A stretch of DNA of 64,000 bases from Tichowtungia aerotolerans (lineage in GTDB: Bacteria > Verrucomicrobiota > Kiritimatiellia > Kiritimatiellales > Tichowtungiaceae): positions 1,492,900-1,556,899 of the forward strand of contig NZ_CP047593.1 of NCBI RefSeq assembly GCF_009905215.1, read 5' to 3'. This document shows, in pieces, positions 1 to 64,000 of the stretch. The position numbers were made by a program, and so were the translations under genes. Under the pieces are notes generated by a model, which was given only the letters and a program-made list of their open reading frames with translations, searched no databases and was not told where the DNA came from. Each line of letters starts with the position of its first letter. The first letter of the stretch is position 1.

Positions 1-228
1 CAGCGGCTGATCATTGACGCCGGTGAAAAAGACGGGGCGTATAAAGGTATGCGTTTTCTGGTTATTCGTTCGGACGGCGGATTCGAACAAGGCAAGGTGC
101 TTCAGGCCGGCAACCGGCCGGCAGAACTTGTGATTTCAAAGGTTGAGTCCCAGACGGCCTTCGCTATACTTTTCGGCAGACATCCTGATCTGGCGGTACG
201 CGCGGGAGATTATGTCTTTGCACGATGA
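1..228 (+). CDS. C-terminal end of an unidentified protein (partial)
   Basis: The frame is open from the first base of the window and ends with TGA at 226-228, giving the last 75 residues. They form an all-beta tail with a GMRFLVIR segment and the ending AGDYVFAR. The tail resembles the last 60 or so residues of the next gene, which has GDTFAIITR, so the two may share a small C-terminal beta-domain like those at the ends of FlgT/CsgG-like envelope proteins; this is inference. The stop overlaps the next ATG in an ATGA junction, so the two genes are translationally coupled. The start lies outside the window and the function is unknown. Confidence 0.7.
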   Translation, partial: QRLIIDAGEKDGAYKGMRFLVIRSDGGFEQGKVLQAGNRPAELVISKVESQTAFAILFGRHPDLAVRAGDYVFAR

Positions 229-1835
229 AAACGCAGTGTCAGCTTATTCTGCTCGGAGTCGTTCTTGCGGCAGTAACAGCCTGTGAACGGCCGCAGCCGG
301 GCGTGTTAGAAAAACCACCGGATACAACACCTCCGGCGCTGACCTACCACGCACTCGTCATCGGCATCGGTGATTATAACGGAACCGGCTGGCTGCAGCT
401 CGGCACCGCGCGCGCCGATGCAGAAGAAATCGGCGATGTGCTCCACGAACGCTACGGATTTCATGTGACGAAACTGACCGACCATCAGGCGACGCGCGGC
501 AATATCCTTCGCGCGCTCGACCAACTGATGCAGCTGACTTCCAATGATGCACTGCTGATTTATTTTGCAGGTCATGGCTCTTATGATGAATCGATGGGCG
601 AAGGCTACTGGATTCCGTTTGGAGCGGAACGTTCGCGAATGGGGCTGCCCGCCAAGGAGGACTGGCTCTGGAACAGCAGTATCAGCCGGATCCTCCAGGC
701 CTCACCCGCAAGACATATTCTGCTGGTGGCCGACACCTGCTATGGCGGCGCGCTGTTCCGGGGAGAAGAAACCCCGGAGAAATCCGATCACTGGTACCGC
801 CGCGCCATGGATGTTCCCTCGCGCTACCTGATTACAAGCGGCAACCTGGAACCTGTGCTCGACAGCGGAATCCGTCACAGTGTATTTGCACAGGAGTTGC
901 TCAACTATCTTCGCTATGCTGAACAGGAGTTTTTTTCGGCATCCGACATTGCCGTTGCCATTCGCTCGAAGGTCAGCCGTTTGACCGGACAGCTGGTGCG
1001 GATGGGGCCGCTGCCTTCCCCGGCACACGCCGGCGGCGAATTCGTTTTTGTCCGCTCGGGCAGCATTCTGGCTCAGAACACAGAGCCTGTGCCGGATCCG
1101 GCGGTCTTCCGCAATGCGGAACCGATCGGAACCCTGCAATCGCTTGCCGACCGGATTGAAAGCGCATCTTTTATGCGGCCGCGGGTTCTCGCCTGTCTCG
1201 GGCCTTCCGGTGACAATGCCGAGGAAACGGCAGTAGTTCGCAGTCGGCTTCAGGACGCTCTCCGGTCCATCGGGGGAACCGTCCTGGTGGAACGCGAGGC
1301 CTTTGATGACCTGCTGCAGGAAGTTGAACTTGGCAAGTCCGGCATGGCCGATCGACGCGCGGCCATGGAAATCGGGAGACTTCTGCCCGCCAGCCTGATC
1401 CTGTTCGGAGAAATGGTTCCGTTCGACGGCCAAACCGAAATTCAGCTTCGGGTTGTCGATACAGAAACCTCTCGTGTGCTCAGCGCTGTGAACGAACCTT
1501 TTACAGATCGAAGCGATCTGGATTCGGCCTGCCGCACCCTGGCCGAACAAATCATGCAGGCGGTGGATCGCGCCCGGCCGGTCATTATGCCGGCCCGTCC
1601 GACCGACGATGGAAATCTGACGGCGGGCTGGGGTCGCTTTCATGGGGCTCAGGTTGGTGATACGTTTGCTATCATTACCCGTACGGGCATCGGAACCATC
1701 GCGCCGAAAGAAACCGTATGCGGCACTGCAAAGATTCTTTCTCTGGGAGAGGAAGAAGCCCTGTTTGCTGCAGATTGGAGTCGTGCGGATACCAACCGGC
1801 CAGCTACGCAGCTGTGGCTGAAAGCAACGTTCTGA
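225..1835 (+). CDS. Lipoprotein with caspase-like (peptidase C14) domain and CsgG/LpoB-like domain
   Basis: The 536-residue product begins with a lipoprotein signal (lipobox VTAC, Cys20). Residues about 41-280 form a caspase/metacaspase fold: the first strand carries ALVIGIGDY, the catalytic His is H117 in YFAGHGSYD, and the nucleophile is C172 in ADTCYGG. After a linker, residues about 315-455 resemble the nucleotide-like fold of CsgG/LpoB/TolB-N envelope proteins (VLACLGPSG, then MEIGRLLPASLILFGEM). The last 70 residues resemble the tail of the upstream gene. It is probably an envelope lipoprotein with a cysteine-protease domain; the substrate is unknown. It overlaps the upstream gene by ATGA and the converging regulator gene by 32 bp at its 3' end. 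Confidence 0.85.
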   Translation: MKTQCQLILLGVVLAAVTACERPQPGVLEKPPDTTPPALTYHALVIGIGDYNGTGWLQLGTARADAEEIGDVLHERYGFHVTKLTDHQATRGNILRALDQLMQLTSNDALLIYFAGHGSYDESMGEGYWIPFGAERSRMGLPAKEDWLWNSSISRILQASPARHILLVADTCYGGALFRGEETPEKSDHWYRRAMDVPSRYLITSGNLEPVLDSGIRHSVFAQELLNYLRYAEQEFFSASDIAVAIRSKVSRLTGQLVRMGPLPSPAHAGGEFVFVRSGSILAQNTEPVPDPAVFRNAEPIGTLQSLADRIESASFMRPRVLACLGPSGDNAEETAVVRSRLQDALRSIGGTVLVEREAFDDLLQEVELGKSGMADRRAAMEIGRLLPASLILFGEMVPFDGQTEIQLRVVDTETSRVLSAVNEPFTDRSDLDSACRTLAEQIMQAVDRARPVIMPARPTDDGNLTAGWGRFHGAQVGDTFAIITRTGIGTIAPKETVCGTAKILSLGEEEALFAADWSRADTNRPATQLWLKATF

Positions 1836-2511
1836 CCATTTGAAGATCATCCGGGCTGTCGATGCCTCGTCGGGCTGCGCGACGCATAAAAGTCACCGAC
1901 GTGTAGAGCAGATCCGACCCTTTCTTAAGATGCAGTTTTTTCCGAATGCGATCCCGATAGCTTTCGATGGTCTTCACTTTCAGATTCATGATTTCTGCGA
2001 TCCTCTTCGTGGCATATCCGCAGCCGGTTAAACAAAACACTTCTGCCTCGCGCCGGGAAAGTGTCGGGAAATCAGGGACTGCATCGCCCATTTGCCGGCG
2101 ACAGCGCTTTGCCTGTGGGCTGATGTATTGTATTCCGCGGCTTACCATGCGAATTGCACGCATCAATTCCTTCGATGTGTCTGCAGAAGAAATGTATCCA
2201 TCGGCTCCGGAGTCCAGAGCCGTTTTTGCATACACATCCTCGTAATCAGATTTGCATGAAAAAGCAAGAATGCCGATCCAGCTGAATTCGCGCCTTAGGC
2301 GGCGAAGCATCCTCAGTTCCGAACTGTGTTTCTGTGACACGTTAATCAAAATCATCTGAGGACGATATTCAAAGATCAGTTCCTGCAAATCGCTTCCGGC
2401 AGATGTTACGGCACAAACATCGACCCGCTTTTCCCGATGCAGTTTCTCCACGAATTCATCCCGAAGCGGACAATTCCCCTGCAGCACAACAATACGTGTA
2501 ACATTATTCAT
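1804..2511 (-). CDS. NarL/FixJ-type LuxR regulator with degenerate receiver domain
   Basis: The protein has 235 residues. Residues 1-125 have the receiver-domain layout and residues about 145-205 form a LuxR-type helix-turn-helix (LSRREAEVFCLTGCGYATKRIA, then VKTIESYRDRIRKKL). The receiver lacks the usual acidic pair near residues 11-12, where LQGN is found, and the phospho-acceptor position is N57 (MILINVS in place of the usual LLDLS). It is therefore unlikely to be phosphorylated in the normal way, and no partner kinase is visible. The gene converges on the caspase-lipoprotein gene and overlaps its end. ATG at 2509-2511 follows an AT-rich leader. Confidence 0.85.
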   Translation of the reverse strand: MNNVTRIVVLQGNCPLRDEFVEKLHREKRVDVCAVTSAGSDLQELIFEYRPQMILINVSQKHSSELRMLRRLRREFSWIGILAFSCKSDYEDVYAKTALDSGADGYISSADTSKELMRAIRMVSRGIQYISPQAKRCRRQMGDAVPDFPTLSRREAEVFCLTGCGYATKRIAEIMNLKVKTIESYRDRIRKKLHLKKGSDLLYTSVTFMRRAARRGIDSPDDLQMVRTLLSATAA

Positions 2512-2557
2512 TTTACCCTCCCGATTAAGTTGCTCTGTCTAATCAGTCGGAATACGT

Positions 2558-2572
2558 GGGGAAATCTTCCCC
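2558..2572. promoter_or_regulatory. Inverted repeat GGGGAA-ATC-TTCCCC upstream of the LuxR-type gene
   Basis: A perfect 6-bp inverted repeat with a 3-bp centre lies 47 bp upstream of the LuxR-type gene start. A shorter relative, GGGGATTTCCCC, lies upstream of the ribbon-helix-helix gene at 3026-3037. It may be an operator. Confidence 0.35.
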
Positions 2573-2611
2573 GAAAAATGAATAAAAATCGTAGTTTTCC
2601 CTACAAAGCAA

Positions 2612-2637
2612 AAAAACCCCGGTAAACCGGGGTTTTT
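2612..2637. terminator. Rho-independent terminator, usable on both strands
   Basis: A 6-bp CCCCGG/CCGGGG stem with a TAAA loop is flanked by an A-run on the left and a T-run on the right. On the minus strand it would end transcription of the ribbon-helix-helix gene. Confidence 0.85.
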
Positions 2638-2777
2638 AGCAAGGCGATTAAAGCGTTATGTGATGAGAAAAGAAACACGGCGCTGCAAGAAGCACCTGCC
2701 AGGCAACCTTGGCCGTATTGAGAAACGCCACATCAGAACAGCAAATCGCACAAGAATCAGATCATCAGTAAAATTAA

Positions 2778-2960
2778 TTACTGCTTTTCAGACAGTGTAA
2801 GCTTTTTACCGGAGTCAATCCACTGCTGCAGAATGATCTTACAATATTTGCTTTTGCTGATGTGCATCGAGCTCGCACGTTTTTCCAGTTCATCAGCCAT
2901 TTTCTTATTCATGTTGATACCGATCGTTTTGGTACCCTTTCCAATTGGATTTGTTGCCAT
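2778..2960 (-). CDS. Ribbon-helix-helix (CopG/Arc-like) small protein
   Basis: The 60-residue basic protein has an early beta-strand (TKTIGINM) followed by two helices (KKMADELEKRA and ISKSKYCKIILQQWI), which is the ribbon-helix-helix layout of small DNA-binding regulators and antitoxins. The ATG at 2960 was chosen because an AAAGGA Shine-Dalgarno sequence lies 7 bases upstream; a longer frame from 2999 has none. No toxin gene adjoins it. The bidirectional terminator at 2612-2637 lies downstream. Confidence 0.7.
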   Translation of the reverse strand: MATNPIGKGTKTIGINMNKKMADELEKRASSMHISKSKYCKIILQQWIDSGKKLTLSEKQ

Positions 2961-3025
2961 GTTGTTTCCTTTCTTAAAATTGAGACAGGATAGTGCCATT
3001 TCCGAACAAAAATCAAATCTTTTAT

Positions 3026-3037
3026 GGGGATTTCCCC
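3026..3037. promoter_or_regulatory. Palindrome GGGGATTTCCCC upstream of the ribbon-helix-helix gene
   Basis: An inverted repeat lies 66 bp upstream of the chosen start and resembles the palindrome at 2558-2572. It may be an operator for one of the two adjacent DNA-binding proteins. Confidence 0.3.
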
Positions 3038-3104
3038 CGCAAACAACAGCGGTAATGGCATGAAAATTCTGTAAGCTTGCAAATCTACTGATATTTTTCG
3101 GATT

Positions 3105-3428
3105 TTATAACGAATTTCTAATCCAATCGAGAAAGTCGGGGTTTCCTCCTTCGAGCGATAGAAAAACAATGCAGGGACACTCGTATGAATGCATTTCTTT
3201 GATTCGTACAACCAGTTTTTCAGATTGCTCCGCTACTGTTTTAAGTAGGAGCAGGGTTTCATCTTCGCGGCAAATGCTGCCCTGCCACTCAAAAACGGAA
3301 CGGACTCCCGAAAGGATATTGGCGCAGGCGGCCAGCTTTTCTGTCACAACGGCTTCCGCAATTCGTTCCGCTTCCTCGCGGCTTCCCACAGTAACATATG
3401 CTAATTTTATATCCATTTGATGACGCAT
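3105..3428 (-). CDS. cutA: CutA1-type divalent-cation tolerance protein
   Basis: The protein has 107 residues, the normal CutA1 length. It shows the family order: AYVTVGSREEAERIAEAVVTEKLAACANI near the N-terminus, SVFEWQGSICREDETLLLLKT in the middle and the HSYECPCIVFLSLEGGN segment near the C-terminus. CutA1 proteins are small cytoplasmic trimers linked to copper tolerance; the biochemical role is not settled. The true start may be the in-frame ATG at 3416, which gives MDIKLAYVT; neither ATG has a well-placed ribosome binding site. Confidence 0.9.
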   Translation of the reverse strand: MRHQMDIKLAYVTVGSREEAERIAEAVVTEKLAACANILSGVRSVFEWQGSICREDETLLLLKTVAEQSEKLVVRIKEMHSYECPCIVFLSLEGGNPDFLDWIRNSL

Positions 3429-3595
3429 GCCTTCAGTGTATTTGCGTCGTCGGAATCCACCAGCGGAAATTCAACCTAAAAAACGGCTGTCATTGCCGGG
3501 TTCTTTGTCAGTTCCAGGGGTTCGTTCAGCTTTTCAGTCATCGTATTTTGCAGGTAGATGACGTCAATTGGCCCTGCCGATCCGGGCGGTTTTGT
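3414..3595 (-). pseudogene. Possible decayed gene end between cutA and the DsbD-like gene
   Basis: One minus-strand frame reads like the end of a real protein (IDVIYLQNTMTEKLNE, then an in-frame TAG, then VEFPLVDSDDANTLKAC) and ends with TAA inside the start of cutA. No start codon and no family were recognised. It may be a relic or chance. Confidence 0.25.
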
Positions 3596-3665
3596 CTAAA
3601 CGCAGGAGACAGAACGGTTTCTTTGCAATGGAAGCCTATTGCCCGTACGCTCACGGATTGTTCCG

Positions 3666-4805
3666 TTAAAAACGAAGAATCAACAGGGCCATGAGGACAA
3701 AAAAGAAACCCAGAAGAATCTTCGAAACCGCGACATTCCTGCGGCTCCAAAGAATCAGTGTTTGTGCACGAAGGCCAAAGTATACCGCTGTAAAAATCAG
3801 TACCAGCGGGAGAACAAACAGTAAATTATACACAATCAAAAACAGCCAGGCCCGGGAATCTGTCAGCGCCTTATCTTTCAGAATCAGCACCAGCGTCGGC
3901 ACGTAAACCTGACCGGTGCAAACGCTCTCTAATGCAGTCACCAGCATTCCGATAAACAATCCTCCCAAAACCAGATGTCCTGTTTTCAATCCACGACGCA
4001 TTACCGTATGGATTCGTTTTTTCATGCCGGTTGAGAGCTGAAGCGTCACGTCATGCCCGTCGTGGCTCTTTCGGAAACGAAATGCATCTCGAAATGACAG
4101 TACCGACAGGACCAGAAGAATCGCGATGGTTCCCCATTCGATCGCAGAGCGAATCATTTTATACCCTGCGAAAAGATGCAGGACACGAACCAGACCAAAA
4201 CCCAAAGCCAGATACGTCACAAATGACGCTGTGCAAAACGAAACCCCCAAAAGTATCAGCTGCCGATTCCGCACTTTGGAAACAGCAAGCAGACTCATAA
4301 AAAAGACCAGCGTCGAAATCGCACAGGGATTAATTCCATCTAAAAACCCTGCAGCAATTACTGCCGGCCATGTGAAATCGCGGAATCGTTCTTCAGCGAT
4401 CGAAGAATCAAACCCGTGGCCGCTTCGGTTCGTCATCGCATCCTTTTGAGAATCCTCCCGAGTCTGTCCGGCAAGTTCAGAAATCACGGCAAAAAGCTTT
4501 TCTACATCAGGCGACGCGCCAAAAAAGTGCTGCTTTTCTATCACCAGATAAGATCGATCTGCCCCCGTATATCCGGCGGCATCCTCCAGCTGCAGGAGGT
4601 ACATAAAATTGGTTTCAAGCCCAATATCATACGATTCAACAGCACAGGAACCGCCAAACCGCTCTTCGATCCGGGGCAGAATCTCCTGCTCAATCCGCTC
4701 GCAATCCCGACAGCCCGGCTCATAGAAAAAATCAATCTGCACTGCACCCTGCGTGAGCCCGCACAGACACAACACAAACCAGAACTGTCTAAAAAACCCA
4801 TTCAT
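3666..4805 (-). CDS. Thioredoxin-like domain fused to DsbD/CcdA-type membrane domain
   Basis: The 379-residue protein has an N-terminal signal or anchor, then a thioredoxin/glutaredoxin-like domain (FFYEPGCRDCERI, redox pair C32/C35). From about residue 145 it has six hydrophobic segments of the DsbD/CcdA type. The two membrane cysteines that carry electrons in that family are visible as C161 (GINPCAIS) and C296 (VCTGQVY). It probably moves reducing equivalents from the cytoplasm across the inner membrane. In classical DsbD the thioredoxin-like domain is C-terminal; here it is N-terminal. ATG at 4805 has only a weak ribosome binding site. Confidence 0.8.
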   Translation of the reverse strand: MNGFFRQFWFVLCLCGLTQGAVQIDFFYEPGCRDCERIEQEILPRIEERFGGSCAVESYDIGLETNFMYLLQLEDAAGYTGADRSYLVIEKQHFFGASPDVEKLFAVISELAGQTREDSQKDAMTNRSGHGFDSSIAEERFRDFTWPAVIAAGFLDGINPCAISTLVFFMSLLAVSKVRNRQLILLGVSFCTASFVTYLALGFGLVRVLHLFAGYKMIRSAIEWGTIAILLVLSVLSFRDAFRFRKSHDGHDVTLQLSTGMKKRIHTVMRRGLKTGHLVLGGLFIGMLVTALESVCTGQVYVPTLVLILKDKALTDSRAWLFLIVYNLLFVLPLVLIFTAVYFGLRAQTLILWSRRNVAVSKILLGFFFVLMALLILRF

Positions 4806-4830
4806 ACTGATAAAGGGTCTGGTTCAGCCA

Positions 4831-6159
4831 CTACTCGGATGCTGTCCGGCGGAGACGGGCAATAAACATGCCGTCGCCGGGGCCGTCCCACGGCCAGATC
4901 TGCAAAGTCCCGTTGGTCGGCTCGCCGGACAGTGGATTGGCAAACGCCTCCGGCGCAAATTCCGGATTGCTTTCAAGAAAGCGTTCCAGAGCTTCCGTTG
5001 TTTCTTCGCGGGTAAACGTGCAGACAGCATAGATCAGCAGTCCGCCCGGCTTCACGCATTGAGCCGCGTTGTTGAGCATCCGCACCTGAAGATTGCGCTT
5101 TTGCGCCGGATCGCGCGGGTCGGATCTCCAGCGGGCATCCGGGTTGCGGCTCCAGGTTCCCCATCCCGAACAGGGGGCATCCACCACAACGCCGTCCCAC
5201 TGTTTCGTGAATGGATCATCCTTCGCCAGATCATGAGGCTGGGAGCGGATAAAGGAAATGCCGTCTGTACGGGCGCGCTTTTTCATTTCCTTAAGCGCCT
5301 GCTCGCGCACATCGGTGGCCAGCACCTTGCCGGACGAACCAATCACATCGGCCATTTGGAGTGTTTTGCCGCCCGCGCCGGCGCAGGCATCCCACCAGTC
5401 GCTCCCTTTTTCAGGGGCCGCGATTGCGACAACCGCCTGCGAAGCCACATCCTGCACTTCAAACTGTCCGCCGTGGCCGAGCGCACCGAGCGAGCGGCCC
5501 GCGGGAATCGAAACCGCATTTTCAAGCTGCGGATGCTGCTCGAATGGAATGCCCGCCTCAGACAGCATTTTTTTGAAGATGTCGTTACGCAAACGCAGCC
5601 AGGTCGGAGGGCGGGTCTGCAGCGTTTCATAAAACAGCGATTCCGTTTCCGCTGGAAATTCGACGCTTTTTCCAAACTCTGGAAAAACGAGATCGGATTT
5701 TTCCAAAGGTTGGAACGCTTTGCCATTGGGGCCGGATTCTTTTTCCAAACCTTGGAAAAGTTCGTTGAGCGCCGCGAGTTTTTCATCGAGCGTTTTATCA
5801 CTGAGTACCGGCCAGCGGTCGCTTTCAAGTGCCGGATGGATTTCGGTCAGGTCGAGATGAACGGACAGCGAGGCGGCTTCGGTCAGGTCGAGATTCAGCG
5901 GCCGGGTCCATCCGAGCCAGCGGAAGTAGGAGAAAAAGGTTTCAGAAAGAAACCGGCGGTCGCGCGAACCGAGTTCCCGATGCTGTTTGAAAAAGCGGGC
6001 GAGCACCCGATCGGCCGGATGGCCTTTTTCGAGGATATGCGGGACGAGCTCCGCGAGCATTTCGCCAACCAGCGAACGTTGTCGGGCTATAATTTTTTCT
6101 GAAAGCTTTTTTTTCATTCCTGATCCGTTTTTTGTTTTTTCAATTCGAAAAGCGGGCAT
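4831..6159 (-). CDS. RsmB-like rRNA cytosine-C5 methyltransferase (NOP2/Sun family)
   Basis: About 442 residues. The C-terminal half is a Rossmann methyltransferase: SAM-binding WWDACAGAGGKTLQMAD, the motif IV proline-cysteine in VVDAPCSGWGTWSRNPD, and the motif VI catalytic Cys in YAVCTFTREET. The N-terminal part is the helical RNA-binding region. The likely target is a cytosine of 16S rRNA using S-adenosylmethionine. The start at 6159 follows a GAGGGG Shine-Dalgarno sequence; ATGs at 6204 and 6117 are alternatives. The gene carries two perfect TTCCAANNNTTGGAA palindromes and one near copy between residues about 165 and 200, so this linker is partly made of repeat sequence. It is divergent from the kinase gene at 6238. 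Confidence 0.85.
   Translation of the reverse strand: MPAFRIEKTKNGSGMKKKLSEKIIARQRSLVGEMLAELVPHILEKGHPADRVLARFFKQHRELGSRDRRFLSETFFSYFRWLGWTRPLNLDLTEAASLSVHLDLTEIHPALESDRWPVLSDKTLDEKLAALNELFQGLEKESGPNGKAFQPLEKSDLVFPEFGKSVEFPAETESLFYETLQTRPPTWLRLRNDIFKKMLSEAGIPFEQHPQLENAVSIPAGRSLGALGHGGQFEVQDVASQAVVAIAAPEKGSDWWDACAGAGGKTLQMADVIGSSGKVLATDVREQALKEMKKRARTDGISFIRSQPHDLAKDDPFTKQWDGVVVDAPCSGWGTWSRNPDARWRSDPRDPAQKRNLQVRMLNNAAQCVKPGGLLIYAVCTFTREETTEALERFLESNPEFAPEAFANPLSGEPTNGTLQIWPWDGPGDGMFIARLRRTASE
5701..5757. repeat. Two perfect TTCCAANNNTTGGAA palindromes (5701-5715, 5743-5757)
   Basis: The centres are AGG and ACC. Both lie in the RsmB-like gene and encode FQPLE and FQGLE. A copy with one mismatch lies just upstream at 5669-5683. 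Confidence 0.85.
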
Positions 6160-6237
6160 AATCGCCCCTCTTCTCTCCCAAGAGAAGCAAAAAGGAGTGC
6201 TCATTTACCTAGATAACCAGAATATAAGGATAGAGAC

Positions 6238-7398
6238 ATGGCAAAAGAACTTGGCTTTGTTTTGATCACCCCGCATTCATTGCGGAAATCTCGTACAGGC
6301 GGAATCATCGGTCGGTTCAGTCGCATTGAAGGACTGGAATTCGTGGCGGCCCGCATGTTCGGGCCGAGTCAGGAGCTCGTGGAACGCTACGCCGAACTGG
6401 TGCGCACTCATCCGGATGTCACTCCGGAAAGCCAGGAAATGCTGTCTGACTATATTCTGCGTGCCTTCGGCCCCGAAACCGATACCGGACGCCCTCACCG
6501 GACCATGATGCTTTTCTTTGAGGGCGAAAACGCCATCCGGAAGATTCATGACGCCGCCGGCGGCTTTGACGATACGCAGGAATCTGCGGATACCGTTCGC
6601 GGAACCTACGGTGACTCGGTTCACGACCCGGACGGCAACCTGATCTACTTCGAACCTGCCGTACTGCTCGGCCCGACACTGGACTGCGCCCGCGAATCAA
6701 TCAAGCTCTGGCTGGAATATGCGGAAGCCGACGGCGGCATCATCCGCAATCCGCTCAGCCTTCCCGAAGAGGATATGCAGAAAACACTCGTGATTATCAA
6801 GCCGGACAACTTCCGCTTCCCGAGCTCCCGTCCCGGCAACATCATCGATCTTTTCTCCCGTTCCGGCCTGCGGCTGATCGGTGCACAGGTGCACCGCATG
6901 AGCATGGCTGAAGCCAAAGAGTTTTACGGTCCTGTACAAAAGGTTCTGCGCGAAAAGCTGTGCTGCAACACCACCGAAAAGGCCTGCGCAATACTGGAAG
7001 ATGAATTCGGCTTCCCGATGCCCGACAATGTTAGGGAAGCGCTGAACCAGACCCTTGGACTGTCTTATGGCGACCACCAGTTCTATCGCATCATGCAGTT
7101 CATGACCGGCCTCTGGCTGCCGGATGTTCCGGAAGACGAGATCGAAGAAGACGGCACCGTCCGCTGTCTGGTTCTGGTTTATGCCGGCAGCGATGCGGTC
7201 AATAAAATCCGGACCATCCTCGGTCCGACCGATCCGAGCAAAGCCCAGCCGGGATCTGTTCGCAAGGAATACGGAAGCGACATTATGGTCAACGCAGCTC
7301 ATGCGTCCGACTCGCCGGAAAACGCGAAACGTGAAATGGGAATTCTGAAACCGGAACGCAATGCACTCAAGAAATGGTTTGATCTCTACTATTCGTAG
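6238..7398 (+). CDS. Two-domain nucleoside diphosphate kinase
   Basis: The 386-residue protein has two nucleoside diphosphate kinase domains in tandem. The C-terminal one (about 185-375) keeps the canonical order TLVIIKPDNF, then the phospho-histidine region MVNAAHASDSPENAKRE. The N-terminal one (about 5-165) is more diverged but still has a histidine in GDSVHDPDGN. Family members transfer a phosphate between nucleoside tri- and diphosphates through a phospho-histidine and are usually single domains of about 140 residues. ATG at 6238 has an AAGGA site upstream. The stop codon merges into a short repeat at 7397. Confidence 0.85.
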   Translation: MAKELGFVLITPHSLRKSRTGGIIGRFSRIEGLEFVAARMFGPSQELVERYAELVRTHPDVTPESQEMLSDYILRAFGPETDTGRPHRTMMLFFEGENAIRKIHDAAGGFDDTQESADTVRGTYGDSVHDPDGNLIYFEPAVLLGPTLDCARESIKLWLEYAEADGGIIRNPLSLPEEDMQKTLVIIKPDNFRFPSSRPGNIIDLFSRSGLRLIGAQVHRMSMAEAKEFYGPVQKVLREKLCCNTTEKACAILEDEFGFPMPDNVREALNQTLGLSYGDHQFYRIMQFMTGLWLPDVPEDEIEEDGTVRCLVLVYAGSDAVNKIRTILGPTDPSKAQPGSVRKEYGSDIMVNAAHASDSPENAKREMGILKPERNALKKWFDLYYS

Positions 7399-7465
7399 TG
7401 CGTATTGAGTAGTGCGTATAAGAAAAAGAGCGTGCGCAGGACGCGGCACGTCAATACGCAGTGTG
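7395..7465. repeat. Phrase-like repeat with AGTGCGTA units
   Basis: AGTGCGTA occurs at 7397-7404 and 7411-7418, and the inverted AATACGCA lies near 7453-7460. The repeat begins in the stop codon of the kinase gene and fills the gap to the aminotransferase start. Confidence 0.6.
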
Positions 7466-7479
7466 CATGGAGACAAGTT

Positions 7480-8658
7480 ATGTGGAACAATGTAGAAGCC
7501 GCCCCCGCCGACCCGATCCTCGGACTGACCGAAGCATTCAAAAGCGATTCCCGCGCCGACAAAGTCAATCTCGGCGTTGGAGTCTATCAGGATAAAGAGG
7601 GCTGTACGCCCGTCCTCGATGCGGTCAAGCAAGCCGAAAAGATCCTTCTCGAAAACGAAACCACGAAATCCTATATGCCGATCAGCGGAGCAACCGCTTA
7701 CGCAGCTGAGGTTCAGAAAATGATCTTCGGCGTAGAAAGCAACCGCGCCGCAACCGTTCACACGCCCGGCGGAACGGGGGCTCTGCGCCTCGCGGGTGAA
7801 CTGTTCAAGGATTTCAGTTCAAAGACCGTCTGGGTCAGCAATCCGACCTGGGCTAACCACAAAAACATTTTTGCAGCCGCCGGCCTGTCCATCAAAGAGT
7901 ACCCGTACTACTGTCCGGCAACCAAGGCTCTGGACGAAGAGGCATTCTTCGCCGCGCTCGAAACCGTTCCGGCGGGCGACTGCGTTCTGCTGCACGTCTG
8001 CTGCCACAACCCGACCGGCGTCGACCTTTCTGTTGATCAGTGGAACCGGGTCGCAAAACTCGCCGTCGACAAAGGATGGACCGCTCTGCTTGACTTCGCC
8101 TATCAGGGGTTCAGCGTCAGCATCGAAGCGGACCGCGCCGGCGCCGAAGCTTTTCTGGCCTCCGGCGCGGACTTTATGGTCGCCAGCTCGTTCTCGAAAA
8201 ACTTCGGTCTCTACCGCGAACGCACCGGCGCACTGACCGTCGTCGGCACCAACACGGACGCCGCGGCGGTTGCCATGAGCCACATGAAACGCAACGCACG
8301 CGTTCTGTGGTCGAACCCGCCGGCACATGGGGGTCAAATCGTCACAACCATCCTGCAGAACCGGGAACTCTCTCAGCTCTGGGTCAGCGAGCTCGGCGCC
8401 ATGCACGACCGCATCGCCCAGACCCGGGCGGCTCTGGCCGATGGTCTGGCTGAACGCGGTGTAGCGATGGACTGCTCCTTCATGACCGCCCAGAAAGGAA
8501 TGTTTTCCTTCAGCGGACTGACCAAAGAACAGGTCCACTTCCTGAAAGAGGAAAAAGCCATTTACATTGTCGATTCCGGCCGCATTAACGTCGCCGGCCT
8601 CACCTCCGGCAACCTGGACCGTGTCTGCAATGCCGTCGCCGAAGCGATGAGCCGCTGA
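7480..8658 (+). CDS. Class I aminotransferase (aspartate/aromatic amino acid type)
   Basis: The 392-residue protein matches the aspartate/tyrosine aminotransferase family in length and order: VNLGVGVYQDKEG near the N-terminus, TPGGTGALR, CCHNPTGVDL, and the PLP-binding lysine in SSFSKNFGLYRERTGAL. Such enzymes move the amino group of aspartate or aromatic amino acids to 2-oxoglutarate in the cytoplasm. The ATG at 7480 has a GGAG ribosome binding site. An in-frame extension to 7405 consists of repeat sequence and was rejected. Confidence 0.92.
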   Translation: MWNNVEAAPADPILGLTEAFKSDSRADKVNLGVGVYQDKEGCTPVLDAVKQAEKILLENETTKSYMPISGATAYAAEVQKMIFGVESNRAATVHTPGGTGALRLAGELFKDFSSKTVWVSNPTWANHKNIFAAAGLSIKEYPYYCPATKALDEEAFFAALETVPAGDCVLLHVCCHNPTGVDLSVDQWNRVAKLAVDKGWTALLDFAYQGFSVSIEADRAGAEAFLASGADFMVASSFSKNFGLYRERTGALTVVGTNTDAAAVAMSHMKRNARVLWSNPPAHGGQIVTTILQNRELSQLWVSELGAMHDRIAQTRAALADGLAERGVAMDCSFMTAQKGMFSFSGLTKEQVHFLKEEKAIYIVDSGRINVAGLTSGNLDRVCNAVAEAMSR

Positions 8659-8679
8659 TTTTCCGTGCCCGGGAACACT

Positions 8680-8740
8680 CCGCCCCGGATTTTCCGGGGT
8701 TTGGAAAAGAGTTTTCCAAACTCCGGAAACCGGCTATTCT
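8680..8740. repeat. Pair of inverted, degenerate palindromes
   Basis: Two related 19-base units around 8690-8730 (TTTTCCGGGGTTTGGAAAA and, inverted, GTTTCCGGAGTTTGGAAAA) face each other and could form a stem. Each is a degenerate form of the TTCCAANNNTTGGAA element. Confidence 0.5.
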
Positions 8741-8765
8741 TGTATCGAAACGTGGAGGTCGCTTT

Positions 8766-9011
8766 ATGAATGACAAGCTGAAACAGCATCTGGAAGAGTT
8801 GCAGAACGAACTGAAGAAGATCGGTTCCGAGAATCCGGTACTGAAAAAACTGGGCGGCGATGTGGATGCCGCATTGGAACAAACCGGCGAAGTTTCCCGG
8901 ACGCTGGCTCATTCGCTGCAGCACGCCGCGGAGGAGTTTGAAACTCACCATCCTCAACTGACAGCCATAATCAACAACATCATGACCTCCCTGAGCAATA
9001 TCGGGATTTAA
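8766..9011 (+). CDS. Small DUF4404-like protein
   Basis: The 81-residue, mostly helical protein begins MNDKLKQHLEELQNELKK and ends with a helix ending SNIGI. Size and pattern resemble DUF4404 proteins, whose function is unknown. GGAGG lies 8 bases upstream of the ATG. It precedes the Tat genes. Confidence 0.65.
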   Translation: MNDKLKQHLEELQNELKKIGSENPVLKKLGGDVDAALEQTGEVSRTLAHSLQHAAEEFETHHPQLTAIINNIMTSLSNIGI

Positions 9012-9145
9012 AATCCGAATGACGAAATACCCGAACACCCGAAACCGGCAAAGGGGGCAGAATTCCTGTTCTGGAACTTTGCCAATGTTTGGAATCTCGT
9101 GCTTCGTGCTTCCTGCGTTTCTGGATTTTCCAGGCTTTGGGTTCT
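9011..9145. repeat. Phrase-like repeat at the 5' end of the TatA-like gene
   Basis: It contains segments such as AAAATCCGAATGACGAAATA and CTCGTGCTTCGTGCTTC, which resemble dispersed intergenic phrases in other bacterial genomes, and two degenerate TTCCAANNNTTGGAA copies. Confidence 0.4.
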
Positions 9146-9489
9146 CTCCGGCATTTATATCTCCGGGAGGCAGTGAATTTCTGCTGATTATGCTGGTGCT
9201 GATTATGCTGTTTGGTGCCAAAGATGCGCCGCGGATTTTCCGCGGCATCCACAACGCGCTGGATAAACTGCAACGCGCCGCGGCCAGCTTCCGCTATAAG
9301 ATCATGTACGGCGATCTTCACCAGGACACACCCTCGGACGATCTGTATGACGTGGATGCAGACTATGTGGATGCAGATGATGAACACGAATGGCAGGAAT
9401 GCCCGGAATCCGAAGAACAGGGTTCTGAATCGGAACCTGAAAAACAGACAGAGAGCCCTGAGTCAGAAAGCTCCAAACCAAAGGCATGA
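9085..9489 (+). CDS. TatA/TatB-like protein with acidic tail
   Basis: A TatA-type segment is clear: GGSEFLLIMLVLIMLFGAKDAPRI is the short membrane helix and hinge, followed by an amphipathic helix and a very acidic tail (DVDADYVDADDEHEW) of about 50 residues. The start is uncertain. ATG at 9085 is used here, GTG at 9106 is possible, and 9019 gives a longer frame. The sequence from about 9011 to 9145 looks like an intergenic repeat rather than an old coding region. The stop overlaps the tatC start (ATGA). It should work with TatC and the second TatA to export folded proteins. Confidence 0.65.
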   Translation: MFGISCFVLPAFLDFPGFGFSPAFISPGGSEFLLIMLVLIMLFGAKDAPRIFRGIHNALDKLQRAAASFRYKIMYGDLHQDTPSDDLYDVDADYVDADDEHEWQECPESEEQGSESEPEKQTESPESESSKPKA

Positions 9490-10277
9490 AGAACCCGCTG
9501 TCCAAACTGAGGGAAAAGCTGAATGCCGAGGATAAGGAACAGCCTTTCCTGGAGCACCTCGAAGAATTTCGCAAAATGCTGATTTGCTGCCTGATTGCGG
9601 TTTCTGTCTGTACTTTAGCCTGCATTCCCCTTGCCCGTCCGCTGCTCAACTGGCTGCAGGCTCCGCTGCTCGAAACCGCGGAAGCAAAAGGGCATACGTT
9701 TGAACTGATCACCACCTCTCCGGTGGAAGGTTTTCTGCAGGTGGTTAAGGTGATTTTTGCCACCGGCGTCCTGCTCAGCCTGCCGCTGCTGATCTTTTTT
9801 ATCGCGCAGTTTGTTGTGCCGGGACTGAAACCCAAGGAACGCAAGGTGCTGATCATCGGCGGTTTTTTTGGCGCACTGCTGTTTGCCGGCGGTGTATCGC
9901 TCTGCTATTTCATTTCCCTGCCGGTGGCCGTGAACATCATGTTTTATTTCAACGACTACCTCGGGACTGTCGCCAACTGGAAGATTGAAAAATATCTTGG
10001 CTTTGTGCTGCACCTGCTGATGGGCTTCGGTCTTGCATTTGAGTTGCCGCTGATTCTGATTTTGCTGGGGCGGCTCGGACTGGTCACCCCGACGCAGCTG
10101 CGGGAGCACCGTCGGCACGTATTCATCGGCATTCTCGTGATGGCCATGCTGCTGACTCCGCCAGATATTGTGACGCAGCTGCAAATGGCGATTCCCTTGT
10201 ATCTGCTTTACGAATGCTGTATAGGAATTCTGCGTCTTTTTGAACGGCGCGACAAACAGAGAGGAACCGAAGAATGA
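9486..10277 (+). CDS. tatC: Twin-arginine translocase subunit TatC
   Basis: The 263-residue protein has six hydrophobic segments and the TatC signature near the N-terminus (PFLEHLEEFRKML). The conserved loop before helix 3 is seen as VPGLKPKERK, and LPLILILLGRLGLVTP and AMLLTPPDIVTQ follow. TatC recognises twin-arginine signal peptides in the inner membrane. It is coupled by ATGA overlaps to the TatA-like gene upstream and tatA downstream. Confidence 0.95.
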   Translation: MKNPLSKLREKLNAEDKEQPFLEHLEEFRKMLICCLIAVSVCTLACIPLARPLLNWLQAPLLETAEAKGHTFELITTSPVEGFLQVVKVIFATGVLLSLPLLIFFIAQFVVPGLKPKERKVLIIGGFFGALLFAGGVSLCYFISLPVAVNIMFYFNDYLGTVANWKIEKYLGFVLHLLMGFGLAFELPLILILLGRLGLVTPTQLREHRRHVFIGILVMAMLLTPPDIVTQLQMAIPLYLLYECCIGILRLFERRDKQRGTEE

Positions 10278-10504
10278 ACATATTCGCATTGATCCCCGGC
10301 ATGCAGGGCGCTCCAGAAATTTTACTGATCGTTTTTGTGGTCATTCTGCTGTTCGGCGGTAAAAAGCTTCCCGAACTCGCCCGTTCGCTCGGCAAAAGCA
10401 TTAACGAGTTCAAACGCGGCCAGACCGAAAGCCTGCCCGAGAAGAAAGAAGAGGACGAGAAATCCGAAGAGTCGGAGGCTGAAGAAAAAAAATCCGAACA
10501 ATAA
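10274..10504 (+). CDS. tatA: Sec-independent translocase protein TatA
   Basis: The 76-residue protein shows the typical TatA layout: a membrane helix (PEILLIVFVVILLFGGKKLPELARSLG), an amphipathic helix (KSINEFKRG) and a charged tail. It overlaps tatC by ATGA and ends the operon before the terminator at 10567. Confidence 0.93.
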   Translation: MNIFALIPGMQGAPEILLIVFVVILLFGGKKLPELARSLGKSINEFKRGQTESLPEKKEEDEKSEESEAEEKKSEQ

Positions 10505-10506
10505 AT

Positions 10507-10521
10507 TTCCAACCGCTGGAA
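10507..10521. repeat. TTCCAANNNTTGGAA copy with one mismatch
   Basis: TTCCAACCGCTGGAA lies directly after the tatA stop codon. Confidence 0.6.
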
Positions 10522-10566
10522 CTCAGCAGGACAGCCCGTCAGGGATGATCTGAAGTTGTTGAAAAG

Positions 10567-10589
10567 CCCCGCGTTTTCGCGGGGTTTTT
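10567..10589 (+). terminator. Rho-independent terminator of the tat operon
   Basis: CCCCGCG/CGCGGGG stem with a TTTT loop followed by five T. A 12-bp direct repeat, ACTCAGCAGGAC, flanks it at 10521-10532 and 10600-10611. Confidence 0.9.
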
Positions 10590-10797
10590 CGTTTCACGGA
10601 CTCAGCAGGACGCTGAATCTGACCGAACGGTTTGATTTGGCCCTGTCTGCAACGATGATGGTATAGAAAGTGGATCTGAATGGCTCCCGAAAGCTCATTG
10701 ATAAGCGATCGACGGGATTCTTTTTGCGCTCATGCCCTTTGAGCCGGCTTCTGAAGGAGGTCTCTGTATGGGGAACCAAACATCTAATCTCCTCTGT

Positions 10798-11889
10798 TCA
10801 TTCATTTTTGAATTCTTCAAGAGTTTTCTGAATAGCATAGTAGGCAGGCTTGGCCTGCATATGTTCATCAAACAGGCAGCCGCGCTTATCACGGTTCCGG
10901 GACCATGCTGTGGCGTCGCTGATATTCCATGTGTTCCAGGTAACTTCTCCGCTTTTGCGGTGGTCAAGCAGGATGTTTAAGACGGCTGCGAATGTATCGG
11001 CCTGTGCACGATAATCGGGCTTCGCGGGATCGAGCCATACGTTCATTTCAGTGATATGGAATGACAGATCGTTCCTGTGTGCCCAGTCGATGAGGGCGTG
11101 CAGCTTGTCTGGATGTCCGGGAATGTTTTCCCATCCGACATCAATATGGGCCTGCCATCCGATGCCGTCGACGCGCAGATGGTTTTCGCGGAGATAGGGG
11201 ACGAGGGCTTTGATTCTGTTCCACATCGCTTCTTCCATGCTGCCGTGCTGATTAATGATTTGCAGGATGTTCGGGGCATATTTATTGGCGATTTTGAAAG
11301 CCTGTTTGATGTAAAGCGGGGGGCGAAGAGGGTGGGTTTCATCGTATCCAATCAGTGGCCACGGGTTTTCCCAGTCCTTGGCGCCATCTTTTGGGCCAAA
11401 CCATTTCCCATTCGGCAGGACGGTTTCGTTGACGACGTCTAGCCATCTGACTTGTGGATTACCGTTGTAACGTTTGCATAATTCGGTCATGAATTCTTCA
11501 AGATTTCGGCTTAATTCCTCTGGAGTGCGGGTATCCTCTTTGGCCCATTCTGAACATTGCGGGCTGATTGGCCCGTGGATCCGAATCAGCTGGCTGTGTT
11601 CTTCGCAGAATTCAATCCAGCTGTCTGCAGCGACCCAGTTCCATTTTCCGGGCCATGGATGGATGCGGTTTTGTTTGAAGTCATTTTCCGGGCAGGCATA
11701 GTTGAATTCGCGGGAAAGAATAGTTCCGGGTCCTTTGTGGAGCTTCTCCTGGCCGGTGGTTCCGCCGATGTAAAAACCATGCAGCGCGGGATTTTTTTCT
11801 ATGATCTCGCGCAGTCGCGGCCCATCCGGTTCCGGAGGGTCGGCAATGGCGTTGGCGCACAGCATAACGGCAGGCAGTATTCTTTTCAT
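10798..11889 (-). CDS. GH10 endo-1,4-beta-xylanase, secreted
   Basis: The 363-residue protein begins with a signal peptide (MKRILPAVMLCANAIA). GH10 features: substrate-site IRIHGPISPQCSEW, the acid/base glutamate in WLDVVNETV, and the nucleophile glutamate in LSFHITEMNVW. GH10 enzymes cut internal xylan bonds with retention. The start at 11889 was chosen because it gives a signal peptide; a longer frame to 11988 does not. It is divergent from the GPH symporter at 12027, with a TTCGCTTTAACA motif between them. Confidence 0.92.
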   Translation of the reverse strand: MKRILPAVMLCANAIADPPEPDGPRLREIIEKNPALHGFYIGGTTGQEKLHKGPGTILSREFNYACPENDFKQNRIHPWPGKWNWVAADSWIEFCEEHSQLIRIHGPISPQCSEWAKEDTRTPEELSRNLEEFMTELCKRYNGNPQVRWLDVVNETVLPNGKWFGPKDGAKDWENPWPLIGYDETHPLRPPLYIKQAFKIANKYAPNILQIINQHGSMEEAMWNRIKALVPYLRENHLRVDGIGWQAHIDVGWENIPGHPDKLHALIDWAHRNDLSFHITEMNVWLDPAKPDYRAQADTFAAVLNILLDHRKSGEVTWNTWNISDATAWSRNRDKRGCLFDEHMQAKPAYYAIQKTLEEFKNE

Positions 11890-11957
11890 GGACCGATTAA
11901 ACCAGAACCTTTGGGGAACAAAAGGCGTTTGGGCACTGTTTTTTCTGCGGAAATCAT

Positions 11958-11969
11958 TGTTAAAGCGAA
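11958..11969 (-). promoter_or_regulatory. TTCGCTTTAACA operator-like motif
   Basis: It lies between the divergent GH10 and symporter genes and is close to TTCGCTTTATCA found upstream of two sulfatase genes. It may be a site for the XylR-type regulator. Confidence 0.35.
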
Positions 11970-12026
11970 TTGATGTTTTTTGGCGCATACGGTTTTAATG
12001 AATCTGTGACAGTTGATAGTCTCTAG

Positions 12027-13481
12027 ATGAAAAAAGCGATGGCAGAACAAACTACAGTGATTGCTCCGCAGGACCGGGTTCCTTTCCGCAAGAAACTGGC
12101 GTATGCGCTGGGCGGACCGGTCGATATTCTTTCGGTCTGGGTGCTGGTCAGCATTGCTTATCCGCTGTTTAACATGGAACTGCAGATGCGGCCGCTTTAT
12201 GTGTCGATCCTGCTGATGTCATTGCGGTTGTGGGACGGTATCATTGATCCGATCATGGGATGTATTTCGGACAATACCCGCACTCGCTGGGGGCGCCGCC
12301 GGCCGTACATTCTGGTTGGAGCCATTCTGGCCGGGCTGGCTTATCCGTTGATTTGGTGGTTTCCTGATGGACTCAGCCAGGAGCAGACTCTGTGGTGGAT
12401 TATCGGTTTCGGGATTCTTTTTTACACCTGCTTTACCGTTTGGGCCATGCCGTACCAAAGTCTGCTGATGGAAATGACCCCGGATTATAACGAACGTACC
12501 CGTGTCACTGAAATTCGCGGTTATCTCCAGACGCTGACCGGTTTTGTAAACGGATGGATCTGGTGGCTGACGTTGCGGCCGCTGTTCCACGTCCAAAGTT
12601 TGGAAACCGGTGAAATGGTCGGCAGTACGCTCAACGGGATGCGCTGGATCAGCCTGGTGATTGCCGGGGTAATCATTCTTTTCGGGGTCATTCCGGCGTT
12701 TTTTGTGAAAGAGCGCTATTATGAAAGCAACCTGACAAAGAATCAGGCCAAGGTGGGCCTGTTTAAAAGCCTGAAGGAAACACTGAGCAACCGGGTGTTT
12801 GTGCTGTTGTGTGCTTTTACGCTTTTCTTTCTGCTCGGTACGGCGATTTTTGACAGCTATGGACGTTATGTCGGCACCTATTATGTGCTGGGTGGTGACT
12901 GGGATCTTGCTTCGCGTTTTTCCGGATATGGAACCGTGGTCTATACCGTTTTCAGTCTTGCGTTCATTCCGGTGTTCCGCTGGCTTTCAGAACGGATCGG
13001 CAAAACAAAATGTCTCGTGATTTCTGTCTGCATGGTGCTCGTCTCTGCCGCGACGACCTGGTGGACGTTTACGCCGGACTTTCCGTACCTAATGCTGCTC
13101 AACACTGTGTTCATCGGTTCCGGTTATGCGGGGCTTTGGCTGATGATTCCATCGATGCAGATTGACGTGGTGGACCTTGATGAGCTCAAGACCGGGGAAC
13201 GGCGTGAGGGCAGTTTTGCAGCTATTTTTTCATGGATACTCAAGCTCAGTTTCTGCGTCGGTTTTCTGATTTCCGGACCGCTTCTGGAGTGGACCGGCTT
13301 TGATGCGGCACTCGGTGGAGAGCAGCCCGAGGCCGTTTTGCGCAACATGCGTATCGGCTATATTGTCATTCCTGTCACGGCATTGATTTTTGCGTTGGCT
13401 CTGCTGAAATTGGTTCATATTTCTCCGGAACGCATGGCCGAAATACGCGCTCAGCTTGAAGCGCGGCGTGGACAAGTCTGA
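12027..13481 (+). CDS. GPH-family sugar:cation symporter (MFS)
   Basis: The 484-residue protein has about 12 hydrophobic segments and the glycoside-pentoside-hexuronide symporter signature after helix 2 (DPIMGCISDNTRTRWGRRRPYIL), plus AMPYQSLLMEMTPDYNERTRV. It would import xylo-oligosaccharides or a related glycoside with a cation across the inner membrane. The genomic setting between two GH10 xylanases supports this. One degenerate TTCCAANNNTTGGAA copy lies at 12591-12605 (encoding QSLE). Confidence 0.88.
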   Translation: MKKAMAEQTTVIAPQDRVPFRKKLAYALGGPVDILSVWVLVSIAYPLFNMELQMRPLYVSILLMSLRLWDGIIDPIMGCISDNTRTRWGRRRPYILVGAILAGLAYPLIWWFPDGLSQEQTLWWIIGFGILFYTCFTVWAMPYQSLLMEMTPDYNERTRVTEIRGYLQTLTGFVNGWIWWLTLRPLFHVQSLETGEMVGSTLNGMRWISLVIAGVIILFGVIPAFFVKERYYESNLTKNQAKVGLFKSLKETLSNRVFVLLCAFTLFFLLGTAIFDSYGRYVGTYYVLGGDWDLASRFSGYGTVVYTVFSLAFIPVFRWLSERIGKTKCLVISVCMVLVSAATTWWTFTPDFPYLMLLNTVFIGSGYAGLWLMIPSMQIDVVDLDELKTGERREGSFAAIFSWILKLSFCVGFLISGPLLEWTGFDAALGGEQPEAVLRNMRIGYIVIPVTALIFALALLKLVHISPERMAEIRAQLEARRGQV

Positions 13482-13586
13482 TGTGCGCGTTATCTTGCTG
13501 GTGTTTTTGTTCATTAGTCTCTTTCTGATAACACCTTGCAGGTTGATAGTTGTTCCTTTTTTTGAAGGGTTTATTTGGAATGCGAG

Positions 13587-13608
13587 TTCGTTTTTTCATA
13601 AAAACGAA
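13587..13608. promoter_or_regulatory. 22-bp palindrome with TTCGTTTTT and AAAAACGAA arms
   Basis: Perfect 9-bp arms with a TCAT centre lie 95 bp upstream of the secreted-protein gene. The left part (TTCGTTTTTTCA) resembles the TTCGCTTTATCA motif of other promoters here. It is probably the operator of the 13.7-23.7 kb operon. Confidence 0.45.
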
Positions 13609-13702
13609 TCCGGTTTTCAGTGAGAAAAAACATAACCAATTTTAAGGAAGAGTCCTATTATAAAGGCGGTTTGAGAGGGAGGTTCAAAAAAAGGAGGATA
13701 AG

Positions 13703-15463
13703 ATGAAGCGATATCTAGTAACTATGATTGTCGCAATGATGGCGACACTGAGCACTTTTGCTCTGCCTCTTGAGTGGTGGGACATGAGTGACACCGCAGG
13801 CACAGACCTGAATGACCTGAGTAACTCAGGAACACTGGCAAGCGTTTGGAACTTCAACACCGTTGGAGCTGTTACAGATGGCAACGGTTTATTTGTTATC
13901 AGCGGAGACAGTGGCACAACGACTCGCAAGATGCCGAAAAAAGGCACTGCCAATGCTGAGGCAGGTGCTGATGTTTATGCATCGCCAATTACGGTTGGAG
14001 CATACAGCCTGACGGTTGATTTCGCGGCATGGAGCCTGGATGCCAGCAGTTTGGGCGACGTTTGGAAGCTCAAAGCACAGGACTCCTCCGGAACGGATAT
14101 TGCAGGGATTGAATTCGGAATGGATTCGACAACGACAGCCCGTCTGCGCATGTGGAACCTTGAAAGCGATGGGGCGGCATATCGGTCTTACAGTTTTGAT
14201 GTAACCAGCGCCTCTGGAACTGTGGCTGAAGTTCAGTTTGATTTTGACAACGGCACGGTTGCATATGTTGTCGATGACGTAGAACAGTACAGTGCAGTCG
14301 ATTTCATTGGTACCGAACTGGCCGGACTGATCTATACAACTTCAGGAGACGGAACGGCTGACTGGGCGACGGCGGCGAGCTCAATCTCCATTGATGCGAT
14401 GGGTCTGGATGTGCTGTCCGGTCCGGCTCCCTCAGAAGATAATCCGGTTATCATCGTGGCTCAGTCTGGAGATACTCTCAATAATGTTCCGGAGACCGTA
14501 ATAATTACAACCTTTGACGCTGATACAGGCGATGTTCTTGTGTTTGGTGCCTCAGGCTCAAATAACAATCACATCCAGCAGGATGCCGTGAACTGGGTTT
14601 CTGCGGACGGCGGTGCTGTTGATGTTACCGTGCTGACCAATAAAGCTGCTGCGGCGATGTGGTACACCACCGTGACCACTGGCGGAACATTTAATGTGGA
14701 ATTCAATAAAACCAACAACTATACCAGCGTGGGGGCCTATCAGATCCGTGCACTGGATCCCGGCAGCCTGCAGCTGGATGTTCAGGGCTCCTATGTGTCG
14801 GGAGACATCAGCAATACGACTGCTGAAACAACCTATAATATCGGGACGGATGCTGCTGTCGGCCTGGTTGAAGTCATCTCAACGACGTCTGCCGGGATCA
14901 CAACAAATGAAGGGGTTACGCTCGACTATGTTAACAGTCCCCCAAAACGGGGTGTCGGCAGTGCTGCCTATACCAACCTTTCATCCCTGATTACAACCTG
15001 GACAACAGACCAGAGTACAGTTGGTTATATCGCCTTAGTCGGGATTGCCGCCTACTTACAGAGTACCAATGTGGTCGCCACGCCGGAGTCGCTTTATGCT
15101 GACTGGCTGGGAGGAGAAACAGTAAATACCAACCTGCTTGAAGATGTTGATGGTGACGGTGTTAACAACCTTGTTGATTACGCGGTCGGCGGAAGTGGTA
15201 ATCTGCCGGTTTCGGCGATGGACGCCAGTTATATGACTTATGTCCACGTGCAGTGGGATGAAACAGAAGCTGCGCTGCGCGGGCTGAGCTATGACGTGCA
15301 AGCGACCAGTAATCTGGTGTCTGGTACATGGAGCACCAACGGAGTTGAGTTTGTTGGCAGTGCAGCCGATACGCCGGCAGCAGGATACCTCACTGTCACC
15401 AACCGTATCCCCGTGTCGGAAATGCAGGACTTCCTTCGTTTGCACATCGAGTTTACCCCGTAA
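13703..15463 (+). CDS. Secreted modular beta-sandwich protein, function unknown
   Basis: The 586-residue protein starts after a strong AAAGGAGGATAAG ribosome binding site and has a signal peptide (MKRYLVTMIVAMMATLSTFA). Residues about 22-240 form a lectin-like beta-sandwich with the same opening pattern (WDMSDTAGTDLNDLSNSG) as two modules of the next gene. Residues about 247-450 resemble the N-terminal domain of the sulfatase at 23820. From residue 463 it has the shared C-terminal module with a calcium-loop-like EDVDGDGVNNLVDYAVGG and a final beta-domain ending FLRLHIEF. No catalytic motif was seen. It may bind xylan at the cell surface. It is first in an operon with GH10 and two GH94 genes. 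Confidence 0.7.
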   Translation: MKRYLVTMIVAMMATLSTFALPLEWWDMSDTAGTDLNDLSNSGTLASVWNFNTVGAVTDGNGLFVISGDSGTTTRKMPKKGTANAEAGADVYASPITVGAYSLTVDFAAWSLDASSLGDVWKLKAQDSSGTDIAGIEFGMDSTTTARLRMWNLESDGAAYRSYSFDVTSASGTVAEVQFDFDNGTVAYVVDDVEQYSAVDFIGTELAGLIYTTSGDGTADWATAASSISIDAMGLDVLSGPAPSEDNPVIIVAQSGDTLNNVPETVIITTFDADTGDVLVFGASGSNNNHIQQDAVNWVSADGGAVDVTVLTNKAAAAMWYTTVTTGGTFNVEFNKTNNYTSVGAYQIRALDPGSLQLDVQGSYVSGDISNTTAETTYNIGTDAAVGLVEVISTTSAGITTNEGVTLDYVNSPPKRGVGSAAYTNLSSLITTWTTDQSTVGYIALVGIAAYLQSTNVVATPESLYADWLGGETVNTNLLEDVDGDGVNNLVDYAVGGSGNLPVSAMDASYMTYVHVQWDETEAALRGLSYDVQATSNLVSGTWSTNGVEFVGSAADTPAAGYLTVTNRIPVSEMQDFLRLHIEFTP

Positions 15464-15483
15464 CCGGCAGAAAAGTCATTGAA

Positions 15484-15505
15484 GGGAGACCCGCTCGGGT
15501 CTCCC
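15484..15505. repeat. Perfect hairpin GGGAGACCCG/CGGGTCTCCC
   Basis: A 10-bp stem with a 2-base loop lies between the secreted-protein gene and the GH10 gene. There is no T-run, so it is more likely an mRNA-processing or partial attenuation hairpin than a full terminator. Confidence 0.6.
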
Positions 15506-15542
15506 CGAAACCCGAGCGATTGTCAGAAGCACGGAGCGAGTG

Positions 15543-18500
15543 ATGATACAAAAGTTGATCAAAAAAATCATATTCGGCAGCCTCAGTTTTGCCTGTAGCG
15601 TTGTCGGCGGGGAAGCCTTGACCGGGGCTGAACTTGCGCAGATTGAAAATGCGTTCGGGATCACGCTTTCCAGTAATGACATCGCTCAGCTTTCAGAAAT
15701 CGTTTATCCAACCAACACGCCGGTCTGGCGCTCCGATGCTTATGCACGGATCGATGCGCACCGCAAAGCGGATCTTGATATACGGGTTTTCGACCAGAAC
15801 GGCGATCCCGTCGAGGGAGCTCAGGTTTCGGTAAAACTGAAAAGCAATCAGTTTAAATTTGGCGGCACCTTTTCGATCAAAGATTTTTCCGGGGTTACAA
15901 ACCCCGATATGACCATGTCTGTTGCAACCTACAAACAGCGGCTGCTTACCATGTTCAACGCAGTCGGACTCAACAACGGGTTTAAGCCGCGGCTGGACGG
16001 TCTGCACGAATATCTGCCTGATTTTAAAAACTGGGCGGCTTCCAACGATCTTCCGGTGCGTGGCCATCTGCTGATTTGGCCGGGGGTTGACGAAGTGAAC
16101 AACCATTTGACGGATGCCGTGCTGGCGGATGTTCGGGCGGTGGAAGCTGCGCTGACCAACGGTTCCTCACAGGCAACGATCGATGCTCTGCGCGATGCTT
16201 TGCGCACCACTGCCCGCACGGAAATGGAGGAATGGGCTGCACTGCACGATGTTGTTGAGTGGGACGTCATCAATGAACCGCTCAGTAATCATCGCGTGCA
16301 GGATGCATTGGACGACTATGATGTGATGGCCGATTGGTTTAAAACAGCCGAGAGCAATAAAATCTCTGCCGACTGCGGCCTGCGAATCAACGAGTTTCAG
16401 ATTATTTCCGCAATGAGCGAAGCACGAACTCCCGGCTACTACACCGATCGCCGGGACCGCTATATGACAGAGATCAACCGGCTCCTGTCCAACAGTGCTC
16501 CGATTACTGGAATTGGTTTTCAGAGCCGTATCAAACATGAGCATCGCGACCCTCAGCTGATCTATGACCGCCTTGAAGAATGGGCGACTGCCTATCCCGC
16601 CCTGACGATGGCCGGTACTGAATTTGAAGTACAGAGTTCCGACAGTACGAACGACTGGAAATGGTACATCTATACAGATGAAGAGCGCGCACAGATTACC
16701 GAAGAGATGATGACGCAGTACTTCAGTCATCCGCAGGTCGATGCGCTGACCGCATGGGATACGATCGGCAACGGAGATACCGAACTGGTTGACTACACAG
16801 GAACCCCGGCCCGCAATGGACTGGTCTGGTATTATCTGCACCGCATTCGCTTCAATACCGATGTAACGCTCGCCTCCGGACTCAACGGACGCACCGGCCT
16901 CCGCGCGTTTAAAGGCGACTATGATCTAACCGTTACTTACAATGGGCAGGAGTTTGTTTCTGCGCTGACGGTTACTAACGATGAATCCATCGCGGTCACT
17001 CTGAACTCGACGATGGCCGGCGATCCGAGCACCGCTGCCGTGATTGACGCGTGGAGTTATGACGGCCTCTCCAACGGAGCAGGGCTGTCTTCTGCGGTAA
17101 GTACCGGTCTGGTTGGAGGCGTGTCGACGCCGGATTATTCACTGGCCTCCGTTCAGAACGAGACCGTACGCTGGCAGTCTGATGGCATGACTGACAGTCT
17201 GTATCGTAACATTGTTCCATCCAGTTCTGCCGGTGTCAGTAACGGGCTCTATCAGATTTCTCTGGATTTTCTTGATGCCGACTTTTCTGCTTCAGCCGCG
17301 GTCAGTAACGGCTCCGGCCGCGTGGTGCTCGGTGTGCGCAGCGATGCGGCCGGCGATGTGAACTTCCGCCTGGTGTTTGACAGCGGTGGCGGTTCGGCTC
17401 CCGAATTTCGACTGGAGGCCACCGATGATCTCGGCAGCAATCAGGAACTGGCGACATTTTTCGGCACAACGCTGGATCATCTGAGCGTTCGTGCTGTGTA
17501 CGACTTTGACAATGCCGGCTCGACCGGATCCTACAAAGTGTATTGCCGCCTGAACGGAGGCAGCGAAATCGCGAGCTATACCGCAGGACAGCTTCCGCCC
17601 GGCTTTACTCTGGATCAGCTCCGCCTGATCGTGCAGACCTATAACGGCGGCGTTAACTGGCAGGCCGGAGACCGGGTTTACACTGACAATATGGTGCTGC
17701 GCTCGCTGGGCGAGCCTCCGCCTCCGCCAACGGTTGTTGCTCTCGAAGACTGGCAGATGAATGAAGCAGCGGGTGCTAACCTGTCCGGGTTGGTTAACTC
17801 GGCAGGGTCGGCGGTGTGGAGCGGTGACAAGGAGAATGTGCAGACCGACGGTTCCGGTAATCTGTTGTTCTCGGTGGGGGCAAACAGTTCGGACAACCTG
17901 TACCGCAACTCGACGCTCACACAGAACGGTGTAACCAACGGCGTGTATCAGCTCAGCTTTGCTTTCCCGTCAGCAACTCTTGCAGGAGGCGATGCCGCCG
18001 GCGCAAGCGTTGGGTTCGGCCTGCGCGATGAAACCACGAGCAGCGACCTCTTTCTTATTCGGCTTCAGCGCCAGAACAGCGAGTTGCGCCTGCAGACCCG
18101 CATTGGCACAACCAATACCGACATCTACGATTTTAACGCGACATCCCTGCCGGGCGCATTGGCCATTCGTGCGGTCTTTGATCTCGATGCTGATTTGATG
18201 GATCTCTACTACAGCATTGACGGAGGCGCGGAAGTTTCTGAAACGGATATTGTCATCAATGACGGAGTTATGGATGCCGTGCGGATGGCCTGCAGTCTTA
18301 ATAATGTAGACTTTGGTGCGGCCGACTTTGTCGCAGTGGATTATCTGACACTTAGCCGGATCAACGAGTCGGTCGTTTCGCCGGTTGTATTTTATCAAAG
18401 CTGGCTGAATAACTTCCCTGCTCTTGGAGTCCGGACCAATTTAACGGATAATCCGGACGGTGATGCGTTTGACAATCTGGCGGAGTATGGCCTCGGGGGA

Positions 18501-18788
18501 GATCCGACTCTGGCTGATTTTGTCAACGTGCCCGTACTTCAGCAAGGCAGCGGAAACAGCCTCATCTACATTCACGTTCAGCGCAGCGATGCGGCGGAAC
18601 GGGGGCTTTCCTATTATCTGGAGCTGACGCCGGATCTTGCTGCGCCTGCATGGACCAATGGCGGATATACAGTTCTCGGAACCAACATCGGTTACGCCGC
18701 CGGGTTCGATGCTGTCACTAATTTAATTCCAACGGGTGCGGAAGCATCACAGATCATTCGCCTGCGGGTGGGGATCAACTATCCATAA
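15543..18788 (+). CDS. Multimodular secreted GH10 xylanase
   Basis: The 1081-residue protein has a signal peptide (MIQKLIKKIIFGSLSFACS). A small Ig-like domain (DLDIRVFDQNGDPVEGAQVSV) precedes the GH10 barrel at about 120-420, with acid/base E245 (WDVINEPLSN) and nucleophile E360 (MAGTEFEVQS). Two repeated lectin-like modules follow (about 498-725 and 731-945), then the shared C-terminal module from 949 (NPDGDAFDNLAEYGLGGDP). ATG 15543 follows a GGAG site; the GTG at 15540 is less likely. The enzyme probably cuts xylan outside the cell and may be held at the surface by its C-terminal module. Confidence 0.9.
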   Translation: MIQKLIKKIIFGSLSFACSVVGGEALTGAELAQIENAFGITLSSNDIAQLSEIVYPTNTPVWRSDAYARIDAHRKADLDIRVFDQNGDPVEGAQVSVKLKSNQFKFGGTFSIKDFSGVTNPDMTMSVATYKQRLLTMFNAVGLNNGFKPRLDGLHEYLPDFKNWAASNDLPVRGHLLIWPGVDEVNNHLTDAVLADVRAVEAALTNGSSQATIDALRDALRTTARTEMEEWAALHDVVEWDVINEPLSNHRVQDALDDYDVMADWFKTAESNKISADCGLRINEFQIISAMSEARTPGYYTDRRDRYMTEINRLLSNSAPITGIGFQSRIKHEHRDPQLIYDRLEEWATAYPALTMAGTEFEVQSSDSTNDWKWYIYTDEERAQITEEMMTQYFSHPQVDALTAWDTIGNGDTELVDYTGTPARNGLVWYYLHRIRFNTDVTLASGLNGRTGLRAFKGDYDLTVTYNGQEFVSALTVTNDESIAVTLNSTMAGDPSTAAVIDAWSYDGLSNGAGLSSAVSTGLVGGVSTPDYSLASVQNETVRWQSDGMTDSLYRNIVPSSSAGVSNGLYQISLDFLDADFSASAAVSNGSGRVVLGVRSDAAGDVNFRLVFDSGGGSAPEFRLEATDDLGSNQELATFFGTTLDHLSVRAVYDFDNAGSTGSYKVYCRLNGGSEIASYTAGQLPPGFTLDQLRLIVQTYNGGVNWQAGDRVYTDNMVLRSLGEPPPPPTVVALEDWQMNEAAGANLSGLVNSAGSAVWSGDKENVQTDGSGNLLFSVGANSSDNLYRNSTLTQNGVTNGVYQLSFAFPSATLAGGDAAGASVGFGLRDETTSSDLFLIRLQRQNSELRLQTRIGTTNTDIYDFNATSLPGALAIRAVFDLDADLMDLYYSIDGGAEVSETDIVINDGVMDAVRMACSLNNVDFGAADFVAVDYLTLSRINESVVSPVVFYQSWLNNFPALGVRTNLTDNPDGDAFDNLAEYGLGGDPTLADFVNVPVLQQGSGNSLIYIHVQRSDAAERGLSYYLELTPDLAAPAWTNGGYTVLGTNIGYAAGFDAVTNLIPTGAEASQIIRLRVGINYP

Positions 18789-18809
18789 AATAATTTGAGG
18801 CATTCAGTT

Positions 18810-21242
18810 ATGAAATACGGTTATTTTGACGATCAGAAACGAGAGTATGTCATCACCAGTCCGAAGACGCCGGTGAAGTGGACCAACTATGTCGGCACGC
18901 TGGCGTTTGGCGGACTGGTCGACCACACCGGAGGTTCGCTGATCTGCAAAGGAGATCCGGCGCTCAATCGCATCACAAAATATATTCCACAGCTCCCGTC
19001 ATCCGACTTTAAAGGAGAAACCCTCTACCTGCGGATTCGCCGGGAAAACGGCTACAACATTTTTTCGCCGTTCTATGTGCCGACGCTCGACCCGTATGAT
19101 AAATACGAATGTCATGTCGGCCTCGGCTACCAGCGTATTGTTTCCGAGATGGTCGGGATCCGCACGGAAGTCACCATCTTTGTGCCGCCGGGCGAAAATG
19201 TGGTGCTGCGCGATATCCGGCTTACAAACATTGGAAACGATCCGGTCGAACTGGATGCAATCCCGGTCGTGGAATTCACCCACTTTGATGCGCTCAAGCA
19301 ATACACCAACGCCGACTGGTGCCCCCAGACCATGACGGTGGATGCCGAGCAGAACGACGACGGAACCGTGCTGCTGCGTCAGTACGCATTCCTTAAAAAA
19401 GAAACAGAAAACAACTTTTTCACCTCCAGCGTTCCGGTGGATTCGTTCCAGACGGATCGCAAAAAATTCCTCGGAGACAACGAATACGGAACCTGGAAAA
19501 GCCCGCGCGAACTCCAAAACGAGCACCTTTCAAATTATGAGGCCCGGCGTGGTGACGTCATCGCTGCACTGCTTCATAAGCTTGGCACGCTTCGCCCCGG
19601 GGAAACAAAACGCTTTGTTACCCAGCTCGGGCAGGACGCTCCGGAAGCCGTCTCGACGACGTCTAAAAAATTCCAAACCCTGGAAAACGTGGACGCTGTT
19701 TTTCCAAACCTTGGAAACTTCTGGGACGACTATCTTTCCACCTTTCAGTGCAAAACTCCGGACGCGGCTTTCAACTCGATGGTGAACATTCACAACCCGC
19801 GTCAATGCCATACTACCTTTAACTGGTCGCGTTATCTTTCGCTCTACCAACTCGGCCTCGGCGCGCGCGGCCTCGGGTTCCGCGACAGTTCCCAGGATGT
19901 CATGGGTGTCCTCGCCGGTATTCCGGACGATGCCCGTCGCCTGATGCGCAGACTGCTTAGTGTGCAGCTTCCGGACGGTTCGGCCATGCATCAGTTCTTT
20001 CCGCTTACCATGGAAGCCAATGAAGGCGACTCGCGCGAAGAAGAGGACGGTAAAAAGTGGTACGGTGACGATCACCTCTGGATCATTCTGGCGGTATGTG
20101 CGTACGTGAAAGAAACCGGGGATACGGTTTTTCTCGATGAGAACGTCAGCTTCTATGATAAAAAACTGCCGCTTGGGCAGAGGGAGTCCGCTTCTGTTTT
20201 ATCTCATCTTCAACGCGGGCTTGAGTTTACTAAAACTCATATCGGCAGGCATGGGCTTCCGCTGCTTGGTTTCGCCGACTGGAACGATACGGTGAATCTT
20301 CCGGGCGATGCAGAGAGCATTTTCATTGCCGACCTCTACGGTCGTACACTGCTCGAAATGATAGACCTGATGAGGCATTTGGAACTCGACGAGTTCGCTG
20401 AAGAATATCTTGCCGATCACGCATCCATGAAAGAAAGGGTCAATGCTGCTGCCTGGGATGGCGATTGGTATATCCGTTATTTTGAGAATGACGGATCTCC
20501 GATCGGATCGAATCAAAACAGTGAAGGAAAAATCTATACGAACGCACAGTCGTGGACCGTGCTGGCGGGCTATGCGGATCCGGCGCGCGCGAAATGTGCA
20601 CTGCAGGCGGTGAAGGAGAAACTCAACACCATTCGCGGTATTAAGCTCAGCTGGCCGGGTTATAACGGGTACGATAAATCCAAAGGCGGTGTCACCAGTT
20701 ATCCGCCCGGTGCCAAAGAAAACGGCGGCATCTTTCTCCACTCCAACCCATGGGTGATGATTGCGGAAACGATGGTCGGCAACGGCGATCGTGCTTTCGA
20801 ATATTACAGCCAGATTAATCCTGCTGCGCAGAACGACCGCATTGATGAGTTTGAATGTGAGCCTTATTGTTATCCACAGAACATTCTTGGCGATGAACAT
20901 CCGCAGTTCGGTCTGGCACGCAACAGCTGGCTGTCCGGCACCTCGTCATGGACCTATCAGGCTGCGACTCAGTACATCCTCGGTATTCGTCCGCAGTACG
21001 ACGGGTTGCTGATCGATCCCTGCATCCCGAAAGCCTGGGATGTTTTTACCGTCACCCGGCATTTTCGCAGTGCAACCTACAACATTACAGTTAAAAATCC
21101 GCAGCATATTTCCAAAGGGGATGTAAGTATCGTTGTGGATGGTGAGCCCATTGAGGGGGCTGTCGTTCCTGTGGCTGCGCCGGGTTCCACAGTCAATGTT
21201 CAGGTGGAACTGGGTATGCCGGTTTTCTCTGCTGTAAAGTAA
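18810..21242 (+). CDS. GH94 glycoside phosphorylase (cellobiose phosphorylase-like) 1
   Basis: The 810-residue cytoplasmic-type protein has the GH94 layout: an N-terminal beta-sandwich ([15 protein letters not shown]), then an (alpha/alpha)6 barrel with LGFRDSSQDVMG and the catalytic aspartate in GFADWNDTVNLPG. Family enzymes split beta-linked disaccharides with phosphate to give a sugar-1-phosphate. Known members act on gluco- or GlcNAc-type substrates; in this xylanase locus the substrate could be a xylo-oligosaccharide. ATG 18810 follows a GAGG site. Two TTCCAA-type palindromes lie at 19671-19716. It is 45 bp upstream of its paralogue. Confidence 0.88.
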   Translation: MKYGYFDDQKREYVITSPKTPVKWTNYVGTLAFGGLVDHTGGSLICKGDPALNRITKYIPQLPSSDFKGETLYLRIRRENGYNIFSPFYVPTLDPYDKYECHVGLGYQRIVSEMVGIRTEVTIFVPPGENVVLRDIRLTNIGNDPVELDAIPVVEFTHFDALKQYTNADWCPQTMTVDAEQNDDGTVLLRQYAFLKKETENNFFTSSVPVDSFQTDRKKFLGDNEYGTWKSPRELQNEHLSNYEARRGDVIAALLHKLGTLRPGETKRFVTQLGQDAPEAVSTTSKKFQTLENVDAVFPNLGNFWDDYLSTFQCKTPDAAFNSMVNIHNPRQCHTTFNWSRYLSLYQLGLGARGLGFRDSSQDVMGVLAGIPDDARRLMRRLLSVQLPDGSAMHQFFPLTMEANEGDSREEEDGKKWYGDDHLWIILAVCAYVKETGDTVFLDENVSFYDKKLPLGQRESASVLSHLQRGLEFTKTHIGRHGLPLLGFADWNDTVNLPGDAESIFIADLYGRTLLEMIDLMRHLELDEFAEEYLADHASMKERVNAAAWDGDWYIRYFENDGSPIGSNQNSEGKIYTNAQSWTVLAGYADPARAKCALQAVKEKLNTIRGIKLSWPGYNGYDKSKGGVTSYPPGAKENGGIFLHSNPWVMIAETMVGNGDRAFEYYSQINPAAQNDRIDEFECEPYCYPQNILGDEHPQFGLARNSWLSGTSSWTYQAATQYILGIRPQYDGLLIDPCIPKAWDVFTVTRHFRSATYNITVKNPQHISKGDVSIVVDGEPIEGAVVPVAAPGSTVNVQVELGMPVFSAVK
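19671..19716. repeat. TTCCAANNNTTGGAA copies (19671-19685 one mismatch, 19702-19716 perfect)
   Basis: Both lie in GH94 gene 1. They are read in different frames and encode FQTLE and FPNLGN. Confidence 0.85.
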
Positions 21243-21287
21243 GGCAGGCTGTCTATAACTAAAACTATAAACCCAAAGCTCTGAACG

Positions 21288-23717
21288 ATGAAATACGGTT
21301 ATTTTGATGATGCAAACCGCGAATATGTAATTACGAACCCGAGAACTCCGTTTCCCTGGATCAACTATCTCGGAAACGAAGAGTTTTTCGGGCTGATATC
21401 CAATACTGCCGGCGGCTACTGTTTTTATAAGGATGCGAAGTTTCGCCGTTTGACCCGCTATCGCTACAACAACGTGCCGATGGATGTCGGCGGCCGCTAC
21501 TACTACATTAAAGACGGCGACACGGTCTGGAATCCCGGCTGGAAACCGACGCAGACCGAGCTCGATTTTTACGAGTGTCGTCATGGTCTCAGCTATTCAA
21601 AATTCATTGGCGAAAAAGCCGGCATTTGCTCCGGACTCACCTGTCTTGTTCCGAAAGGAACCAATGCCGAAGTCCATAAGCTGGTTATCAAAAACTGTTC
21701 CGATGTCCGCAAAGAGCTGAAGCTCTTCTCCTTCGTCGAGTGGTGTCTGTGGAACGCGCAGACGGATATGGAAAACTTCCAGCGCAACCTTTCGGTTGGC
21801 GAAGTTGAAATCGACGGGTCGGTGCTCTACCACAAAACCGAATACAAAGAGCGTCGCGACCATTATGCTTATTTTTCGGTCAATGCTCCGATTCAGGGCT
21901 TTGACACCGATCGCGAATCGTTCATCGGTCTCTACAATGGGTTTGAAAACCCGCAGGTGGTTGCCGAAGGCCAACCGCGCAACTCTGAAGCTCACGGCTG
22001 GTCGCCGATCGCTTCGCACTATCTCGAAGTGAATCTGGAGCCGGGTGAAAAGCGCGAGTTCGTCTTCGTGCTGGGTTACGTCGAAAATGCCGCGGATGAA
22101 AAATGGGAGTCCAAAGGCATCATCAGCAAAACCAAAGCCAGAGAGGTGATTGCTGAATTCGATACGGTCGAAAAAGTAGACGCCGCGCTGGCCGAGCTTT
22201 CCAATGATTGGAAAAAGCTGCTGGATGTCTATCAGGTTTCGAGCGGCGACGAAAAACTCGACCGCATGGTCAACATCTGGAACCCCTACCAGTGCATGGT
22301 CACCTTCAACATGAGCCGCAGCGCCTCTTTCTTCGAGTCGGGAATCGGCCGTGGAATGGGCTTCCGCGACTCCAACCAGGACCTGATCGGATTTGTGCAT
22401 CAGATTCCGGAGCGCGCCAAACAGCGCATTATTGATATCGCCTCCACGCAGTTTGAAGACGGCGCGGCCTACCATCAGTATCAGCCGCTGACCAAGCGCG
22501 GAAACGCCGACATCGGCGGCGACTTTAATGATGATCCGCTCTGGCTGATTCTGTCCGTCTCCGCCTACATCAAGGAAACCGGCGACGGGTCTATTCTGGA
22601 TGAAACGGTTCCGTACGACAATGACATGAGTAAAGCGACCGACCTGTTCGGTCACTTGACCCGTTCATTCAACTTTACGGTCAATAATCTCGGTCCGCAC
22701 GGCCTGCCGCTGATCGGTCGCGCCGACTGGAACGACTGTCTGAACCTCAACTGCTTCTCGAACGATCCGAACGAATCGTTCCAGACCACTGGTAACAAAA
22801 TGGGGCGTACGGCCGAGTCGCTGATGATCGCCGGGCAGTTTGTGCTTTATGGTCGCGAGTATGTTGAACTGTGCAGGCGCCGCGGCATTGATACCGCAGA
22901 AGCCGAGCAGCATATCGCGAACATGATCGGAGCCGTCAAAGAGCACGGATGGGACGGAGAGTGGTTCCTGCGCGCTTACGACTACTATGGCAAGCCGGTC
23001 GGCTCCAAAGAGAACGAGGAAGCTCAGATTTTCATCGAATCGCAGGGCTTCTGCACCATGGCCGAAATCGGCAAGGAAGAGGGGCTTTGCGAAAAGGCTC
23101 TCGACTCGGTCGAAGAGCGCCTCGCCTGCGAGCACGGGATTGTACTCAACAACCCGGCGTTCACGAAGTATGTCATCGAGTACGGCGAAATTTCCACCTA
23201 CCCGAAAGGGTACAAAGAAAACGCCGGGATTTTCTGCCACAACAATCCGTGGGTGATTGTCGGCGAAACAAAAATCGGGCGCGGCGACAAGGCGCTCGAT
23301 TACTGGAAACGGATCGCTCCGGCTTATCGCGAGGAAAAATCCGAGCTGCACAAAATGGAGCCCTATGTCTACTCGCAGATGATTGCCGGTAAAGACGCCT
23401 TCAAGCCTGGCGAAGCCAAAAACAGCTGGCTCACCGGAACCGCCGCATGGAACTGGGCCGCGATTTCTCAGGACATTCTTGGCATCAAACCCGGTTACGA
23501 TGGACTGATTATTGACCCTTGTGTTTCCAGGGGTTGGAAAAACTACAAGGTCACCCGCAAATACCGCGGTGCGACCTACAACATCACCATTGAAAACCCG
23601 CACAGCGTCTGCAAGGGCGTTAAAGCAATGACGGTTAATGGCGAAGCTGTTACTGGAAATGCAATTCCTGCTGCGGATGCAGGCAGCTCTGTTGATGTAC
23701 TCGTTACGCTAGGATAG
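21288..23717 (+). CDS. GH94 glycoside phosphorylase (cellobiose phosphorylase-like) 2
   Basis: The 809-residue paralogue of the gene before it starts [15 protein letters not shown]. It keeps [22 protein letters not shown] and the catalytic aspartate in [13 protein letters not shown], which is closer to classical cellobiose phosphorylases. It has no signal peptide and acts in the cytoplasm with phosphate. Two paralogues in one operon suggest different linkages or substrate lengths. A perfect TTCCAANNNTTGGAA copy lies at 22199-22213. Confidence 0.9.
22199..22213. repeat. Perfect TTCCAANNNTTGGAA palindrome
   Basis: The centre is TGA. It lies in GH94 gene 2 and is read as SNDWK, the third possible frame. 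Confidence 0.85.
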
Positions 23718-23739
23718 GCAGTCTGTTCCAGACCGCCGC

Positions 23740-23779
23740 GGACGCGTGCCCGGGCAGTAACGCCCGCGAAGACGCGTCC
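23740..23779. terminator. Hairpin between converging genes
   Basis: GGACGCGT at 23740-23747 pairs with ACGCGTCC at 23772-23779, with a further GGGC/GCCC pairing inside. It lies between the GH94 and sulfatase gene ends. There is no clear T-run, so the terminator role is inferred from position. Confidence 0.5.
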
Positions 23780-23819
23780 CTGCCGGACAATTTGGTTGGT
23801 CTTGTGATCTGGTCTTACG

Positions 23820-26264
23820 TTACTGCACCACATCAACGCGATAAAAGCGCTGCGGGTCGGGGGTTGGCATGATGATTGGTGCCGTGATCCCTGTCTGCTT
23901 GGTGGTCCATGTGCCGGAGGTCAGGTTGGAGGTGCTCATCAGGTTCCAGCTGACGCCTGCGGCATCCGGCCAGGAAATCTGTCCGTTCTGAAGCTCGATG
24001 CCGCGCAGAGTCAGGTTGGCTGATGTGGCCGCGGCCGGCGCAGAGGATTTGAGCCGGTCACATCCATGCGCTTCGTCTGCATTGCGCATCGAGCGCGAGA
24101 ATTGGTAGATGAGTCCTTCGTAGCCCGGTTCATCGGCGAGGTTGACGGTTTCGAGCGGGTCGAGTTCATAGTCATAGAGCTCTCGCGCCTGAATGACGCC
24201 GGATGAATCAATCCATTCGGTGTAACGATAACGGTCGGTGCGATAGGCATAGCCGTAGGTGCCGCTACCGTAGTGGTTCATAATGCCGGTTTGAACGTGT
24301 GCCGAAGCATCCTGTAGAATCGGAACGAGGCTGCGCCCGGAAAGCGGGCGGTCATTCGGGTCGACAGAGTTTGGCGGTTGAACCGGTTCCGGTATTCCGG
24401 AGAGCTCGCAAAGGGTGGGGAATATATCCAGCAGGCCGACCGGGGCAGTGGAAACCTGTCCCGGCAGGTAGCCGGGTGCGCTGATGATGAACGGCACGCG
24501 GGTGGCCTGTTCGAGGTTCGTGTGTTTTCCCCATTCGTTGTGATCGCCGAGATGGAAGCCGTGGTCACCCCACAGTACGATGATGGTGTTGCTGGCAAGG
24601 CCGAGAGCATCGAGTTCGTCGAGCAGGCGTCCGATCTGTTCGTCGACGTGTGAGATGCAGGCGTAATATCCGTGCCGCAGCAGTTTTTGCTGTTCGTCCG
24701 GAAGGATATCGAATGTGAGCTGCAGGGCATTGCCGGAGCTGTCGGTTTCAAGGTAGTAGCTGTTGCGCAGTTCGGTGACGCTGTTGAACGTGTAGGGCGT
24801 TGCATTGGCCATGGCGTACGGGAAGGGAGCGGGGTTGAAATCATCGCGGTCATAAAGATCCCAGCTCGACTTCGGCGCGAGGAACGGCAGGTGAGGTTTT
24901 TTGAAACCAACGCCGAGGAAAAACGGTTTGCTGCCTGCGGCCAGCGTATTGAGCAGGGAGAGTCCCCCGGTGGCGATAGCACCGTCGATAAAGTCAGTGG
25001 CCGGCTGGTCGACACTTTCGGCGGCCAGTTTAACCGTTACGCCGTCATTGGTTCGCACCGCCGTTGTGCTGCCGACGCCGGGCGGATTTTCAAAACCGTA
25101 CGACCATGATGGCGGATCATCCACGCTGTAGCCGTCTTCATTGATGGTGCCGTCGGGATTGATCGAACCGACGCAGCGATTGTCGTTGATTTTTCCGACA
25201 GCGGCGGTTTCGTAGCCATACTCAATAAAGAGCTGAGGAATCGTAACAATGTTGGTGACGCCGCGGGCATTATCTCGATCATCATTCACGGCATCGCCGC
25301 GCATTTTTGTGAAGCCCATTACGCCGGTCTGTTCCGGCATCAGTCCGGTCATCAGGCTGGCGCGGCTCGGGCCGCAGACGGCCCATTGGCAGTGCGCATT
25401 GAGGAAGACCGTGCCGCGCTCGGCAAGGCGGTCCATGTTGGGCGTTTGAATAAGCGTATTCCCAAAACTTCCAAGGATTGGATTAATATCGTCAATAGCA
25501 ATAAACAGAACATTGGTTCCTTCATACGGCGAAACGGTCGGCGGCGGTTCTGCGCCTTCGCCTTCTGTGAAAATCATTCCGAGCGCACCCGAGGTTTGTT
25601 TGTCCACATCCCCGCCGGAGAGGGTGTATGCTGAACTCCAGCTGGTGCCGGAGACAGCTGTGTGGGACGCAATCACCCGTTTGTCCGATCCGTTGATTTC
25701 TTCCGTATAAGTCGCGGGTTCAGAGACGAGATCGGTTCGGGCGCTGATGGCTTCAATCAGAACGGCTCCGGACAAGTTGGTGCTGAACGAATAATTCAGG
25801 GAGTATGAAAAGCCGTTGTCCGCATTGTCGGTATCGTCCCATGCGGCGGATCCGGCCAGTGCAATTGATCCTCCGTTGGCGCGAAGAACATGCAGGGAGG
25901 CAACCGCGGTAATATATTCCGAGCGGAGTTCGTAAGTAAACGAACCGGCGTTGGTCACCGTCATGAACCAGCCCCAGCTGGTCGGGTAGGTGGTCAGTCC
26001 GTTATACAGCACTGTTTGTCCGTCGGTGGATCCTGTGCCGCCGGTCTGTACCAGGGTGATTGGTGAAACGTCGCCTTTCTTGTTGGTGGCGGCCGAGACG
26101 ACAATCACATCACCTTCCTGCAGCGATACCGCGGTGCTGACAGATCCGGTCACTGCGCCGGTTCCGGACGAAAAGCCACCTGTGTTGGTGTCGATAATAG
26201 AAATCGCCGCCTGTGTGCAGAGCGCAGTCAAAAAGAGAGCCATCAGTGTGAGTATCTTTTTCAT
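23820..26264 (-). CDS. Secreted sulfatase with N-terminal beta-sandwich and C-terminal module
   Basis: The 814-residue protein has a signal peptide (MKKILTLMALFLTALCTQA). Residues about 20-235 form a beta-sandwich similar to the middle of the protein at 13703. The type I sulfatase domain runs from about 250 to 730: metal-binding AIDDINPILG and the formylglycine site C297 in CGPSRASLMTG, plus LWGDHGFHLGDHNEW. Overall it is of the iduronate-2-sulfatase-like type. The last 65 residues form a short C-terminal beta-module ending QRFYRVDVVQ. It removes sulfate esters from an exported polysaccharide after cysteine maturation; no maturase gene is in the window. ATG 26264 is preferred over the GTG before it. 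Confidence 0.9.
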   Translation of the reverse strand: MKKILTLMALFLTALCTQAAISIIDTNTGGFSSGTGAVTGSVSTAVSLQEGDVIVVSAATNKKGDVSPITLVQTGGTGSTDGQTVLYNGLTTYPTSWGWFMTVTNAGSFTYELRSEYITAVASLHVLRANGGSIALAGSAAWDDTDNADNGFSYSLNYSFSTNLSGAVLIEAISARTDLVSEPATYTEEINGSDKRVIASHTAVSGTSWSSAYTLSGGDVDKQTSGALGMIFTEGEGAEPPPTVSPYEGTNVLFIAIDDINPILGSFGNTLIQTPNMDRLAERGTVFLNAHCQWAVCGPSRASLMTGLMPEQTGVMGFTKMRGDAVNDDRDNARGVTNIVTIPQLFIEYGYETAAVGKINDNRCVGSINPDGTINEDGYSVDDPPSWSYGFENPPGVGSTTAVRTNDGVTVKLAAESVDQPATDFIDGAIATGGLSLLNTLAAGSKPFFLGVGFKKPHLPFLAPKSSWDLYDRDDFNPAPFPYAMANATPYTFNSVTELRNSYYLETDSSGNALQLTFDILPDEQQKLLRHGYYACISHVDEQIGRLLDELDALGLASNTIIVLWGDHGFHLGDHNEWGKHTNLEQATRVPFIISAPGYLPGQVSTAPVGLLDIFPTLCELSGIPEPVQPPNSVDPNDRPLSGRSLVPILQDASAHVQTGIMNHYGSGTYGYAYRTDRYRYTEWIDSSGVIQARELYDYELDPLETVNLADEPGYEGLIYQFSRSMRNADEAHGCDRLKSSAPAAATSANLTLRGIELQNGQISWPDAAGVSWNLMSTSNLTSGTWTTKQTGITAPIIMPTPDPQRFYRVDVVQ

Positions 26265-26308
26265 CACTAAAGGATACCGGATCGCACACGTTTAAAAGAG
26301 GCAATCAG

Positions 26309-27373
26309 TCATTGATGATTGGTGCTTTTTCGGTGAAAAAGTGCACTGCTGGTTAGTTTCTCAAACAGACTGTCCGCCAGCAGCGCTGCGCCTTCAATGC
26401 TCAGATGCACCGGATCCTGCGGTTTGTCGGCCTGAAGGTTTTTTTCGGAGGAAACCTCTTCGCCTTTGATCAGAATCAGGTTGGGGTCGTTGTGCTCGGC
26501 GACCAGTTTTTCGAGTACGGCACGAAATTCATCAACCGTATGGCCGGTCTTTTCAGAAACCGGTTTTTTCGTAGTCAGCAGGGAAATGCAGACAATTTTT
26601 GTTTCGGGATGGTTTTTACGAATCGCATCCAGCAACCGGGCATAGTCCGCCTTGTAGGTTTCGGGGGATTTATCATTGAAGTGCAGTCCGTTATATCCAA
26701 CCAGAATTGTGATCAGGTCAATCCACTTCCAGTCCTCCAGCATCTCTGCCACAGGAACCGCAATCTTCCCGCCGCCGACCGCCAGATTGAACAGCTCCAT
26801 GTTCAGTTTTCGTGACAGCAGGAACGGCCACGTTTTATGCCCATACCCGTCCTGACCAACCCCGTGCGAAATCGAGTCGCCCAACGCAACATAGCAGGCT
26901 GAGTCTGCACCCTTTTGATTTCCAATGGTTGGAACTTTTCCACCGTCGGATTCCAAGCCTTGGAACTCGACATTGGCGAAGCTGGGCAGGACGATTTCAA
27001 ACAGCGACTCTCCTGGCTGGGTTGATTGGAATTTCAGGACGGCATCTGTTGCCTGCGGGCTGAATTTAAACTCCTCAATCAACTTGCTGTTTTCAAACAC
27101 GCCGAAGCCCGCACCCATATAATTTGCGCTGAGAATCTTAAAGTGAGCGGTGATTTGAGCTGCATCTGTTTTGAACGCAACAATTCCTCCGCTTGTGTTT
27201 TGTGCTTTGGCCGGGTTGAGACCAAGCTGATGCGTCGGCATTGCAAGAATGTCTTCACGGAAACGGGCAAAACGGATTCCTTCTTCCGTTTCTGTCACAT
27301 ATCGGAGTCCATGAATTTCTACAGCACTGCTGATGCTGCTTAACAGGATTGCAAATAGAATCGGCTTTTTCAT
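26309..27373 (-). CDS. SGNH-family carbohydrate esterase, secreted
   Basis: The 354-residue protein has a signal peptide (MKKPILFAILLSSISSAVE). The N-terminal beta-domain is followed by an SGNH hydrolase domain with the serine block ALGDSISHG and the C-terminal Asp/His block DPVHLSIEG. The arrangement resembles CE2-type acetyl esterases. It may remove acetyl groups from xylan. Two perfect TTCCAANNNTTGGAA copies at 26920-26965 encode PTIGN and FQGLE between the two domains. Confidence 0.82.
   Translation of the reverse strand: MKKPILFAILLSSISSAVEIHGLRYVTETEEGIRFARFREDILAMPTHQLGLNPAKAQNTSGGIVAFKTDAAQITAHFKILSANYMGAGFGVFENSKLIEEFKFSPQATDAVLKFQSTQPGESLFEIVLPSFANVEFQGLESDGGKVPTIGNQKGADSACYVALGDSISHGVGQDGYGHKTWPFLLSRKLNMELFNLAVGGGKIAVPVAEMLEDWKWIDLITILVGYNGLHFNDKSPETYKADYARLLDAIRKNHPETKIVCISLLTTKKPVSEKTGHTVDEFRAVLEKLVAEHNDPNLILIKGEEVSSEKNLQADKPQDPVHLSIEGAALLADSLFEKLTSSALFHRKSTNHQ
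26920..26965. repeat. Two perfect TTCCAANNNTTGGAA palindromes (26920-26934, 26951-26965)
   Basis: The centres are TGG and GCC. They are 16 bp apart in the interdomain linker of the SGNH esterase gene and are read in two different frames. Confidence 0.85.
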
Positions 27374-27389
27374 GTCAGGCTCATTTTTT

Positions 27390-27462
27390 AGCCACGAAAA
27401 CATAAAAAATCACTGAAAGTGGCGTTGTTGTTTTCGTGTCTCTTCGTGTTTTTTGTGGTAAT
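27390..27462. repeat. Phrase-like repeat CCACGAAAACA ... TTTTTTGTGG
   Basis: An imperfect inverted repeat lies between the esterase and glycosidase genes. It belongs to the same style as 31381-31453 and 37235-37280. Confidence 0.5.
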
Positions 27463-29754
27463 TCATGATTGGATTCTGGGGCGGAGCAGGAAGCCGAGAT
27501 TATCGAGTTCCAGTGTGCCGCTGACCGGCTCGTTGGAGTTGAGCAGGAACAAAACGGCAAAGCCCTGATCCATTACTCTTAAAAACTGTTCGTTGGGAAT
27601 TTCCAGCCGTACAACCTGCTCTTTTGCGGGAACGAGCGATATCTCGCCGCACGGAATCCAGTAGGCCCCGTGACTTTGTAAAACCACTTGCAGTTTTGCG
27701 CCCGCCGGTTTCCAATGTTTGGAAACTTCTACATTAAAGAATATGCCGCCGATCCGCTCTTTCGGCACGCTGCGCGGATATTCCTTGATCGCAAAAATGT
27801 GATTGTTCGGCGGTGCGACATTTTCATTTTTAAACGCAATCTGCAGACGTCCGTTTCCAATGGTTGGAACAAGCCGTGACTCAGAAGCCTTCGGCATTTC
27901 ATCGAAGGGCCATGCAATCAGTTCTTCAAACTCAACCGGTTTGAAGTCGATGGTCTGTTCGGTCTGCAGTCCATCGCATTCGGCCGTTACGGTGACGTTG
28001 CCGGGGCCGTTCGGCTTCAGGATAAACTTGGCGGTTGCGCCGCTCAGTTCCGGTTCAATCTGTTCGATGATGGCGCCGTTGTCGGCGCTCAGTTTCACCT
28101 TTCCAAGATCTTTTGCAAACGGATCAGTCGTTCCTTTGTTCACCGCACGCACCCAGCCTTCAACCTCCAGATCGCCGAAGCCGGTATTTGGCAGAACAAA
28201 ATTTAGAGACGGACTCTCCCCGTCCGTCGCGTTGCTCCGGCCACCCCTCCGAGGGAGGGGACTGTTCTTGACCCCCTCCGTGGGAGGGGTGCCCGCAGGG
28301 CGGGGTGGGTTTGTGGAGAGCTGATAAACTTTTAGGCAATAAGGCGGGATAGTGACCTTGTTTGAAACCTTCCATGGTTCTGTTGATGGGCCCGAGTTCC
28401 ACTCGGTACGATGTGTCACCGGATTTCGAAAATATTCGCGTGAGGAGAGGGTGGTGACGGTTCCGCCTGTCGCTTTGAAACCATTCAGGTTGAGCTCGAC
28501 CGGGAAGCTTTCAGTGCGCGATTCGTTCATGATCATCACGTACAGGTTGTCGTCGTCGCGCGTGGCGTGAACGTGCAGCAGATTGTTGTCGACCGATGAT
28601 TCAACCAGGGTATCGGCCATGCAGTGGCTCCACAGCCAGAAACCCCAGGTTCGGCCGGTCGGCACGTAGGTTCCGTCCTGTTCAACCAGCATGCCGTGGC
28701 CGTTGTCATCGCCGCTGAACATGTCCCATACGGTCGCCGAGTCGATGCCGCATTCGATCATTTCACCGATCCACGACGCAAACCACAAGCCGTTAAACAG
28801 GCGGTAAGCGTCCTGATCTTTCGGCAGTTTGGAATTCCACTCCGTGATTGAATATTCGATTTCGCCAAAGCGTGCCGGCTGATGTTTCTTCACCAGCTCG
28901 TCGAGGCGGTCGGTGACCGGTTTCAGGTTTTCCAACCCTTGGAAAAGTTCATGTTCAGGCGCGAGGCTGCTGCGCAGAGAGTAAAAGTGAAGCGACAGGA
29001 AGTCGACGTGCTCGCCGGCCAGTTTTAAAAGCGGTTCAAAATAGTCTTCGTGGTGACGGATATCGCACGATGGACCGCCGATCTTGATGGTCGGGTCGAC
29101 CGCCTTCATGGCTTTGGCGAACTCGATGAAAATTTCCGCGTATTTTTCGGCGGTCATTTTGGAGCCGTCGGGGCGGATGTGTCCGGCTTCCCATTCGCCG
29201 TTGAGCTCGTTACCGATCTCCCAGTATTTCACGTTCCAGCCGTTTTCGATGTTTGCCCAGCGCACCCACTCGGCGGCCATTGCCGGGGTGCCGGTTCCGG
29301 CGTTGACCGTAACGAGGTTGCGGGCGGTCGGATGCTTCGCCGTGATCTCGTGCATGGTTTTTGCATCGATCTGTACAATGCCGGTTTCTGCTTTGCTCCA
29401 GTCGAGGTTATCGACGCAGAAGCCGGGTTTGTAGGCGGAGTAATCCACCTGCCAGAAGGGGGCTTTGTATTTCATCGGATCGGCTTTTCCGCTTTCGATG
29501 ACGCCGTTTCCGTTCCAGTAAAAGCGATCGGACTGTGATCCGCCGGGCATGCGCACCAGCCCGATGCGCAGGTCACCGAGCGGCCCGTCGGTCATCGCCC
29601 ATGCAAAGTCGGCCGGATTGTTATAAATCGCAATGTTAATCCCCAGCAGCTTGGCGCGGTCAACCGTTGCGATTGCTTTATTTGCATCGACTGAAACGGT
29701 GGTTGCCTGAACCGTGACGGCTGTGGTGGCGAGAAAAGTCAGAAGAGGTCTCAT
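27463..29754 (-). CDS. GH51-like (clan GH-A) secreted glycosidase A, repeat inserted in linker
   Basis: The 763-residue protein has a signal peptide (MRPLLTFLATTAVTVQA). The catalytic barrel (about 20-400) shows RMPGGSQSDRFYWNGNG, the acid/base glutamate in KYWEIGNELNGEW and the nucleophile in YSITEWNSK, a pattern closest to GH51 alpha-L-arabinofuranosidases; exact family unproven. A beta-domain follows, and the C-terminal 230 residues form a jelly-roll-like binding domain. Between them a dispersed GC-rich repeat (28205-28312) is read in frame. Three perfect TTCCAANNNTTGGAA copies also lie in the gene. The start overlaps the stop of the sulfatase gene upstream (ATGA). The longer frame to 30042 is an artefact. 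Confidence 0.8.
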   Translation of the reverse strand: MRPLLTFLATTAVTVQATTVSVDANKAIATVDRAKLLGINIAIYNNPADFAWAMTDGPLGDLRIGLVRMPGGSQSDRFYWNGNGVIESGKADPMKYKAPFWQVDYSAYKPGFCVDNLDWSKAETGIVQIDAKTMHEITAKHPTARNLVTVNAGTGTPAMAAEWVRWANIENGWNVKYWEIGNELNGEWEAGHIRPDGSKMTAEKYAEIFIEFAKAMKAVDPTIKIGGPSCDIRHHEDYFEPLLKLAGEHVDFLSLHFYSLRSSLAPEHELFQGLENLKPVTDRLDELVKKHQPARFGEIEYSITEWNSKLPKDQDAYRLFNGLWFASWIGEMIECGIDSATVWDMFSGDDNGHGMLVEQDGTYVPTGRTWGFWLWSHCMADTLVESSVDNNLLHVHATRDDDNLYVMIMNESRTESFPVELNLNGFKATGGTVTTLSSREYFRNPVTHRTEWNSGPSTEPWKVSNKVTIPPYCLKVYQLSTNPPRPAGTPPTEGVKNSPLPRRGGRSNATDGESPSLNFVLPNTGFGDLEVEGWVRAVNKGTTDPFAKDLGKVKLSADNGAIIEQIEPELSGATAKFILKPNGPGNVTVTAECDGLQTEQTIDFKPVEFEELIAWPFDEMPKASESRLVPTIGNGRLQIAFKNENVAPPNNHIFAIKEYPRSVPKERIGGIFFNVEVSKHWKPAGAKLQVVLQSHGAYWIPCGEISLVPAKEQVVRLEIPNEQFLRVMDQGFAVLFLLNSNEPVSGTLELDNLGFLLRPRIQS
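27710..27724. repeat. Perfect TTCCAANNNTTGGAA palindrome
   Basis: The centre is TGT. It is read as SKHWK in glycosidase A. Confidence 0.85.
27855..27869. repeat. Perfect TTCCAANNNTTGGAA palindrome
   Basis: The centre is TGG. It is read as PTIGN in glycosidase A, the same peptide as in the SGNH esterase. Confidence 0.85.
28205..28312. repeat. Dispersed GC-rich hairpin repeat inserted in a coding region
   Basis: It is built of hairpins (ACGGAC/GTCCGT, CCCCTCC/GGAGGGG, GCCC/GGGC). It keeps the reading frame and supplies about 36 residues rich in Pro, Arg and Gly (NPPRPAGTPPTEGVKNS and onward) between two domains of glycosidase A. Confidence 0.75.
28930..28944. repeat. Perfect TTCCAANNNTTGGAA palindrome
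   Basis: The centre is CCC. It is read as FQGLE in the catalytic domain of glycosidase A, in a loop. Confidence 0.85.
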
Positions 29755-31364
29755 TGCCCAAATTCTCCGAAGGTGCCTGGGAGGTCTTCGACCATTTTTT
29801 CGAGCTCGGCTTTCATGTCGGCGAGGACGGCGGCGTATTCGGGGTTGCCGGCGAGGTTGTTCTGTTCGCGCGGATCTTTGGACAGATCGTAGAGCTGATC
29901 GCGGTCGAAGTAGCCGGGATAGGAGCCCGTGGAGGCGCGCTCGGCGTCGCCGCCGCCGGGGATGGCGGTCAGGTGACTGAACGGTTGGGAGGGATCTTCG
30001 GTGACGATGCGCAGGTGCTTGCGGGTGCGTTCGGCATTCCATTCGTCGAGCAGGGCTTTGCGCTCTTCGGGACCCATATTTTCCAGATTGTCCGGATAGC
30101 GCACAGCGAGGTATTTCCAGTTGCCTTTGCGGATGGCGCGGGCGTAGCCGAGTTCAAAGTAGAGGATGCGGTCGGGATCCGGCTGGCCGCCGTTGAGGAC
30201 GGGCAGGAAGCTTTTGCCATCAAAGTCAGCTTCTTCAGGATTGGCGCCGGCGATGTCGAGCATGGTGGGAGCAAAGTCGACTATATGCACCAGTGCGTCG
30301 CTGGTGGATCCGGCGGGCCAGCCGCCTTCGCGCCAGATGATGCTCGGGTTGTGTACGCCGCCTTCGTAGAGTGTGCCTTTGGATTTCTGTCCGTGGTCGC
30401 TGTAAAAAAAGATGACGGTGTTGTCGAGCAGGCCGTTCTTTTCCAAGGTCTGGATGAGCGCCCCGAGGGCGTCGTCGAGCCAGAGCATGTTGCAGGTGTC
30501 GTCATTGACCGGCAGTCCGGCGGCTTTGACGCGTTCCGGAATGGTTGCGCGCGGCGGCTGGACGGTCGGGGCTTTGTCAAGATAGCCGACCGCTGTGATC
30601 AGCGGGTTGGCGTTCCACGAACGCTTCTCTTTCGTCGGTCCGTGCGGGACGGTGGTGGCCAGATAAAGGAAGAACGGTTTCTGTCGCGGACGGTTAAGAA
30701 ACTCAACACCGGCTTCAGTGATCCAATCCATGTTCTGGACGGCGACATCGTGCAGGCCGAGGAAGTCGGGGTTGTTGTCGTAAACATGATCGGCAAAATC
30801 AAAGCCGACTTCGCGGATGGCCTGGCAGACGCGGTCGTGATTGGCTTTCAGTTTCGAGGCGTTTTGAGGATCTTTGGCGCTGGCATCAAAGTTCGGGAAA
30901 CGCTTGAGCCCGCTCACTTCAACGACGTGGTTTTTGCCGGCCATGCCGGTTTCGTAGCCTGCCTTCTTCAGAAGTTTCGGCAGGGTTACGTCGTCCGGCA
31001 TGATGTGCGAGTTAAACTCCACAACGCTCTGCCCGCCGTTCCCGGCGGTGGTCTGCTCGAACCATGGATTGGTGGCGCGGCTGGCGTAGCGGCCGGTCAG
31101 CACGTTGTAGCGGCTTGGGGTGCAGACCGGTGACGCGCAGTACTGCTCCATCATCACGATGCCTTCTTCGGCAAGTCGGTCGATATTCGGCGTGAGGTTT
31201 TTACCTTTTCCTTCCGGCAGGCAGTTAAAGTGTTTCGGAAGCATGTCGTCGGCGATGAAAAAGATCACATTCGGCTGTGCCGAATGGTGAGATTCGGGGG
31301 ATGCTGCGGCAAGCGCTGAGCCAGCTGAGATCATACAGAGTGATGTCGTGATTAAATGTTTCAT
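29751..31364 (-). CDS. Secreted type I sulfatase
   Basis: The 537-residue protein has a signal peptide (MKHLITTSLCMISAGSALAAA). Sulfatase motifs: FFIADDMLPKH for metal binding, the formylglycine cysteine C81 in CTPSRYNVLTGRY, and IFFYSDHGQKSKGTLYEGG. The start at 31364 follows AAGGAG. Its stop overlaps the start of glycosidase A by ATGA, so sulfatase and glycosidase are translationally coupled and probably act on one substrate outside the cytoplasm. Confidence 0.92.
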   Translation of the reverse strand: MKHLITTSLCMISAGSALAAASPESHHSAQPNVIFFIADDMLPKHFNCLPEGKGKNLTPNIDRLAEEGIVMMEQYCASPVCTPSRYNVLTGRYASRATNPWFEQTTAGNGGQSVVEFNSHIMPDDVTLPKLLKKAGYETGMAGKNHVVEVSGLKRFPNFDASAKDPQNASKLKANHDRVCQAIREVGFDFADHVYDNNPDFLGLHDVAVQNMDWITEAGVEFLNRPRQKPFFLYLATTVPHGPTKEKRSWNANPLITAVGYLDKAPTVQPPRATIPERVKAAGLPVNDDTCNMLWLDDALGALIQTLEKNGLLDNTVIFFYSDHGQKSKGTLYEGGVHNPSIIWREGGWPAGSTSDALVHIVDFAPTMLDIAGANPEEADFDGKSFLPVLNGGQPDPDRILYFELGYARAIRKGNWKYLAVRYPDNLENMGPEERKALLDEWNAERTRKHLRIVTEDPSQPFSHLTAIPGGGDAERASTGSYPGYFDRDQLYDLSKDPREQNNLAGNPEYAAVLADMKAELEKMVEDLPGTFGEFGQ

Positions 31365-31380
31365 TACGGCTCCTTTATTG

Positions 31381-31453
31381 CCCACGAATCACACGAATTT
31401 TCACGAACCTGAGCTTCTTATTTTTATCCGTGTTCATTCGTGTGATTCGTGGG
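31381..31453. repeat. Phrase-like inverted repeat, 18-bp perfect arms
   Basis: CCCACGAATCACACGAAT at 31381-31398 pairs with its exact complement at 31436-31453. It fills the gap between glycosidase B and the sulfatase gene. Confidence 0.8.
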
Positions 31454-31474
31454 TGTTTTCTAAATTTGTATGGG

Positions 31475-33826
31475 TCAGCGCAGGATCAGGCCTGCGTCGT
31501 TAATGAAAATTTCTCCATGGATGGGTTGAGTGGACGAAAGTTGGACGCGGATAGAATATAGCCATTTCATGGCCGGCAGGTGTTCGTGGTTTTTTATTTT
31601 AAATGAAAGGGTCTGCCATTCGTCTGTTAAACGGTTGAGCGGAACAGAGCCGACCGGAATCCAGTGATCGGATTCGCTTTGCAAAACAATCTGCAGCGAA
31701 GCGTACGGGTCGTCCGTAGCGAGATCATGCGATGCGCGCACTTCGAAGGTGACGCCGCCGACGCGTTCTTTGGATACACGGTTCGGAATGGGTTCAAACT
31801 TCAGCAGGGTGTCGTGCTGCGGTTTCGGCAGGGCGGCATCGAGCCGGATTGCAGCGGTCTGCTGGTTGGGTTTGGCGGTGTCGCTGAGCGACAGGGCAAA
31901 GTCGGACTGTATTCCGTCCAGCGTGTCGTCTTCAAATGCCCACAGGATTTCGGTGCGCGACTCAACCGGCTCGGAGCGCATGGACACTTCGGCCTGTCCT
32001 GCACAGACTGTTACGGTTCCGGTGCCGGTTGGTGTGATTGTAAAGCGACCGGCTCCTTCGTTGATACGGACTTTCTCTGTGTTCAATGTCGCTGGGCCTT
32101 TAACCGTCAGTTCCACAAAGCGAGCCTCCTGGTTGGCTGAGCAGGCGGCTGTGTCCGGAGCCAGAACCCAGGCTTCAACAGGAATGTCTTCCGGGGTTGT
32201 TTTCGGAATGAGTAGTGCAATGTGATTTGTAGGACACGCTTCCCGTATGCGGGAGCGTGTGTTCCCGCACAAGTTCTCTGGATACAGAGAAGCTTGTCCT
32301 GCAATATTTTCATTTCCAATGTTTGGAACTTGAAGGACAAGTGCGGAAAAAGGCGGGACGGTGACGCCGTTGCTGATATCGAGCGGAACGGGTTCGGGTT
32401 TGCGGCTCCACTGCGGACGGTGAGTGATGGGATTCCAGAAATATTCACGGTGCGAAACCTGAATGGCGGTCGCGTGATCGGAAAGTGTTTCAGTGGATTT
32501 CAGTTGAACCGGCGCGGCGTGTTCGCGCGAGGTATTGACGAGCAGGATTTGCAGTCCGTCATCGGAGCGGGTGACGGCGGAGTAGAGATTTTCCGCCTCC
32601 GTTAGTGTGCTTTGAATGAGTTCATCACCCATGCACTGGCTCCAGAGCCAGAGCGCCCAGTACTGCGCCTTCGGAATACAGGGCGGATTAAATGATTCAA
32701 ACTGACGGTCCATTTCGGCCTGTGGAACGCCGGGTTGCTCAAAGTCGAACGGGTCAAAATAGAAGAGGCCGTGTCCGCCGGTCTCTGTGGCGGTGATCAT
32801 ATCCCACTGGTTGGCAAAGCTGACGCCGTTGCGGAACATTTCGCCGATCCAGATGGTCGCCCACAGTCCGTTCATCAGATCGGCGGTATCGCGGGCCTCA
32901 ACCACCTTGGAATTCCATTCGGTGATGGCGACTTCGATTTCGTTTTTGCGGTCGGGCTGATACTGCGCGATCCAGCTGTGAATGCGTTCGAGTGCCGGTT
33001 CGAGCGTAAGCGCTCCGTCGAAAAATTCGGCTTCGGTTTTCTGGCGGTTTTTAACGGGGTAGGTGTGGAAAGAAACAAAGTCGACCAGATCGCCTGCATC
33101 GCGCAGGGTTTCTTTGATGAATGCGCCTTTATCATTCGAGCTGGCCGGGCCGCCGGTTTTGATGGTCGGGTCGACGGCTTTCATCGCTTCGGCAAATTCA
33201 CGGAAACGCTGCGCGTAGATTTCGCCGGTCATCTCGCGACCGTCGGGAAGGATGTGTCCCAGTTCCCAGCGACCTTCAAGTTCGTTACCGATTTCCCAGT
33301 ATTTGACGTTATAGCCATTTTTCATGTTGGCCCAGCGCACCCACTCGGAGGCCATTTCCGGAGTGCCGCTGCCGAGGTTGACGGTGACGATGGCCTGTGC
33401 GCCGAAGTCTTCGACAAAGTCGTGCAGCTGCCTGACGTCCCACGAGCCGTGAAAGCTGTCGCTGACCGGTTTGCGTTCATCGCCCTCAATGTTGAAGCCC
33501 GGCGCATAGCCGGACCAGTCGATGTCCCACACACCGTCTTTCAGTTTGGAAAGGTCAAATGAATCACCGCTGCGTACGCCGTTGCCGTTCCAGATGTAGT
33601 GATTGGCCCACGACCCGCCCGGAATGCGGATGAATGCCGGGGCCAGCTCGCGTACATAATCATGCAGTTCGGAGTCGGCCAGTTCCCACGGCTGGTTCCA
33701 TAGCGCGATGTTCGATCCGGTCAGGTTGCGGCGGTTGGTAGAGTGAACCGTCTGAGACGGATCAATTTTCAGCGTGCCGCCCAGAGCGGTCGCTGCTGCC
33801 AGACTTATGGACATGAGTGCTTTCAT
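31475..33826 (-). CDS. GH51-like (clan GH-A) secreted glycosidase B, repeat inserted in linker
   Basis: The 783-residue paralogue of glycosidase A has a signal peptide (MKALMSISLAAATALGG). Catalytic pattern: FIRIPGGSWANHYIWNGNG, acid/base glutamate in KYWEIGNELEGRW, nucleophile in VAITEWNSK. The C-terminal jelly-roll-like domain (VSKERVGGVTFEV and onward) is homologous to that of A. A structured repeat at 32227-32304 is read in frame in the linker after the beta-domain and adds about 25 residues including an unusual cysteine-containing stretch (NLCGNTRSRIREAC). Likely an arabinofuranosidase or related exo-enzyme; the substrate is inferred from the xylanase and sulfatase neighbours. Confidence 0.8.
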   Translation of the reverse strand: MKALMSISLAAATALGGTLKIDPSQTVHSTNRRNLTGSNIALWNQPWELADSELHDYVRELAPAFIRIPGGSWANHYIWNGNGVRSGDSFDLSKLKDGVWDIDWSGYAPGFNIEGDERKPVSDSFHGSWDVRQLHDFVEDFGAQAIVTVNLGSGTPEMASEWVRWANMKNGYNVKYWEIGNELEGRWELGHILPDGREMTGEIYAQRFREFAEAMKAVDPTIKTGGPASSNDKGAFIKETLRDAGDLVDFVSFHTYPVKNRQKTEAEFFDGALTLEPALERIHSWIAQYQPDRKNEIEVAITEWNSKVVEARDTADLMNGLWATIWIGEMFRNGVSFANQWDMITATETGGHGLFYFDPFDFEQPGVPQAEMDRQFESFNPPCIPKAQYWALWLWSQCMGDELIQSTLTEAENLYSAVTRSDDGLQILLVNTSREHAAPVQLKSTETLSDHATAIQVSHREYFWNPITHRPQWSRKPEPVPLDISNGVTVPPFSALVLQVPNIGNENIAGQASLYPENLCGNTRSRIREACPTNHIALLIPKTTPEDIPVEAWVLAPDTAACSANQEARFVELTVKGPATLNTEKVRINEGAGRFTITPTGTGTVTVCAGQAEVSMRSEPVESRTEILWAFEDDTLDGIQSDFALSLSDTAKPNQQTAAIRLDAALPKPQHDTLLKFEPIPNRVSKERVGGVTFEVRASHDLATDDPYASLQIVLQSESDHWIPVGSVPLNRLTDEWQTLSFKIKNHEHLPAMKWLYSIRVQLSSTQPIHGEIFINDAGLILR
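32227..32304. repeat. Structured repeat with outer stem and two inner hairpins, inside a gene
   Basis: Outer arms TTGTAGGACA (32227-32236) and TGTCCTGCAA (32295-32304) enclose an ACACGCT/AGCGTGT hairpin and a TTCTCT/AGAGAA hairpin, a three-way-junction shape. It lies in frame in glycosidase B. Confidence 0.75.
32314..32328. repeat. Perfect TTCCAANNNTTGGAA palindrome
   Basis: The centre is TGT. It lies 10 bp from the structured repeat at 32227-32304 and is read as PNIGN in glycosidase B. Confidence 0.85.
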
Positions 33827-33840
33827 GCGTTTTATGTAGC

Positions 33841-33887
33841 AGTCGTCCTGAGGGCGACTCGTTCACCTCAGGCGAACGGCCACAGGA
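33841..33887 (+). repeat. Hairpin element, copy 1 of 2
   Basis: CCTGAGG (33847-33853) pairs with CCTCAGG (33866-33872), and GTCCTG/CAGGAC pair outside. A second copy with a compensatory change lies inverted at 55374-55420. It lies between the third sulfatase and glycosidase B. Confidence 0.7.
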
Positions 33888-33890
33888 CTT

Positions 33891-35948
33891 TTACTTTTTC
33901 TTTCCCGCTTCTGTAAGCTGAAAGTTTTTCAGGAATGCATTGCTGTTGAGGTTGCCAAGATGAATTTTCAGGCAGGCGGGATCATTCGGGTCGATCTCTT
34001 TGGTCTTGAATGAATACTGCAGCGTCGTCCATTCCGCGCCCGGAGTCTCTGAGCGCATCAGTCCGTAGTGCGGGGCTTTGTAGTCAATGCTGTGGACGAC
34101 GGATACTTTGATGTCGCCGCCGTTATCAGCATCCGTGCGCATGTCAAACTGAAGCAGGTATTTGGTGTCGGACTCCAGTTTCAGATCCGGCTGCTGCAGG
34201 GTCCGGTGATACGGCTGTTTGCCGGCCTCGTTTATTTCCAGTTTCAGTGTGCCGTCCGCTTCAATGACGGCGGTGGCCGGTGCTTTTTGATCCTGTAGTT
34301 TCCACGGGGCCAGTGCGCCTGAAGCAAAGCCGGGATTCAACAGCAGGTTATTGCCGGACTCTACCGGTTGCTTTGCCTGTTTTTTCGCCGGAGCCGGCTT
34401 GGGTTTGGATTCAACTTGATCCTTCTGCTGTTTGTACGCGGCGGCAATGGTCTGCATCCGGTTGATCTCCCGCACGTATTCCGGATTGTCGATCAGGTTG
34501 CGCTGTTCCAGCGGATCGGCTTTGTAATCATAAAACTCCCGGGCAATCACTTCGCCGGACGGTTTGCCGGCATAAAAATCACCATCAACCCATTCGATGT
34601 AGCGGTAGCGGCTGTCGCGCCATGCGTAGCCCATAATTTCCCCGTGGCCGCCGACGTGGCGCGGGAACTGGCTGACCGCCGCGTCCTTCACCATTGCGGA
34701 CGGATCTTCCAGTATGCGCACCAGGCTGTCGCCTTCGAGCACCTCGGGAACCGGCAGGCCGGCCAGCTCACAGAGAGTGGGGTAGACGTCGACAAATTCC
34801 GCGACCGACATGCTTTGCTGTCCCTTCGGTTTGCGCAGGTCGGCAATAATCAGCGGGACGTGGGTAGCCTGCTCATAGTTGGTATGCTTGCACCACATGC
34901 CGTGGTCGCCGAGGTGCCATCCGTGATCGCCCCAAAGCACCACAATCGTGTTGTCCGCTTCGCCGGACTGTTCCAGTGCATCGAGCAGGCGGCCGACCTG
35001 GGCGTCGGTATACGACACGCAGGCATAGTATCCGTGAATCAGCGTAATCTGCATATCCTCGGGAATCGGGCCGCCATCGCCGATCGGCGGAATGTCGCTG
35101 TACGACCCGTTGCGCAGTTCCCAGCCCGGCTGCCAGTGGAAATCCGGAGCGCCTTCCGGCCTCTCTTTCACTTCTGCCAGATGGAACTGACTGCGTTTGT
35201 ACAGATCGGCATATTTTTTCGGCGCCACAAACGGCAGGTGCGGCTTCTTAAAACCGACCGCGATAAAAAACGGCTCGTCTTTCGGGGCGAGTTCGTTGAG
35301 CAGGGCAATACCGGTATCCGCAATGCGGCCGTCGGCATAGGCGTTGTCCGGCACATCCTGATCGATCTCTACCGGCGGCGTGCCGCCCAGTCTTTTCTTC
35401 AGAGCGCCGTCCTTCCCAATGCCTTTTTCTTTCAGTGCGCGGACCTTGGCTACGAACTCCGGATTCACACAGCCGAATTCTTCATCCGGATTATCGCCAA
35501 ACTGCACATAGGGGCGGCTCCACGACGCGGGATCGTTTGCGTTGCGGCTGTCCACGCTGCGCGGGTCATAAATTTTGCCGGTGCCGACCGCCGTGTAGCC
35601 GTTTTCCTTGAGATACTGAGGAAGCGTCACCACGTCGGGCAGAATATCGCGGATGCGGGTTTTCAGATCCCACACCTTGGTCGTGTCGGGGCGCAGGCCG
35701 GTCAGCAGACTCGCGCGGCTCGGGCCGCAGACCGCCTGCTGGCAGTGTGCATTCAGAAACACGGTTCCCTGAGCGGCCAGACGGTCAATGTTCGGGCTTT
35801 TGACAAGCTCATCGCCGTAGCAGCCGAGAATCGGCTTCAGGTCATCGACGGCGATGAAAAGGATGTTGGGTTTTTCTTCCGCTGCAATGGATGCTCCGCT
35901 CGCTGCGAGTCCGGCCAAAGCGCCCAGTAAAAACAGATTCGACTTCAT
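33891..35948 (-). CDS. Secreted sulfatase (iduronate-2-sulfatase-like) with C-terminal binding domain
   Basis: The 685-residue protein has a signal peptide (MKSNLFLLGALAGLAASGASIAA). The sulfatase domain has metal-binding D35/D36 (AVDDLKPILGCYG), the formylglycine cysteine C74 in CGPSRASLLTG, and LWGDHGWHLGDHGMWCKHT. After a Lys/Pro-rich linker (about 515-535), residues about 540-680 form a CBM4/9- or CBM16-like domain (NLLLNPGFASGALAPW). AAGGAG precedes the ATG. It is closely related to the sulfatase at 37634. A TTCGCTTTATCA motif lies about 90 bp upstream of the start. Confidence 0.92.
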   Translation of the reverse strand: MKSNLFLLGALAGLAASGASIAAEEKPNILFIAVDDLKPILGCYGDELVKSPNIDRLAAQGTVFLNAHCQQAVCGPSRASLLTGLRPDTTKVWDLKTRIRDILPDVVTLPQYLKENGYTAVGTGKIYDPRSVDSRNANDPASWSRPYVQFGDNPDEEFGCVNPEFVAKVRALKEKGIGKDGALKKRLGGTPPVEIDQDVPDNAYADGRIADTGIALLNELAPKDEPFFIAVGFKKPHLPFVAPKKYADLYKRSQFHLAEVKERPEGAPDFHWQPGWELRNGSYSDIPPIGDGGPIPEDMQITLIHGYYACVSYTDAQVGRLLDALEQSGEADNTIVVLWGDHGWHLGDHGMWCKHTNYEQATHVPLIIADLRKPKGQQSMSVAEFVDVYPTLCELAGLPVPEVLEGDSLVRILEDPSAMVKDAAVSQFPRHVGGHGEIMGYAWRDSRYRYIEWVDGDFYAGKPSGEVIAREFYDYKADPLEQRNLIDNPEYVREINRMQTIAAAYKQQKDQVESKPKPAPAKKQAKQPVESGNNLLLNPGFASGALAPWKLQDQKAPATAVIEADGTLKLEINEAGKQPYHRTLQQPDLKLESDTKYLLQFDMRTDADNGGDIKVSVVHSIDYKAPHYGLMRSETPGAEWTTLQYSFKTKEIDPNDPACLKIHLGNLNSNAFLKNFQLTEAGKKK

Positions 35949-36037
35949 AAAAAGACTCCTTTGATCTGAAACTGATTATTCTTCAATCAATCTCGACTCG
36001 CAAGGCATCTTCTCACTGATTTGTTTTTTATTATCGG

Positions 36038-36049
36038 TGATAAAGCGAA
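36038..36049 (-). promoter_or_regulatory. TTCGCTTTATCA operator-like motif
   Basis: It lies about 90 bp upstream of the sulfatase start at 35948. The identical 12-mer lies upstream of the sulfatase at 39100. Confidence 0.45.
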
Positions 36050-36098
36050 CGGATGGGGAGTGGATGGGTGGAATTGTGGATTGCTGGATGAATGGGGG

Positions 36099-36135
36099 TT
36101 CCAAGCATTGGAAAAATTTCTTCCAATCATCGGAA
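36099..36135. repeat. TTCCAANNNTTGGAA copies (36099-36113 perfect, 36121-36135 one mismatch)
   Basis: Both are intergenic. A third, one-mismatch copy is at 36235-36249. Confidence 0.85.
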
Positions 36136-36309
36136 AACGTTCACGCAGAGGCGCTGAGGTCGCAGAGATTTTTTAACCATGTCGGCTCCCTATTTGCGGA
36201 CTTCGCGTCTTTGCGTGGGAAAATGGTATTTTGTTTCCAAAGTTCGGAAGACTGCGACCTTTGACCTTATCTGTCTTGTGGAAATGGGCAGATTTGATAG
36301 GCTCCAGCC

Positions 36310-36516
36310 ATGAGCATTGCCGAACTTAAATCAATGTCCCGCGACGAGCAGCTTCTTGCGATGGAGATTCTGTGGGAAGAGCTGAGCCGTGAGGATCAGC
36401 AGGTTGAGTCGCCCGCATGGCATAAAGAAGTGCTGGATGAACGGCAGTCCATGGTTGCTGAGGACTCTGCAAGCTACCTGACGATGGATGAGCTGAAGAA
36501 AAGGCTTCGCCCATGA
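36310..36516 (+). CDS. Addiction-module antitoxin (PF09720-like)
   Basis: The 68-residue helical acidic protein has the pattern of addiction-module component proteins: MSIAELKSMSRDEQLLAMEILWEEL, then PAWHKEVLDERQ. Such antitoxins neutralise the RelE/ParE-type toxin of the next gene and usually repress their own operon. It overlaps that gene by ATGA. The pair lies on the plus strand inside a minus-strand sulfatase locus and is flanked on both sides by repeats, which suggests separate acquisition. Confidence 0.85.
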   Translation: MSIAELKSMSRDEQLLAMEILWEELSREDQQVESPAWHKEVLDERQSMVAEDSASYLTMDELKKRLRP

Positions 36517-36818
36517 TGGCTGAGTGGGTTCTGGTACTCGAACAGGCCGCCGTTGATCTTGAGAACGGCCGCGATTTTTATGAAAAACAGCTCCCCGGTC
36601 TGGGGGATTATTTTACGGATTCACTGATTGCGGATATTGAATCGCTTCAGCTGTCGGCCGGGATTCATGCCATTCATTACGGTGCCCATCGCATGCTGGC
36701 CAAGCGTTTTCCGTTTGCAATTTACTATAATCTGAAGGACGGAACCGCCTGTGTGATTGCTGTTCTTGACGTCCGTCGAGACCCAACCTGGCTGCATGGC
36801 CAAATGAAAAACCGCTGA
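36513..36818 (+). CDS. RelE/ParE-family toxin
   Basis: The 101-residue protein has the RelE/ParE layout: N-terminal helices (AAVDLENGRDFYEKQLPGLGDYF), then the beta-sheet with MLAKRFPFAIYYNLKDG and VIAVLDVRRDPTW. Family toxins either cut mRNA at the ribosome or poison gyrase; sequence alone does not decide which. It is coupled to the antitoxin upstream. Confidence 0.87.
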   Translation: MMAEWVLVLEQAAVDLENGRDFYEKQLPGLGDYFTDSLIADIESLQLSAGIHAIHYGAHRMLAKRFPFAIYYNLKDGTACVIAVLDVRRDPTWLHGQMKNR

Positions 36819-37032
36819 GGTTTAGAGCAAGCATTTGGACATTTTGACTGAATTATTTAGCCGCAAAAGATCGCAAGAAACGCAAAAAAATCCAGTGCGG
36901 GATAGAATTTAAAACGCGAATCTCGCTAATTTACGCGGATGAATTCTGTAGGGCGGGGGACGAGACTCCGCCGAGATACCCCACAAGTGTGGCGATAGAT
37001 AATTTTACCGTTGGGAAAATGATGTTCTGTAG

Positions 37033-37065
37033 CCGCCCGCGATGTGGGCGGTTCTTAGTTTTTTT
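37033..37065 (+). terminator. Probable terminator downstream of the toxin-antitoxin pair
   Basis: CCGCCC/GGGCGG stem with a 7-base loop, followed after TTCTTAG by seven T. Confidence 0.55.
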
Positions 37066-37298
37066 GACGGGATCACCAGCCGTCGCCAAAGGCTGATGTA
37101 CAGGGTCGGGGGTGGAAAACTGCGACTTTAGACATTTCGACTTTCCGACTTTTAACGGGTTTCTCCCTGTCCGCCGTAGCCTTGGCGAAGGTGAAACCAC
37201 ATAGGAACATCCGAGAGGCTCCGAAGAGGGGATTGTTTAGCCACGAAAAACACGATAAATCACAAAAACAGATCGATTTTAACAGTTTTAACGACACC

Positions 37299-37373
37299 CT
37301 AATGCCTAATGCCTAATGCCTAATGCCTAATGCCTAATGCCTAATGCCTAATGCCCAATGCCTAATGCCTAAT
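37299..37373. repeat. Heptamer tandem repeat (CTAATGC, about 11 units)
   Basis: There are ten to eleven head-to-tail CTAATGC units, one changed to CCAATGC. There are no spacers, so it is not a CRISPR array. Confidence 0.95.
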
Positions 37374-37529
37374 CTAGTAATTTGTCGCTTCGCCTCTTCC
37401 GGCAAAGCTGAAAGCACTTCCGCCCGAGGGATCAGGTTCAGACCTTCGGAAAGCATCCTGTTGATCCTGTAAATCCTGTCAAAAAGCTCCGGATCTTGGG
37501 AAATACGGCAGAGATGCCGCGCCCACATT

Positions 37530-37544
37530 TTCCAACCATTGGAA
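37530..37544. repeat. Perfect TTCCAANNNTTGGAA palindrome
   Basis: The centre is CCA. It is intergenic and 7 bp from the structured repeat at 37552. Confidence 0.85.
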
Positions 37545-37551
37545 ACAGATT

Positions 37552-37606
37552 GGTGGAACCTGATCTACGAGCAGGTTCTGAACGCGCCCGGAGGTTGCGT
37601 TCCACC
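37552..37606. repeat. Structured repeat with outer stem and two inner hairpins
   Basis: GGTGG/CCACC arms enclose AACCTG/CAGGTT and GAACGC/GCGTTC hairpins. It has the same plan as the element inside glycosidase B at 32227, without obvious sequence identity. Confidence 0.7.
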
Positions 37607-37633
37607 TTTTGCGTTCTCTGCGTTCTTTCGCGG

Positions 37634-39100
37634 TTAATTCTTCTCCAAAAACTCAGCCATTTTGGTTTTCAGGTCGCGGAGGATATCGCGGTATTCGGGG
37701 TTTTGGTGGAGGCTGGCGGTTTCGAACGGGTCGGCCTGATAGTCGTAGAGTTCAATGTTCTGGACGGCTCCGTTTTTGATCCATTCGACGTAGCGGTAGC
37801 GCGGGGTGCGCAGGGCGTAGCCCATAATTTTTCCGCGCGGAAACTGGCTGATGGAATAGTCTTTGATTGCTGAGGCTGGATCTTTGAGGGCCGGGACGAG
37901 GCTTTTGCCCTGAAGTCCTTCGGGCGCGGGGATGCCGGTGAGTTCACAGAGGGTGGGATAGACGTCGACGAATTCGCTCATGGTTTGCGCTTCGGCCGAG
38001 TCATAGCCCGGCGCAGAAATAATCAGTGGCGCTTTGGTGGCCTGTTCATAGTTGGTGTGTTTGCACCACCAGCCGTGGTCGCCGAGGTGCCAGCCGTGGT
38101 CGCCCCACAGGATGATGACGGTGTTGTCGGCCGCGCCGCTTTGGTCGAGCGCGTCGAGCAGGCGGCCGATCTGTGCGTCGGTGTAGGAGACGCAGGCGTG
38201 GTAAGCGTGGATGAGCTCGGCGTGGCGGTCGAGCGGCAGGGGGCCTTCGGACGGAATGCCGGAGTAACTGCGCAGCTCGCCCCAGGTATGGCCGGCGTAG
38301 CCGGGGGCGCCTTCGGGTTCGTGCTGAACCGGCGCGGGCTGGAACTGGCTGCGGTCGTAGAGGTCCCAGTATTTTTTCGGAGCGACGAAGGGCAGGTGCG
38401 GCTTGTGGAAACCGACGGTGACAAAAAACGGTTTCCGATGTTTGGAAAGTTCTTCGATCTGTCCGGCGGCCCAGACGGCCATGGCGCCGTCGGCGTAGGC
38501 GTCGTCGGGCACATCGATGCACTCGAACGGCGGGCGGGCGTTGAGTTCGACGAGCCGGTCTTTGCGTTTTTTCCAGCCTTTGACGCCTTCACTTTCGACC
38601 TGTGCAAAGGCGTCGTTAACGGTTTTGCCCTGATATTGCAGGTCGGCGGGAACGGGCCAGCCGTCGGCGTAAGTGAGGTGCTCGTCGTGCATGAAGGGAA
38701 CGGACCACGAAGGCGGATCTTCATTGCGCGAGCCGTGCATGACTTTGCCGCAGCCGAGGGTTTCGTAGCCGTGTTCTTTGAAAACCTGCTGCATGGTTTT
38801 TGCGTCGGGCAGGTGAACGCGCAGGTCGGTTTTAAGATCGGTGACGCCGGTTGTGTCGGGGCGCAGACCGGTGAACATGCTCATGCGCGAAGGAGCGCAG
38901 ACGGCCTGCTGGCAGTAGTTGTTGAGAAAGACGGTGCCGCGCGCGGCAAGCCGGTCGATGTTCGGTGTTTGAATGGTTTCGTCGCCATAGCAGCCGAGCA
39001 TCGGTTTGAGGTCGTCCACCGTGATGAACAGTACGTTCGGCTGTTCAGCGGCAAGTGCCGCCGCAGCAACCAGAGTTCCGGCAAGTGTTTTTATGATCAT
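37634..39100 (-). CDS. Secreted sulfatase (iduronate-2-sulfatase-like)
   Basis: The 488-residue protein has a signal peptide (MIIKTLAGTLVAAAALAA). Metal-binding D29/D30 lie in TVDDLKPMLGCYG, the formylglycine cysteine C68 in CAPSRMSMFTG, and LWGDHGWHLGDHGWWCKHT follows. It is a paralogue of the protein at 33891 without the extra binding domain. One degenerate TTCCAANNNTTGGAA copy at 38433-38447 encodes SKHRK. A TTCGCTTTATCA motif lies upstream at 39170-39181. Confidence 0.92.
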   Translation of the reverse strand: MIIKTLAGTLVAAAALAAEQPNVLFITVDDLKPMLGCYGDETIQTPNIDRLAARGTVFLNNYCQQAVCAPSRMSMFTGLRPDTTGVTDLKTDLRVHLPDAKTMQQVFKEHGYETLGCGKVMHGSRNEDPPSWSVPFMHDEHLTYADGWPVPADLQYQGKTVNDAFAQVESEGVKGWKKRKDRLVELNARPPFECIDVPDDAYADGAMAVWAAGQIEELSKHRKPFFVTVGFHKPHLPFVAPKKYWDLYDRSQFQPAPVQHEPEGAPGYAGHTWGELRSYSGIPSEGPLPLDRHAELIHAYHACVSYTDAQIGRLLDALDQSGAADNTVIILWGDHGWHLGDHGWWCKHTNYEQATKAPLIISAPGYDSAEAQTMSEFVDVYPTLCELTGIPAPEGLQGKSLVPALKDPASAIKDYSISQFPRGKIMGYALRTPRYRYVEWIKNGAVQNIELYDYQADPFETASLHQNPEYRDILRDLKTKMAEFLEKN

Positions 39101-39169
39101 GCGGTTATGATTTCGAAGGGAACAAAATCATTCAAGGCTGTACCGCACTGATTCGGGGCGGGGTTCTGC

Positions 39170-39181
39170 TGATAAAGCGAA
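39170..39181 (-). promoter_or_regulatory. TTCGCTTTATCA operator-like motif
   Basis: It lies 70 bp upstream of the sulfatase start at 39100 and is identical to the motif at 36038-36049. Confidence 0.45.
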
Positions 39182-39316
39182 CTATCAGATCTCGTTCAGA
39201 ACCTTTGGTGTTGAACGAGTCAAACGTCGAAAAGTCGCAGGACGAAAGTCTGTTTCTTTTGACCGTAGACCTTCAGACTTTGGACCATTGCAAAGCCGGA
39301 TGCTTTGCAAATTCCT

Positions 39317-40462
39317 CTATTTGTTGGGCGTGTAGCGGTTGCGGTAGGCGCGGGGCGACATGCCGGTTTCGCGGTTGAAGGCGAAGCTGAGGTTGGAGCT
39401 GTTGGAGTAGCCGCAGTCCCATGCGATGGAAGAGATTTTGTCGTCGGTTTCGACGAGCAGCCGCTTGGCTTCGTCGAGCCGGATGCGGCGCAGTTCGGTG
39501 GCCGGAGAGGCGCCGAGGTGTTTGAGGAATGCTTTTTCCATGCCGCGTTTGGACATGCCGGCGGCTTCGCCGATGTCGTCGAGGGTGATCGGTTCGTTGA
39601 AGTGCTCTTTGATGTATTTGAGGGCGGTGACGACGGACGGGTGTGCAATGGCCAGCGCGTCGGTGCTCTGGCGCAGGATGACTTCTTTGGGTTCGATGAG
39701 CACCGGCGGTGCGTCGTTGGTAATTTCGCCTTTCATGAGGCGGTCGAGCTGCTGGGCGGCGCCGTACCCCATTTTTTCGAGGTTGGTGTTGATGCTGGAG
39801 AGCGGCACGGCGAGGCAGTCGCACAGCAGTTCGATATCGTCGACGCCGAGCACGGAGATTTCTTCGGGCACATGGATGCCTTTACGCGAGCAGATTTCGA
39901 TGAGTGTGGCGCCGAGGTTGTCCTGCCCGGTGAAAACGGCAAGCGGGCGGGGGAGTTTTTCGAGTTGGTGATAGATCCGTTCTTGATGCTGTTCCCATTT
40001 GCCGAGCAGGCGATCGGGTGACTGATGAATTTCGTACACGTTTTCTTTGGGGACGCCGGCGTTTTCCAAGGCCTGGAAAAATGCTTTTTTGCGCAGGGTG
40101 TTTACCTGTACGGCGGGCCAGCTGTAGTAGGCAAAATGTTTGAAGCCGCGGTCGATGAAATGGCGGGCGGCCATTTTGCCGACAGCATTGTCGTCGACGG
40201 TGACGCGCGGGGTCGGGGAGGCCATGTTCTGAATGGTGACGTCGACTTTGGGCATGTTCAGGTCGTCGATAAATTTACAGAGCGGTTTACCGTAGCAGGT
40301 GATGGCGCCATCGGCGGGCCATCCGTGCGGAACAAAATGGCCGGAAAAGAGGTAGGGGGAGAGGTGCCACTGGTGTTCGGTGGCGTAGCGGACGATGCCT
40401 TTGAAGACGCGGCGGTCGTACCAGTGGAAGGCGAGGAGAATCGTGACGGGTTTTTTGTCCAT
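39317..40462 (-). CDS. XylR-type regulator (periplasmic-binding-like domain plus AraC DNA-binding domain)
   Basis: The 381-residue protein has a LacI/PBP-like sugar-binding domain (about 1-265: RVTVDDNAVGKMAARHFIDRGF, then VFTGQDNLGATL and VLGVDDIELLCDCLAVPLSS) and a C-terminal AraC domain with two helix-turn-helix motifs (about 280-378: LDDIGEAAGMSKRGMEKAF and ISSIAWDCGYSNSSNLSFAF). XylR of E. coli has this architecture and binds D-xylose. It is the natural candidate to control the xylanase and sulfatase genes of this locus. It is divergent from the sulfatase at 40589. A degenerate TTCCAANNNTTGGAA copy at 40064-40078 encodes FQALE. Confidence 0.92.
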   Translation of the reverse strand: MDKKPVTILLAFHWYDRRVFKGIVRYATEHQWHLSPYLFSGHFVPHGWPADGAITCYGKPLCKFIDDLNMPKVDVTIQNMASPTPRVTVDDNAVGKMAARHFIDRGFKHFAYYSWPAVQVNTLRKKAFFQALENAGVPKENVYEIHQSPDRLLGKWEQHQERIYHQLEKLPRPLAVFTGQDNLGATLIEICSRKGIHVPEEISVLGVDDIELLCDCLAVPLSSINTNLEKMGYGAAQQLDRLMKGEITNDAPPVLIEPKEVILRQSTDALAIAHPSVVTALKYIKEHFNEPITLDDIGEAAGMSKRGMEKAFLKHLGASPATELRRIRLDEAKRLLVETDDKISSIAWDCGYSNSSNLSFAFNRETGMSPRAYRNRYTPNK

Positions 40463-40484
40463 GGAGCTGTAAATAGGTCTGGAA

Positions 40485-40496
40485 GTTCATTTTGTC
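40485..40496 (+). promoter_or_regulatory. TTCATTTTGTCA, weak relative of the TTCGCTTTATCA motif
   Basis: It lies between the divergent XylR-type and sulfatase genes and matches 9 of 12 positions. It may be an autoregulatory site. Confidence 0.25.
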
Positions 40497-40588
40497 AATG
40501 GCAGAGGCGTTAAAATCAGTGATATAATGAATTCGTGTTGGCTGAGTTGTGTTGCATAGTGTACGCGTGAAATGAAAGGAATCTTCTG

Positions 40589-41998
40589 ATGAAACACCGT
40601 TTATCCGCTTTGTTTTCGCTGCTGTGTGTCGCTTCTGTCGGGGCGGCGGTTCGGACGGAACACCCGAATGTGGTTTTCTTTCTGGTCGACGACATGGGCT
40701 GGCGGGATTCAACCTGTTACGGCTCGGAGTTGTATGAGACGCCGAACCTGGACCGTTTGGCGAGCGAAGGTGTGCGGTTTACGCAGGCGTATTCTTCGCA
40801 CCCGCGCTGTGTGCCGGCCCGCTATTCATTTATGACTGGAAAGTTTCCGGCGCGCGACGGAATTCCCGGCGCGTCTTATAATATGGACGCCGGAGAGTTC
40901 ACACTGGCTGAGGCGATGAAGGCGGGCGGTTACGCCACGTTTTTTGCCGGCAAGTGGCATTTGCAGGATACCGACGATCAGGCTCCGGAGAATCAGGGCT
41001 TTGACATCAACATCGCCGGCGGACATGCCGGTGCACCGGGGTCCTACTTTTTTCCGTATACCAAGGCGAAAAACAAAAATCATAAAACAGAAGCTCCCAT
41101 TCGCGGACTCGAGGACGGGGTCGAAGGGGAATATCTGACCGACCGCCTGACGGATGAAACCATAGAGTTTATTGAGGCCAACACGGATCATCCGTTTCTG
41201 GTTTATCTGTCGCACTATGCCGTGCATACGCCGCTGGAAGCCAAGCCGGAGCTGGTTGCGTATTATGAAAACAAGCTGAAGAAACTGGATTTCGATGGGC
41301 CGGAGTACATTGAAAAGGACGGCACCACCAAGATGCGGCAGGACAATGCGGTATATGCTGCGATGGTGCACAGCATGGACGAAAGTCTCGGCCGGGTGAT
41401 GGAGTCGCTCGATAAGCTCGGTCTTGCGGACGAAACGGTGATTGTTTTTACATCCGATCACGGCGGGCTTTCAAACCGCGGGGTCAACAGTCAGCGACCG
41501 TTGGCGACGAGCAACCTGCCGCTGCGTGCCGGGAAGGGGCATCTGTATGAAGGCGGCATTCGCGTTCCAATGGTTGTAAAATGGCCGGGCGTTACGAAGG
41601 CCGGTGCCGAGACTACCCGCATTGTTACGGGATCGGATCATTATCCTTCTGTTCTGGAAATGGCCGGACTACCGCTGCGTCCGCAGCAGCATCTTGACGG
41701 CATCAGCTATACGGATACGCTGGAAGGCAAAGACGCCGCTCGTTCCGGTCCGGTTTTCTGGCATTCGCCGATGGGGCGACCCAACCAGACCGGCGACACA
41801 AACAGCAGTGTGATTCGCGATGGCGACTGGAAGCTGTTCGAGTTTTTCGATGAAGGGCGTGTGGAGCTCTATAACATTGCTGCTGATCCGTATGAGACCA
41901 CGAACCTCGCAACCCAGAGACCGGATATTTCAAAACCGCTCCTGGAACAGTTGCATCAGTGGAAACAGGACGTATCCGCTTTTATTCAACACAAATAG
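40589..41998 (+). CDS. Secreted sulfatase with CVPAR active-site motif
   Basis: The 469-residue protein has a signal peptide (MKHRLSALFSLLCVASVGAA). Metal-binding D34/D35 lie in LVDDMGWRDS; the formylglycine cysteine is C74 in CVPARYSFMTGKFPAR, with Ala where most sulfatases here have Ser. FAGKWHL and FTSDHGGLSNRG follow. It is of the N-acetylgalactosamine/choline-type sulfatase branch rather than the iduronate-like branch. AAGGA precedes the ATG. It diverges from the XylR-type regulator gene. Confidence 0.9.
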   Translation: MKHRLSALFSLLCVASVGAAVRTEHPNVVFFLVDDMGWRDSTCYGSELYETPNLDRLASEGVRFTQAYSSHPRCVPARYSFMTGKFPARDGIPGASYNMDAGEFTLAEAMKAGGYATFFAGKWHLQDTDDQAPENQGFDINIAGGHAGAPGSYFFPYTKAKNKNHKTEAPIRGLEDGVEGEYLTDRLTDETIEFIEANTDHPFLVYLSHYAVHTPLEAKPELVAYYENKLKKLDFDGPEYIEKDGTTKMRQDNAVYAAMVHSMDESLGRVMESLDKLGLADETVIVFTSDHGGLSNRGVNSQRPLATSNLPLRAGKGHLYEGGIRVPMVVKWPGVTKAGAETTRIVTGSDHYPSVLEMAGLPLRPQQHLDGISYTDTLEGKDAARSGPVFWHSPMGRPNQTGDTNSSVIRDGDWKLFEFFDEGRVELYNIAADPYETTNLATQRPDISKPLLEQLHQWKQDVSAFIQHK

Positions 41999-42017
41999 CG
42001 TCGGTTGATCGGCTGAC

Positions 42018-42045
42018 AAAGAAGGCTGATTAGGGCCTCTTTTTT
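42018..42045 (+). terminator. Probable terminator of the CVPAR sulfatase gene
   Basis: AAAGAAGGC pairs with GCCTCTTT with one bulged base, followed by more T. Confidence 0.6.
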
Positions 42046-42127
42046 CATTCCTTTCGCTCCTGCCGTTAAGTGCTTAAAATAAGGATGGGATTCTGAATTG
42101 CGCACTAAACAAATTCCGGGTTTGTTT

Positions 42128-42238
42128 ATGCAGAAAAGCCACATGCTTCTGCTGCGTCTGTCGATTCTCGGCGTTTTCTTTGTGCTGATGCATTATCCGC
42201 AGTCCAGCTCGGCCGGCGAGATGAATCCAGTATTATAA
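42128..42238 (+). pseudogene. Short signal-peptide-like reading frame, possible gene remnant
   Basis: The 36-residue frame MQKSHMLLLRLSILGVFF to SSSAGEMNPVL looks like an export signal with no mature protein behind it. It may be the start of a lost secreted-protein gene or a small membrane peptide. No clear ribosome binding site was seen. Confidence 0.35.
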
Positions 42239-42285
42239 CCGGAAAGGGATTTTAGAATAAAAGACTCTGTATATGAGCGTGTTGC

Positions 42286-42313
42286 TTGACATTTGGTATA
42301 CCAGTGTTATTTT
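42286..42313 (+). promoter_or_regulatory. Promoter with TGGTATACCA operator (42294-42303)
   Basis: TTGACA at 42286-42291 and an AT-rich -10 region near 42308 bracket a perfect palindrome, TGGTATACCA. A repressor bound here would block the core promoter. The form TGGTATACCA is typical of GntR/FCD regulators such as UxuR. Confidence 0.65.
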
Positions 42314-42340
42314 TATTGTTTTTTAGAGGGAATGGGGGAC

Positions 42341-45160
42341 ATGGTGATAAAGCGATGTTTGAATTTAATCGGCTTTTTAGCTGTTGGCGGCGTGATTTTT
42401 GCTGCGGGAGAATCCCCGTATCGCACGTTGCCGATGCTTCAGTCCACACCCGAAACAGAGAGGCCGCTTTCGCTTGGGTTTACGACCCATGCTTTGCTTC
42501 CATGGTTTGGAACGAATGAGCCGCCGGCGCTGCTGGTGATGGGGCATGGCGGTTATTTTGAACATCGGAATCTTATATATCGCGCGGAGTCCAAAGACGG
42601 AGGGAGAGAAATGTTTTCTTTGCCGGCGGACTATCCGGTTTATGACAGCGGTCAGCCGCTGACTGAACTGGAGCCCGGGCGGAGCATTCCTGTTTTGAGA
42701 TCCGACGGGTTGTTTGATGTGATACAGCCTCAAAAATGGATCTATCATGTAAATTCGGGAGTTGTCGGGGCTCCGAAGTTTGAACTGTCTTATGAGCTCG
42801 AATTTAAAGACGTACCGAAAAAAGGGGATGTCTGGGTTGAAGATGTGACGGGTGATGGGGTGCCGGATGTTCTTATTGGCGGAATGACTCATCCGGGCGA
42901 GAAGTTCAAGATGTATCCCGATCATCCCAAGGAGAAGGGGCCTTGGGGCGGAGTGCCGCATCCTAATATGGGGACTTTGCCGGATACGGATATTCAGAAC
43001 TTTCGGGGATACGACATTGCGGGTAATTGGATGGGTTATCCGGTTCGTAAATATCTTTGGTGGGCAAAAGGAATGCGTGAAGAAAGCGGGAAGCTTTCAT
43101 TCGGAAAGTGCCGCAACGTGCTTTTGGGAAGCGCCGATTATCCGGTTCAGTGGCAGTGCTATGATGACAGCATGGCTCCGGTGGTAATGGATCTGGAAGG
43201 CAGTCCGCATATTCTTCTGTTTTCTGATAATAATCAGGCCTATGCGCTGCAGGTGCGCGGAGAGGACGGTGTGGAGCTTCGGGTTGGCAAGCCGCGGCCG
43301 TTGCTTAAAGACGGTGCTCCTATGTTGTCTGTAAATCGGCCAAAGGTGATCGGCAAGGGGGATCTGAACCTGGATGGTCGGATGGATTTGGTGATTGGAT
43401 CGGGTGCCAACGGGCGTTGTACTGTTTTGAGCGGATCCGCTCCGGGGAATTTTGAAGATCTCGGGAATATTTTCTGCAAAGGCGGTCCTTTGGCCGGGGA
43501 TACGCTGGCTTTGCCGGTGCGTGTTGACTGGACCGGAGACGGATATAAGGATGTGATTATCGGTGGAGGCTCGGGCGAGCTTTCGCTCTGGGCCGGAACC
43601 GCAGATCCGTTTGTTTACGATGGATGCAGGTTCTTTAAGACGCCGGCTGGATTTGTCCGGCATAGGCCAGTGGACGGCAATTTACAGGGCAATAATGAGA
43701 TCGCCTGGAGTTACATTCAGCCGGAAGTGTTTGATTGGGACGGCGACGGAAATCTGGACCTCATTACTAATGACAATGAAGCCAAGCTGTTTTTCTATCG
43801 TGGAACCGGTTCCAGTGTAATGCTCGAAGAGCGGAAGCGGTTTCTGATGGGCGGCAAGCCGCTGCCTCTCGCCTGGCGCAGTCGTCCGGCGGTGATTGAC
43901 GGAAAATATGGTGTGGCGGGGGATGCCCGGCCCTGTCTGCTGTTTATGAAATGGGACAATACCTATGCTGTCGCTGTGCCGGATGCCCGGGGAAGTTTGA
44001 ATATGGAGCGGGTGGTAGACCTGCGGGATGAGGACGGCCTGCCGATCCGTACCAGCGGGCCGGCCGGTCTTTCCGGCCGTACGAAGTTGTCTGTTGCCGA
44101 CTGGGATGGGGACGGTGTGTGGGATATTGTAATCGGATCCCAGCAAGCACTGCAGCGTTATTTTCGTCAGCCGGAGCGTGAATCGCCAACGGCTGCACCA
44201 TTCTGGCTGCGGAATGTCGGTTCAAATGAAAAGCCGGTTTTCCAGCTTCCGCGTATGATTACATTTAAGGATGGTTCTCCGATTCATCTGAATAAGCACA
44301 ATTTTAACATTTGGCCGACCGATTTGAATGAAGATGGCTTGCTGGATATTATTTTTGGAGATGATGAGGGTTTTATATTTTACCTCGATCGAGATCCGTT
44401 GGCTTGGAATGAGAGTATCGAGGCTGATCGTCAAATGAAGAAAATGGCGGCAGGCACCGGCATTTCAGCAGTGCCGTATGTATCGGGAGAAAAGGTTTTT
44501 GTTGAAAACTGGGATTATCCGGATCAGTCGATGTCGGCACCGATGAAAAAAGGTGATGGGTGGGCGAATGGCTGGAAGAGTCGTGGTTCGGCAAACAGGG
44601 TGCGCACATTTTCAATGAATCCTTTAGGGGTGTTTTCATTGGCCTCCACCGGAGGCTATGCCGCACTGAGCGGGGAAGGAACGGGAACTTCTGTGATCGA
44701 GCGGTTTTTGGCTAACCCGATTGATTTTAATCCGGAAAAAGAAACTGTGTTTACATTTTCACTGGTTTATTTCCGTGAAGATAATTTAGATAATGCAGGA
44801 ACCGAAGTGCTGGGGCTTTTCGGTTTGAACACTGTTGATGGGAAGACACTTTGCGGTGTTGAGATCAGCTCTAATGAGGCGTTGGCGTTGACGCTGGGCG
44901 GGAAAATGGTGTCTACTGAAGACTGTAAAGTAAGTTTTAACGGCGGCTATGTGGTGCAGGGAAAACTGGTTGTTCGGCCTGAGGGGGACAACGATGAGCT
45001 GTTCGTTCGGTTGAGTTCGGATATCCCCTCCGGGGACCCTTTGCAGTGGGATTTGAAACTGGAGATGGATGTCGATGGTGTGGCATCTGTGTTTCAACAG
45101 CGAATTATGAAGTATGCAGGCTGGCTATATGTTGATAATTTGCAGATGCATGCAAAGTAG
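42341..45160 (+). CDS. Secreted FG-GAP/VCBS beta-propeller protein with DNFDY-type C-terminal module
   Basis: About 939 residues starting MVIKRCLNLIGFLAVGGVIFAA (signal peptide). Six or more FG-GAP-like blades with calcium loops are visible (DVTGDGVPDVLIGG, DLNLDGRMDLVIGSG, DWTGDGYKDVIIGG, DWDGDGNLDLITND, DWDGDGVWDIVIGS, DLNEDGLLDIIFGDD), which suggests a seven-bladed propeller at about 130-710. Residues about 720-939 are a diverged copy of the jelly-roll-like module of the next secreted proteins (VENWDYPDQSMS, GWANGWKSRG). It may be a carbohydrate-binding protein or lyase; no catalytic residues were assigned. ATGs at 42332 and 42341 are both possible. It is the first gene of the GntR locus. 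Confidence 0.75.
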   Translation: MVIKRCLNLIGFLAVGGVIFAAGESPYRTLPMLQSTPETERPLSLGFTTHALLPWFGTNEPPALLVMGHGGYFEHRNLIYRAESKDGGREMFSLPADYPVYDSGQPLTELEPGRSIPVLRSDGLFDVIQPQKWIYHVNSGVVGAPKFELSYELEFKDVPKKGDVWVEDVTGDGVPDVLIGGMTHPGEKFKMYPDHPKEKGPWGGVPHPNMGTLPDTDIQNFRGYDIAGNWMGYPVRKYLWWAKGMREESGKLSFGKCRNVLLGSADYPVQWQCYDDSMAPVVMDLEGSPHILLFSDNNQAYALQVRGEDGVELRVGKPRPLLKDGAPMLSVNRPKVIGKGDLNLDGRMDLVIGSGANGRCTVLSGSAPGNFEDLGNIFCKGGPLAGDTLALPVRVDWTGDGYKDVIIGGGSGELSLWAGTADPFVYDGCRFFKTPAGFVRHRPVDGNLQGNNEIAWSYIQPEVFDWDGDGNLDLITNDNEAKLFFYRGTGSSVMLEERKRFLMGGKPLPLAWRSRPAVIDGKYGVAGDARPCLLFMKWDNTYAVAVPDARGSLNMERVVDLRDEDGLPIRTSGPAGLSGRTKLSVADWDGDGVWDIVIGSQQALQRYFRQPERESPTAAPFWLRNVGSNEKPVFQLPRMITFKDGSPIHLNKHNFNIWPTDLNEDGLLDIIFGDDEGFIFYLDRDPLAWNESIEADRQMKKMAAGTGISAVPYVSGEKVFVENWDYPDQSMSAPMKKGDGWANGWKSRGSANRVRTFSMNPLGVFSLASTGGYAALSGEGTGTSVIERFLANPIDFNPEKETVFTFSLVYFREDNLDNAGTEVLGLFGLNTVDGKTLCGVEISSNEALALTLGGKMVSTEDCKVSFNGGYVVQGKLVVRPEGDNDELFVRLSSDIPSGDPLQWDLKLEMDVDGVASVFQQRIMKYAGWLYVDNLQMHAK

Positions 45161-45202
45161 TTCTAAAAATGCAGGCGTAAGGATTTAATTGAGGAGACAG
45201 CG

Positions 45203-45952
45203 ATGGCCGGAGCGATGAAAAAGGAAGCGTATCAGTTTATTCTTCAGAAAATGGTGCGCGGTGAACTTTTGCCGGGAATGCAGATATCGGAGCTTTCGAT
45301 TGCTGCTGAACTGGGTGTCAGTCGCAGTCCAGTGCGTGATGCATTGAGTCAGATGGTTTCAGAAGGCATGGTTGAACGGGTTCCCAGGTATGGAACGGTA
45401 ATCAAGCAGTATTCTGCTCAGGAATTGGCAAATCTGTATGACTTACGCGTGGCACTGGAAAGTTATGCGGCAGCTCAGGCCGCCCAGAAGATTACTCCGG
45501 AGATGCTGGAAAGGCTGGAGGAAGCCTGCGAGCGCATTAATGCCATTGCTCAGGAACTGAAAAAAAGCGGCAATGGGCAAATCACCCCAGAGATGCTGAG
45601 TGAGATGTTCAAACAGGACATGAACTTTCATCTGATCATTTTGCGGGCAACCGGGAACCAGCTGCTGCTCAAGAGTGCTTATGAATCCAGACTGATGACC
45701 CGGATTTTCGGAACATCCAGAATTGAAAGCTTTGATTTGGAGCATGTGGCTGGAGTTTATCGGTTCCATTGCGAGGTTTTGAAGGCGATTAAGCAAGGGG
45801 ATGCTGAAATGGCACGGGTGACGATGGCCCGCCACATTTCTTCCGGTAAGGAAGGAGCGCTGAAATTTGTTGCTGAGCATCAGCTTCATCAGGAGCGTGA
45901 GGCGTTCGACGATATTGCTGAAACCATTATCAGCAGTGCGGGAGAGATTTAA
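45203..45952 (+). CDS. GntR-family regulator, FCD subfamily
   Basis: The 249-residue protein has an N-terminal winged helix (LLPGMQISELSIAAELGVSRSPVRDALSQMVSEGMVERVPRYGTVI) and a C-terminal all-helical FCD ligand domain with metal-type residues in FKQDMNFHLIIL and YRFHCEVLKAI. FCD regulators usually repress sugar-acid, sialic-acid or amino-acid catabolic genes until the ligand binds. GAGGAG precedes the ATG. Four TGGTATACCA-like sites lie at promoters on both sides of this gene, which makes it the likely local repressor. Confidence 0.92.
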   Translation: MAGAMKKEAYQFILQKMVRGELLPGMQISELSIAAELGVSRSPVRDALSQMVSEGMVERVPRYGTVIKQYSAQELANLYDLRVALESYAAAQAAQKITPEMLERLEEACERINAIAQELKKSGNGQITPEMLSEMFKQDMNFHLIILRATGNQLLLKSAYESRLMTRIFGTSRIESFDLEHVAGVYRFHCEVLKAIKQGDAEMARVTMARHISSGKEGALKFVAEHQLHQEREAFDDIAETIISSAGEI

Positions 45953-46105
45953 CTGCCAGATCACCTGATGTGTGTAAAGAACAGCAAAATGTGGATGTGT
46001 TAGTAGGTGGGCATGATCAGTCTCGGCTGGGAGCATGATCTGCGCGGACTGGACGTTTACTAATTTAGTTAAGTAAAACAGATTACGATATGAAATCATG
46101 CAGAC

Positions 46106-46115
46106 TGGTATTCCA
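46106..46115 (+). promoter_or_regulatory. TGGTATTCCA operator upstream of the SGNH modular protein
   Basis: A one-base variant of TGGTATACCA lies 27 bp before the start codon at 46142. Confidence 0.5.
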
Positions 46116-46141
46116 GCGGTATTTTAAAGGAGTGGGGACAA

Positions 46142-48298
46142 ATGATAACTCGGATGGGTACTAAAGTCTGTGCGGTGGCGCTGTTGATCCTGTCTTCAGC
46201 GTCGGTTGTGCGGGGAGTATTAATTGCTTCTGATAATTTCGATTATATGTTGGGAACAGTCATTGCTTCCGGGGGCACATTGGGAAATGCGGGGGAAAGC
46301 GGATTTCTTAATGAATGGAAGTTTTCAGCTCATAGCGGTGAAGTGGTTGAAAATCTGAATTTTCCCGGGGTGGAGTCATCAGGAAATGCACTCAAAATTA
46401 TTCGCAATAATTCGGGGTCCTTGTTCCGCGGCATGAGGGCTCCTCTTACGGGGGCATACTATGTGGGCATGATCTTTGTTCGTAATGATATTGATAACGG
46501 CGGCGGTGAGAACTGGCGCTTAGAGCTTAGGCATTCGGCCGGGTATGCCGGAATTGAAGCGTCCAGTGTCAAGTACCAGATTGGTTCTTCGAGTACGGAA
46601 CTGGCCGAGGTCAAGGCGGCCGGTGCAACGGCTTCCAGCTATGGGACAAAAGCGTATGGAATCGGAAGCCCTGTTTATGTGTTGGCCAAAGTAGAGATGT
46701 CAGATTCAGGGCCCGATACTGTTTCGATGAAGTGGTATGATGTCTTTGACGAATTTCCAGCGAAGGAGAGTGGTATTGTGTGGGATGCGGTCAGCTCCGG
46801 TGAGTTTGCTCCCGGTGCCGGATGGAAACTGATTCTTCCATCGCACATCGATGAGATGATCATTGACGAGTTCAGGGTTGGAACAGAATTCGCTGATGTA
46901 ATTTCCGGAGGGAAGCCGGGAGAGTCGTCAAGTGATCTTTCAGAGCAGCAGGTAGACAGCGGTCGGTGTTTGATTGCCGCAGCGGAAGCCGGACGTTGGT
47001 TGAAAGGCGATGCGCCGCAGTTTGAAGCCGGGCAGCGGGTTTGTTTTCTGGGTGACAGCATTACTCATTACGGGCACTGGTGGACTTATGTCTGGAGTTA
47101 TTATATTTCACGGTTTCCTGAGTGCCCGCTCGTGTTTGTAAATGCCGGGATTGCCGGCGATACGGCGGGAGATGGATTGAAACGCTGGCCGGCGGTACTG
47201 CAGGCGGCCCGTCCCAATCTGGTTTGTGTAATGTTCGGAATGAACGATATGGATCGGTCTGCATATCGAGGAGAGGGGGCTCCGGGAGTGCAGGAAAAAT
47301 CTCTGCATCAATACGAAGCTTCAATGGACAGCCTGCTTGCGTGCATTAAAGGACAGGGACTTCCGACAATTGCTGTGACATCTTCTCCGTATGACGGACG
47401 GATGCGGGCTCCCGGAGTATCCAACGGGATTGAGAGAGGCAACGAAGGGTTGGCCCGTGCTGTTACGATTGTTGAGAGAGCGGCCGATCGGTATGGTGCT
47501 TCCGTGATTGATCTTCATACACCGATGACGGCAATTCAGGATGCACTTCAAAAAAAGGATCCTGCGCGAACGATTATTGGCCGGGATCGGGTTCACCCTG
47601 AATCCGAAGGATCGTGGATTATGGCGTGGAATTTTTTGGCCGCACAGCATGTTCCCGCAGAGGTGGCCGCATTTGTGCTGGATTATAAAGCCGGAAAAAT
47701 TAAGGAGACGGTCAATTGTCAGAGTTCAGCGGTAAAAGTTGATCACGATGGAATCATTATCAGTTACAAGCCGGAAGTTTTGCCGCTTCCGGTGTTCGAT
47801 GGATACAGGGCCGCTGATACAGTGGTTCCCTTAACTGATACATTAAACCGCGAAGTCATACAGGTGCAGAACCTGCCCGTTGGGAATTACCGATTGATAT
47901 TGAATGGGAAAGAGGTCGGAACGTGTTCCGACAAGGTTTTGCATGAAGGGTTAAATATCAGCACTTTGCCGTCCAATCCGAATCAAAAGATTGCTTCGGA
48001 GATGATGAAGCTGCTGATGGAATATGTTGCTCTCTGCCGGGCTAAGCAGGAGATCACGTATATGAACCTGCAGCGATTAATTCCGGTAGGAATGGATGTC
48101 GACGATGTTTCGGCGGCCAGAGATTATTTCACGAATGTCTATAAACCTCATCATGGGGGCGACCGTAAGCGGGTTGAGGCCTATTTGAAGTGGCGCGGAA
48201 GGGAAGAGCAACTGCAAAGGGAGGCAGACAGTATGCTTGCATCTGTTTATGCAAGTGCGCGCCCTGTCCCTGTTGAGATTATAATTTGTGCGGAATAG
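46142..48298 (+). CDS. Secreted SGNH hydrolase with N-terminal DNFDY module
   Basis: The 718-residue protein has a signal peptide to about residue 25. Residues 26-252 are the shared beta-module (ASDNFDYMLGTVIASGGTLG, NEWKFSAHSGEVV, RGMRAPLTGAYYVGMIF, MIIDEFRVGTE). The SGNH hydrolase domain (about 295-490) has the nucleophile S306 in FLGDSITHYG, an FGMNDMD oxyanion block, and D482/H485 in RDRVHPES. The last 220 residues include a helical region (MMKLLMEYVALCRAKQEITYMN). It may be a sialate or sugar O-acetyl esterase or a related lipase; the substrate is unknown. AAGGAG precedes the ATG. Confidence 0.82.
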   Translation: MITRMGTKVCAVALLILSSASVVRGVLIASDNFDYMLGTVIASGGTLGNAGESGFLNEWKFSAHSGEVVENLNFPGVESSGNALKIIRNNSGSLFRGMRAPLTGAYYVGMIFVRNDIDNGGGENWRLELRHSAGYAGIEASSVKYQIGSSSTELAEVKAAGATASSYGTKAYGIGSPVYVLAKVEMSDSGPDTVSMKWYDVFDEFPAKESGIVWDAVSSGEFAPGAGWKLILPSHIDEMIIDEFRVGTEFADVISGGKPGESSSDLSEQQVDSGRCLIAAAEAGRWLKGDAPQFEAGQRVCFLGDSITHYGHWWTYVWSYYISRFPECPLVFVNAGIAGDTAGDGLKRWPAVLQAARPNLVCVMFGMNDMDRSAYRGEGAPGVQEKSLHQYEASMDSLLACIKGQGLPTIAVTSSPYDGRMRAPGVSNGIERGNEGLARAVTIVERAADRYGASVIDLHTPMTAIQDALQKKDPARTIIGRDRVHPESEGSWIMAWNFLAAQHVPAEVAAFVLDYKAGKIKETVNCQSSAVKVDHDGIIISYKPEVLPLPVFDGYRAADTVVPLTDTLNREVIQVQNLPVGNYRLILNGKEVGTCSDKVLHEGLNISTLPSNPNQKIASEMMKLLMEYVALCRAKQEITYMNLQRLIPVGMDVDDVSAARDYFTNVYKPHHGGDRKRVEAYLKWRGREEQLQREADSMLASVYASARPVPVEIIICAE

Positions 48299-48308
48299 AT
48301 CTTTTTAA

Positions 48309-48356
48309 TTGACGGATTACGCGCCGGATGAGATAAATAACACCTCTGGTATACTA
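48309..48356 (+). promoter_or_regulatory. Promoter with TGGTATACTA operator (48347-48356)
   Basis: TTGACG (48309-48314) and GATAAA (48332-48337) with a 17-bp spacer make a good promoter. The operator lies just past the -10 box, near the expected start of transcription. Confidence 0.6.
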
Positions 48357-48395
48357 CGTGAATTCTAGTGAAGCATTGCAGAAGGGAGAGAAGAG

Positions 48396-50267
48396 ATGAG
48401 AAGTTGGTCGAGTATTAAAGCATGTGTAACAGTGGCTTGTGTCCTGTTTTTGGTATCGTCGGCGATGGGGACATTGGTTGCCTGGGATAATTTTGATTAT
48501 CCTCTGGGGACAACAGTTGCTGCCGGCGGGACATTAGGCGCTGAAAGCACGAATGGGTTCAACAATGCATGGAAATTTACAACACATTCCGGAGAAGTCG
48601 TTGATAATCTGGAGTTTCCGGGTGTGGCATCGTCCGGAAATGCGCTCAAAGTGACTCGTAACACTGGCGGCTCCCTCTTTCGCGGCATGAGTTCTTCTCC
48701 GGCCGGCACATACTATGTGAGTATGATTTTTTTCCGGAATGATACGAACGACGGCGGGGGTGAAAACTGGCGTTTAGAGCTTCGGCATTCAGCCTCATAC
48801 TCTGGAATCGAAACATCCAGTATTAAATATCAAATCGGTTCTTCGAGTACAGAGCTGGCTGAAGCCAAGGCTGCCGGGGCGTCGGCTTCCAGCTACGGAA
48901 CCAAAGCGTATGCTGTTGGGAGCCCTGTTTTTGTGCTGGCCAAAGTGGAGATATCAGATTCGGGATCCGATACCGTTTCGATGAAATGGTATAATTCGCT
49001 GGATCTCGTTCCAACATCGGATAGCGGGATCGAGTGGGATGCCGTCAGTGTCGGTGAGTTTGTCGCCGGTGCAGGGTGGAAGTTAATCCTTCCCTTATAC
49101 ATTGGCGAGATGATCATCGATGAATTCCGGGTGGGCACAGAGCTGGTCGATGTTGTGCCGGCCGGCGGGCCTTCGCTGCTTGTTTACGATAATTTCGATT
49201 ATACTTTGGGAACAACCATTGCCACGAACGGGACCATGGGGACGACAGCTAACGGGTTTGCCAACGGCTGGCTGTTTGACGGTTATTCTGCCGAGGTGGT
49301 CTCCAACTTGAATTTTTCCGGGGTGGAATCCTCCGGGAATGCGCTCAAGCTTATTTATGAGGAACCGGGACATTTGTTTCGGGGTATGCTCAGCCCTCTG
49401 TCGGCCGGTACATACTATATGAGTACGATTTTTTTCCGGGATGATGTAAATGATGGCGGTGGAGAAAACTGGCGGTGGGAGGTTCGGCATTCCAGCAGCC
49501 ATTCATCCGGGCCGGCTTCGTCCGTCAAGGTGTCGCTGGGCAGTACCAGTGGTGAACAGGTGGATTTGCAGGTTGCCGGTGATGCCGCTCAGGTCGGGGC
49601 TGCAACTTACAATATCGGGGCGCCGGTTCTCATGCTGGCCAAGATTACCATTGATGAGTCCGGCGCGGAAATTGCATCAATGAAGTGGTATAATATCGGG
49701 GATACGCTTCCAACCGAAGACAGCGGCATTGTGTGGGATGCGACCAGCACAGGGGAGTTCTCCGGAGGCAGTGGCTGGCTGTTTGCGCTGGGGCAGTATA
49801 ATCAGGAGTTCACTATCGATGAATTTCGGCTGGGGCGGACCGTTTCCTCTGTTGTGCCGGCGGGCCCGGTTTTTTCCGGATACGAACTCTGGTCGGCAAT
49901 CCATGTTTTGCAGGAAGGTCCGTTCGGCGATGATGATGCGGATGGTCTGAGCAACCTTTATGAGTACGGTCTTGGCGGCGATCCGACCAACTCGGCCGAT
50001 CAGGGCGTCTCTCCGGAAGTCGGCGTTATTGCAGACAACGGGACCAATTGGTTCAGCTATGTCCATCCCGCCCTGGCGCATTCAAACAGCGGAGTCAGTT
50101 ACTCCCTTGAGTTGACGGATGATCTGATTGCCGGCTCCTGGACCAATATCGGATATGCCATTGCCGGTACGAATGTCACCGGTGGTGCGCTCAACTATGT
50201 GTCGAATCGGGTCTCGACGCTCGATGCTGATCAGCAGTTTATCCGGCTGATTGTTGAACAGCAGTAA
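48396..50267 (+). CDS. Secreted protein with two DNFDY modules and the shared C-terminal module
   Basis: The 623-residue protein has a signal peptide (to VSSAMG), two copies of the beta-module in tandem (about 28-255 and 262-490) and the shared C-terminal module from 492 (DDDADGLSNLYEYGLGGDP, then WFSYVHPALAHSNSGVSYSLELTDDL and QFIRLIVEQQ). The first copy is very similar to the module of the gene before it; the second is closer to the module of the next gene. There is no catalytic motif. It is probably a surface carbohydrate-binding protein. GGGAGAGAAG precedes the ATG. Confidence 0.78.
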   Translation: MRSWSSIKACVTVACVLFLVSSAMGTLVAWDNFDYPLGTTVAAGGTLGAESTNGFNNAWKFTTHSGEVVDNLEFPGVASSGNALKVTRNTGGSLFRGMSSSPAGTYYVSMIFFRNDTNDGGGENWRLELRHSASYSGIETSSIKYQIGSSSTELAEAKAAGASASSYGTKAYAVGSPVFVLAKVEISDSGSDTVSMKWYNSLDLVPTSDSGIEWDAVSVGEFVAGAGWKLILPLYIGEMIIDEFRVGTELVDVVPAGGPSLLVYDNFDYTLGTTIATNGTMGTTANGFANGWLFDGYSAEVVSNLNFSGVESSGNALKLIYEEPGHLFRGMLSPLSAGTYYMSTIFFRDDVNDGGGENWRWEVRHSSSHSSGPASSVKVSLGSTSGEQVDLQVAGDAAQVGAATYNIGAPVLMLAKITIDESGAEIASMKWYNIGDTLPTEDSGIVWDATSTGEFSGGSGWLFALGQYNQEFTIDEFRLGRTVSSVVPAGPVFSGYELWSAIHVLQEGPFGDDDADGLSNLYEYGLGGDPTNSADQGVSPEVGVIADNGTNWFSYVHPALAHSNSGVSYSLELTDDLIAGSWTNIGYAIAGTNVTGGALNYVSNRVSTLDADQQFIRLIVEQQ

Positions 50268-50304
50268 GTTGATCGCGAATGCGAATGTTATAATAAACTG
50301 TTAG

Positions 50305-50335
50305 GTAAAACATGGCTTTCAAAGCCATGTTTTAC
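50305..50335. terminator. Perfect 31-bp palindrome, probable bidirectional terminator
   Basis: GTAAAACATGGCTTT and its exact complement are separated by one base. The GC-rich stem flanked by A- and T-runs fits an intrinsic terminator. Confidence 0.75.
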
Positions 50336-50360
50336 TGGATAGAGCAATTGCAAGGTTGGT

Positions 50361-53300
50361 ATGAAAGGTCATTGGTCAGCTTTTCAGGTATATGCCATGT
50401 TGATAACGGTATTGCTTGCTACGTCATCGGCGCGTGGAAGTCTGCTTGTTCATGATAATTTTAATTATGCGGCGAATACGGTTGTGGCACCGGGAGAAAC
50501 CCTCGGGAGCGCTGCTGATGGCTTTTCCAATCCCTGGAAATTCAGCGGCTATTCGGGGGAGGTGGTTGCGGGGCTTGAATTTCCCGGGGTTGAATCCTCC
50601 GGAAATGCGCTCAAGGTCTGCTATGAGGGGGCGGGGTATCTGTTCCGCGGCATGGCCAGCTCTTTGAGTGCCGGTACGTATTATATGAGCATGATCTTTT
50701 TCCGGGATGACGCGGATGACGGCGGCGGAGAAAACTGGCGGTGGGAGCTTCGGCATGCCGGCAGTTACGCCTCCGGGCCGATTTCTTCCATCAAAACATC
50801 GCTGGGCAGCACTAGCGGCGAGCAGGTGAACCTGCAGGTGGCCGGTGATGTGTTTCAGGTCGGCGTTGCCACTTATAAGCCGGGGACTCCGGTTTTCATG
50901 CTGGCTAAGATAGCTATTGATGATTTCGGTGCGGAAACGGCCTCAATGAAGTGGTACCGGTTTGGGGAGCCGCTCCCGGTTGTGGAGAGCGGAATCGTGT
51001 GGGATGCAACCGGCATCGGTGAGTTCACCGGTGGAAGCGGCTGGAATTTTGTTCTGAACAGCAATATTCCGGAAATTACGATCGATGAATTCCGGCTGGG
51101 AACCGAACTGTCCGATGTTATTCCGGTTTCTCCGCTAAATCTGCCGCCTGCGCACCCTTCTTTTCAGCATGTATTTAACTATACAGCTCATTATCAGATC
51201 TATAATGACGAATCATCTCCCCGATATCTGACAGCGGACAATGCTGCCGGTTATGCGGATGGCAGTCCGATCAAACTGTCGGATGCAAACGGGCAGTTGA
51301 CCCAGCGCTGGGTCCTTGATGCATTCCCGGACGGACAATCCCGAATTCGCAGTTTTAATGCGCCTTATTTTGTTCGGGCCAATGCGGAAGACGGCGGGTG
51401 GAACAGCGGTGATCCGGTTCAACTTCATTCTTGGATGGACTGGAGCAGTCAGAAGTGGACGCTGATACCGCAGGATGACGGCCATGTGTCTTTTAAAATT
51501 GCTCCCAACGATTTTTATATGAGTGCAGAAGCTGTCTCCAATGATGCTCCAATTGAGCTTGATTCCTGGCAGGATGAATCCCGTCAGAAATGGGTACTGG
51601 ATATTCAGGATACGATACAAAGCCCTTATATTCTTCGGGCTGCCGATGGGAATTTGCTGGCATTTTTCCGCTATTCAACGCCCATTGCCTCGAATCAGGG
51701 ATTGCTGTATACCTCACTGGATGATGGGCGGACGTGGTCGTTAAAAACGGCGTTTGCTCAGGATATCTACGGGCCGACCCTGTTTGTTTTGAACAATGAT
51801 CTCTACATGCTTTATGTCAGTATGGAAGATAATACAAAACTTCAGCTGAAAAAGAGCGCCGATCACGGTGCCAGCTGGAGTAATCATGTGCTGGCTGAGT
51901 TTCCGGATGGTGTTGAAACAAGCGGCGGGGCCGATGTGCTGATTAAAGACGGAATTCTGTATTACGGGTTTGCTGATCGGGGCGGTCCGGGAGGATGGCC
52001 GTCTCAATACCGTTTGCGTGTGGCGTCATGTTCCGTCAGCAGCGACCTGATATCGGCGTCCAGCTGGAAGGTAACCGCTCCGTTGGAATTTCCTTCTTCG
52101 CCGGCGGTGTCCGGGACGCGGAATGGGTGGCTGGAGGCCAACTGTGTTGCGGGTCCGGATGGCCGTGTTTGGGTGGTGGCCCGGGTGGATAAGGTGTCCG
52201 GAGGGGATGTGGCTGCGGTGCTGAAGGTTGCAGCGGACCGCACGGCGCTTGAGTTTAACAATCAGTATCCTGCACCGGGAAATGAAACCGGATTTATTTA
52301 TGCTCCGTGGGCAGGTTCGAGCAAGTTCCACTTTGTTTATGACGATGTTTCCAGCCGGTATTTGGTGATGTGTAATCCTTATCTGGGCGCGCCGCCATCC
52401 AGCAGCAGCCATCCTTATGTTCGCAACATACTGGCGCTCTACGAGACAACGGATTTAAAAAATTACCAACTGGTAAAAACGCTTGTTGACGACGATTCCT
52501 TCGAAGACTGGAACCAGTCGAGCTTGCGTACAGGATTCCAGTATCCGGTATTTATAATTGATGGGGAGTCACTGAAGTATGTTGTTCGTACGGCTTACAG
52601 GAGTTTCGATAACTACCATGATGCAAATATGGGGACCTATCACGAGCTGGAAAACTTCAGGGAATACCTCTCGCCCGACGGCGAGCTTGCCTACTATAGG
52701 TTTGATGCACCAAACGAACCGGGCCTTGATTCATCGAAAATGAAAGGGAATTTTTCTGATGTTGTCGGGGCAGAATATGCCCCGAATGGGAAATATGGAG
52801 GGTGTCTTTTGTTTGATGGTGTCGATGATGGGTTGGGATTGATGCATCGTGTTTCACCTAAGCTTCACCGGAGCAAGCAGGTAAGCGTTTCCGTCTGGAT
52901 CAAAAACAATACCGGTTCCGGGCCGGTCTTCACCTCGGCGATTGATGGCGCTTTCGCCGGTTTGGCGCTGCAGGTTCTTTATGGAAAACTCCAAATGACC
53001 GCCCGCAGTCTTTCTTCCGATGCACTGCAGGCTCGGGAGTTCGCTTATCCTTCAACGGGGCAGTGGCACCATGTTGTTGCTTTGTGGGATTTTGAAAACA
53101 GTACCATGCGGCTGTGGCTTGATAATGTGGAGCAGGCCGGCAATGGAACCGTGGTGTTTGGCAGCGGGGAATACACTCGCGGCGCACCGGCATATCAGGA
53201 TGCGATTGGCCGCCATTTTAATGGATCTCAATATTTTAGTGGAAATATTGATGAGTTTCACCTGTACAGTCGGGTGTTGAGCGGAGAAGAAATCTCCGCT

Positions 53301-53705
53301 CTGTTCTATGGCCCGGGATATGGCGAGTGGGCAAGCGGTAACGGGCTGTCTGAAGGGCCGTACGGCGATGATGATCAGGACGGTCTGCTCAACCTCTATG
53401 AATACGGCCTTGGCGGAGACCCAGCCAATGCGGCAAGCCGGGGTCTTGCGCCGCAGGCCTCTGTTACTAAAGACCGCGGAACGAATTGGTTCTGCTATGT
53501 TTATTCGGTTCTGTCGGCTGTCGATAACGGGTTGTTTTACTCCCTTGAGTTGACCGACGACCTGGCCTCCGGGGTTTGGACAAACGGCGGCTACATCGTT
53601 GCGGGAACCAACGCGCCGGGCGGTGCATTCAATTATGTTTCGAACCGGGTGTCTGCGGTTGATGACGATCAAAAGTTCATTCGGCTTGTTATTGAGCAGC
53701 AGTAA
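50361..53705 (+). CDS. Secreted sialidase-like protein with DNFDY, ricin-B, BNR, LamG and C-terminal modules
   Basis: The 1114-residue protein has, in order, a signal peptide, the shared beta-module (about 30-258), a ricin-type beta-trefoil with QRW/QKW repeats (about 270-420), a six-bladed sialidase-like propeller with Asp-boxes SLDDGRTWS and SADHGASWS (about 422-765), a LamG/concanavalin-like domain (about 770-985: WHHVVALWDF, NIDEFHLYSRVLSGEEI) and the shared C-terminal module (DDDQDGLLNLYEYGLGGDP to FIRLVIEQQ). The propeller may be an exo-sialidase or another glycosidase, but the catalytic Arg triad was not verified. A decayed relative of the LamG part lies at 60010-60420. Confidence 0.82.
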   Translation: MKGHWSAFQVYAMLITVLLATSSARGSLLVHDNFNYAANTVVAPGETLGSAADGFSNPWKFSGYSGEVVAGLEFPGVESSGNALKVCYEGAGYLFRGMASSLSAGTYYMSMIFFRDDADDGGGENWRWELRHAGSYASGPISSIKTSLGSTSGEQVNLQVAGDVFQVGVATYKPGTPVFMLAKIAIDDFGAETASMKWYRFGEPLPVVESGIVWDATGIGEFTGGSGWNFVLNSNIPEITIDEFRLGTELSDVIPVSPLNLPPAHPSFQHVFNYTAHYQIYNDESSPRYLTADNAAGYADGSPIKLSDANGQLTQRWVLDAFPDGQSRIRSFNAPYFVRANAEDGGWNSGDPVQLHSWMDWSSQKWTLIPQDDGHVSFKIAPNDFYMSAEAVSNDAPIELDSWQDESRQKWVLDIQDTIQSPYILRAADGNLLAFFRYSTPIASNQGLLYTSLDDGRTWSLKTAFAQDIYGPTLFVLNNDLYMLYVSMEDNTKLQLKKSADHGASWSNHVLAEFPDGVETSGGADVLIKDGILYYGFADRGGPGGWPSQYRLRVASCSVSSDLISASSWKVTAPLEFPSSPAVSGTRNGWLEANCVAGPDGRVWVVARVDKVSGGDVAAVLKVAADRTALEFNNQYPAPGNETGFIYAPWAGSSKFHFVYDDVSSRYLVMCNPYLGAPPSSSSHPYVRNILALYETTDLKNYQLVKTLVDDDSFEDWNQSSLRTGFQYPVFIIDGESLKYVVRTAYRSFDNYHDANMGTYHELENFREYLSPDGELAYYRFDAPNEPGLDSSKMKGNFSDVVGAEYAPNGKYGGCLLFDGVDDGLGLMHRVSPKLHRSKQVSVSVWIKNNTGSGPVFTSAIDGAFAGLALQVLYGKLQMTARSLSSDALQAREFAYPSTGQWHHVVALWDFENSTMRLWLDNVEQAGNGTVVFGSGEYTRGAPAYQDAIGRHFNGSQYFSGNIDEFHLYSRVLSGEEISALFYGPGYGEWASGNGLSEGPYGDDDQDGLLNLYEYGLGGDPANAASRGLAPQASVTKDRGTNWFCYVYSVLSAVDNGLFYSLELTDDLASGVWTNGGYIVAGTNAPGGAFNYVSNRVSAVDDDQKFIRLVIEQQ

Positions 53706-53759
53706 TCCGCCTGAAGTTCGGAAGAGTAATTTTTATATAATAGAAAAAGGCATTGAAAG

Positions 53760-55337
53760 ATGGATAATATGCATGTGTTGGACCTGATTGTACTGGTTCT
53801 CTATTTCGGAGCCACATTGGGTCTCGGGTTGTATTTTTCGAAAAAGAATACGGATACAGAGGAATACTTTTTGGGAGGACGATCTTTTCCCGGGTGGGCG
53901 CTGGGTTTGAGCCTGGTGGGAACCTGTATGAGTTCTGTAACCTTTATTGCGTATCCTGCGGACGGCTTTAAAACAACGCTGGTTCGTTTGACGATGGTGC
54001 TCGGGTTTCCTTTTGTTGCCTTGTTCGCTTCCTATGTGTTACTGCCGTTTTTTCGGCGGGGTACGGTTACCTCGGCTTATGAATATTTGGCGTTGCGGTT
54101 CGGGAAATCGGTCTCATGTTATGCTGCCGGCATTTTCTTTCTGATGCAGATTCTTCGGGTCAGCAGTATCCTTTATCTGGTGTCATTGATTATCCAGTCT
54201 GTGACCGGTCTGGATTTCATGATCTGCATGCTGGTCTCGGGAGGAATTACTGCTGTGTACACGGTCAGCGGTGGGTTTGATGCGGTTATCTGGACTGATG
54301 TGCTCCAGACCATCACGCTTGTCTTCGGGGCTTTCATCATGATCGGAGTTGTCATGTGCTGTTCCTCGGAAGGGTTCGGTGAGTTGATGGCCGCGGCATG
54401 GGAGTACGGAAAAATGTCTTTCACCAGAGATTTAAACACCTCAAGCGGCGCGCTGGAGCCGTTGGCAAAAGGATTCTCTCTGAGCGACAAAACCTTCATC
54501 ATGTTGCTGATTGTCGGAGTTGCCCAGTTTTTAAACGGGCAGTTCGATCAGACATCTATTCAGCGCTGGTGTTCTGCAAAGTCCGCAAAAGAGGCCCGCA
54601 AGGCGATTTTGGTTTTGGCGCTGAGTGCGGTTCCGATCTGGGCCGGCTTTATGTTTGTGGGAACTGTACTTTGGGCGTTTTTTCATTTTTATCCCGATCC
54701 TGTTGCGACCGAAATTCTGAACGGTGTTCGCAAAGCGGAAGAGCTGGTTCCTTATTTTGTCGTGAAGTACGTTCCGCCGGGTTGGGCCGGGCTGGTGATT
54801 GCCGGCGCAATGGCTGCGGCCATGTCCTCGCTGAGCTCCAGCATCAATGCGGCGAGTATGGTTTGGGTTCGGGACATCTATAAGCCCTACATCGCCAAAT
54901 CCATGAGCGACAAACACTATCTCAAAGTTGGATTTGCCGCTTCCGCTGCGGTGTCGCTGTTGATGTTGGTGGGAGCCTATTTGTTTAATGCATCCAATGC
55001 AAAAACCCTCAACGATTTGGCGATGATTCTGGGCAGTGTCTGCAGCGGCGGTATGCTGGCCGTGTTCCTGTTCGGCGTGTTTACCCGGCGCGGTGATTCC
55101 CGATCCATCTGGGTTGCACTGGCGGCAAATGCGGTTTTTGTGAGCTGGATGCTTCTCAGCCATCGCGGCGTGCTTTCCGGCGGGTGGACCCTGGCGGTTG
55201 ACTTGTACTACAGCATACTGCTTGGCAACCTGCTGACTTTTGCTGTTGCGCTGCTGGCCAGTCGATATCTTAAGTCCAGAGGCAGCGATTTGACCAACCT
55301 GACGGTCTGGGATCAGGAAAAGACACCGTTGGTTTGA
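53760..55337 (+). CDS. SSS-family sodium:solute symporter
   Basis: The 525-residue protein has about 13 hydrophobic segments and the family features: an early KKNTDTEEYFLGGRSFPGWALGLSL, then GGFDAVIWTDVLQT and AGLVIAGAMAAAMSSLSSSINAASMVWVRDIY. The family couples sodium influx to uptake of sugars, sialic acid or related solutes. In this locus it would import the mono- or disaccharide released by the secreted enzymes. A TATAAT box near 53737 may give it its own promoter. Confidence 0.9.
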   Translation: MDNMHVLDLIVLVLYFGATLGLGLYFSKKNTDTEEYFLGGRSFPGWALGLSLVGTCMSSVTFIAYPADGFKTTLVRLTMVLGFPFVALFASYVLLPFFRRGTVTSAYEYLALRFGKSVSCYAAGIFFLMQILRVSSILYLVSLIIQSVTGLDFMICMLVSGGITAVYTVSGGFDAVIWTDVLQTITLVFGAFIMIGVVMCCSSEGFGELMAAAWEYGKMSFTRDLNTSSGALEPLAKGFSLSDKTFIMLLIVGVAQFLNGQFDQTSIQRWCSAKSAKEARKAILVLALSAVPIWAGFMFVGTVLWAFFHFYPDPVATEILNGVRKAEELVPYFVVKYVPPGWAGLVIAGAMAAAMSSLSSSINAASMVWVRDIYKPYIAKSMSDKHYLKVGFAASAAVSLLMLVGAYLFNASNAKTLNDLAMILGSVCSGGMLAVFLFGVFTRRGDSRSIWVALAANAVFVSWMLLSHRGVLSGGWTLAVDLYYSILLGNLLTFAVALLASRYLKSRGSDLTNLTVWDQEKTPLV

Positions 55338-55373
55338 TTTTGGCGAGGGCGTGTTCTATAGCATTTCTGAAAT

Positions 55374-55420
55374 AGCTGTAGCCGTTTGCCTGTGGCGAAC
55401 GAGTCGCCCACAGGGCGCCT
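55374..55420 (-). repeat. Hairpin element, copy 2 of 2
   Basis: On the minus strand CCTGTGG pairs with CCACAGG around the conserved GCGACTCGTTC. It matches the copy at 33841 over about 40 bases, including GCGACTCGTTC and AACGGC. It lies between the symporter gene and the converging mutarotase gene. Confidence 0.7.
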
Positions 55421-55457
55421 TCTAAAGAACAATGATTCTTTTAGCGTGCGGAACGGT

Positions 55458-55874
55458 CTATCCCTTTTTGATGATCAGGTTGCTGTAGCCGGCCTGTTCG
55501 CCGGTCATGACGCAGGCGTAGGCGTTTGCTGCACGGCGATAGAACGCAAAGCGTTCGATGCGTTCGGGGGTCGGAGCTTCCGGGGAATGCTTCCGGATGG
55601 TGTTCATATATTCGGCTTCAATTTCCGGGTCCAGTGCGTCATTTCCCGCCGGCGCCATCATGAATAATGGATGCTCATAGGTATCCAGTTCGAAGAGTGG
55701 CATAATTCCTTCGAGCAGTTCGGTAACACGCAGGCCGTCCGCCCGAATGACGTTGTTGCAGCACGAATGCCCGGGGAATTTTGCATCCGCCAAAACCAGT
55801 TCATCGCCATGTCCCATCTCGGCCAGGATTTTCAGAAGCTCCGGACTAATGATCGGTGAGATTCCTTTCAGCAT
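55458..55874 (-). CDS. RbsD/FucU-family sugar mutarotase
   Basis: The 138-residue protein matches RbsD/Fuc[37 protein letters not shown] with the active-site histidine in MGHGD, and the C-terminal [18 protein letters not shown]. Such enzymes speed the exchange of sugar anomers in the cytoplasm. The start at 55874 follows an AGGAAG site and overlaps the end of the GH2 gene by 7 bp, so it is the last gene of the minus-strand operon. Confidence 0.9.
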
Positions 55875-57835
55875 GTTCTTGCTTCCTGCTGACAATGATT
55901 TTGAAACACTTCTTTTGCGGCATAGTAGGCAGGCTTGGGGGTTCCGTCGTAATTGATGATGGAGGTGTTGTTACCCACCGGCATGCAGTCGTGCCCCATC
56001 CAGATCAGAACCCCGGAGCAGCGCGGGAATCTCTTCTTGCACCGGGTCAGAGCGAAAGCCAGAAAGTCCGCCTGTCGCTTCTGGGATTTTTCAACATAGT
56101 CTTCCAGATCGCATTTGTTGGAATCATTCGCCAGCCATGGTTGAAGCCACCATGCCGAGGTATGTCTCCAGAAGGAATTGTCCAGGGAAATAGGGGCAAC
56201 AGGCATTTCCCCGGCATAGCGGCGGATCAGGGTCGCATCACTTGCTCCGGCCACACCCGTCTCCGATCGGAGCAATGCATCGTCATGATTCCAGTAGTTG
56301 TGCCACTCTTCCTCGGTGCTGCAGTAATCCCATGGGCCGTGGACGTGATGATGAAGTCCTTTGCCTCTGGTTTTATCCGACACAGCGAACTCAGGGCCGC
56401 TGGGAGAGGTGGGCAGATAGGATATGCCGGGGGATTCGGCTGATACGACTTCGCCCAAAGCCTGCAGGGCTGGGTGGGTTTCATCCAGGGGGCGGATATT
56501 TTTTTCATGGTCAGGAACTGTTGTCAGTTCGTTGCCGCCGCACCAGAGAAGCAGCGAAACATGATGGGAGCGCCTTCTGACATAATCGCAGGCAACCTCA
56601 CTCAGGCGGCAGATGAAATCTTCTTCAACCGGAGGATAGTTTTCACACCCTGAGGATGAAAGCGGAAAATCCTGCCAGACAAGTATGCCCAGTTCATCGC
56701 ATTTTTCGTAGAAGTATTCTCGCTCCAGATGTCCGCCGCCCCATACCCGTAATACATTAACGCCCATTTCATGGTAGAGCCGGATCAGTTGGTCATAGCG
56801 TTCCATGTCGAAATCTGGATAGTCCAGTAAGACCGGCGTCCAGTTGACTCCCTGCAGGAAAAGTGTCTGACCGTTCACTTCACAGAGGAGCGGACGGGCG
56901 TTCTCCGGAGCGCCTTCACAGGGCAGCCAGCGCACATGCTTAAACCCGATTTTGCTCCTGAGGATTGATATCTGTTGATCCTGTGTTTCGTAGAGCACTT
57001 CTATGTCGTACAGGTCGGGGGCTCCCTGCTGATTGGGCCACCACAGTCGGGGATTTTGAAGATGAAATTCCTGTTCCTGACTGCCCGGTCCAAGCTCAGC
57101 TTCATATTCAATCCGTGTGTTGGTTTTTCTGTCGCAAAGCACAAGACGAAGTGGGATGGCAGAAGAACAATGATTGTTCAGACGAAGAGTGATTGTTCCC
57201 GTCTGCAAATCGCGAGACAGTCTGGAAAACGTGTTTGTTAATGTGACAGAAGGGGAACCTGTAAGAAGGTAAAGCGAATCCCAGATTCCTGTGGGCACAA
57301 ACCGCACCGACCAGTCCCAGCCAAAATTATAGCGGGGCTTCAGGTATTTTGAACGGGATGTGTAACCGACCTGCCCCTGTTCCTCCGGTGGGATGTCGAA
57401 AATAATACGCAGCCGGTGTTTCCGGCCATCCATTATCGTGTCGCCAAGGTTGATGGCATGCCGCTTCAGAGCGCCGGAAAACGTTCCGACAGTTTCATCG
57501 TCCACCAGAATCCATCCGGAATAATCGAGTCCTTCCGCCAGGAGTTGAACCGGTTCGCCGGTTGGAATCTCTCCTTCTTCAATTTCGGTTACAAATTCCC
57601 AGTGCCGGTGTTCGACCCATTCGCAGGCCAGTGAGTTCTGCTCGATGTTCCAGTCTGGAATAACTCCGTGCCGGAGCAGGGTTGTTTGGACAGAGCCGGG
57701 TAGAACCGCATCGTAGGGACCGCACTCCGGGCGAAGGAGAACCCCTATTTCCGCCGAGTATTTCAAGTCCCACATATAGGGTCGCCATGCCTGCATACTC
57801 CATGGACGATCCAGCAGTTTTGTTTGCTGACTCAT
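55868..57835 (-). CDS. GH2 beta-mannosidase-like glycosidase, cytoplasmic
   Basis: The 655-residue protein has no signal peptide. It shows the GH2 order of a sugar-binding domain ([18 protein letters not shown]), immunoglobulin-like domain and barrel, with acid/base E436 in LLWCGGNEL and nucleophile E525 in [32 protein letters not shown] and [26 protein letters not shown] are typical of beta-mannosidases. It probably removes beta-linked mannose from imported oligosaccharides, in line with the GH130 gene upstream. It is somewhat shorter than usual for the family. Confidence 0.85.
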
Positions 57836-57860
57836 AATCGATTTTTCGGATTTTGATTTG

Positions 57861-58901
57861 TTATTTTAAACCGGCCAGAACTTCTTCAAGCGAAATCTCG
57901 GCATAGGCGATGTGGGTGTCGGCTGCGCCGTAATAGATTTTGATGATGCCGTCTTCAAACAGCACGCCGTTGTTGAAAACAATATTGCCGAAAAATCCGT
58001 TCACCTCGTAATCGGCTTCAGGTTTCATGATCGGTTTTTCGCTGCGGCCGAGGATTTTCCACGGTTCATCCGCGTCCAGCAACAGCGCTCCCAGGCAGTA
58101 ACGGTTGTTCTTGTCGGCTCCGTGATAGATTTCGAGCCAGCCCTCTTCGATGCGAAAGGGAACCGCGCTGCCGCCGACGCGGCCGTCGTCCCAGAATCCT
58201 TCGCGGGTCGTCAGGAAATTGCGGTGGTTTCCCCAGCACATCAGATCAGGGCTTTCCGCCATCCAAATACTGCGATGTTTGTATTCCGCGGAGGTGGGGC
58301 GATGGAGTGCATAGTATTTCCCGTTGATTTTTTCCGGGAAAATTTCGACGTCCTTGTTGTCGGGCGCGAAAATGACACCATGTCGCTCAAAGGTTTCAAA
58401 GTCGGTTGTTGATGCCAGCAGGGTGGTGATTCCGACGTCGGCTGTTCCGCAATAGTTAATGTAGTATGTGTCATCGATTTTTGTAATCCGTGCGTCTTCG
58501 ATTCCGTACTCTTCGTACACGTTCGCAGGAAACATGGCGGGTTTTTCATCAATCGAGAAATGTATTCCGTCTTTGCTGCGCGCCAGACGGAGATGGGAGA
58601 TCGATGTAAGGAACTGCTGCTCCGCGGTTCGCACAAAGCGTGAATCCGAATAATCAATGGATTTGTCTGTTCGGTCAAAATCACGAACAATCAGTTCGTT
58701 TTGTTCTGATGAAAAAATGGGAACCCGTTCGATAGCAGGATTATCATTCTTTGGAATTTCTGCCACGCGAAGCAGAAGGATAACTTCATCCTTGTAGCGG
58801 GTGACGCCGGCGTTGAAGGTGCATACGACTTCGAAATCCGGGCGTGACGGTTTTACGTCGCAGGGGCTGATTAACGGGTTTTCGGGATGTCTGATAATCA
58901 T
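57861..58901 (-). CDS. GH130 beta-mannoside phosphorylase-like enzyme
   Basis: The 346-residue, five-bladed propeller-type protein has no signal peptide. Family features: ENPLISPCDVKPSRPDFEV near the start, the key acidic residue region EEYGIEDARITKIDDTYYINY, FPEKINGKYYALHRPTS, and YHGADKNNRYCLGALLLD. GH130 members split beta-mannosides, mostly with phosphate to give mannose-1-phosphate. The substrate could be Man-beta-1,4-GlcNAc or a manno-oligosaccharide. ATG 58901 is used because the family begins here; the frame extends to 58973 without support. Confidence 0.87.
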   Translation of the reverse strand: MIIRHPENPLISPCDVKPSRPDFEVVCTFNAGVTRYKDEVILLLRVAEIPKNDNPAIERVPIFSSEQNELIVRDFDRTDKSIDYSDSRFVRTAEQQFLTSISHLRLARSKDGIHFSIDEKPAMFPANVYEEYGIEDARITKIDDTYYINYCGTADVGITTLLASTTDFETFERHGVIFAPDNKDVEIFPEKINGKYYALHRPTSAEYKHRSIWMAESPDLMCWGNHRNFLTTREGFWDDGRVGGSAVPFRIEEGWLEIYHGADKNNRYCLGALLLDADEPWKILGRSEKPIMKPEADYEVNGFFGNIVFNNGVLFEDGIIKIYYGAADTHIAYAEISLEEVLAGLK

Positions 58902-58936
58902 ATCTTTGTTCTTTTTGCTGTCTGGTTTGTTGATGT

Positions 58937-59878
58937 TTAAACGACCGGATGGATTTCGGTGAGTCCTTCCCATTCCGCAGCCTCTTCTGCCAGTTTAGCG
59001 ATGGATTCCAGATCGTCTTTTGTAAAGCGGGTATGAGGTTGTGTAACGACCGGCTTGATCAGGTTGAAATGACTCAGCACCAGTTTCCGCAAGGCCAGTC
59101 CGACGGTGCTGCTGTACGGCGCACAGTCGTTCATGCTGTTTACTTTGGCGATCCTGTCCAGATAAGCCTGTGATTCAAGCGAGTTGATTTTTGACCACAT
59201 CTTGCTGGTCGATGACGGCAGAATATTTGCAGTGGAAGAGACGATCCCGTCCGATTCATGCAACAGGGCCGGGTCAAGTAATCCTTCATGACCGTTTAGA
59301 ACGCGGAATGAATTCGGGTCGCGCAAGGCGAGCAGCTTTTTGAAATACTCCCTGTCTCCGCTGCTGTCCTTGATGCCGACAATATTCGGGTGCTGAATGA
59401 GGCGTTCAATCGTTTCGATCCGGATGGATGCCACGACTGTCCATGGGATATTATAAAGAAGTACTCCACGCGATGCGGCGTCAGCAACGGTCAGAAAAAA
59501 CTCTGTCTGTTCATGTATATCATCGATCGGGAAGTAATAGGGAAGAGTAACGGTTATAAAATCCGCTCCGGCCGATTCTGCCGATTTCAGGTTCCGTATT
59601 GTTTGTTGTGTTCCGGCGTGTGAGCTGATGCCGGCATAAATCGGTATCCGGCCGTCTGCAGTCGAGACAACGGTTTCGATTGTGCGCTGCCAACTGTCTT
59701 GGTTTAAACGTGAAATTTCGCCGGTCGTTCCCAGAGTGAGAATTCCTTGTACGCCTCCGCCAATCAGGAAGTTTACGAGCCGTACAATCGCCTCGGTGTC
59801 TACGGATTCATCCTCGTGAAGAGGGGTTACCATTGGCGCAACAATGCCTTGTTTGAACTTCGATAGGTAATTACTCAC
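58937..59878 (-). CDS. DapA/NanA-family lyase (dihydrodipicolinate synthase/N-acetylneuraminate lyase-like)
   Basis: The 313-residue class I aldolase-type protein shows the carboxylate-binding GTTGE (residues 50-54), active-site tyrosine Y142 in LLYNIPWT and the Schiff-base lysine K170 in VGIKDSSGD. The start is GTG at 59878 with an AAGG site; the first internal ATG would remove a conserved strand. In a catabolic operon with GH130 and GH2, an aldolase for sialic acid or a keto-deoxy sugar acid is more likely than a lysine-biosynthesis enzyme. It is first in a minus-strand operon driven by the promoter at 60020-60048. Confidence 0.88.
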   Translation of the reverse strand: MSNYLSKFKQGIVAPMVTPLHEDESVDTEAIVRLVNFLIGGGVQGILTLGTTGEISRLNQDSWQRTIETVVSTADGRIPIYAGISSHAGTQQTIRNLKSAESAGADFITVTLPYYFPIDDIHEQTEFFLTVADAASRGVLLYNIPWTVVASIRIETIERLIQHPNIVGIKDSSGDREYFKKLLALRDPNSFRVLNGHEGLLDPALLHESDGIVSSTANILPSSTSKMWSKINSLESQAYLDRIAKVNSMNDCAPYSSTVGLALRKLVLSHFNLIKPVVTQPHTRFTKDDLESIAKLAEEAAEWEGLTEIHPVV

Positions 59879-59936
59879 AACCAGCTGCCTTTCAATAAAT
59901 TATATTTTGGTTTCCTTCGTGACTCGTTGCGTCGGT

Positions 59937-59953
59937 CGACATGTGTCATGTCG
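59937..59953 (-). promoter_or_regulatory. Leader hairpin CGACATG/CATGTCG
   Basis: A perfect 7-bp inverted repeat with a TGT centre lies in the 5' leader of the lyase operon, about 60 bases before the start codon. Confidence 0.45.
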
Positions 59954-60009
59954 GGCTTTCGGCACTTCAACATGTAAGATCACGCGGATGTTTTTCTCTG
60001 CCCGTCTAA

Positions 60010-60420
60010 TTATGCCCCAGTAGTATACCAGTGGGAGAAAAAGGTCAATGCTCTTTTTGAAACATCCTCCGGTGATTGGGAGCAGGTTGTGGTGCCGCTA
60101 TATAAATCATTAATTTCTCCGGCATTTAGTTTGCGGTTGTAAATATGGAATTCATCAATAGAGCCATCAAACCAGCTTGATCCGCTATAGTGGCACCCGA
60201 TCCGGTCCTGATGCCGGGGGCTTCGCGGTAATAACCATCCTTGCTGAACGAAACGGTACCGCTGCCGGTCTGTTCAGCTTTATCGAGCCATAATCGCATT
60301 GTATCAGAGGCAAAGTCCCACTCTGCAACTACATGCCGCCAGATTCCTGTTCCCGAGAAGGGGAAATTGCGTCTCTGAAATGAATCAGTGGAAACGCTGC
60401 GCCCGACAGCCGTTATCCGG
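60010..60420 (-). pseudogene. Frameshifted LamG-domain relic
   Basis: The frame reading GIWRHVVAEWDFASDTMRLWLDKAEQTGSGTV closely matches the LamG domain of the protein at 50361. The match then jumps to another frame (SWFDGSIDEFHIYNRKLNAGEINDLYS) near 60200, so a frameshift split it. The second frame ends with TAA at 60010-60012. There is no start and no upstream domains. The lyase operon promoter lies inside this relic's tail. Confidence 0.75.
60020..60048 (-). promoter_or_regulatory. Promoter of the lyase operon with TGGTATACTA operator (60021-60030)
   Basis: On the minus strand TTGACC (60048-60043) and TATACT or TACTAC serve as -35 and -10; the operator covers the -10 box. It matches the operators at 42294, 46106 and 48347. 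Confidence 0.6.
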
Positions 60421-60596
60421 CGTGGTGGTATGAGCATGGCATTATTGCAGCCAATGCGGACGTTAATGACTACGCCCCGGTCAATCAGGGCCAGCTGAAA
60501 TACATGGCGTGGGCTGCATATAAAGAGATGGAGCAGATCCATGGCGGCACGAACGGAAATGGAGGCGGGGCCGAAGTTTCCGGTGAGGTTCCATGA
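60384..60596 (+). pseudogene. Fragment of a secreted-protein domain (RYPAWWYEHG ... NDYAPVNQGQLK)
   Basis: The plus-strand frame reads SRYPAWWYEHGII, DVNDYAPVNQGQLKYMAWAAYK, then a Gly/Asn-rich stretch and a stop. This pattern resembles a segment common in large secreted proteins of PVC bacteria. It has no start codon of its own and abuts the oppositely oriented LamG relic, so the region was rearranged. Confidence 0.6.
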
Positions 60597-60834
60597 TTTC
60601 ATTCGCAGACTGGCGCCGTTGACCCATGTTCACGAATCGCCGGCAACGTCGGGATACGATCCGTTATTGACAGTATTGCGGTTGATACTGAGCAGCAGGC
60701 CTTCAACTCCGGAGCTTCCGTAGAGGGCGTTCGGGTTGTTGTCATGCTCGGCAGCAAGAAAAGAAGTCCGGCCTCCGGCCGTCTGGCCGTTGCTGTTTTG
60801 ATGGGGAAACGGACGCGGGGGATTTCTGTCGAAC

Positions 60835-61701
60835 TCAGCCTGCTCTATAGCTTCGGGGAGTCTGTCCCGTTTCCTTTTTAAATGTTCTGCAGAAAGCCTG
60901 CGGCGATCCAAACCCGGCTTCTTCAGCCACATCGGCGATGGAGCGCGGAGTGGTTCGCAGCAGTTCCATGGCCCGGTTAATCCGGTAATTCTGGATGTAG
61001 CTTCCGAGGGAAATGCCGGCGGCTTCCTTGAATCGAACGCGCAGCCGGGACTCCGACAGGCCGATGGCATCCGCGAGGTCCGCGACGGTAACGAGCCGCC
61101 CGCGCCATTCGGTCAGATGACGGTTGACCGTTCGGATCAGACTGCCTTTGGATTCGGTTTGCGGTTTCAGTTCGGCCGCCTGCCGGTCCTGACGCAGGCA
61201 GAGAAGCTGCCGGACCAAGGCGGTTTGCAGCAGAGCCTCCTGCAGTTCGCTGTGTGATTCCGGTTGAAAGCAGCGGAGCCATTCGTGCAGCAGTTGATCC
61301 CGGGCCTTTTCGGAGCGGCGGCTGACTTGAATGACCCGGTTCCGGAGCGGTTCGAGCGGGGCGCTGTTTTCCAGTTCAAAGGTGCAGATCAGCCATTGCA
61401 CTTTGCTGGATGCCAGCTGGCTGAAGTGATGAAACTGATAGGGGTGGATCAATAAAGCCTGTTGGGGAGCAAGCGGCAGAGAAAGGTGGTTAACATGAAC
61501 GTGTCCTGCCGTCTGAAGGTTGAAGATGAGCACAAAGCGGTGATGGGACCGGTTTTGCGGGGCCTCCTGCTGCAGCCTTTTTTTATCGGGACGGAGAAAC
61601 AGCAGGATATTGCGAGGGTTCGGAAGCGTGCTCTCACCAAGGCCCCGGAAGTAGTCTTCGGGTTCCTGCAATTGCCGGAGATATGAGTCCACGGAGTTCA
61701 T
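60835..61701 (-). CDS. AraC-family transcription regulator
   Basis: The 288-residue protein has a cupin-like N-terminal sensor (about 40-130: HVHVNHLSLPLAPQQALLIHPYQFHHF) and a C-terminal AraC domain with two helix-turn-helix motifs (VADLADAIGLSESRLRVRFKEA and IADVAEEAGFGSPQAFCRTFKKETGQTPRSYR). It is divergent from the ROK kinase gene at 61820 and probably activates it in response to a sugar. Confidence 0.92.
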   Translation of the reverse strand: MNSVDSYLRQLQEPEDYFRGLGESTLPNPRNILLFLRPDKKRLQQEAPQNRSHHRFVLIFNLQTAGHVHVNHLSLPLAPQQALLIHPYQFHHFSQLASSKVQWLICTFELENSAPLEPLRNRVIQVSRRSEKARDQLLHEWLRCFQPESHSELQEALLQTALVRQLLCLRQDRQAAELKPQTESKGSLIRTVNRHLTEWRGRLVTVADLADAIGLSESRLRVRFKEAAGISLGSYIQNYRINRAMELLRTTPRSIADVAEEAGFGSPQAFCRTFKKETGQTPRSYRAG

Positions 61702-61819
61702 CCCATAAGACTACAGTCAGAATTGTTAAAAAAAAGACAAAATTGACATTTTATTAATCTTACCAATTGGGGTGTTGATTTGTCATATTCGTGGCCGGTT
61801 AAGACGGAGGAACAGTTTG

Positions 61820-63187
61820 ATGAAAGTACAACCAATTTTGGATCCCGGGTTTGTGCCGGCGATTTTATGGAACAGGGAATTTGAGGCAGAGGCCTCGCAA
61901 GGCGGGCGGACCGTAACGATCGGGCTGCTGCGGGATGACCGGGCGGTTGCCAGACGCTGTGTCAAAATAACGGCTGATGAAGACCGCAGTTTTGTTTATA
62001 TTGAACGGATGATTAAACGGATGCTCTGGGCCGTCGGAGGCAACCGGATTCTGTTCGACGGGCCGGATGAAATTTTCCAAAGGCTGGAACACCATTACGC
62101 GGAATCTTCTGTCGGTCGGTTCGATTCTGAAATAATCGGCGAAAAGATTTACGGTCATGCTTTGCGGATTGAAAAAGCGACGGCCGAACAGATTCCGGAG
62201 CCGCAGACGGAAGGTGCCGCACTGGGTCGTCATCTCGACGGATGCCGGATTGGCTTTGATCTCGGCGGTTCCGACCGCAAGTGCGCGGCTGTGATCGACG
62301 GAGAGGTTGTTTTCTCGGAAGAGATCAAATGGGATCCCTATTTTGAAAAAGATCCGCAGTATCACTTTGATGGAACAATGGATTCTCTCAAACGCGCCGC
62401 GGAACATCTGCCGCGTGTGGATGCCATCGGCGGGAGCGCTGCCGGCGTTTATGTAGATAATGAGGTACGCATTGCATCGCTTTTCCGAGGCGTTCCGGAA
62501 GAACAGTTTAATGAAAAAGTCCGGCCGATTTTCAAGCAGATTCAGAAGGCGTGGGGCGGAATTCCGGTTGATGTGGTCAATGACGGTGAGGTGACGGCAC
62601 TGGCCGGGTCGATGTCGCTTGATGACAATGCCGTCCTCGGAATTTCCATGGGCACCAGTCTGGCCGCCGGCTATGTAACCCCGGAGGGAAACATCACTTC
62701 GCAGCTCAACGAGCTGGCATTTGTTCCGGTTGATTACCGCAAAGACGGCCCTGTCGACGAGTGGTCGGGCGATGCGGGCTGCGGCGTTCAGTATTTCTCC
62801 CAGCAGGGCGTGGCAAGGCTGGCGACACTGGCCGGGATTGAATTTCCGACCGATACCCCGTTTGCAGAACAGCTCATTGAGGTACAGCGTCTGATGGCCG
62901 AGGGAGATGATCGGGCCCGAAAGATTTATGAAACCATCGGGGTCTGTTTCGGTTATGCCATCGCTCATTATTCTGACTTCTATGACTTCCGCAACCTGCT
63001 GATTCTCGGCCGTGTAACCAGCGGCGAGGGCGGACAGGTGATTATTGAAAAAGCCGAAGAAGTGCTTCGTGCAGAATTTCCGGAGTTGGCTGAAAAAGTA
63101 ACAATTACCACTCCCGACGAACAAATGAAGCGGCATGGACAGGCGGTTGCCGCCGCCAGCCTTCCAATGATTGGAGAAAAACAATGA
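61820..63187 (+). CDS. ROK-family sugar kinase-like protein with N-terminal extension
   Basis: The 455-residue protein begins at ATG 61820 after GGAGG; the frame before it lacks support. Residues about 1-140 are an extension of unknown role. The ROK/ASKHA fold starts at about 145 with the ATP-binding GFDLGGSDRKCAAV and continues with DVVNDGEVTALAG, GISMGTSLAAGYV and DEWSGDAGCGVQYFS. ROK kinases phosphorylate glucose, N-acetylmannosamine or N-acetylglucosamine. One degenerate TTCCAANNNTTGGAA copy encodes FQRLE (62075-62089). It overlaps the next gene by ATGA. Confidence 0.82.
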   Translation: MKVQPILDPGFVPAILWNREFEAEASQGGRTVTIGLLRDDRAVARRCVKITADEDRSFVYIERMIKRMLWAVGGNRILFDGPDEIFQRLEHHYAESSVGRFDSEIIGEKIYGHALRIEKATAEQIPEPQTEGAALGRHLDGCRIGFDLGGSDRKCAAVIDGEVVFSEEIKWDPYFEKDPQYHFDGTMDSLKRAAEHLPRVDAIGGSAAGVYVDNEVRIASLFRGVPEEQFNEKVRPIFKQIQKAWGGIPVDVVNDGEVTALAGSMSLDDNAVLGISMGTSLAAGYVTPEGNITSQLNELAFVPVDYRKDGPVDEWSGDAGCGVQYFSQQGVARLATLAGIEFPTDTPFAEQLIEVQRLMAEGDDRARKIYETIGVCFGYAIAHYSDFYDFRNLLILGRVTSGEGGQVIIEKAEEVLRAEFPELAEKVTITTPDEQMKRHGQAVAAASLPMIGEKQ

Positions 63188-63975
63188 ACCCGTATCTGAA
63201 ATTTATTGAAGACATTCAGGCCGGTGTGGAGTCGGCCAAAGGAATCACCGTTTCCGGAGAAACCGCGCCGGTGGAATCCGATCGGAAGGTGCTGCTGTTT
63301 TCGCCGCATCCGGATGATGAGTGTATCACCGGGCTGCTTCCGCTGCGCCTGATGCGCGAGGCGGGCATGCAGATTATCAATGTGCCGGTCACCTTCGGCA
63401 GCAACGTCGAACGTCAGCCCGGCCGCGCCAAAGAGCTGGCCGACGCCTGCGCTTATCTCGGATGGCATATCCGGGAACGCAGCGGGTTTCAGAATCTGGG
63501 AAAGGACGATATTGTCGCGATTCTGAAAGCCGAGCAGCCGGAAATCATTTTTGTGCCGCACGAGCGGGACTGGAATTCGCGCCATATCGCCACGCATTTT
63601 CTGGTGATGGATGCGCTGTCAGAAATGCCGAACGATTTTTCCTGCACGGTTGTCGAAACCGAGTTCTGGGGCGCGATGGATGATCCCAACCTGATGGTTG
63701 AAGGCGATGCGCAACTGGTGGCGGACCTGATTGCGGCGATCTCGCTGCATGTCGAAGAGGTCGCCCGCAATCCCTACCATCTCTCTCTCCCGGCCTGGAT
63801 GCAGGACAACGTGCGTCGCGGCGGCGAGATTGTCGGCGGGCAGGGAGGCGCAGTGCCGGACTTTACATTTGCAACGCTTTACCGCTTGAGACAGTGGGAG
63901 AACGGGCAGTTCTGCCAGATTTTGGAGAGCGGAAAAATGATTTCAATGAGTGATAAACTGAAGGAGATATTTTAA
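63184..63975 (+). CDS. PIG-L/LmbE-family deacetylase
   Basis: The 263-residue protein carries the zinc-binding motif FSPHPDDECITG and a second histidine block, PHERDWNSRHIATH, both typical of PIG-L/LmbE N-acetylglucosamine deacetylases. It probably removes the acetyl group from GlcNAc or its phosphate, after the ROK kinase encoded upstream. It is coupled by ATGA to the kinase and by TAATG to the next gene. AAGGAGAT lies before that next start. Confidence 0.88.
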   Translation: MNPYLKFIEDIQAGVESAKGITVSGETAPVESDRKVLLFSPHPDDECITGLLPLRLMREAGMQIINVPVTFGSNVERQPGRAKELADACAYLGWHIRERSGFQNLGKDDIVAILKAEQPEIIFVPHERDWNSRHIATHFLVMDALSEMPNDFSCTVVETEFWGAMDDPNLMVEGDAQLVADLIAAISLHVEEVARNPYHLSLPAWMQDNVRRGGEIVGGQGGAVPDFTFATLYRLRQWENGQFCQILESGKMISMSDKLKEIF

Positions 63976-64000
63976 TGGAACTTATTATCAAGGACAACGG
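63975..64000 (+). CDS. Start of a further gene of the ROK/PIG-L operon (partial)
   Basis: Only MELIIKDN is visible. A strong AAGGAGATATTTTAATG start is present. The beginning resembles glucosamine-6-phosphate deaminases, which would complete GlcNAc breakdown, but eight residues do not prove it. Confidence 0.5.

What the first reader, a model, noticed from the sequence alone, without database searches (positions are those of the whole stretch)
46142..53705. Expanding family of DNFDY-type modules in one locus
A module of about 225 residues (DNFDY..GT..GGTLG, W-K-F, GENWR-ELRHS, IDEFR-GTE) occurs once at 46142, twice at 48396, once at 50361 and, diverged, at the C-terminus of the 42341 protein. 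Module 1 of 48396 matches the gene before it and module 2 matches the gene after it, which points to recent duplication and recombination between neighbours.
Basis: seen in the sequence. Interest (0 to 1): 0.5.

Follow-up and report, generated by a model that had tools for sequence, protein, structure and literature searches.

The report
Spreading lectin-fold modules in polysaccharide locus
Three neighbouring genes of a bacterium related to Kiritimatiellales carry four copies of an unnamed lectin-shaped protein module that probably helps catch sugar polymers; the copies are old rather than recent, and comparison with one related genome suggests that such modules can be replaced while the rest of the protein stays.

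Summary
Four modules of ~228 aa lie in three adjacent genes (A at 46142, B1 and B2 at 48396, C at 50361); they are the only strong copies found in the 3.88-Mb genome. A matches B1 (73% aa), B2 matches C (67%), cross pairs 50-56%. The fifth, at the C-terminus of the 42341 protein, is a distant member of the wider superfamily, seen only with a broader profile. "Recent" is not supported: synonymous sites are near saturation (pS 0.67, 0.56). Gene conversion inside modules is at most weakly hinted. Gene-level mosaicism is supported: B joins an A-type and a C-type module. A Kiritimatiellales MAG (S014_20) has a similar locus: its C homologue is 53-67% identical to C in propeller, LamG and tail, but 22-29% in the module, whereas its module is 70% identical to its neighbour's. 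Modules cluster by genome, not by gene (AU test rejects C+homologue). One comparison only. The module is predicted to be a concanavalin-A-like beta-sandwich, near sulfatases, an SGNH esterase, a symporter, GH2, GH130 and a DHDPS-family aldolase. Most likely these are exported glycan-binding modules of a polysaccharide-utilisation locus; binding and export are inferred, not shown.

The parts
46142..48298 (+). gene A: signal-peptide-like start, module A, then SGNH/GDSL hydrolase domain (residues 302-491)
   Evidence: Pfam PF13472 E 5e-18; GDS, GxND and DxVH blocks read by eye in the sequence printed
46220..46903 (+). module A (A-type)
   Evidence: 73% aa identity to B1
48396..50267 (+). gene B: two modules plus C-terminal tail, no enzyme domain recognised
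   Evidence: no Pfam family at E<=1; in NCBIfam only a far-sub-threshold match, 15.7 bits against a cut-off of 290
48474..49157 (+). module B1 (A-type)
49170..49859 (+). module B2 (C-type)
   Evidence: 66-67% aa identity to C
49872..50267 (+). C-terminal tail of B, a domain repeated across the genome
   Evidence: 61-62% identical to the tail of C; 46 matches at E<=0.01 in own genome, B and C included
50361..53705 (+). gene C: module, ricin-B-like, BNR-like propeller, LamG, tail
   Evidence: Pfam PF14200, PF13385, and PF13088 just over its cut-off (31.7 against 31.4 bits)
50439..51122 (+). module C (C-type)
   Evidence: the fold model was made for B1 with the four-row alignment
44489..45157 (+). 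distant superfamily module at the C-terminus of the FG-GAP protein (gene 42341-45160)
   Evidence: 38.1 bits to a 9-sequence profile, best of 1000 shuffles 5.9; fold model failed
45203..45952 (+). GntR/FCD regulator at the head of the A-B-C run
   Evidence: Pfam PF07729, PF00392
53760..55337 (+). sodium:solute symporter, 61% identical to the symporter of the MAG locus over the part held there
   Evidence: PF00474
55458..55895 (-). L-fucose mutarotase (FucU)
   Evidence: NF011949, 187 bits, over its cut-off of 141
55868..57835 (-). glycoside hydrolase family 2 protein
   Evidence: PF22666, PF00703
57861..58973 (-). GH130 phosphorylase family
   Evidence: PF04041
58937..59878 (-). DHDPS-family aldolase/lyase
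   Evidence: PF00701
60094..60419 (-). frame-broken remnant of the LamG part of a second C-like gene, upstream of the aldolase gene
   Evidence: tblastn of C and of its MAG homologue

Best explanation
The modules are an unnamed branch, so far seen only in this genome, of a concanavalin-A-like beta-sandwich superfamily found in putative secreted proteins of this phylum. In this locus they are the probable glycan-contacting parts of exported proteins of a polysaccharide-utilisation gene set: on an SGNH esterase (A), in tandem with only a tail (B), and on a BNR/ricin-B/LamG protein (C). They hold substrate near the surface enzymes while products are taken up by the adjacent symporter (binding, export and role inferred). 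The family grew by old duplication into two types (A/B1 and B2/C), by fusion of one of each in B, and by replacement of the module on C (or on its homologue in the related MAG) while the rest of the protein was kept (shown as tree conflict; order and direction of events inferred).
For: Four strong copies, all at this locus. Split A+B1 | B2+C by 94 of 119 informative sites. B and C tails 61-62% identical. Similar locus in MAG S014_20 (WFRA01000391.1, named): C homologue, two more module genes, DHDPS aldolase, symporter in a row. C versus homologue: BNR 66.8, LamG 58.4, tail 53.0, ricin-B 38.8, module 28.6 % identity in pairwise alignment, module 22-26% in other alignments. Module/tail divergence ratio for C-homologue is 3.3 times that for B-C (bootstrap 95% 1.9-6.0). 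The four window modules are one clade (100/100, 100/99), the eight MAG modules found at E<=1e-4 another (99/99); C+homologue as a clade is rejected by AU, p 8e-6 (19 rows) and 2e-44 (18 rows). In a second MAG contig (C247) a one-module gene with a PEP-CTERM-like end (by eye) precedes a two-module gene, a DHDPS aldolase and a GH130 gene. Model pLDDT 73, pTM 0.78; best structural matches: glucuronan lyase 2zzj Z 14.6 (2.9 A, 193 aligned), ERGIC-53 14.1, GH131 14.0, alginate lyase Aly36B 14.0, legume lectins 13.6. Esterase homologues elsewhere lack the module: 0 of 19 fetched non-self loci.
Against: No binding data; the ConA-like fold holds enzymes, lectins and domains without known ligand, and the similarly shaped X122 domains showed no clear enzymatic activity and no significant binding to plant cell walls (PMC10916295, passages). 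Only one other genome, a 72% complete MAG, has the similar locus, so replacement is inferred from one comparison. A faster module clock in one lineage could mimic replacement, although inside the window pN is 0.15-0.22 at pS 0.56-0.67; the ricin-B and signal-peptide parts of C also diverge fast (38.8, 11.5%). With the fifth window module in the tree the MAG clade has only 86/58. Foldseek TM-scores were low, 0.25-0.48 to the query among the 50 rows listed. Surface location rests on signal-peptide-like starts and PEP-CTERM-like ends read by eye.
Confidence: 0.6

Rival explanations
1. Plain vertical history: one old duplication into two types, then gene duplication and fusion, with a fast-evolving module and no replacement. 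The conflict with the MAG homologue is only rate. (This rival concerns history alone and can hold together with glycan binding.)
For: The window modules alone need no gene conversion. Signal-peptide and ricin-B parts of C also diverge faster than the propeller (11.5 and 38.8%). In the first tree the modules of G023 and G581 fall on the window side (64/75), so nothing firm stands between window and MAG modules.
Against: Between B and C the module diverges no faster than the tail (67 versus 61%), yet between C and the homologue it is 3.3 times too far. In the second tree the modules of G023 and G581, another family, group with the MAG modules and leave the window modules outside (87/84, not decisive).
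Confidence: 0.25
2. Recent duplication and ongoing gene conversion between neighbours.
For: Module pairs track gene order; max-chi2 p 0.011 for a change of topology along the module; a 43-nt piece shared by A and B2 at 84%.
Against: pS 0.56-0.67; no pair significant in the permutation runs test after correction; the best long direct repeat is 300 nt at 77%.
Confidence: 0.05
3. The modules are catalytic (polysaccharide-lyase or hydrolase-like jelly rolls) rather than binding modules.
For: The top structural matches include a glucuronan lyase, alginate lyases and GH131 enzymes, within about Z 1 of lectins.
Against: The ELR-containing stretch conserved in window modules is not kept in the more distant members (alignment, by eye); the modules are attached to another enzyme and repeated in tandem, as binding modules often are.
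Confidence: 0.12
4. The modules are structural spacers or cell-envelope anchors with no ligand.
For: X122 precedent without found ligand (PMC10916295, passages); presence on proteins with unlike partners.
Against: Two subtypes keep a sharply different central stretch (40-codon window from module codon 110: 74-76% nt identity within type, 36-44% between), as expected of ligand-specific subtypes.
Confidence: 0.25

Closest known systems
Concanavalin A-like lectin/glucanase superfamily (Laminin_G_3 PF13385, L-type lectins, jelly-roll polysaccharide lyases, GH131)
   Same: Predicted beta-sandwich; Z up to 14.6; found next to hydrolase and esterase domains
   Different: No Pfam family and no NCBIfam family near its cut-off for protein B; 4-14% identity to the 50 chains listed; ligand site unknown
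CAZy X122 domains of Teredinibacter turnerae (TtX122A/B)
   Same: Fold class and size, Z 13.2-13.5; on large extracellular proteins; function unknown (PMC10916295, passages)
   Different: 7-8% identity; no relation by sequence found
Surface glycan-binding proteins of Bacteroidota polysaccharide-utilisation loci (SusD/SusE/SusF type; recalled)
   Same: Works-like comparison only: enzyme-free multi-module protein encoded beside enzymes and a transporter
   Different: Different fold (recalled); the neighbour here is a sodium symporter; SusC/SusD were not searched for in this genome
EGFDY-type N-terminal regions of putative secreted proteins in the same phylum, some with PEP-CTERM-like ends
   Same: Same superfamily by profile-profile comparison (window modules against eight modules of other genomes, E 1e-17)
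   Different: Window proteins B and C end in another, genome-wide tail domain

Membership tests
ConA-like lectin/glucanase fold | two-sheet beta-jelly-roll over the whole module | tested here: met
   AF2 model pLDDT 73, pTM 0.78, almost all beta; all 50 rows listed have Z 13.1 or more and span about model residues 1-225; moderate-confidence model, Foldseek TM low
Laminin_G_3 (PF13385) | sequence match above gathering score in the module | tested here: not met
   protein B, made of two modules and a tail, hits no Pfam family at E<=1; the PF13385 match of C lies at residues 835-979, outside its module
Carbohydrate-binding module | shown binding to a glycan | not testable with these tools
   needs expressed protein
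Jelly-roll polysaccharide lyase | conserved catalytic residues on the concave face | tested here: inconclusive
   fold match only; residue superposition not available
X122 | sequence homology to the X122 family | tested here: inconclusive
   structural match only; the profile search of PDB sequences at E<=10 listed one chain, a glucansucrase at E 0.073
Polysaccharide-utilisation locus | co-located enzymes, transporter, regulator and sugar-catabolic genes | tested here: met
   sulfatases, SGNH esterases, GntR, SSF symporter, GH2, GH130, DHDPS, FucU
Polysaccharide-utilisation locus | co-regulation by substrate; SusC/SusD pair in the Bacteroidota sense | not tested
   no expression data; SusC/SusD not searched for
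Surface glycan-binding protein | export to the cell surface | not tested
   hydrophobic N-termini read by eye only; an exosortase gene is present in own genome and in the MAG

The most novel reading that the evidence does not exclude
Relatives of a phylum in which marine MAGs were reported without SusCD capture polysaccharides with arrays of ConA-like modules that behave as exchangeable specificity cassettes: the module is replaced from a locus neighbour or another subfamily while enzyme, LamG and tail parts of the same protein are retained, giving each lineage its own module clade at a similar locus.
Probability: 0.3. Interest if true: 0.6.

Novelty: new member of a known kind. Interest (0 to 1): 0.4.

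Why it matters
A study of marine Verrucomicrobiota MAGs states that no SusCD genes for polysaccharide binding and transport were found, although PUL-like units exist (PMC8857213, passage). A repeated, enzyme-free, probably exported lectin-fold protein that in two genomes lies next to symporter and aldolase genes is a concrete, testable candidate for the capture step. The conflict between module and protein history gives a case for cassette-like replacement of binding modules. Whether the window's own genome has SusCD was not searched.

Tried and rejected
Direct comparison of the 42341 C-terminus with the four modules was too weak to call; only a profile including MAG modules decided it, and its structure prediction failed (pLDDT 47), so its fold is not claimed. 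Its own search found no relative in 331 other genomes of the class at E<=0.001. A sialic-acid reading (BNR propeller, DHDPS family, GntR) was considered: the NCBIfam N-acetylneuraminate lyase and NanR models stay far below their cut-offs, but so does the best DHDPS-type model, dapA; no solved relative of the propeller part was found by sequence at E<=0.01; FucU points to fucose; substrate left open. The pattern-based scan of viral contigs found no close relative. Genome contigs gave none for the modules and only the same MAG contig for the C core. Gene conversion tests: no clear signal. A search of the held papers for Kiritimatiell* with PEP-CTERM returned 0; a search for binding-module concerted evolution returned 3 papers, seen as a listing only. 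Papers PMC6388578, PMC10916295, PMC10880615 and PMC8857213 were seen as passages found by term. In the second tree four long-branch rows (G189, G336, G444 and the 42341 module) were dropped on purpose; the first tree holds them but lacks the three C247 modules. Module E-value lists were cut: two weak matches in the MAG and three in the own genome (E 0.009-0.35) were not studied.
Full report
Observation. A search of the own genome with B1 finds the four at E 7e-143 to 2e-70 and nothing else better than 0.23; with a seven-row profile the next match is E 0.009. Identities: A-B1 73%, B2-C 66-67%, other pairs 50-56%. Of 119 informative 2-2 nucleotide sites 94 support A+B1 | B2+C, 15 and 10 the alternatives.

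Age. pS is 0.668 for A-B1 and 0.556 for B2-C, pN 0.154 and 0.215-0.216. Parts of C and the symporter compared with the related MAG give pS 0.66-0.80. So the duplications are old, though perhaps younger than the split of the two families; saturation prevents dating. The longest direct repeats listed are 300 nt at 75% (A-B1) and 77% (B2-C); one 43-nt piece of A and B2 is 84% identical against 70% for A and B1. GENECONV-like permutation gave p 0.077 (A-B2) and 0.078 (A-B1) as lowest of six on all sites, and 0.016 (B1-B2) as lowest of six on third positions; a max-chi2 scan for topology change gave p 0.011, with 27 of 44 sites for the main split on the left and 67 of 75 on the right. I read this as rate variation or at most weak old mosaicism.

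Mosaic B. Its first module is A-type, its second module and tail are C-type (tail 61-62% to C). Third-position GC is 0.51 for B1 (A 0.49) and 0.60 for B2 and the B tail (C 0.61); B1 against B2 plus tail p 0.049, A+B1 against B2+C p 0.0014, copies of one ancestor not being independent. Stretches before A, B and C showed only short local similarity.

The related locus. The four-module profile found mostly weak relatives: 9 of 345 genomes of the class at E<=0.01 and 8 of 387 of the phylum at E<=0.001, own genome included; the seven-row profile 8 of 43 genomes of the order at E<=1e-4, own included. The useful one is G430, same order, whose contig names as Kiritimatiellales bacterium isolate S014_20 (72% complete). 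Its contig C391 carries a 1116-aa homologue of C, a module gene with a PEP-CTERM-like end, a module gene with another tail, a DHDPS-family aldolase and a symporter 61% identical to that of the window over the part held. Contig C247 carries a one-module gene with a PEP-CTERM-like end, a two-module gene, a DHDPS aldolase and a GH130 gene; contig C144 carries two modules in one frame cut by the contig end beside a frame that looks like a BNR propeller by eye. In the two two-module proteins that can be compared with a neighbour gene's module, B and the one of C247, the modules resemble a neighbour's (64-73%) more than each other (55-58%).

Tree conflict. C and its homologue are 66.8% identical in the propeller, 58.4% in LamG, 53.0% in the tail, 38.8% in the ricin-B part, 28.6% in the module, 11.5% in the signal-peptide part. 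The homologue's module is 70% identical to its neighbour's. Relative to the tail, the module divergence of this pair is 3.3 times that of B-C (95% 1.9-6.0; 0 of 5000 bootstraps at or below 1). The four window modules are one clade: 100/100 in the 19-row tree, 100/99 in the 18-row tree. The MAG modules are one clade too: 86/58 for five, where the fifth window module is their sister on a long branch, and 99/99 for eight. C plus homologue is rejected as a clade in both (AU p 8e-6 and 2e-44). Within the window four, B2+C is 100/100 and A+B1 unresolved (65/57 against), and the two pairs have 86/77 and 93/90. The conflict holds whether or not the two C proteins are strict orthologues, because module and core come from the same protein pair. 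A second, decayed C-like LamG piece at 60094-60419, upstream of the aldolase, shows that the locus once held another copy; it is slightly nearer to the MAG homologue (50.6 and 62.8%) than to C (48.0 and 51.2%), on 75-79 and 43 residues.

The fifth module. The four-module profile alone does not see it (5.2 bits, best of 1000 shuffles 8.2); five MAG modules alone give 22.0 bits (7.9), both together 38.1 (5.9), both plus eight from other genomes 27.0 (5.8), the eight alone 12.5 (12.0). It belongs to the superfamily, nearest to the MAG branch, on a very long branch.

Fold and function. The model of B1 (pLDDT 73, pTM 0.78) matches ConA-like structures: glucuronan lyase 2zzj Z 14.6 (2.9 A, 193 aligned), ERGIC-53 14.1, GH131 14.0, alginate lyase Aly36B 14.0, legume lectins 13.6, TtX122 13.5. 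Foldseek TM-scores were low (0.25-0.48 to the query among 50 rows), so the fold class is supported but no subfamily. Between the two module types the strongest difference is the 40-codon window from codon 110 (74-76% nt identity within each type, 36-44% between): a candidate specificity region.

Setting. The window holds five sulfatase-family genes, two SGNH hydrolases, GH10, GH94 and GH39-like genes, and next to the modules a symporter, FucU, GH2, GH130 and a DHDPS-family aldolase. Homologues of the esterase part of A occur in 76 of 332 class genomes, own included; of 19 fetched non-self loci none carries the module, so the module was probably added to a common enzyme. Export is inferred: an exosortase gene is present in both genomes, PEP-CTERM-like ends were read by eye in MAG relatives, not in the window proteins.

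Verdict. Correct observation (the fifth copy only distantly), right pairing, wrong on 'recent', partly right on recombination. A new unnamed family within a known fold, with an interesting but single-comparison case for module replacement.

Noticed in passing
window 49872-50267, 53310-53705, about 18390-18788 and 15095-15451; 46 places in G000: A ~110-130 aa domain (DDD.DGL.NL.EY.LGGDP ... ELT.DL....W.N ... FIRL) at the C-terminal end of these window proteins has 46 matches at E<=0.01 in the genome, B and C included, some partial or with a stop in the frame; protein B, which carries it, matches no Pfam family. Possibly a sorting or anchoring domain; the end position was checked only in the window.
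   Followed up: partly
window 60094-60419 (-): Frame-broken remnant of a C-like LamG domain upstream of the DHDPS aldolase gene; in the MAG the module genes lie upstream of a DHDPS aldolase gene.
   Followed up: yes
window 55458-59878 (-): Tightly packed or overlapping run FucU-GH2-GH130-DHDPS; suggests catabolism of fucose or another deoxy sugar acid, substrate unknown.
   Followed up: partly
L060 (G000:C1:1556900-1570000): Just past the window: glucosamine-6-phosphate isomerase-like, two APH-fold kinases, epimerase, nucleotidyl transferase; looks like an amino-sugar or nucleotide-sugar set.
   Followed up: no
window 225-1835 (+): Caspase-domain (Peptidase_C14) protein with a CsgG-like match further on.
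   Followed up: no
L090 (G430:C247) and L058 (G430:C144): Further tandem modules in the same MAG, one pair next to a BNR-like frame; with C391 eight modules at E<=1e-4.
   Followed up: partly
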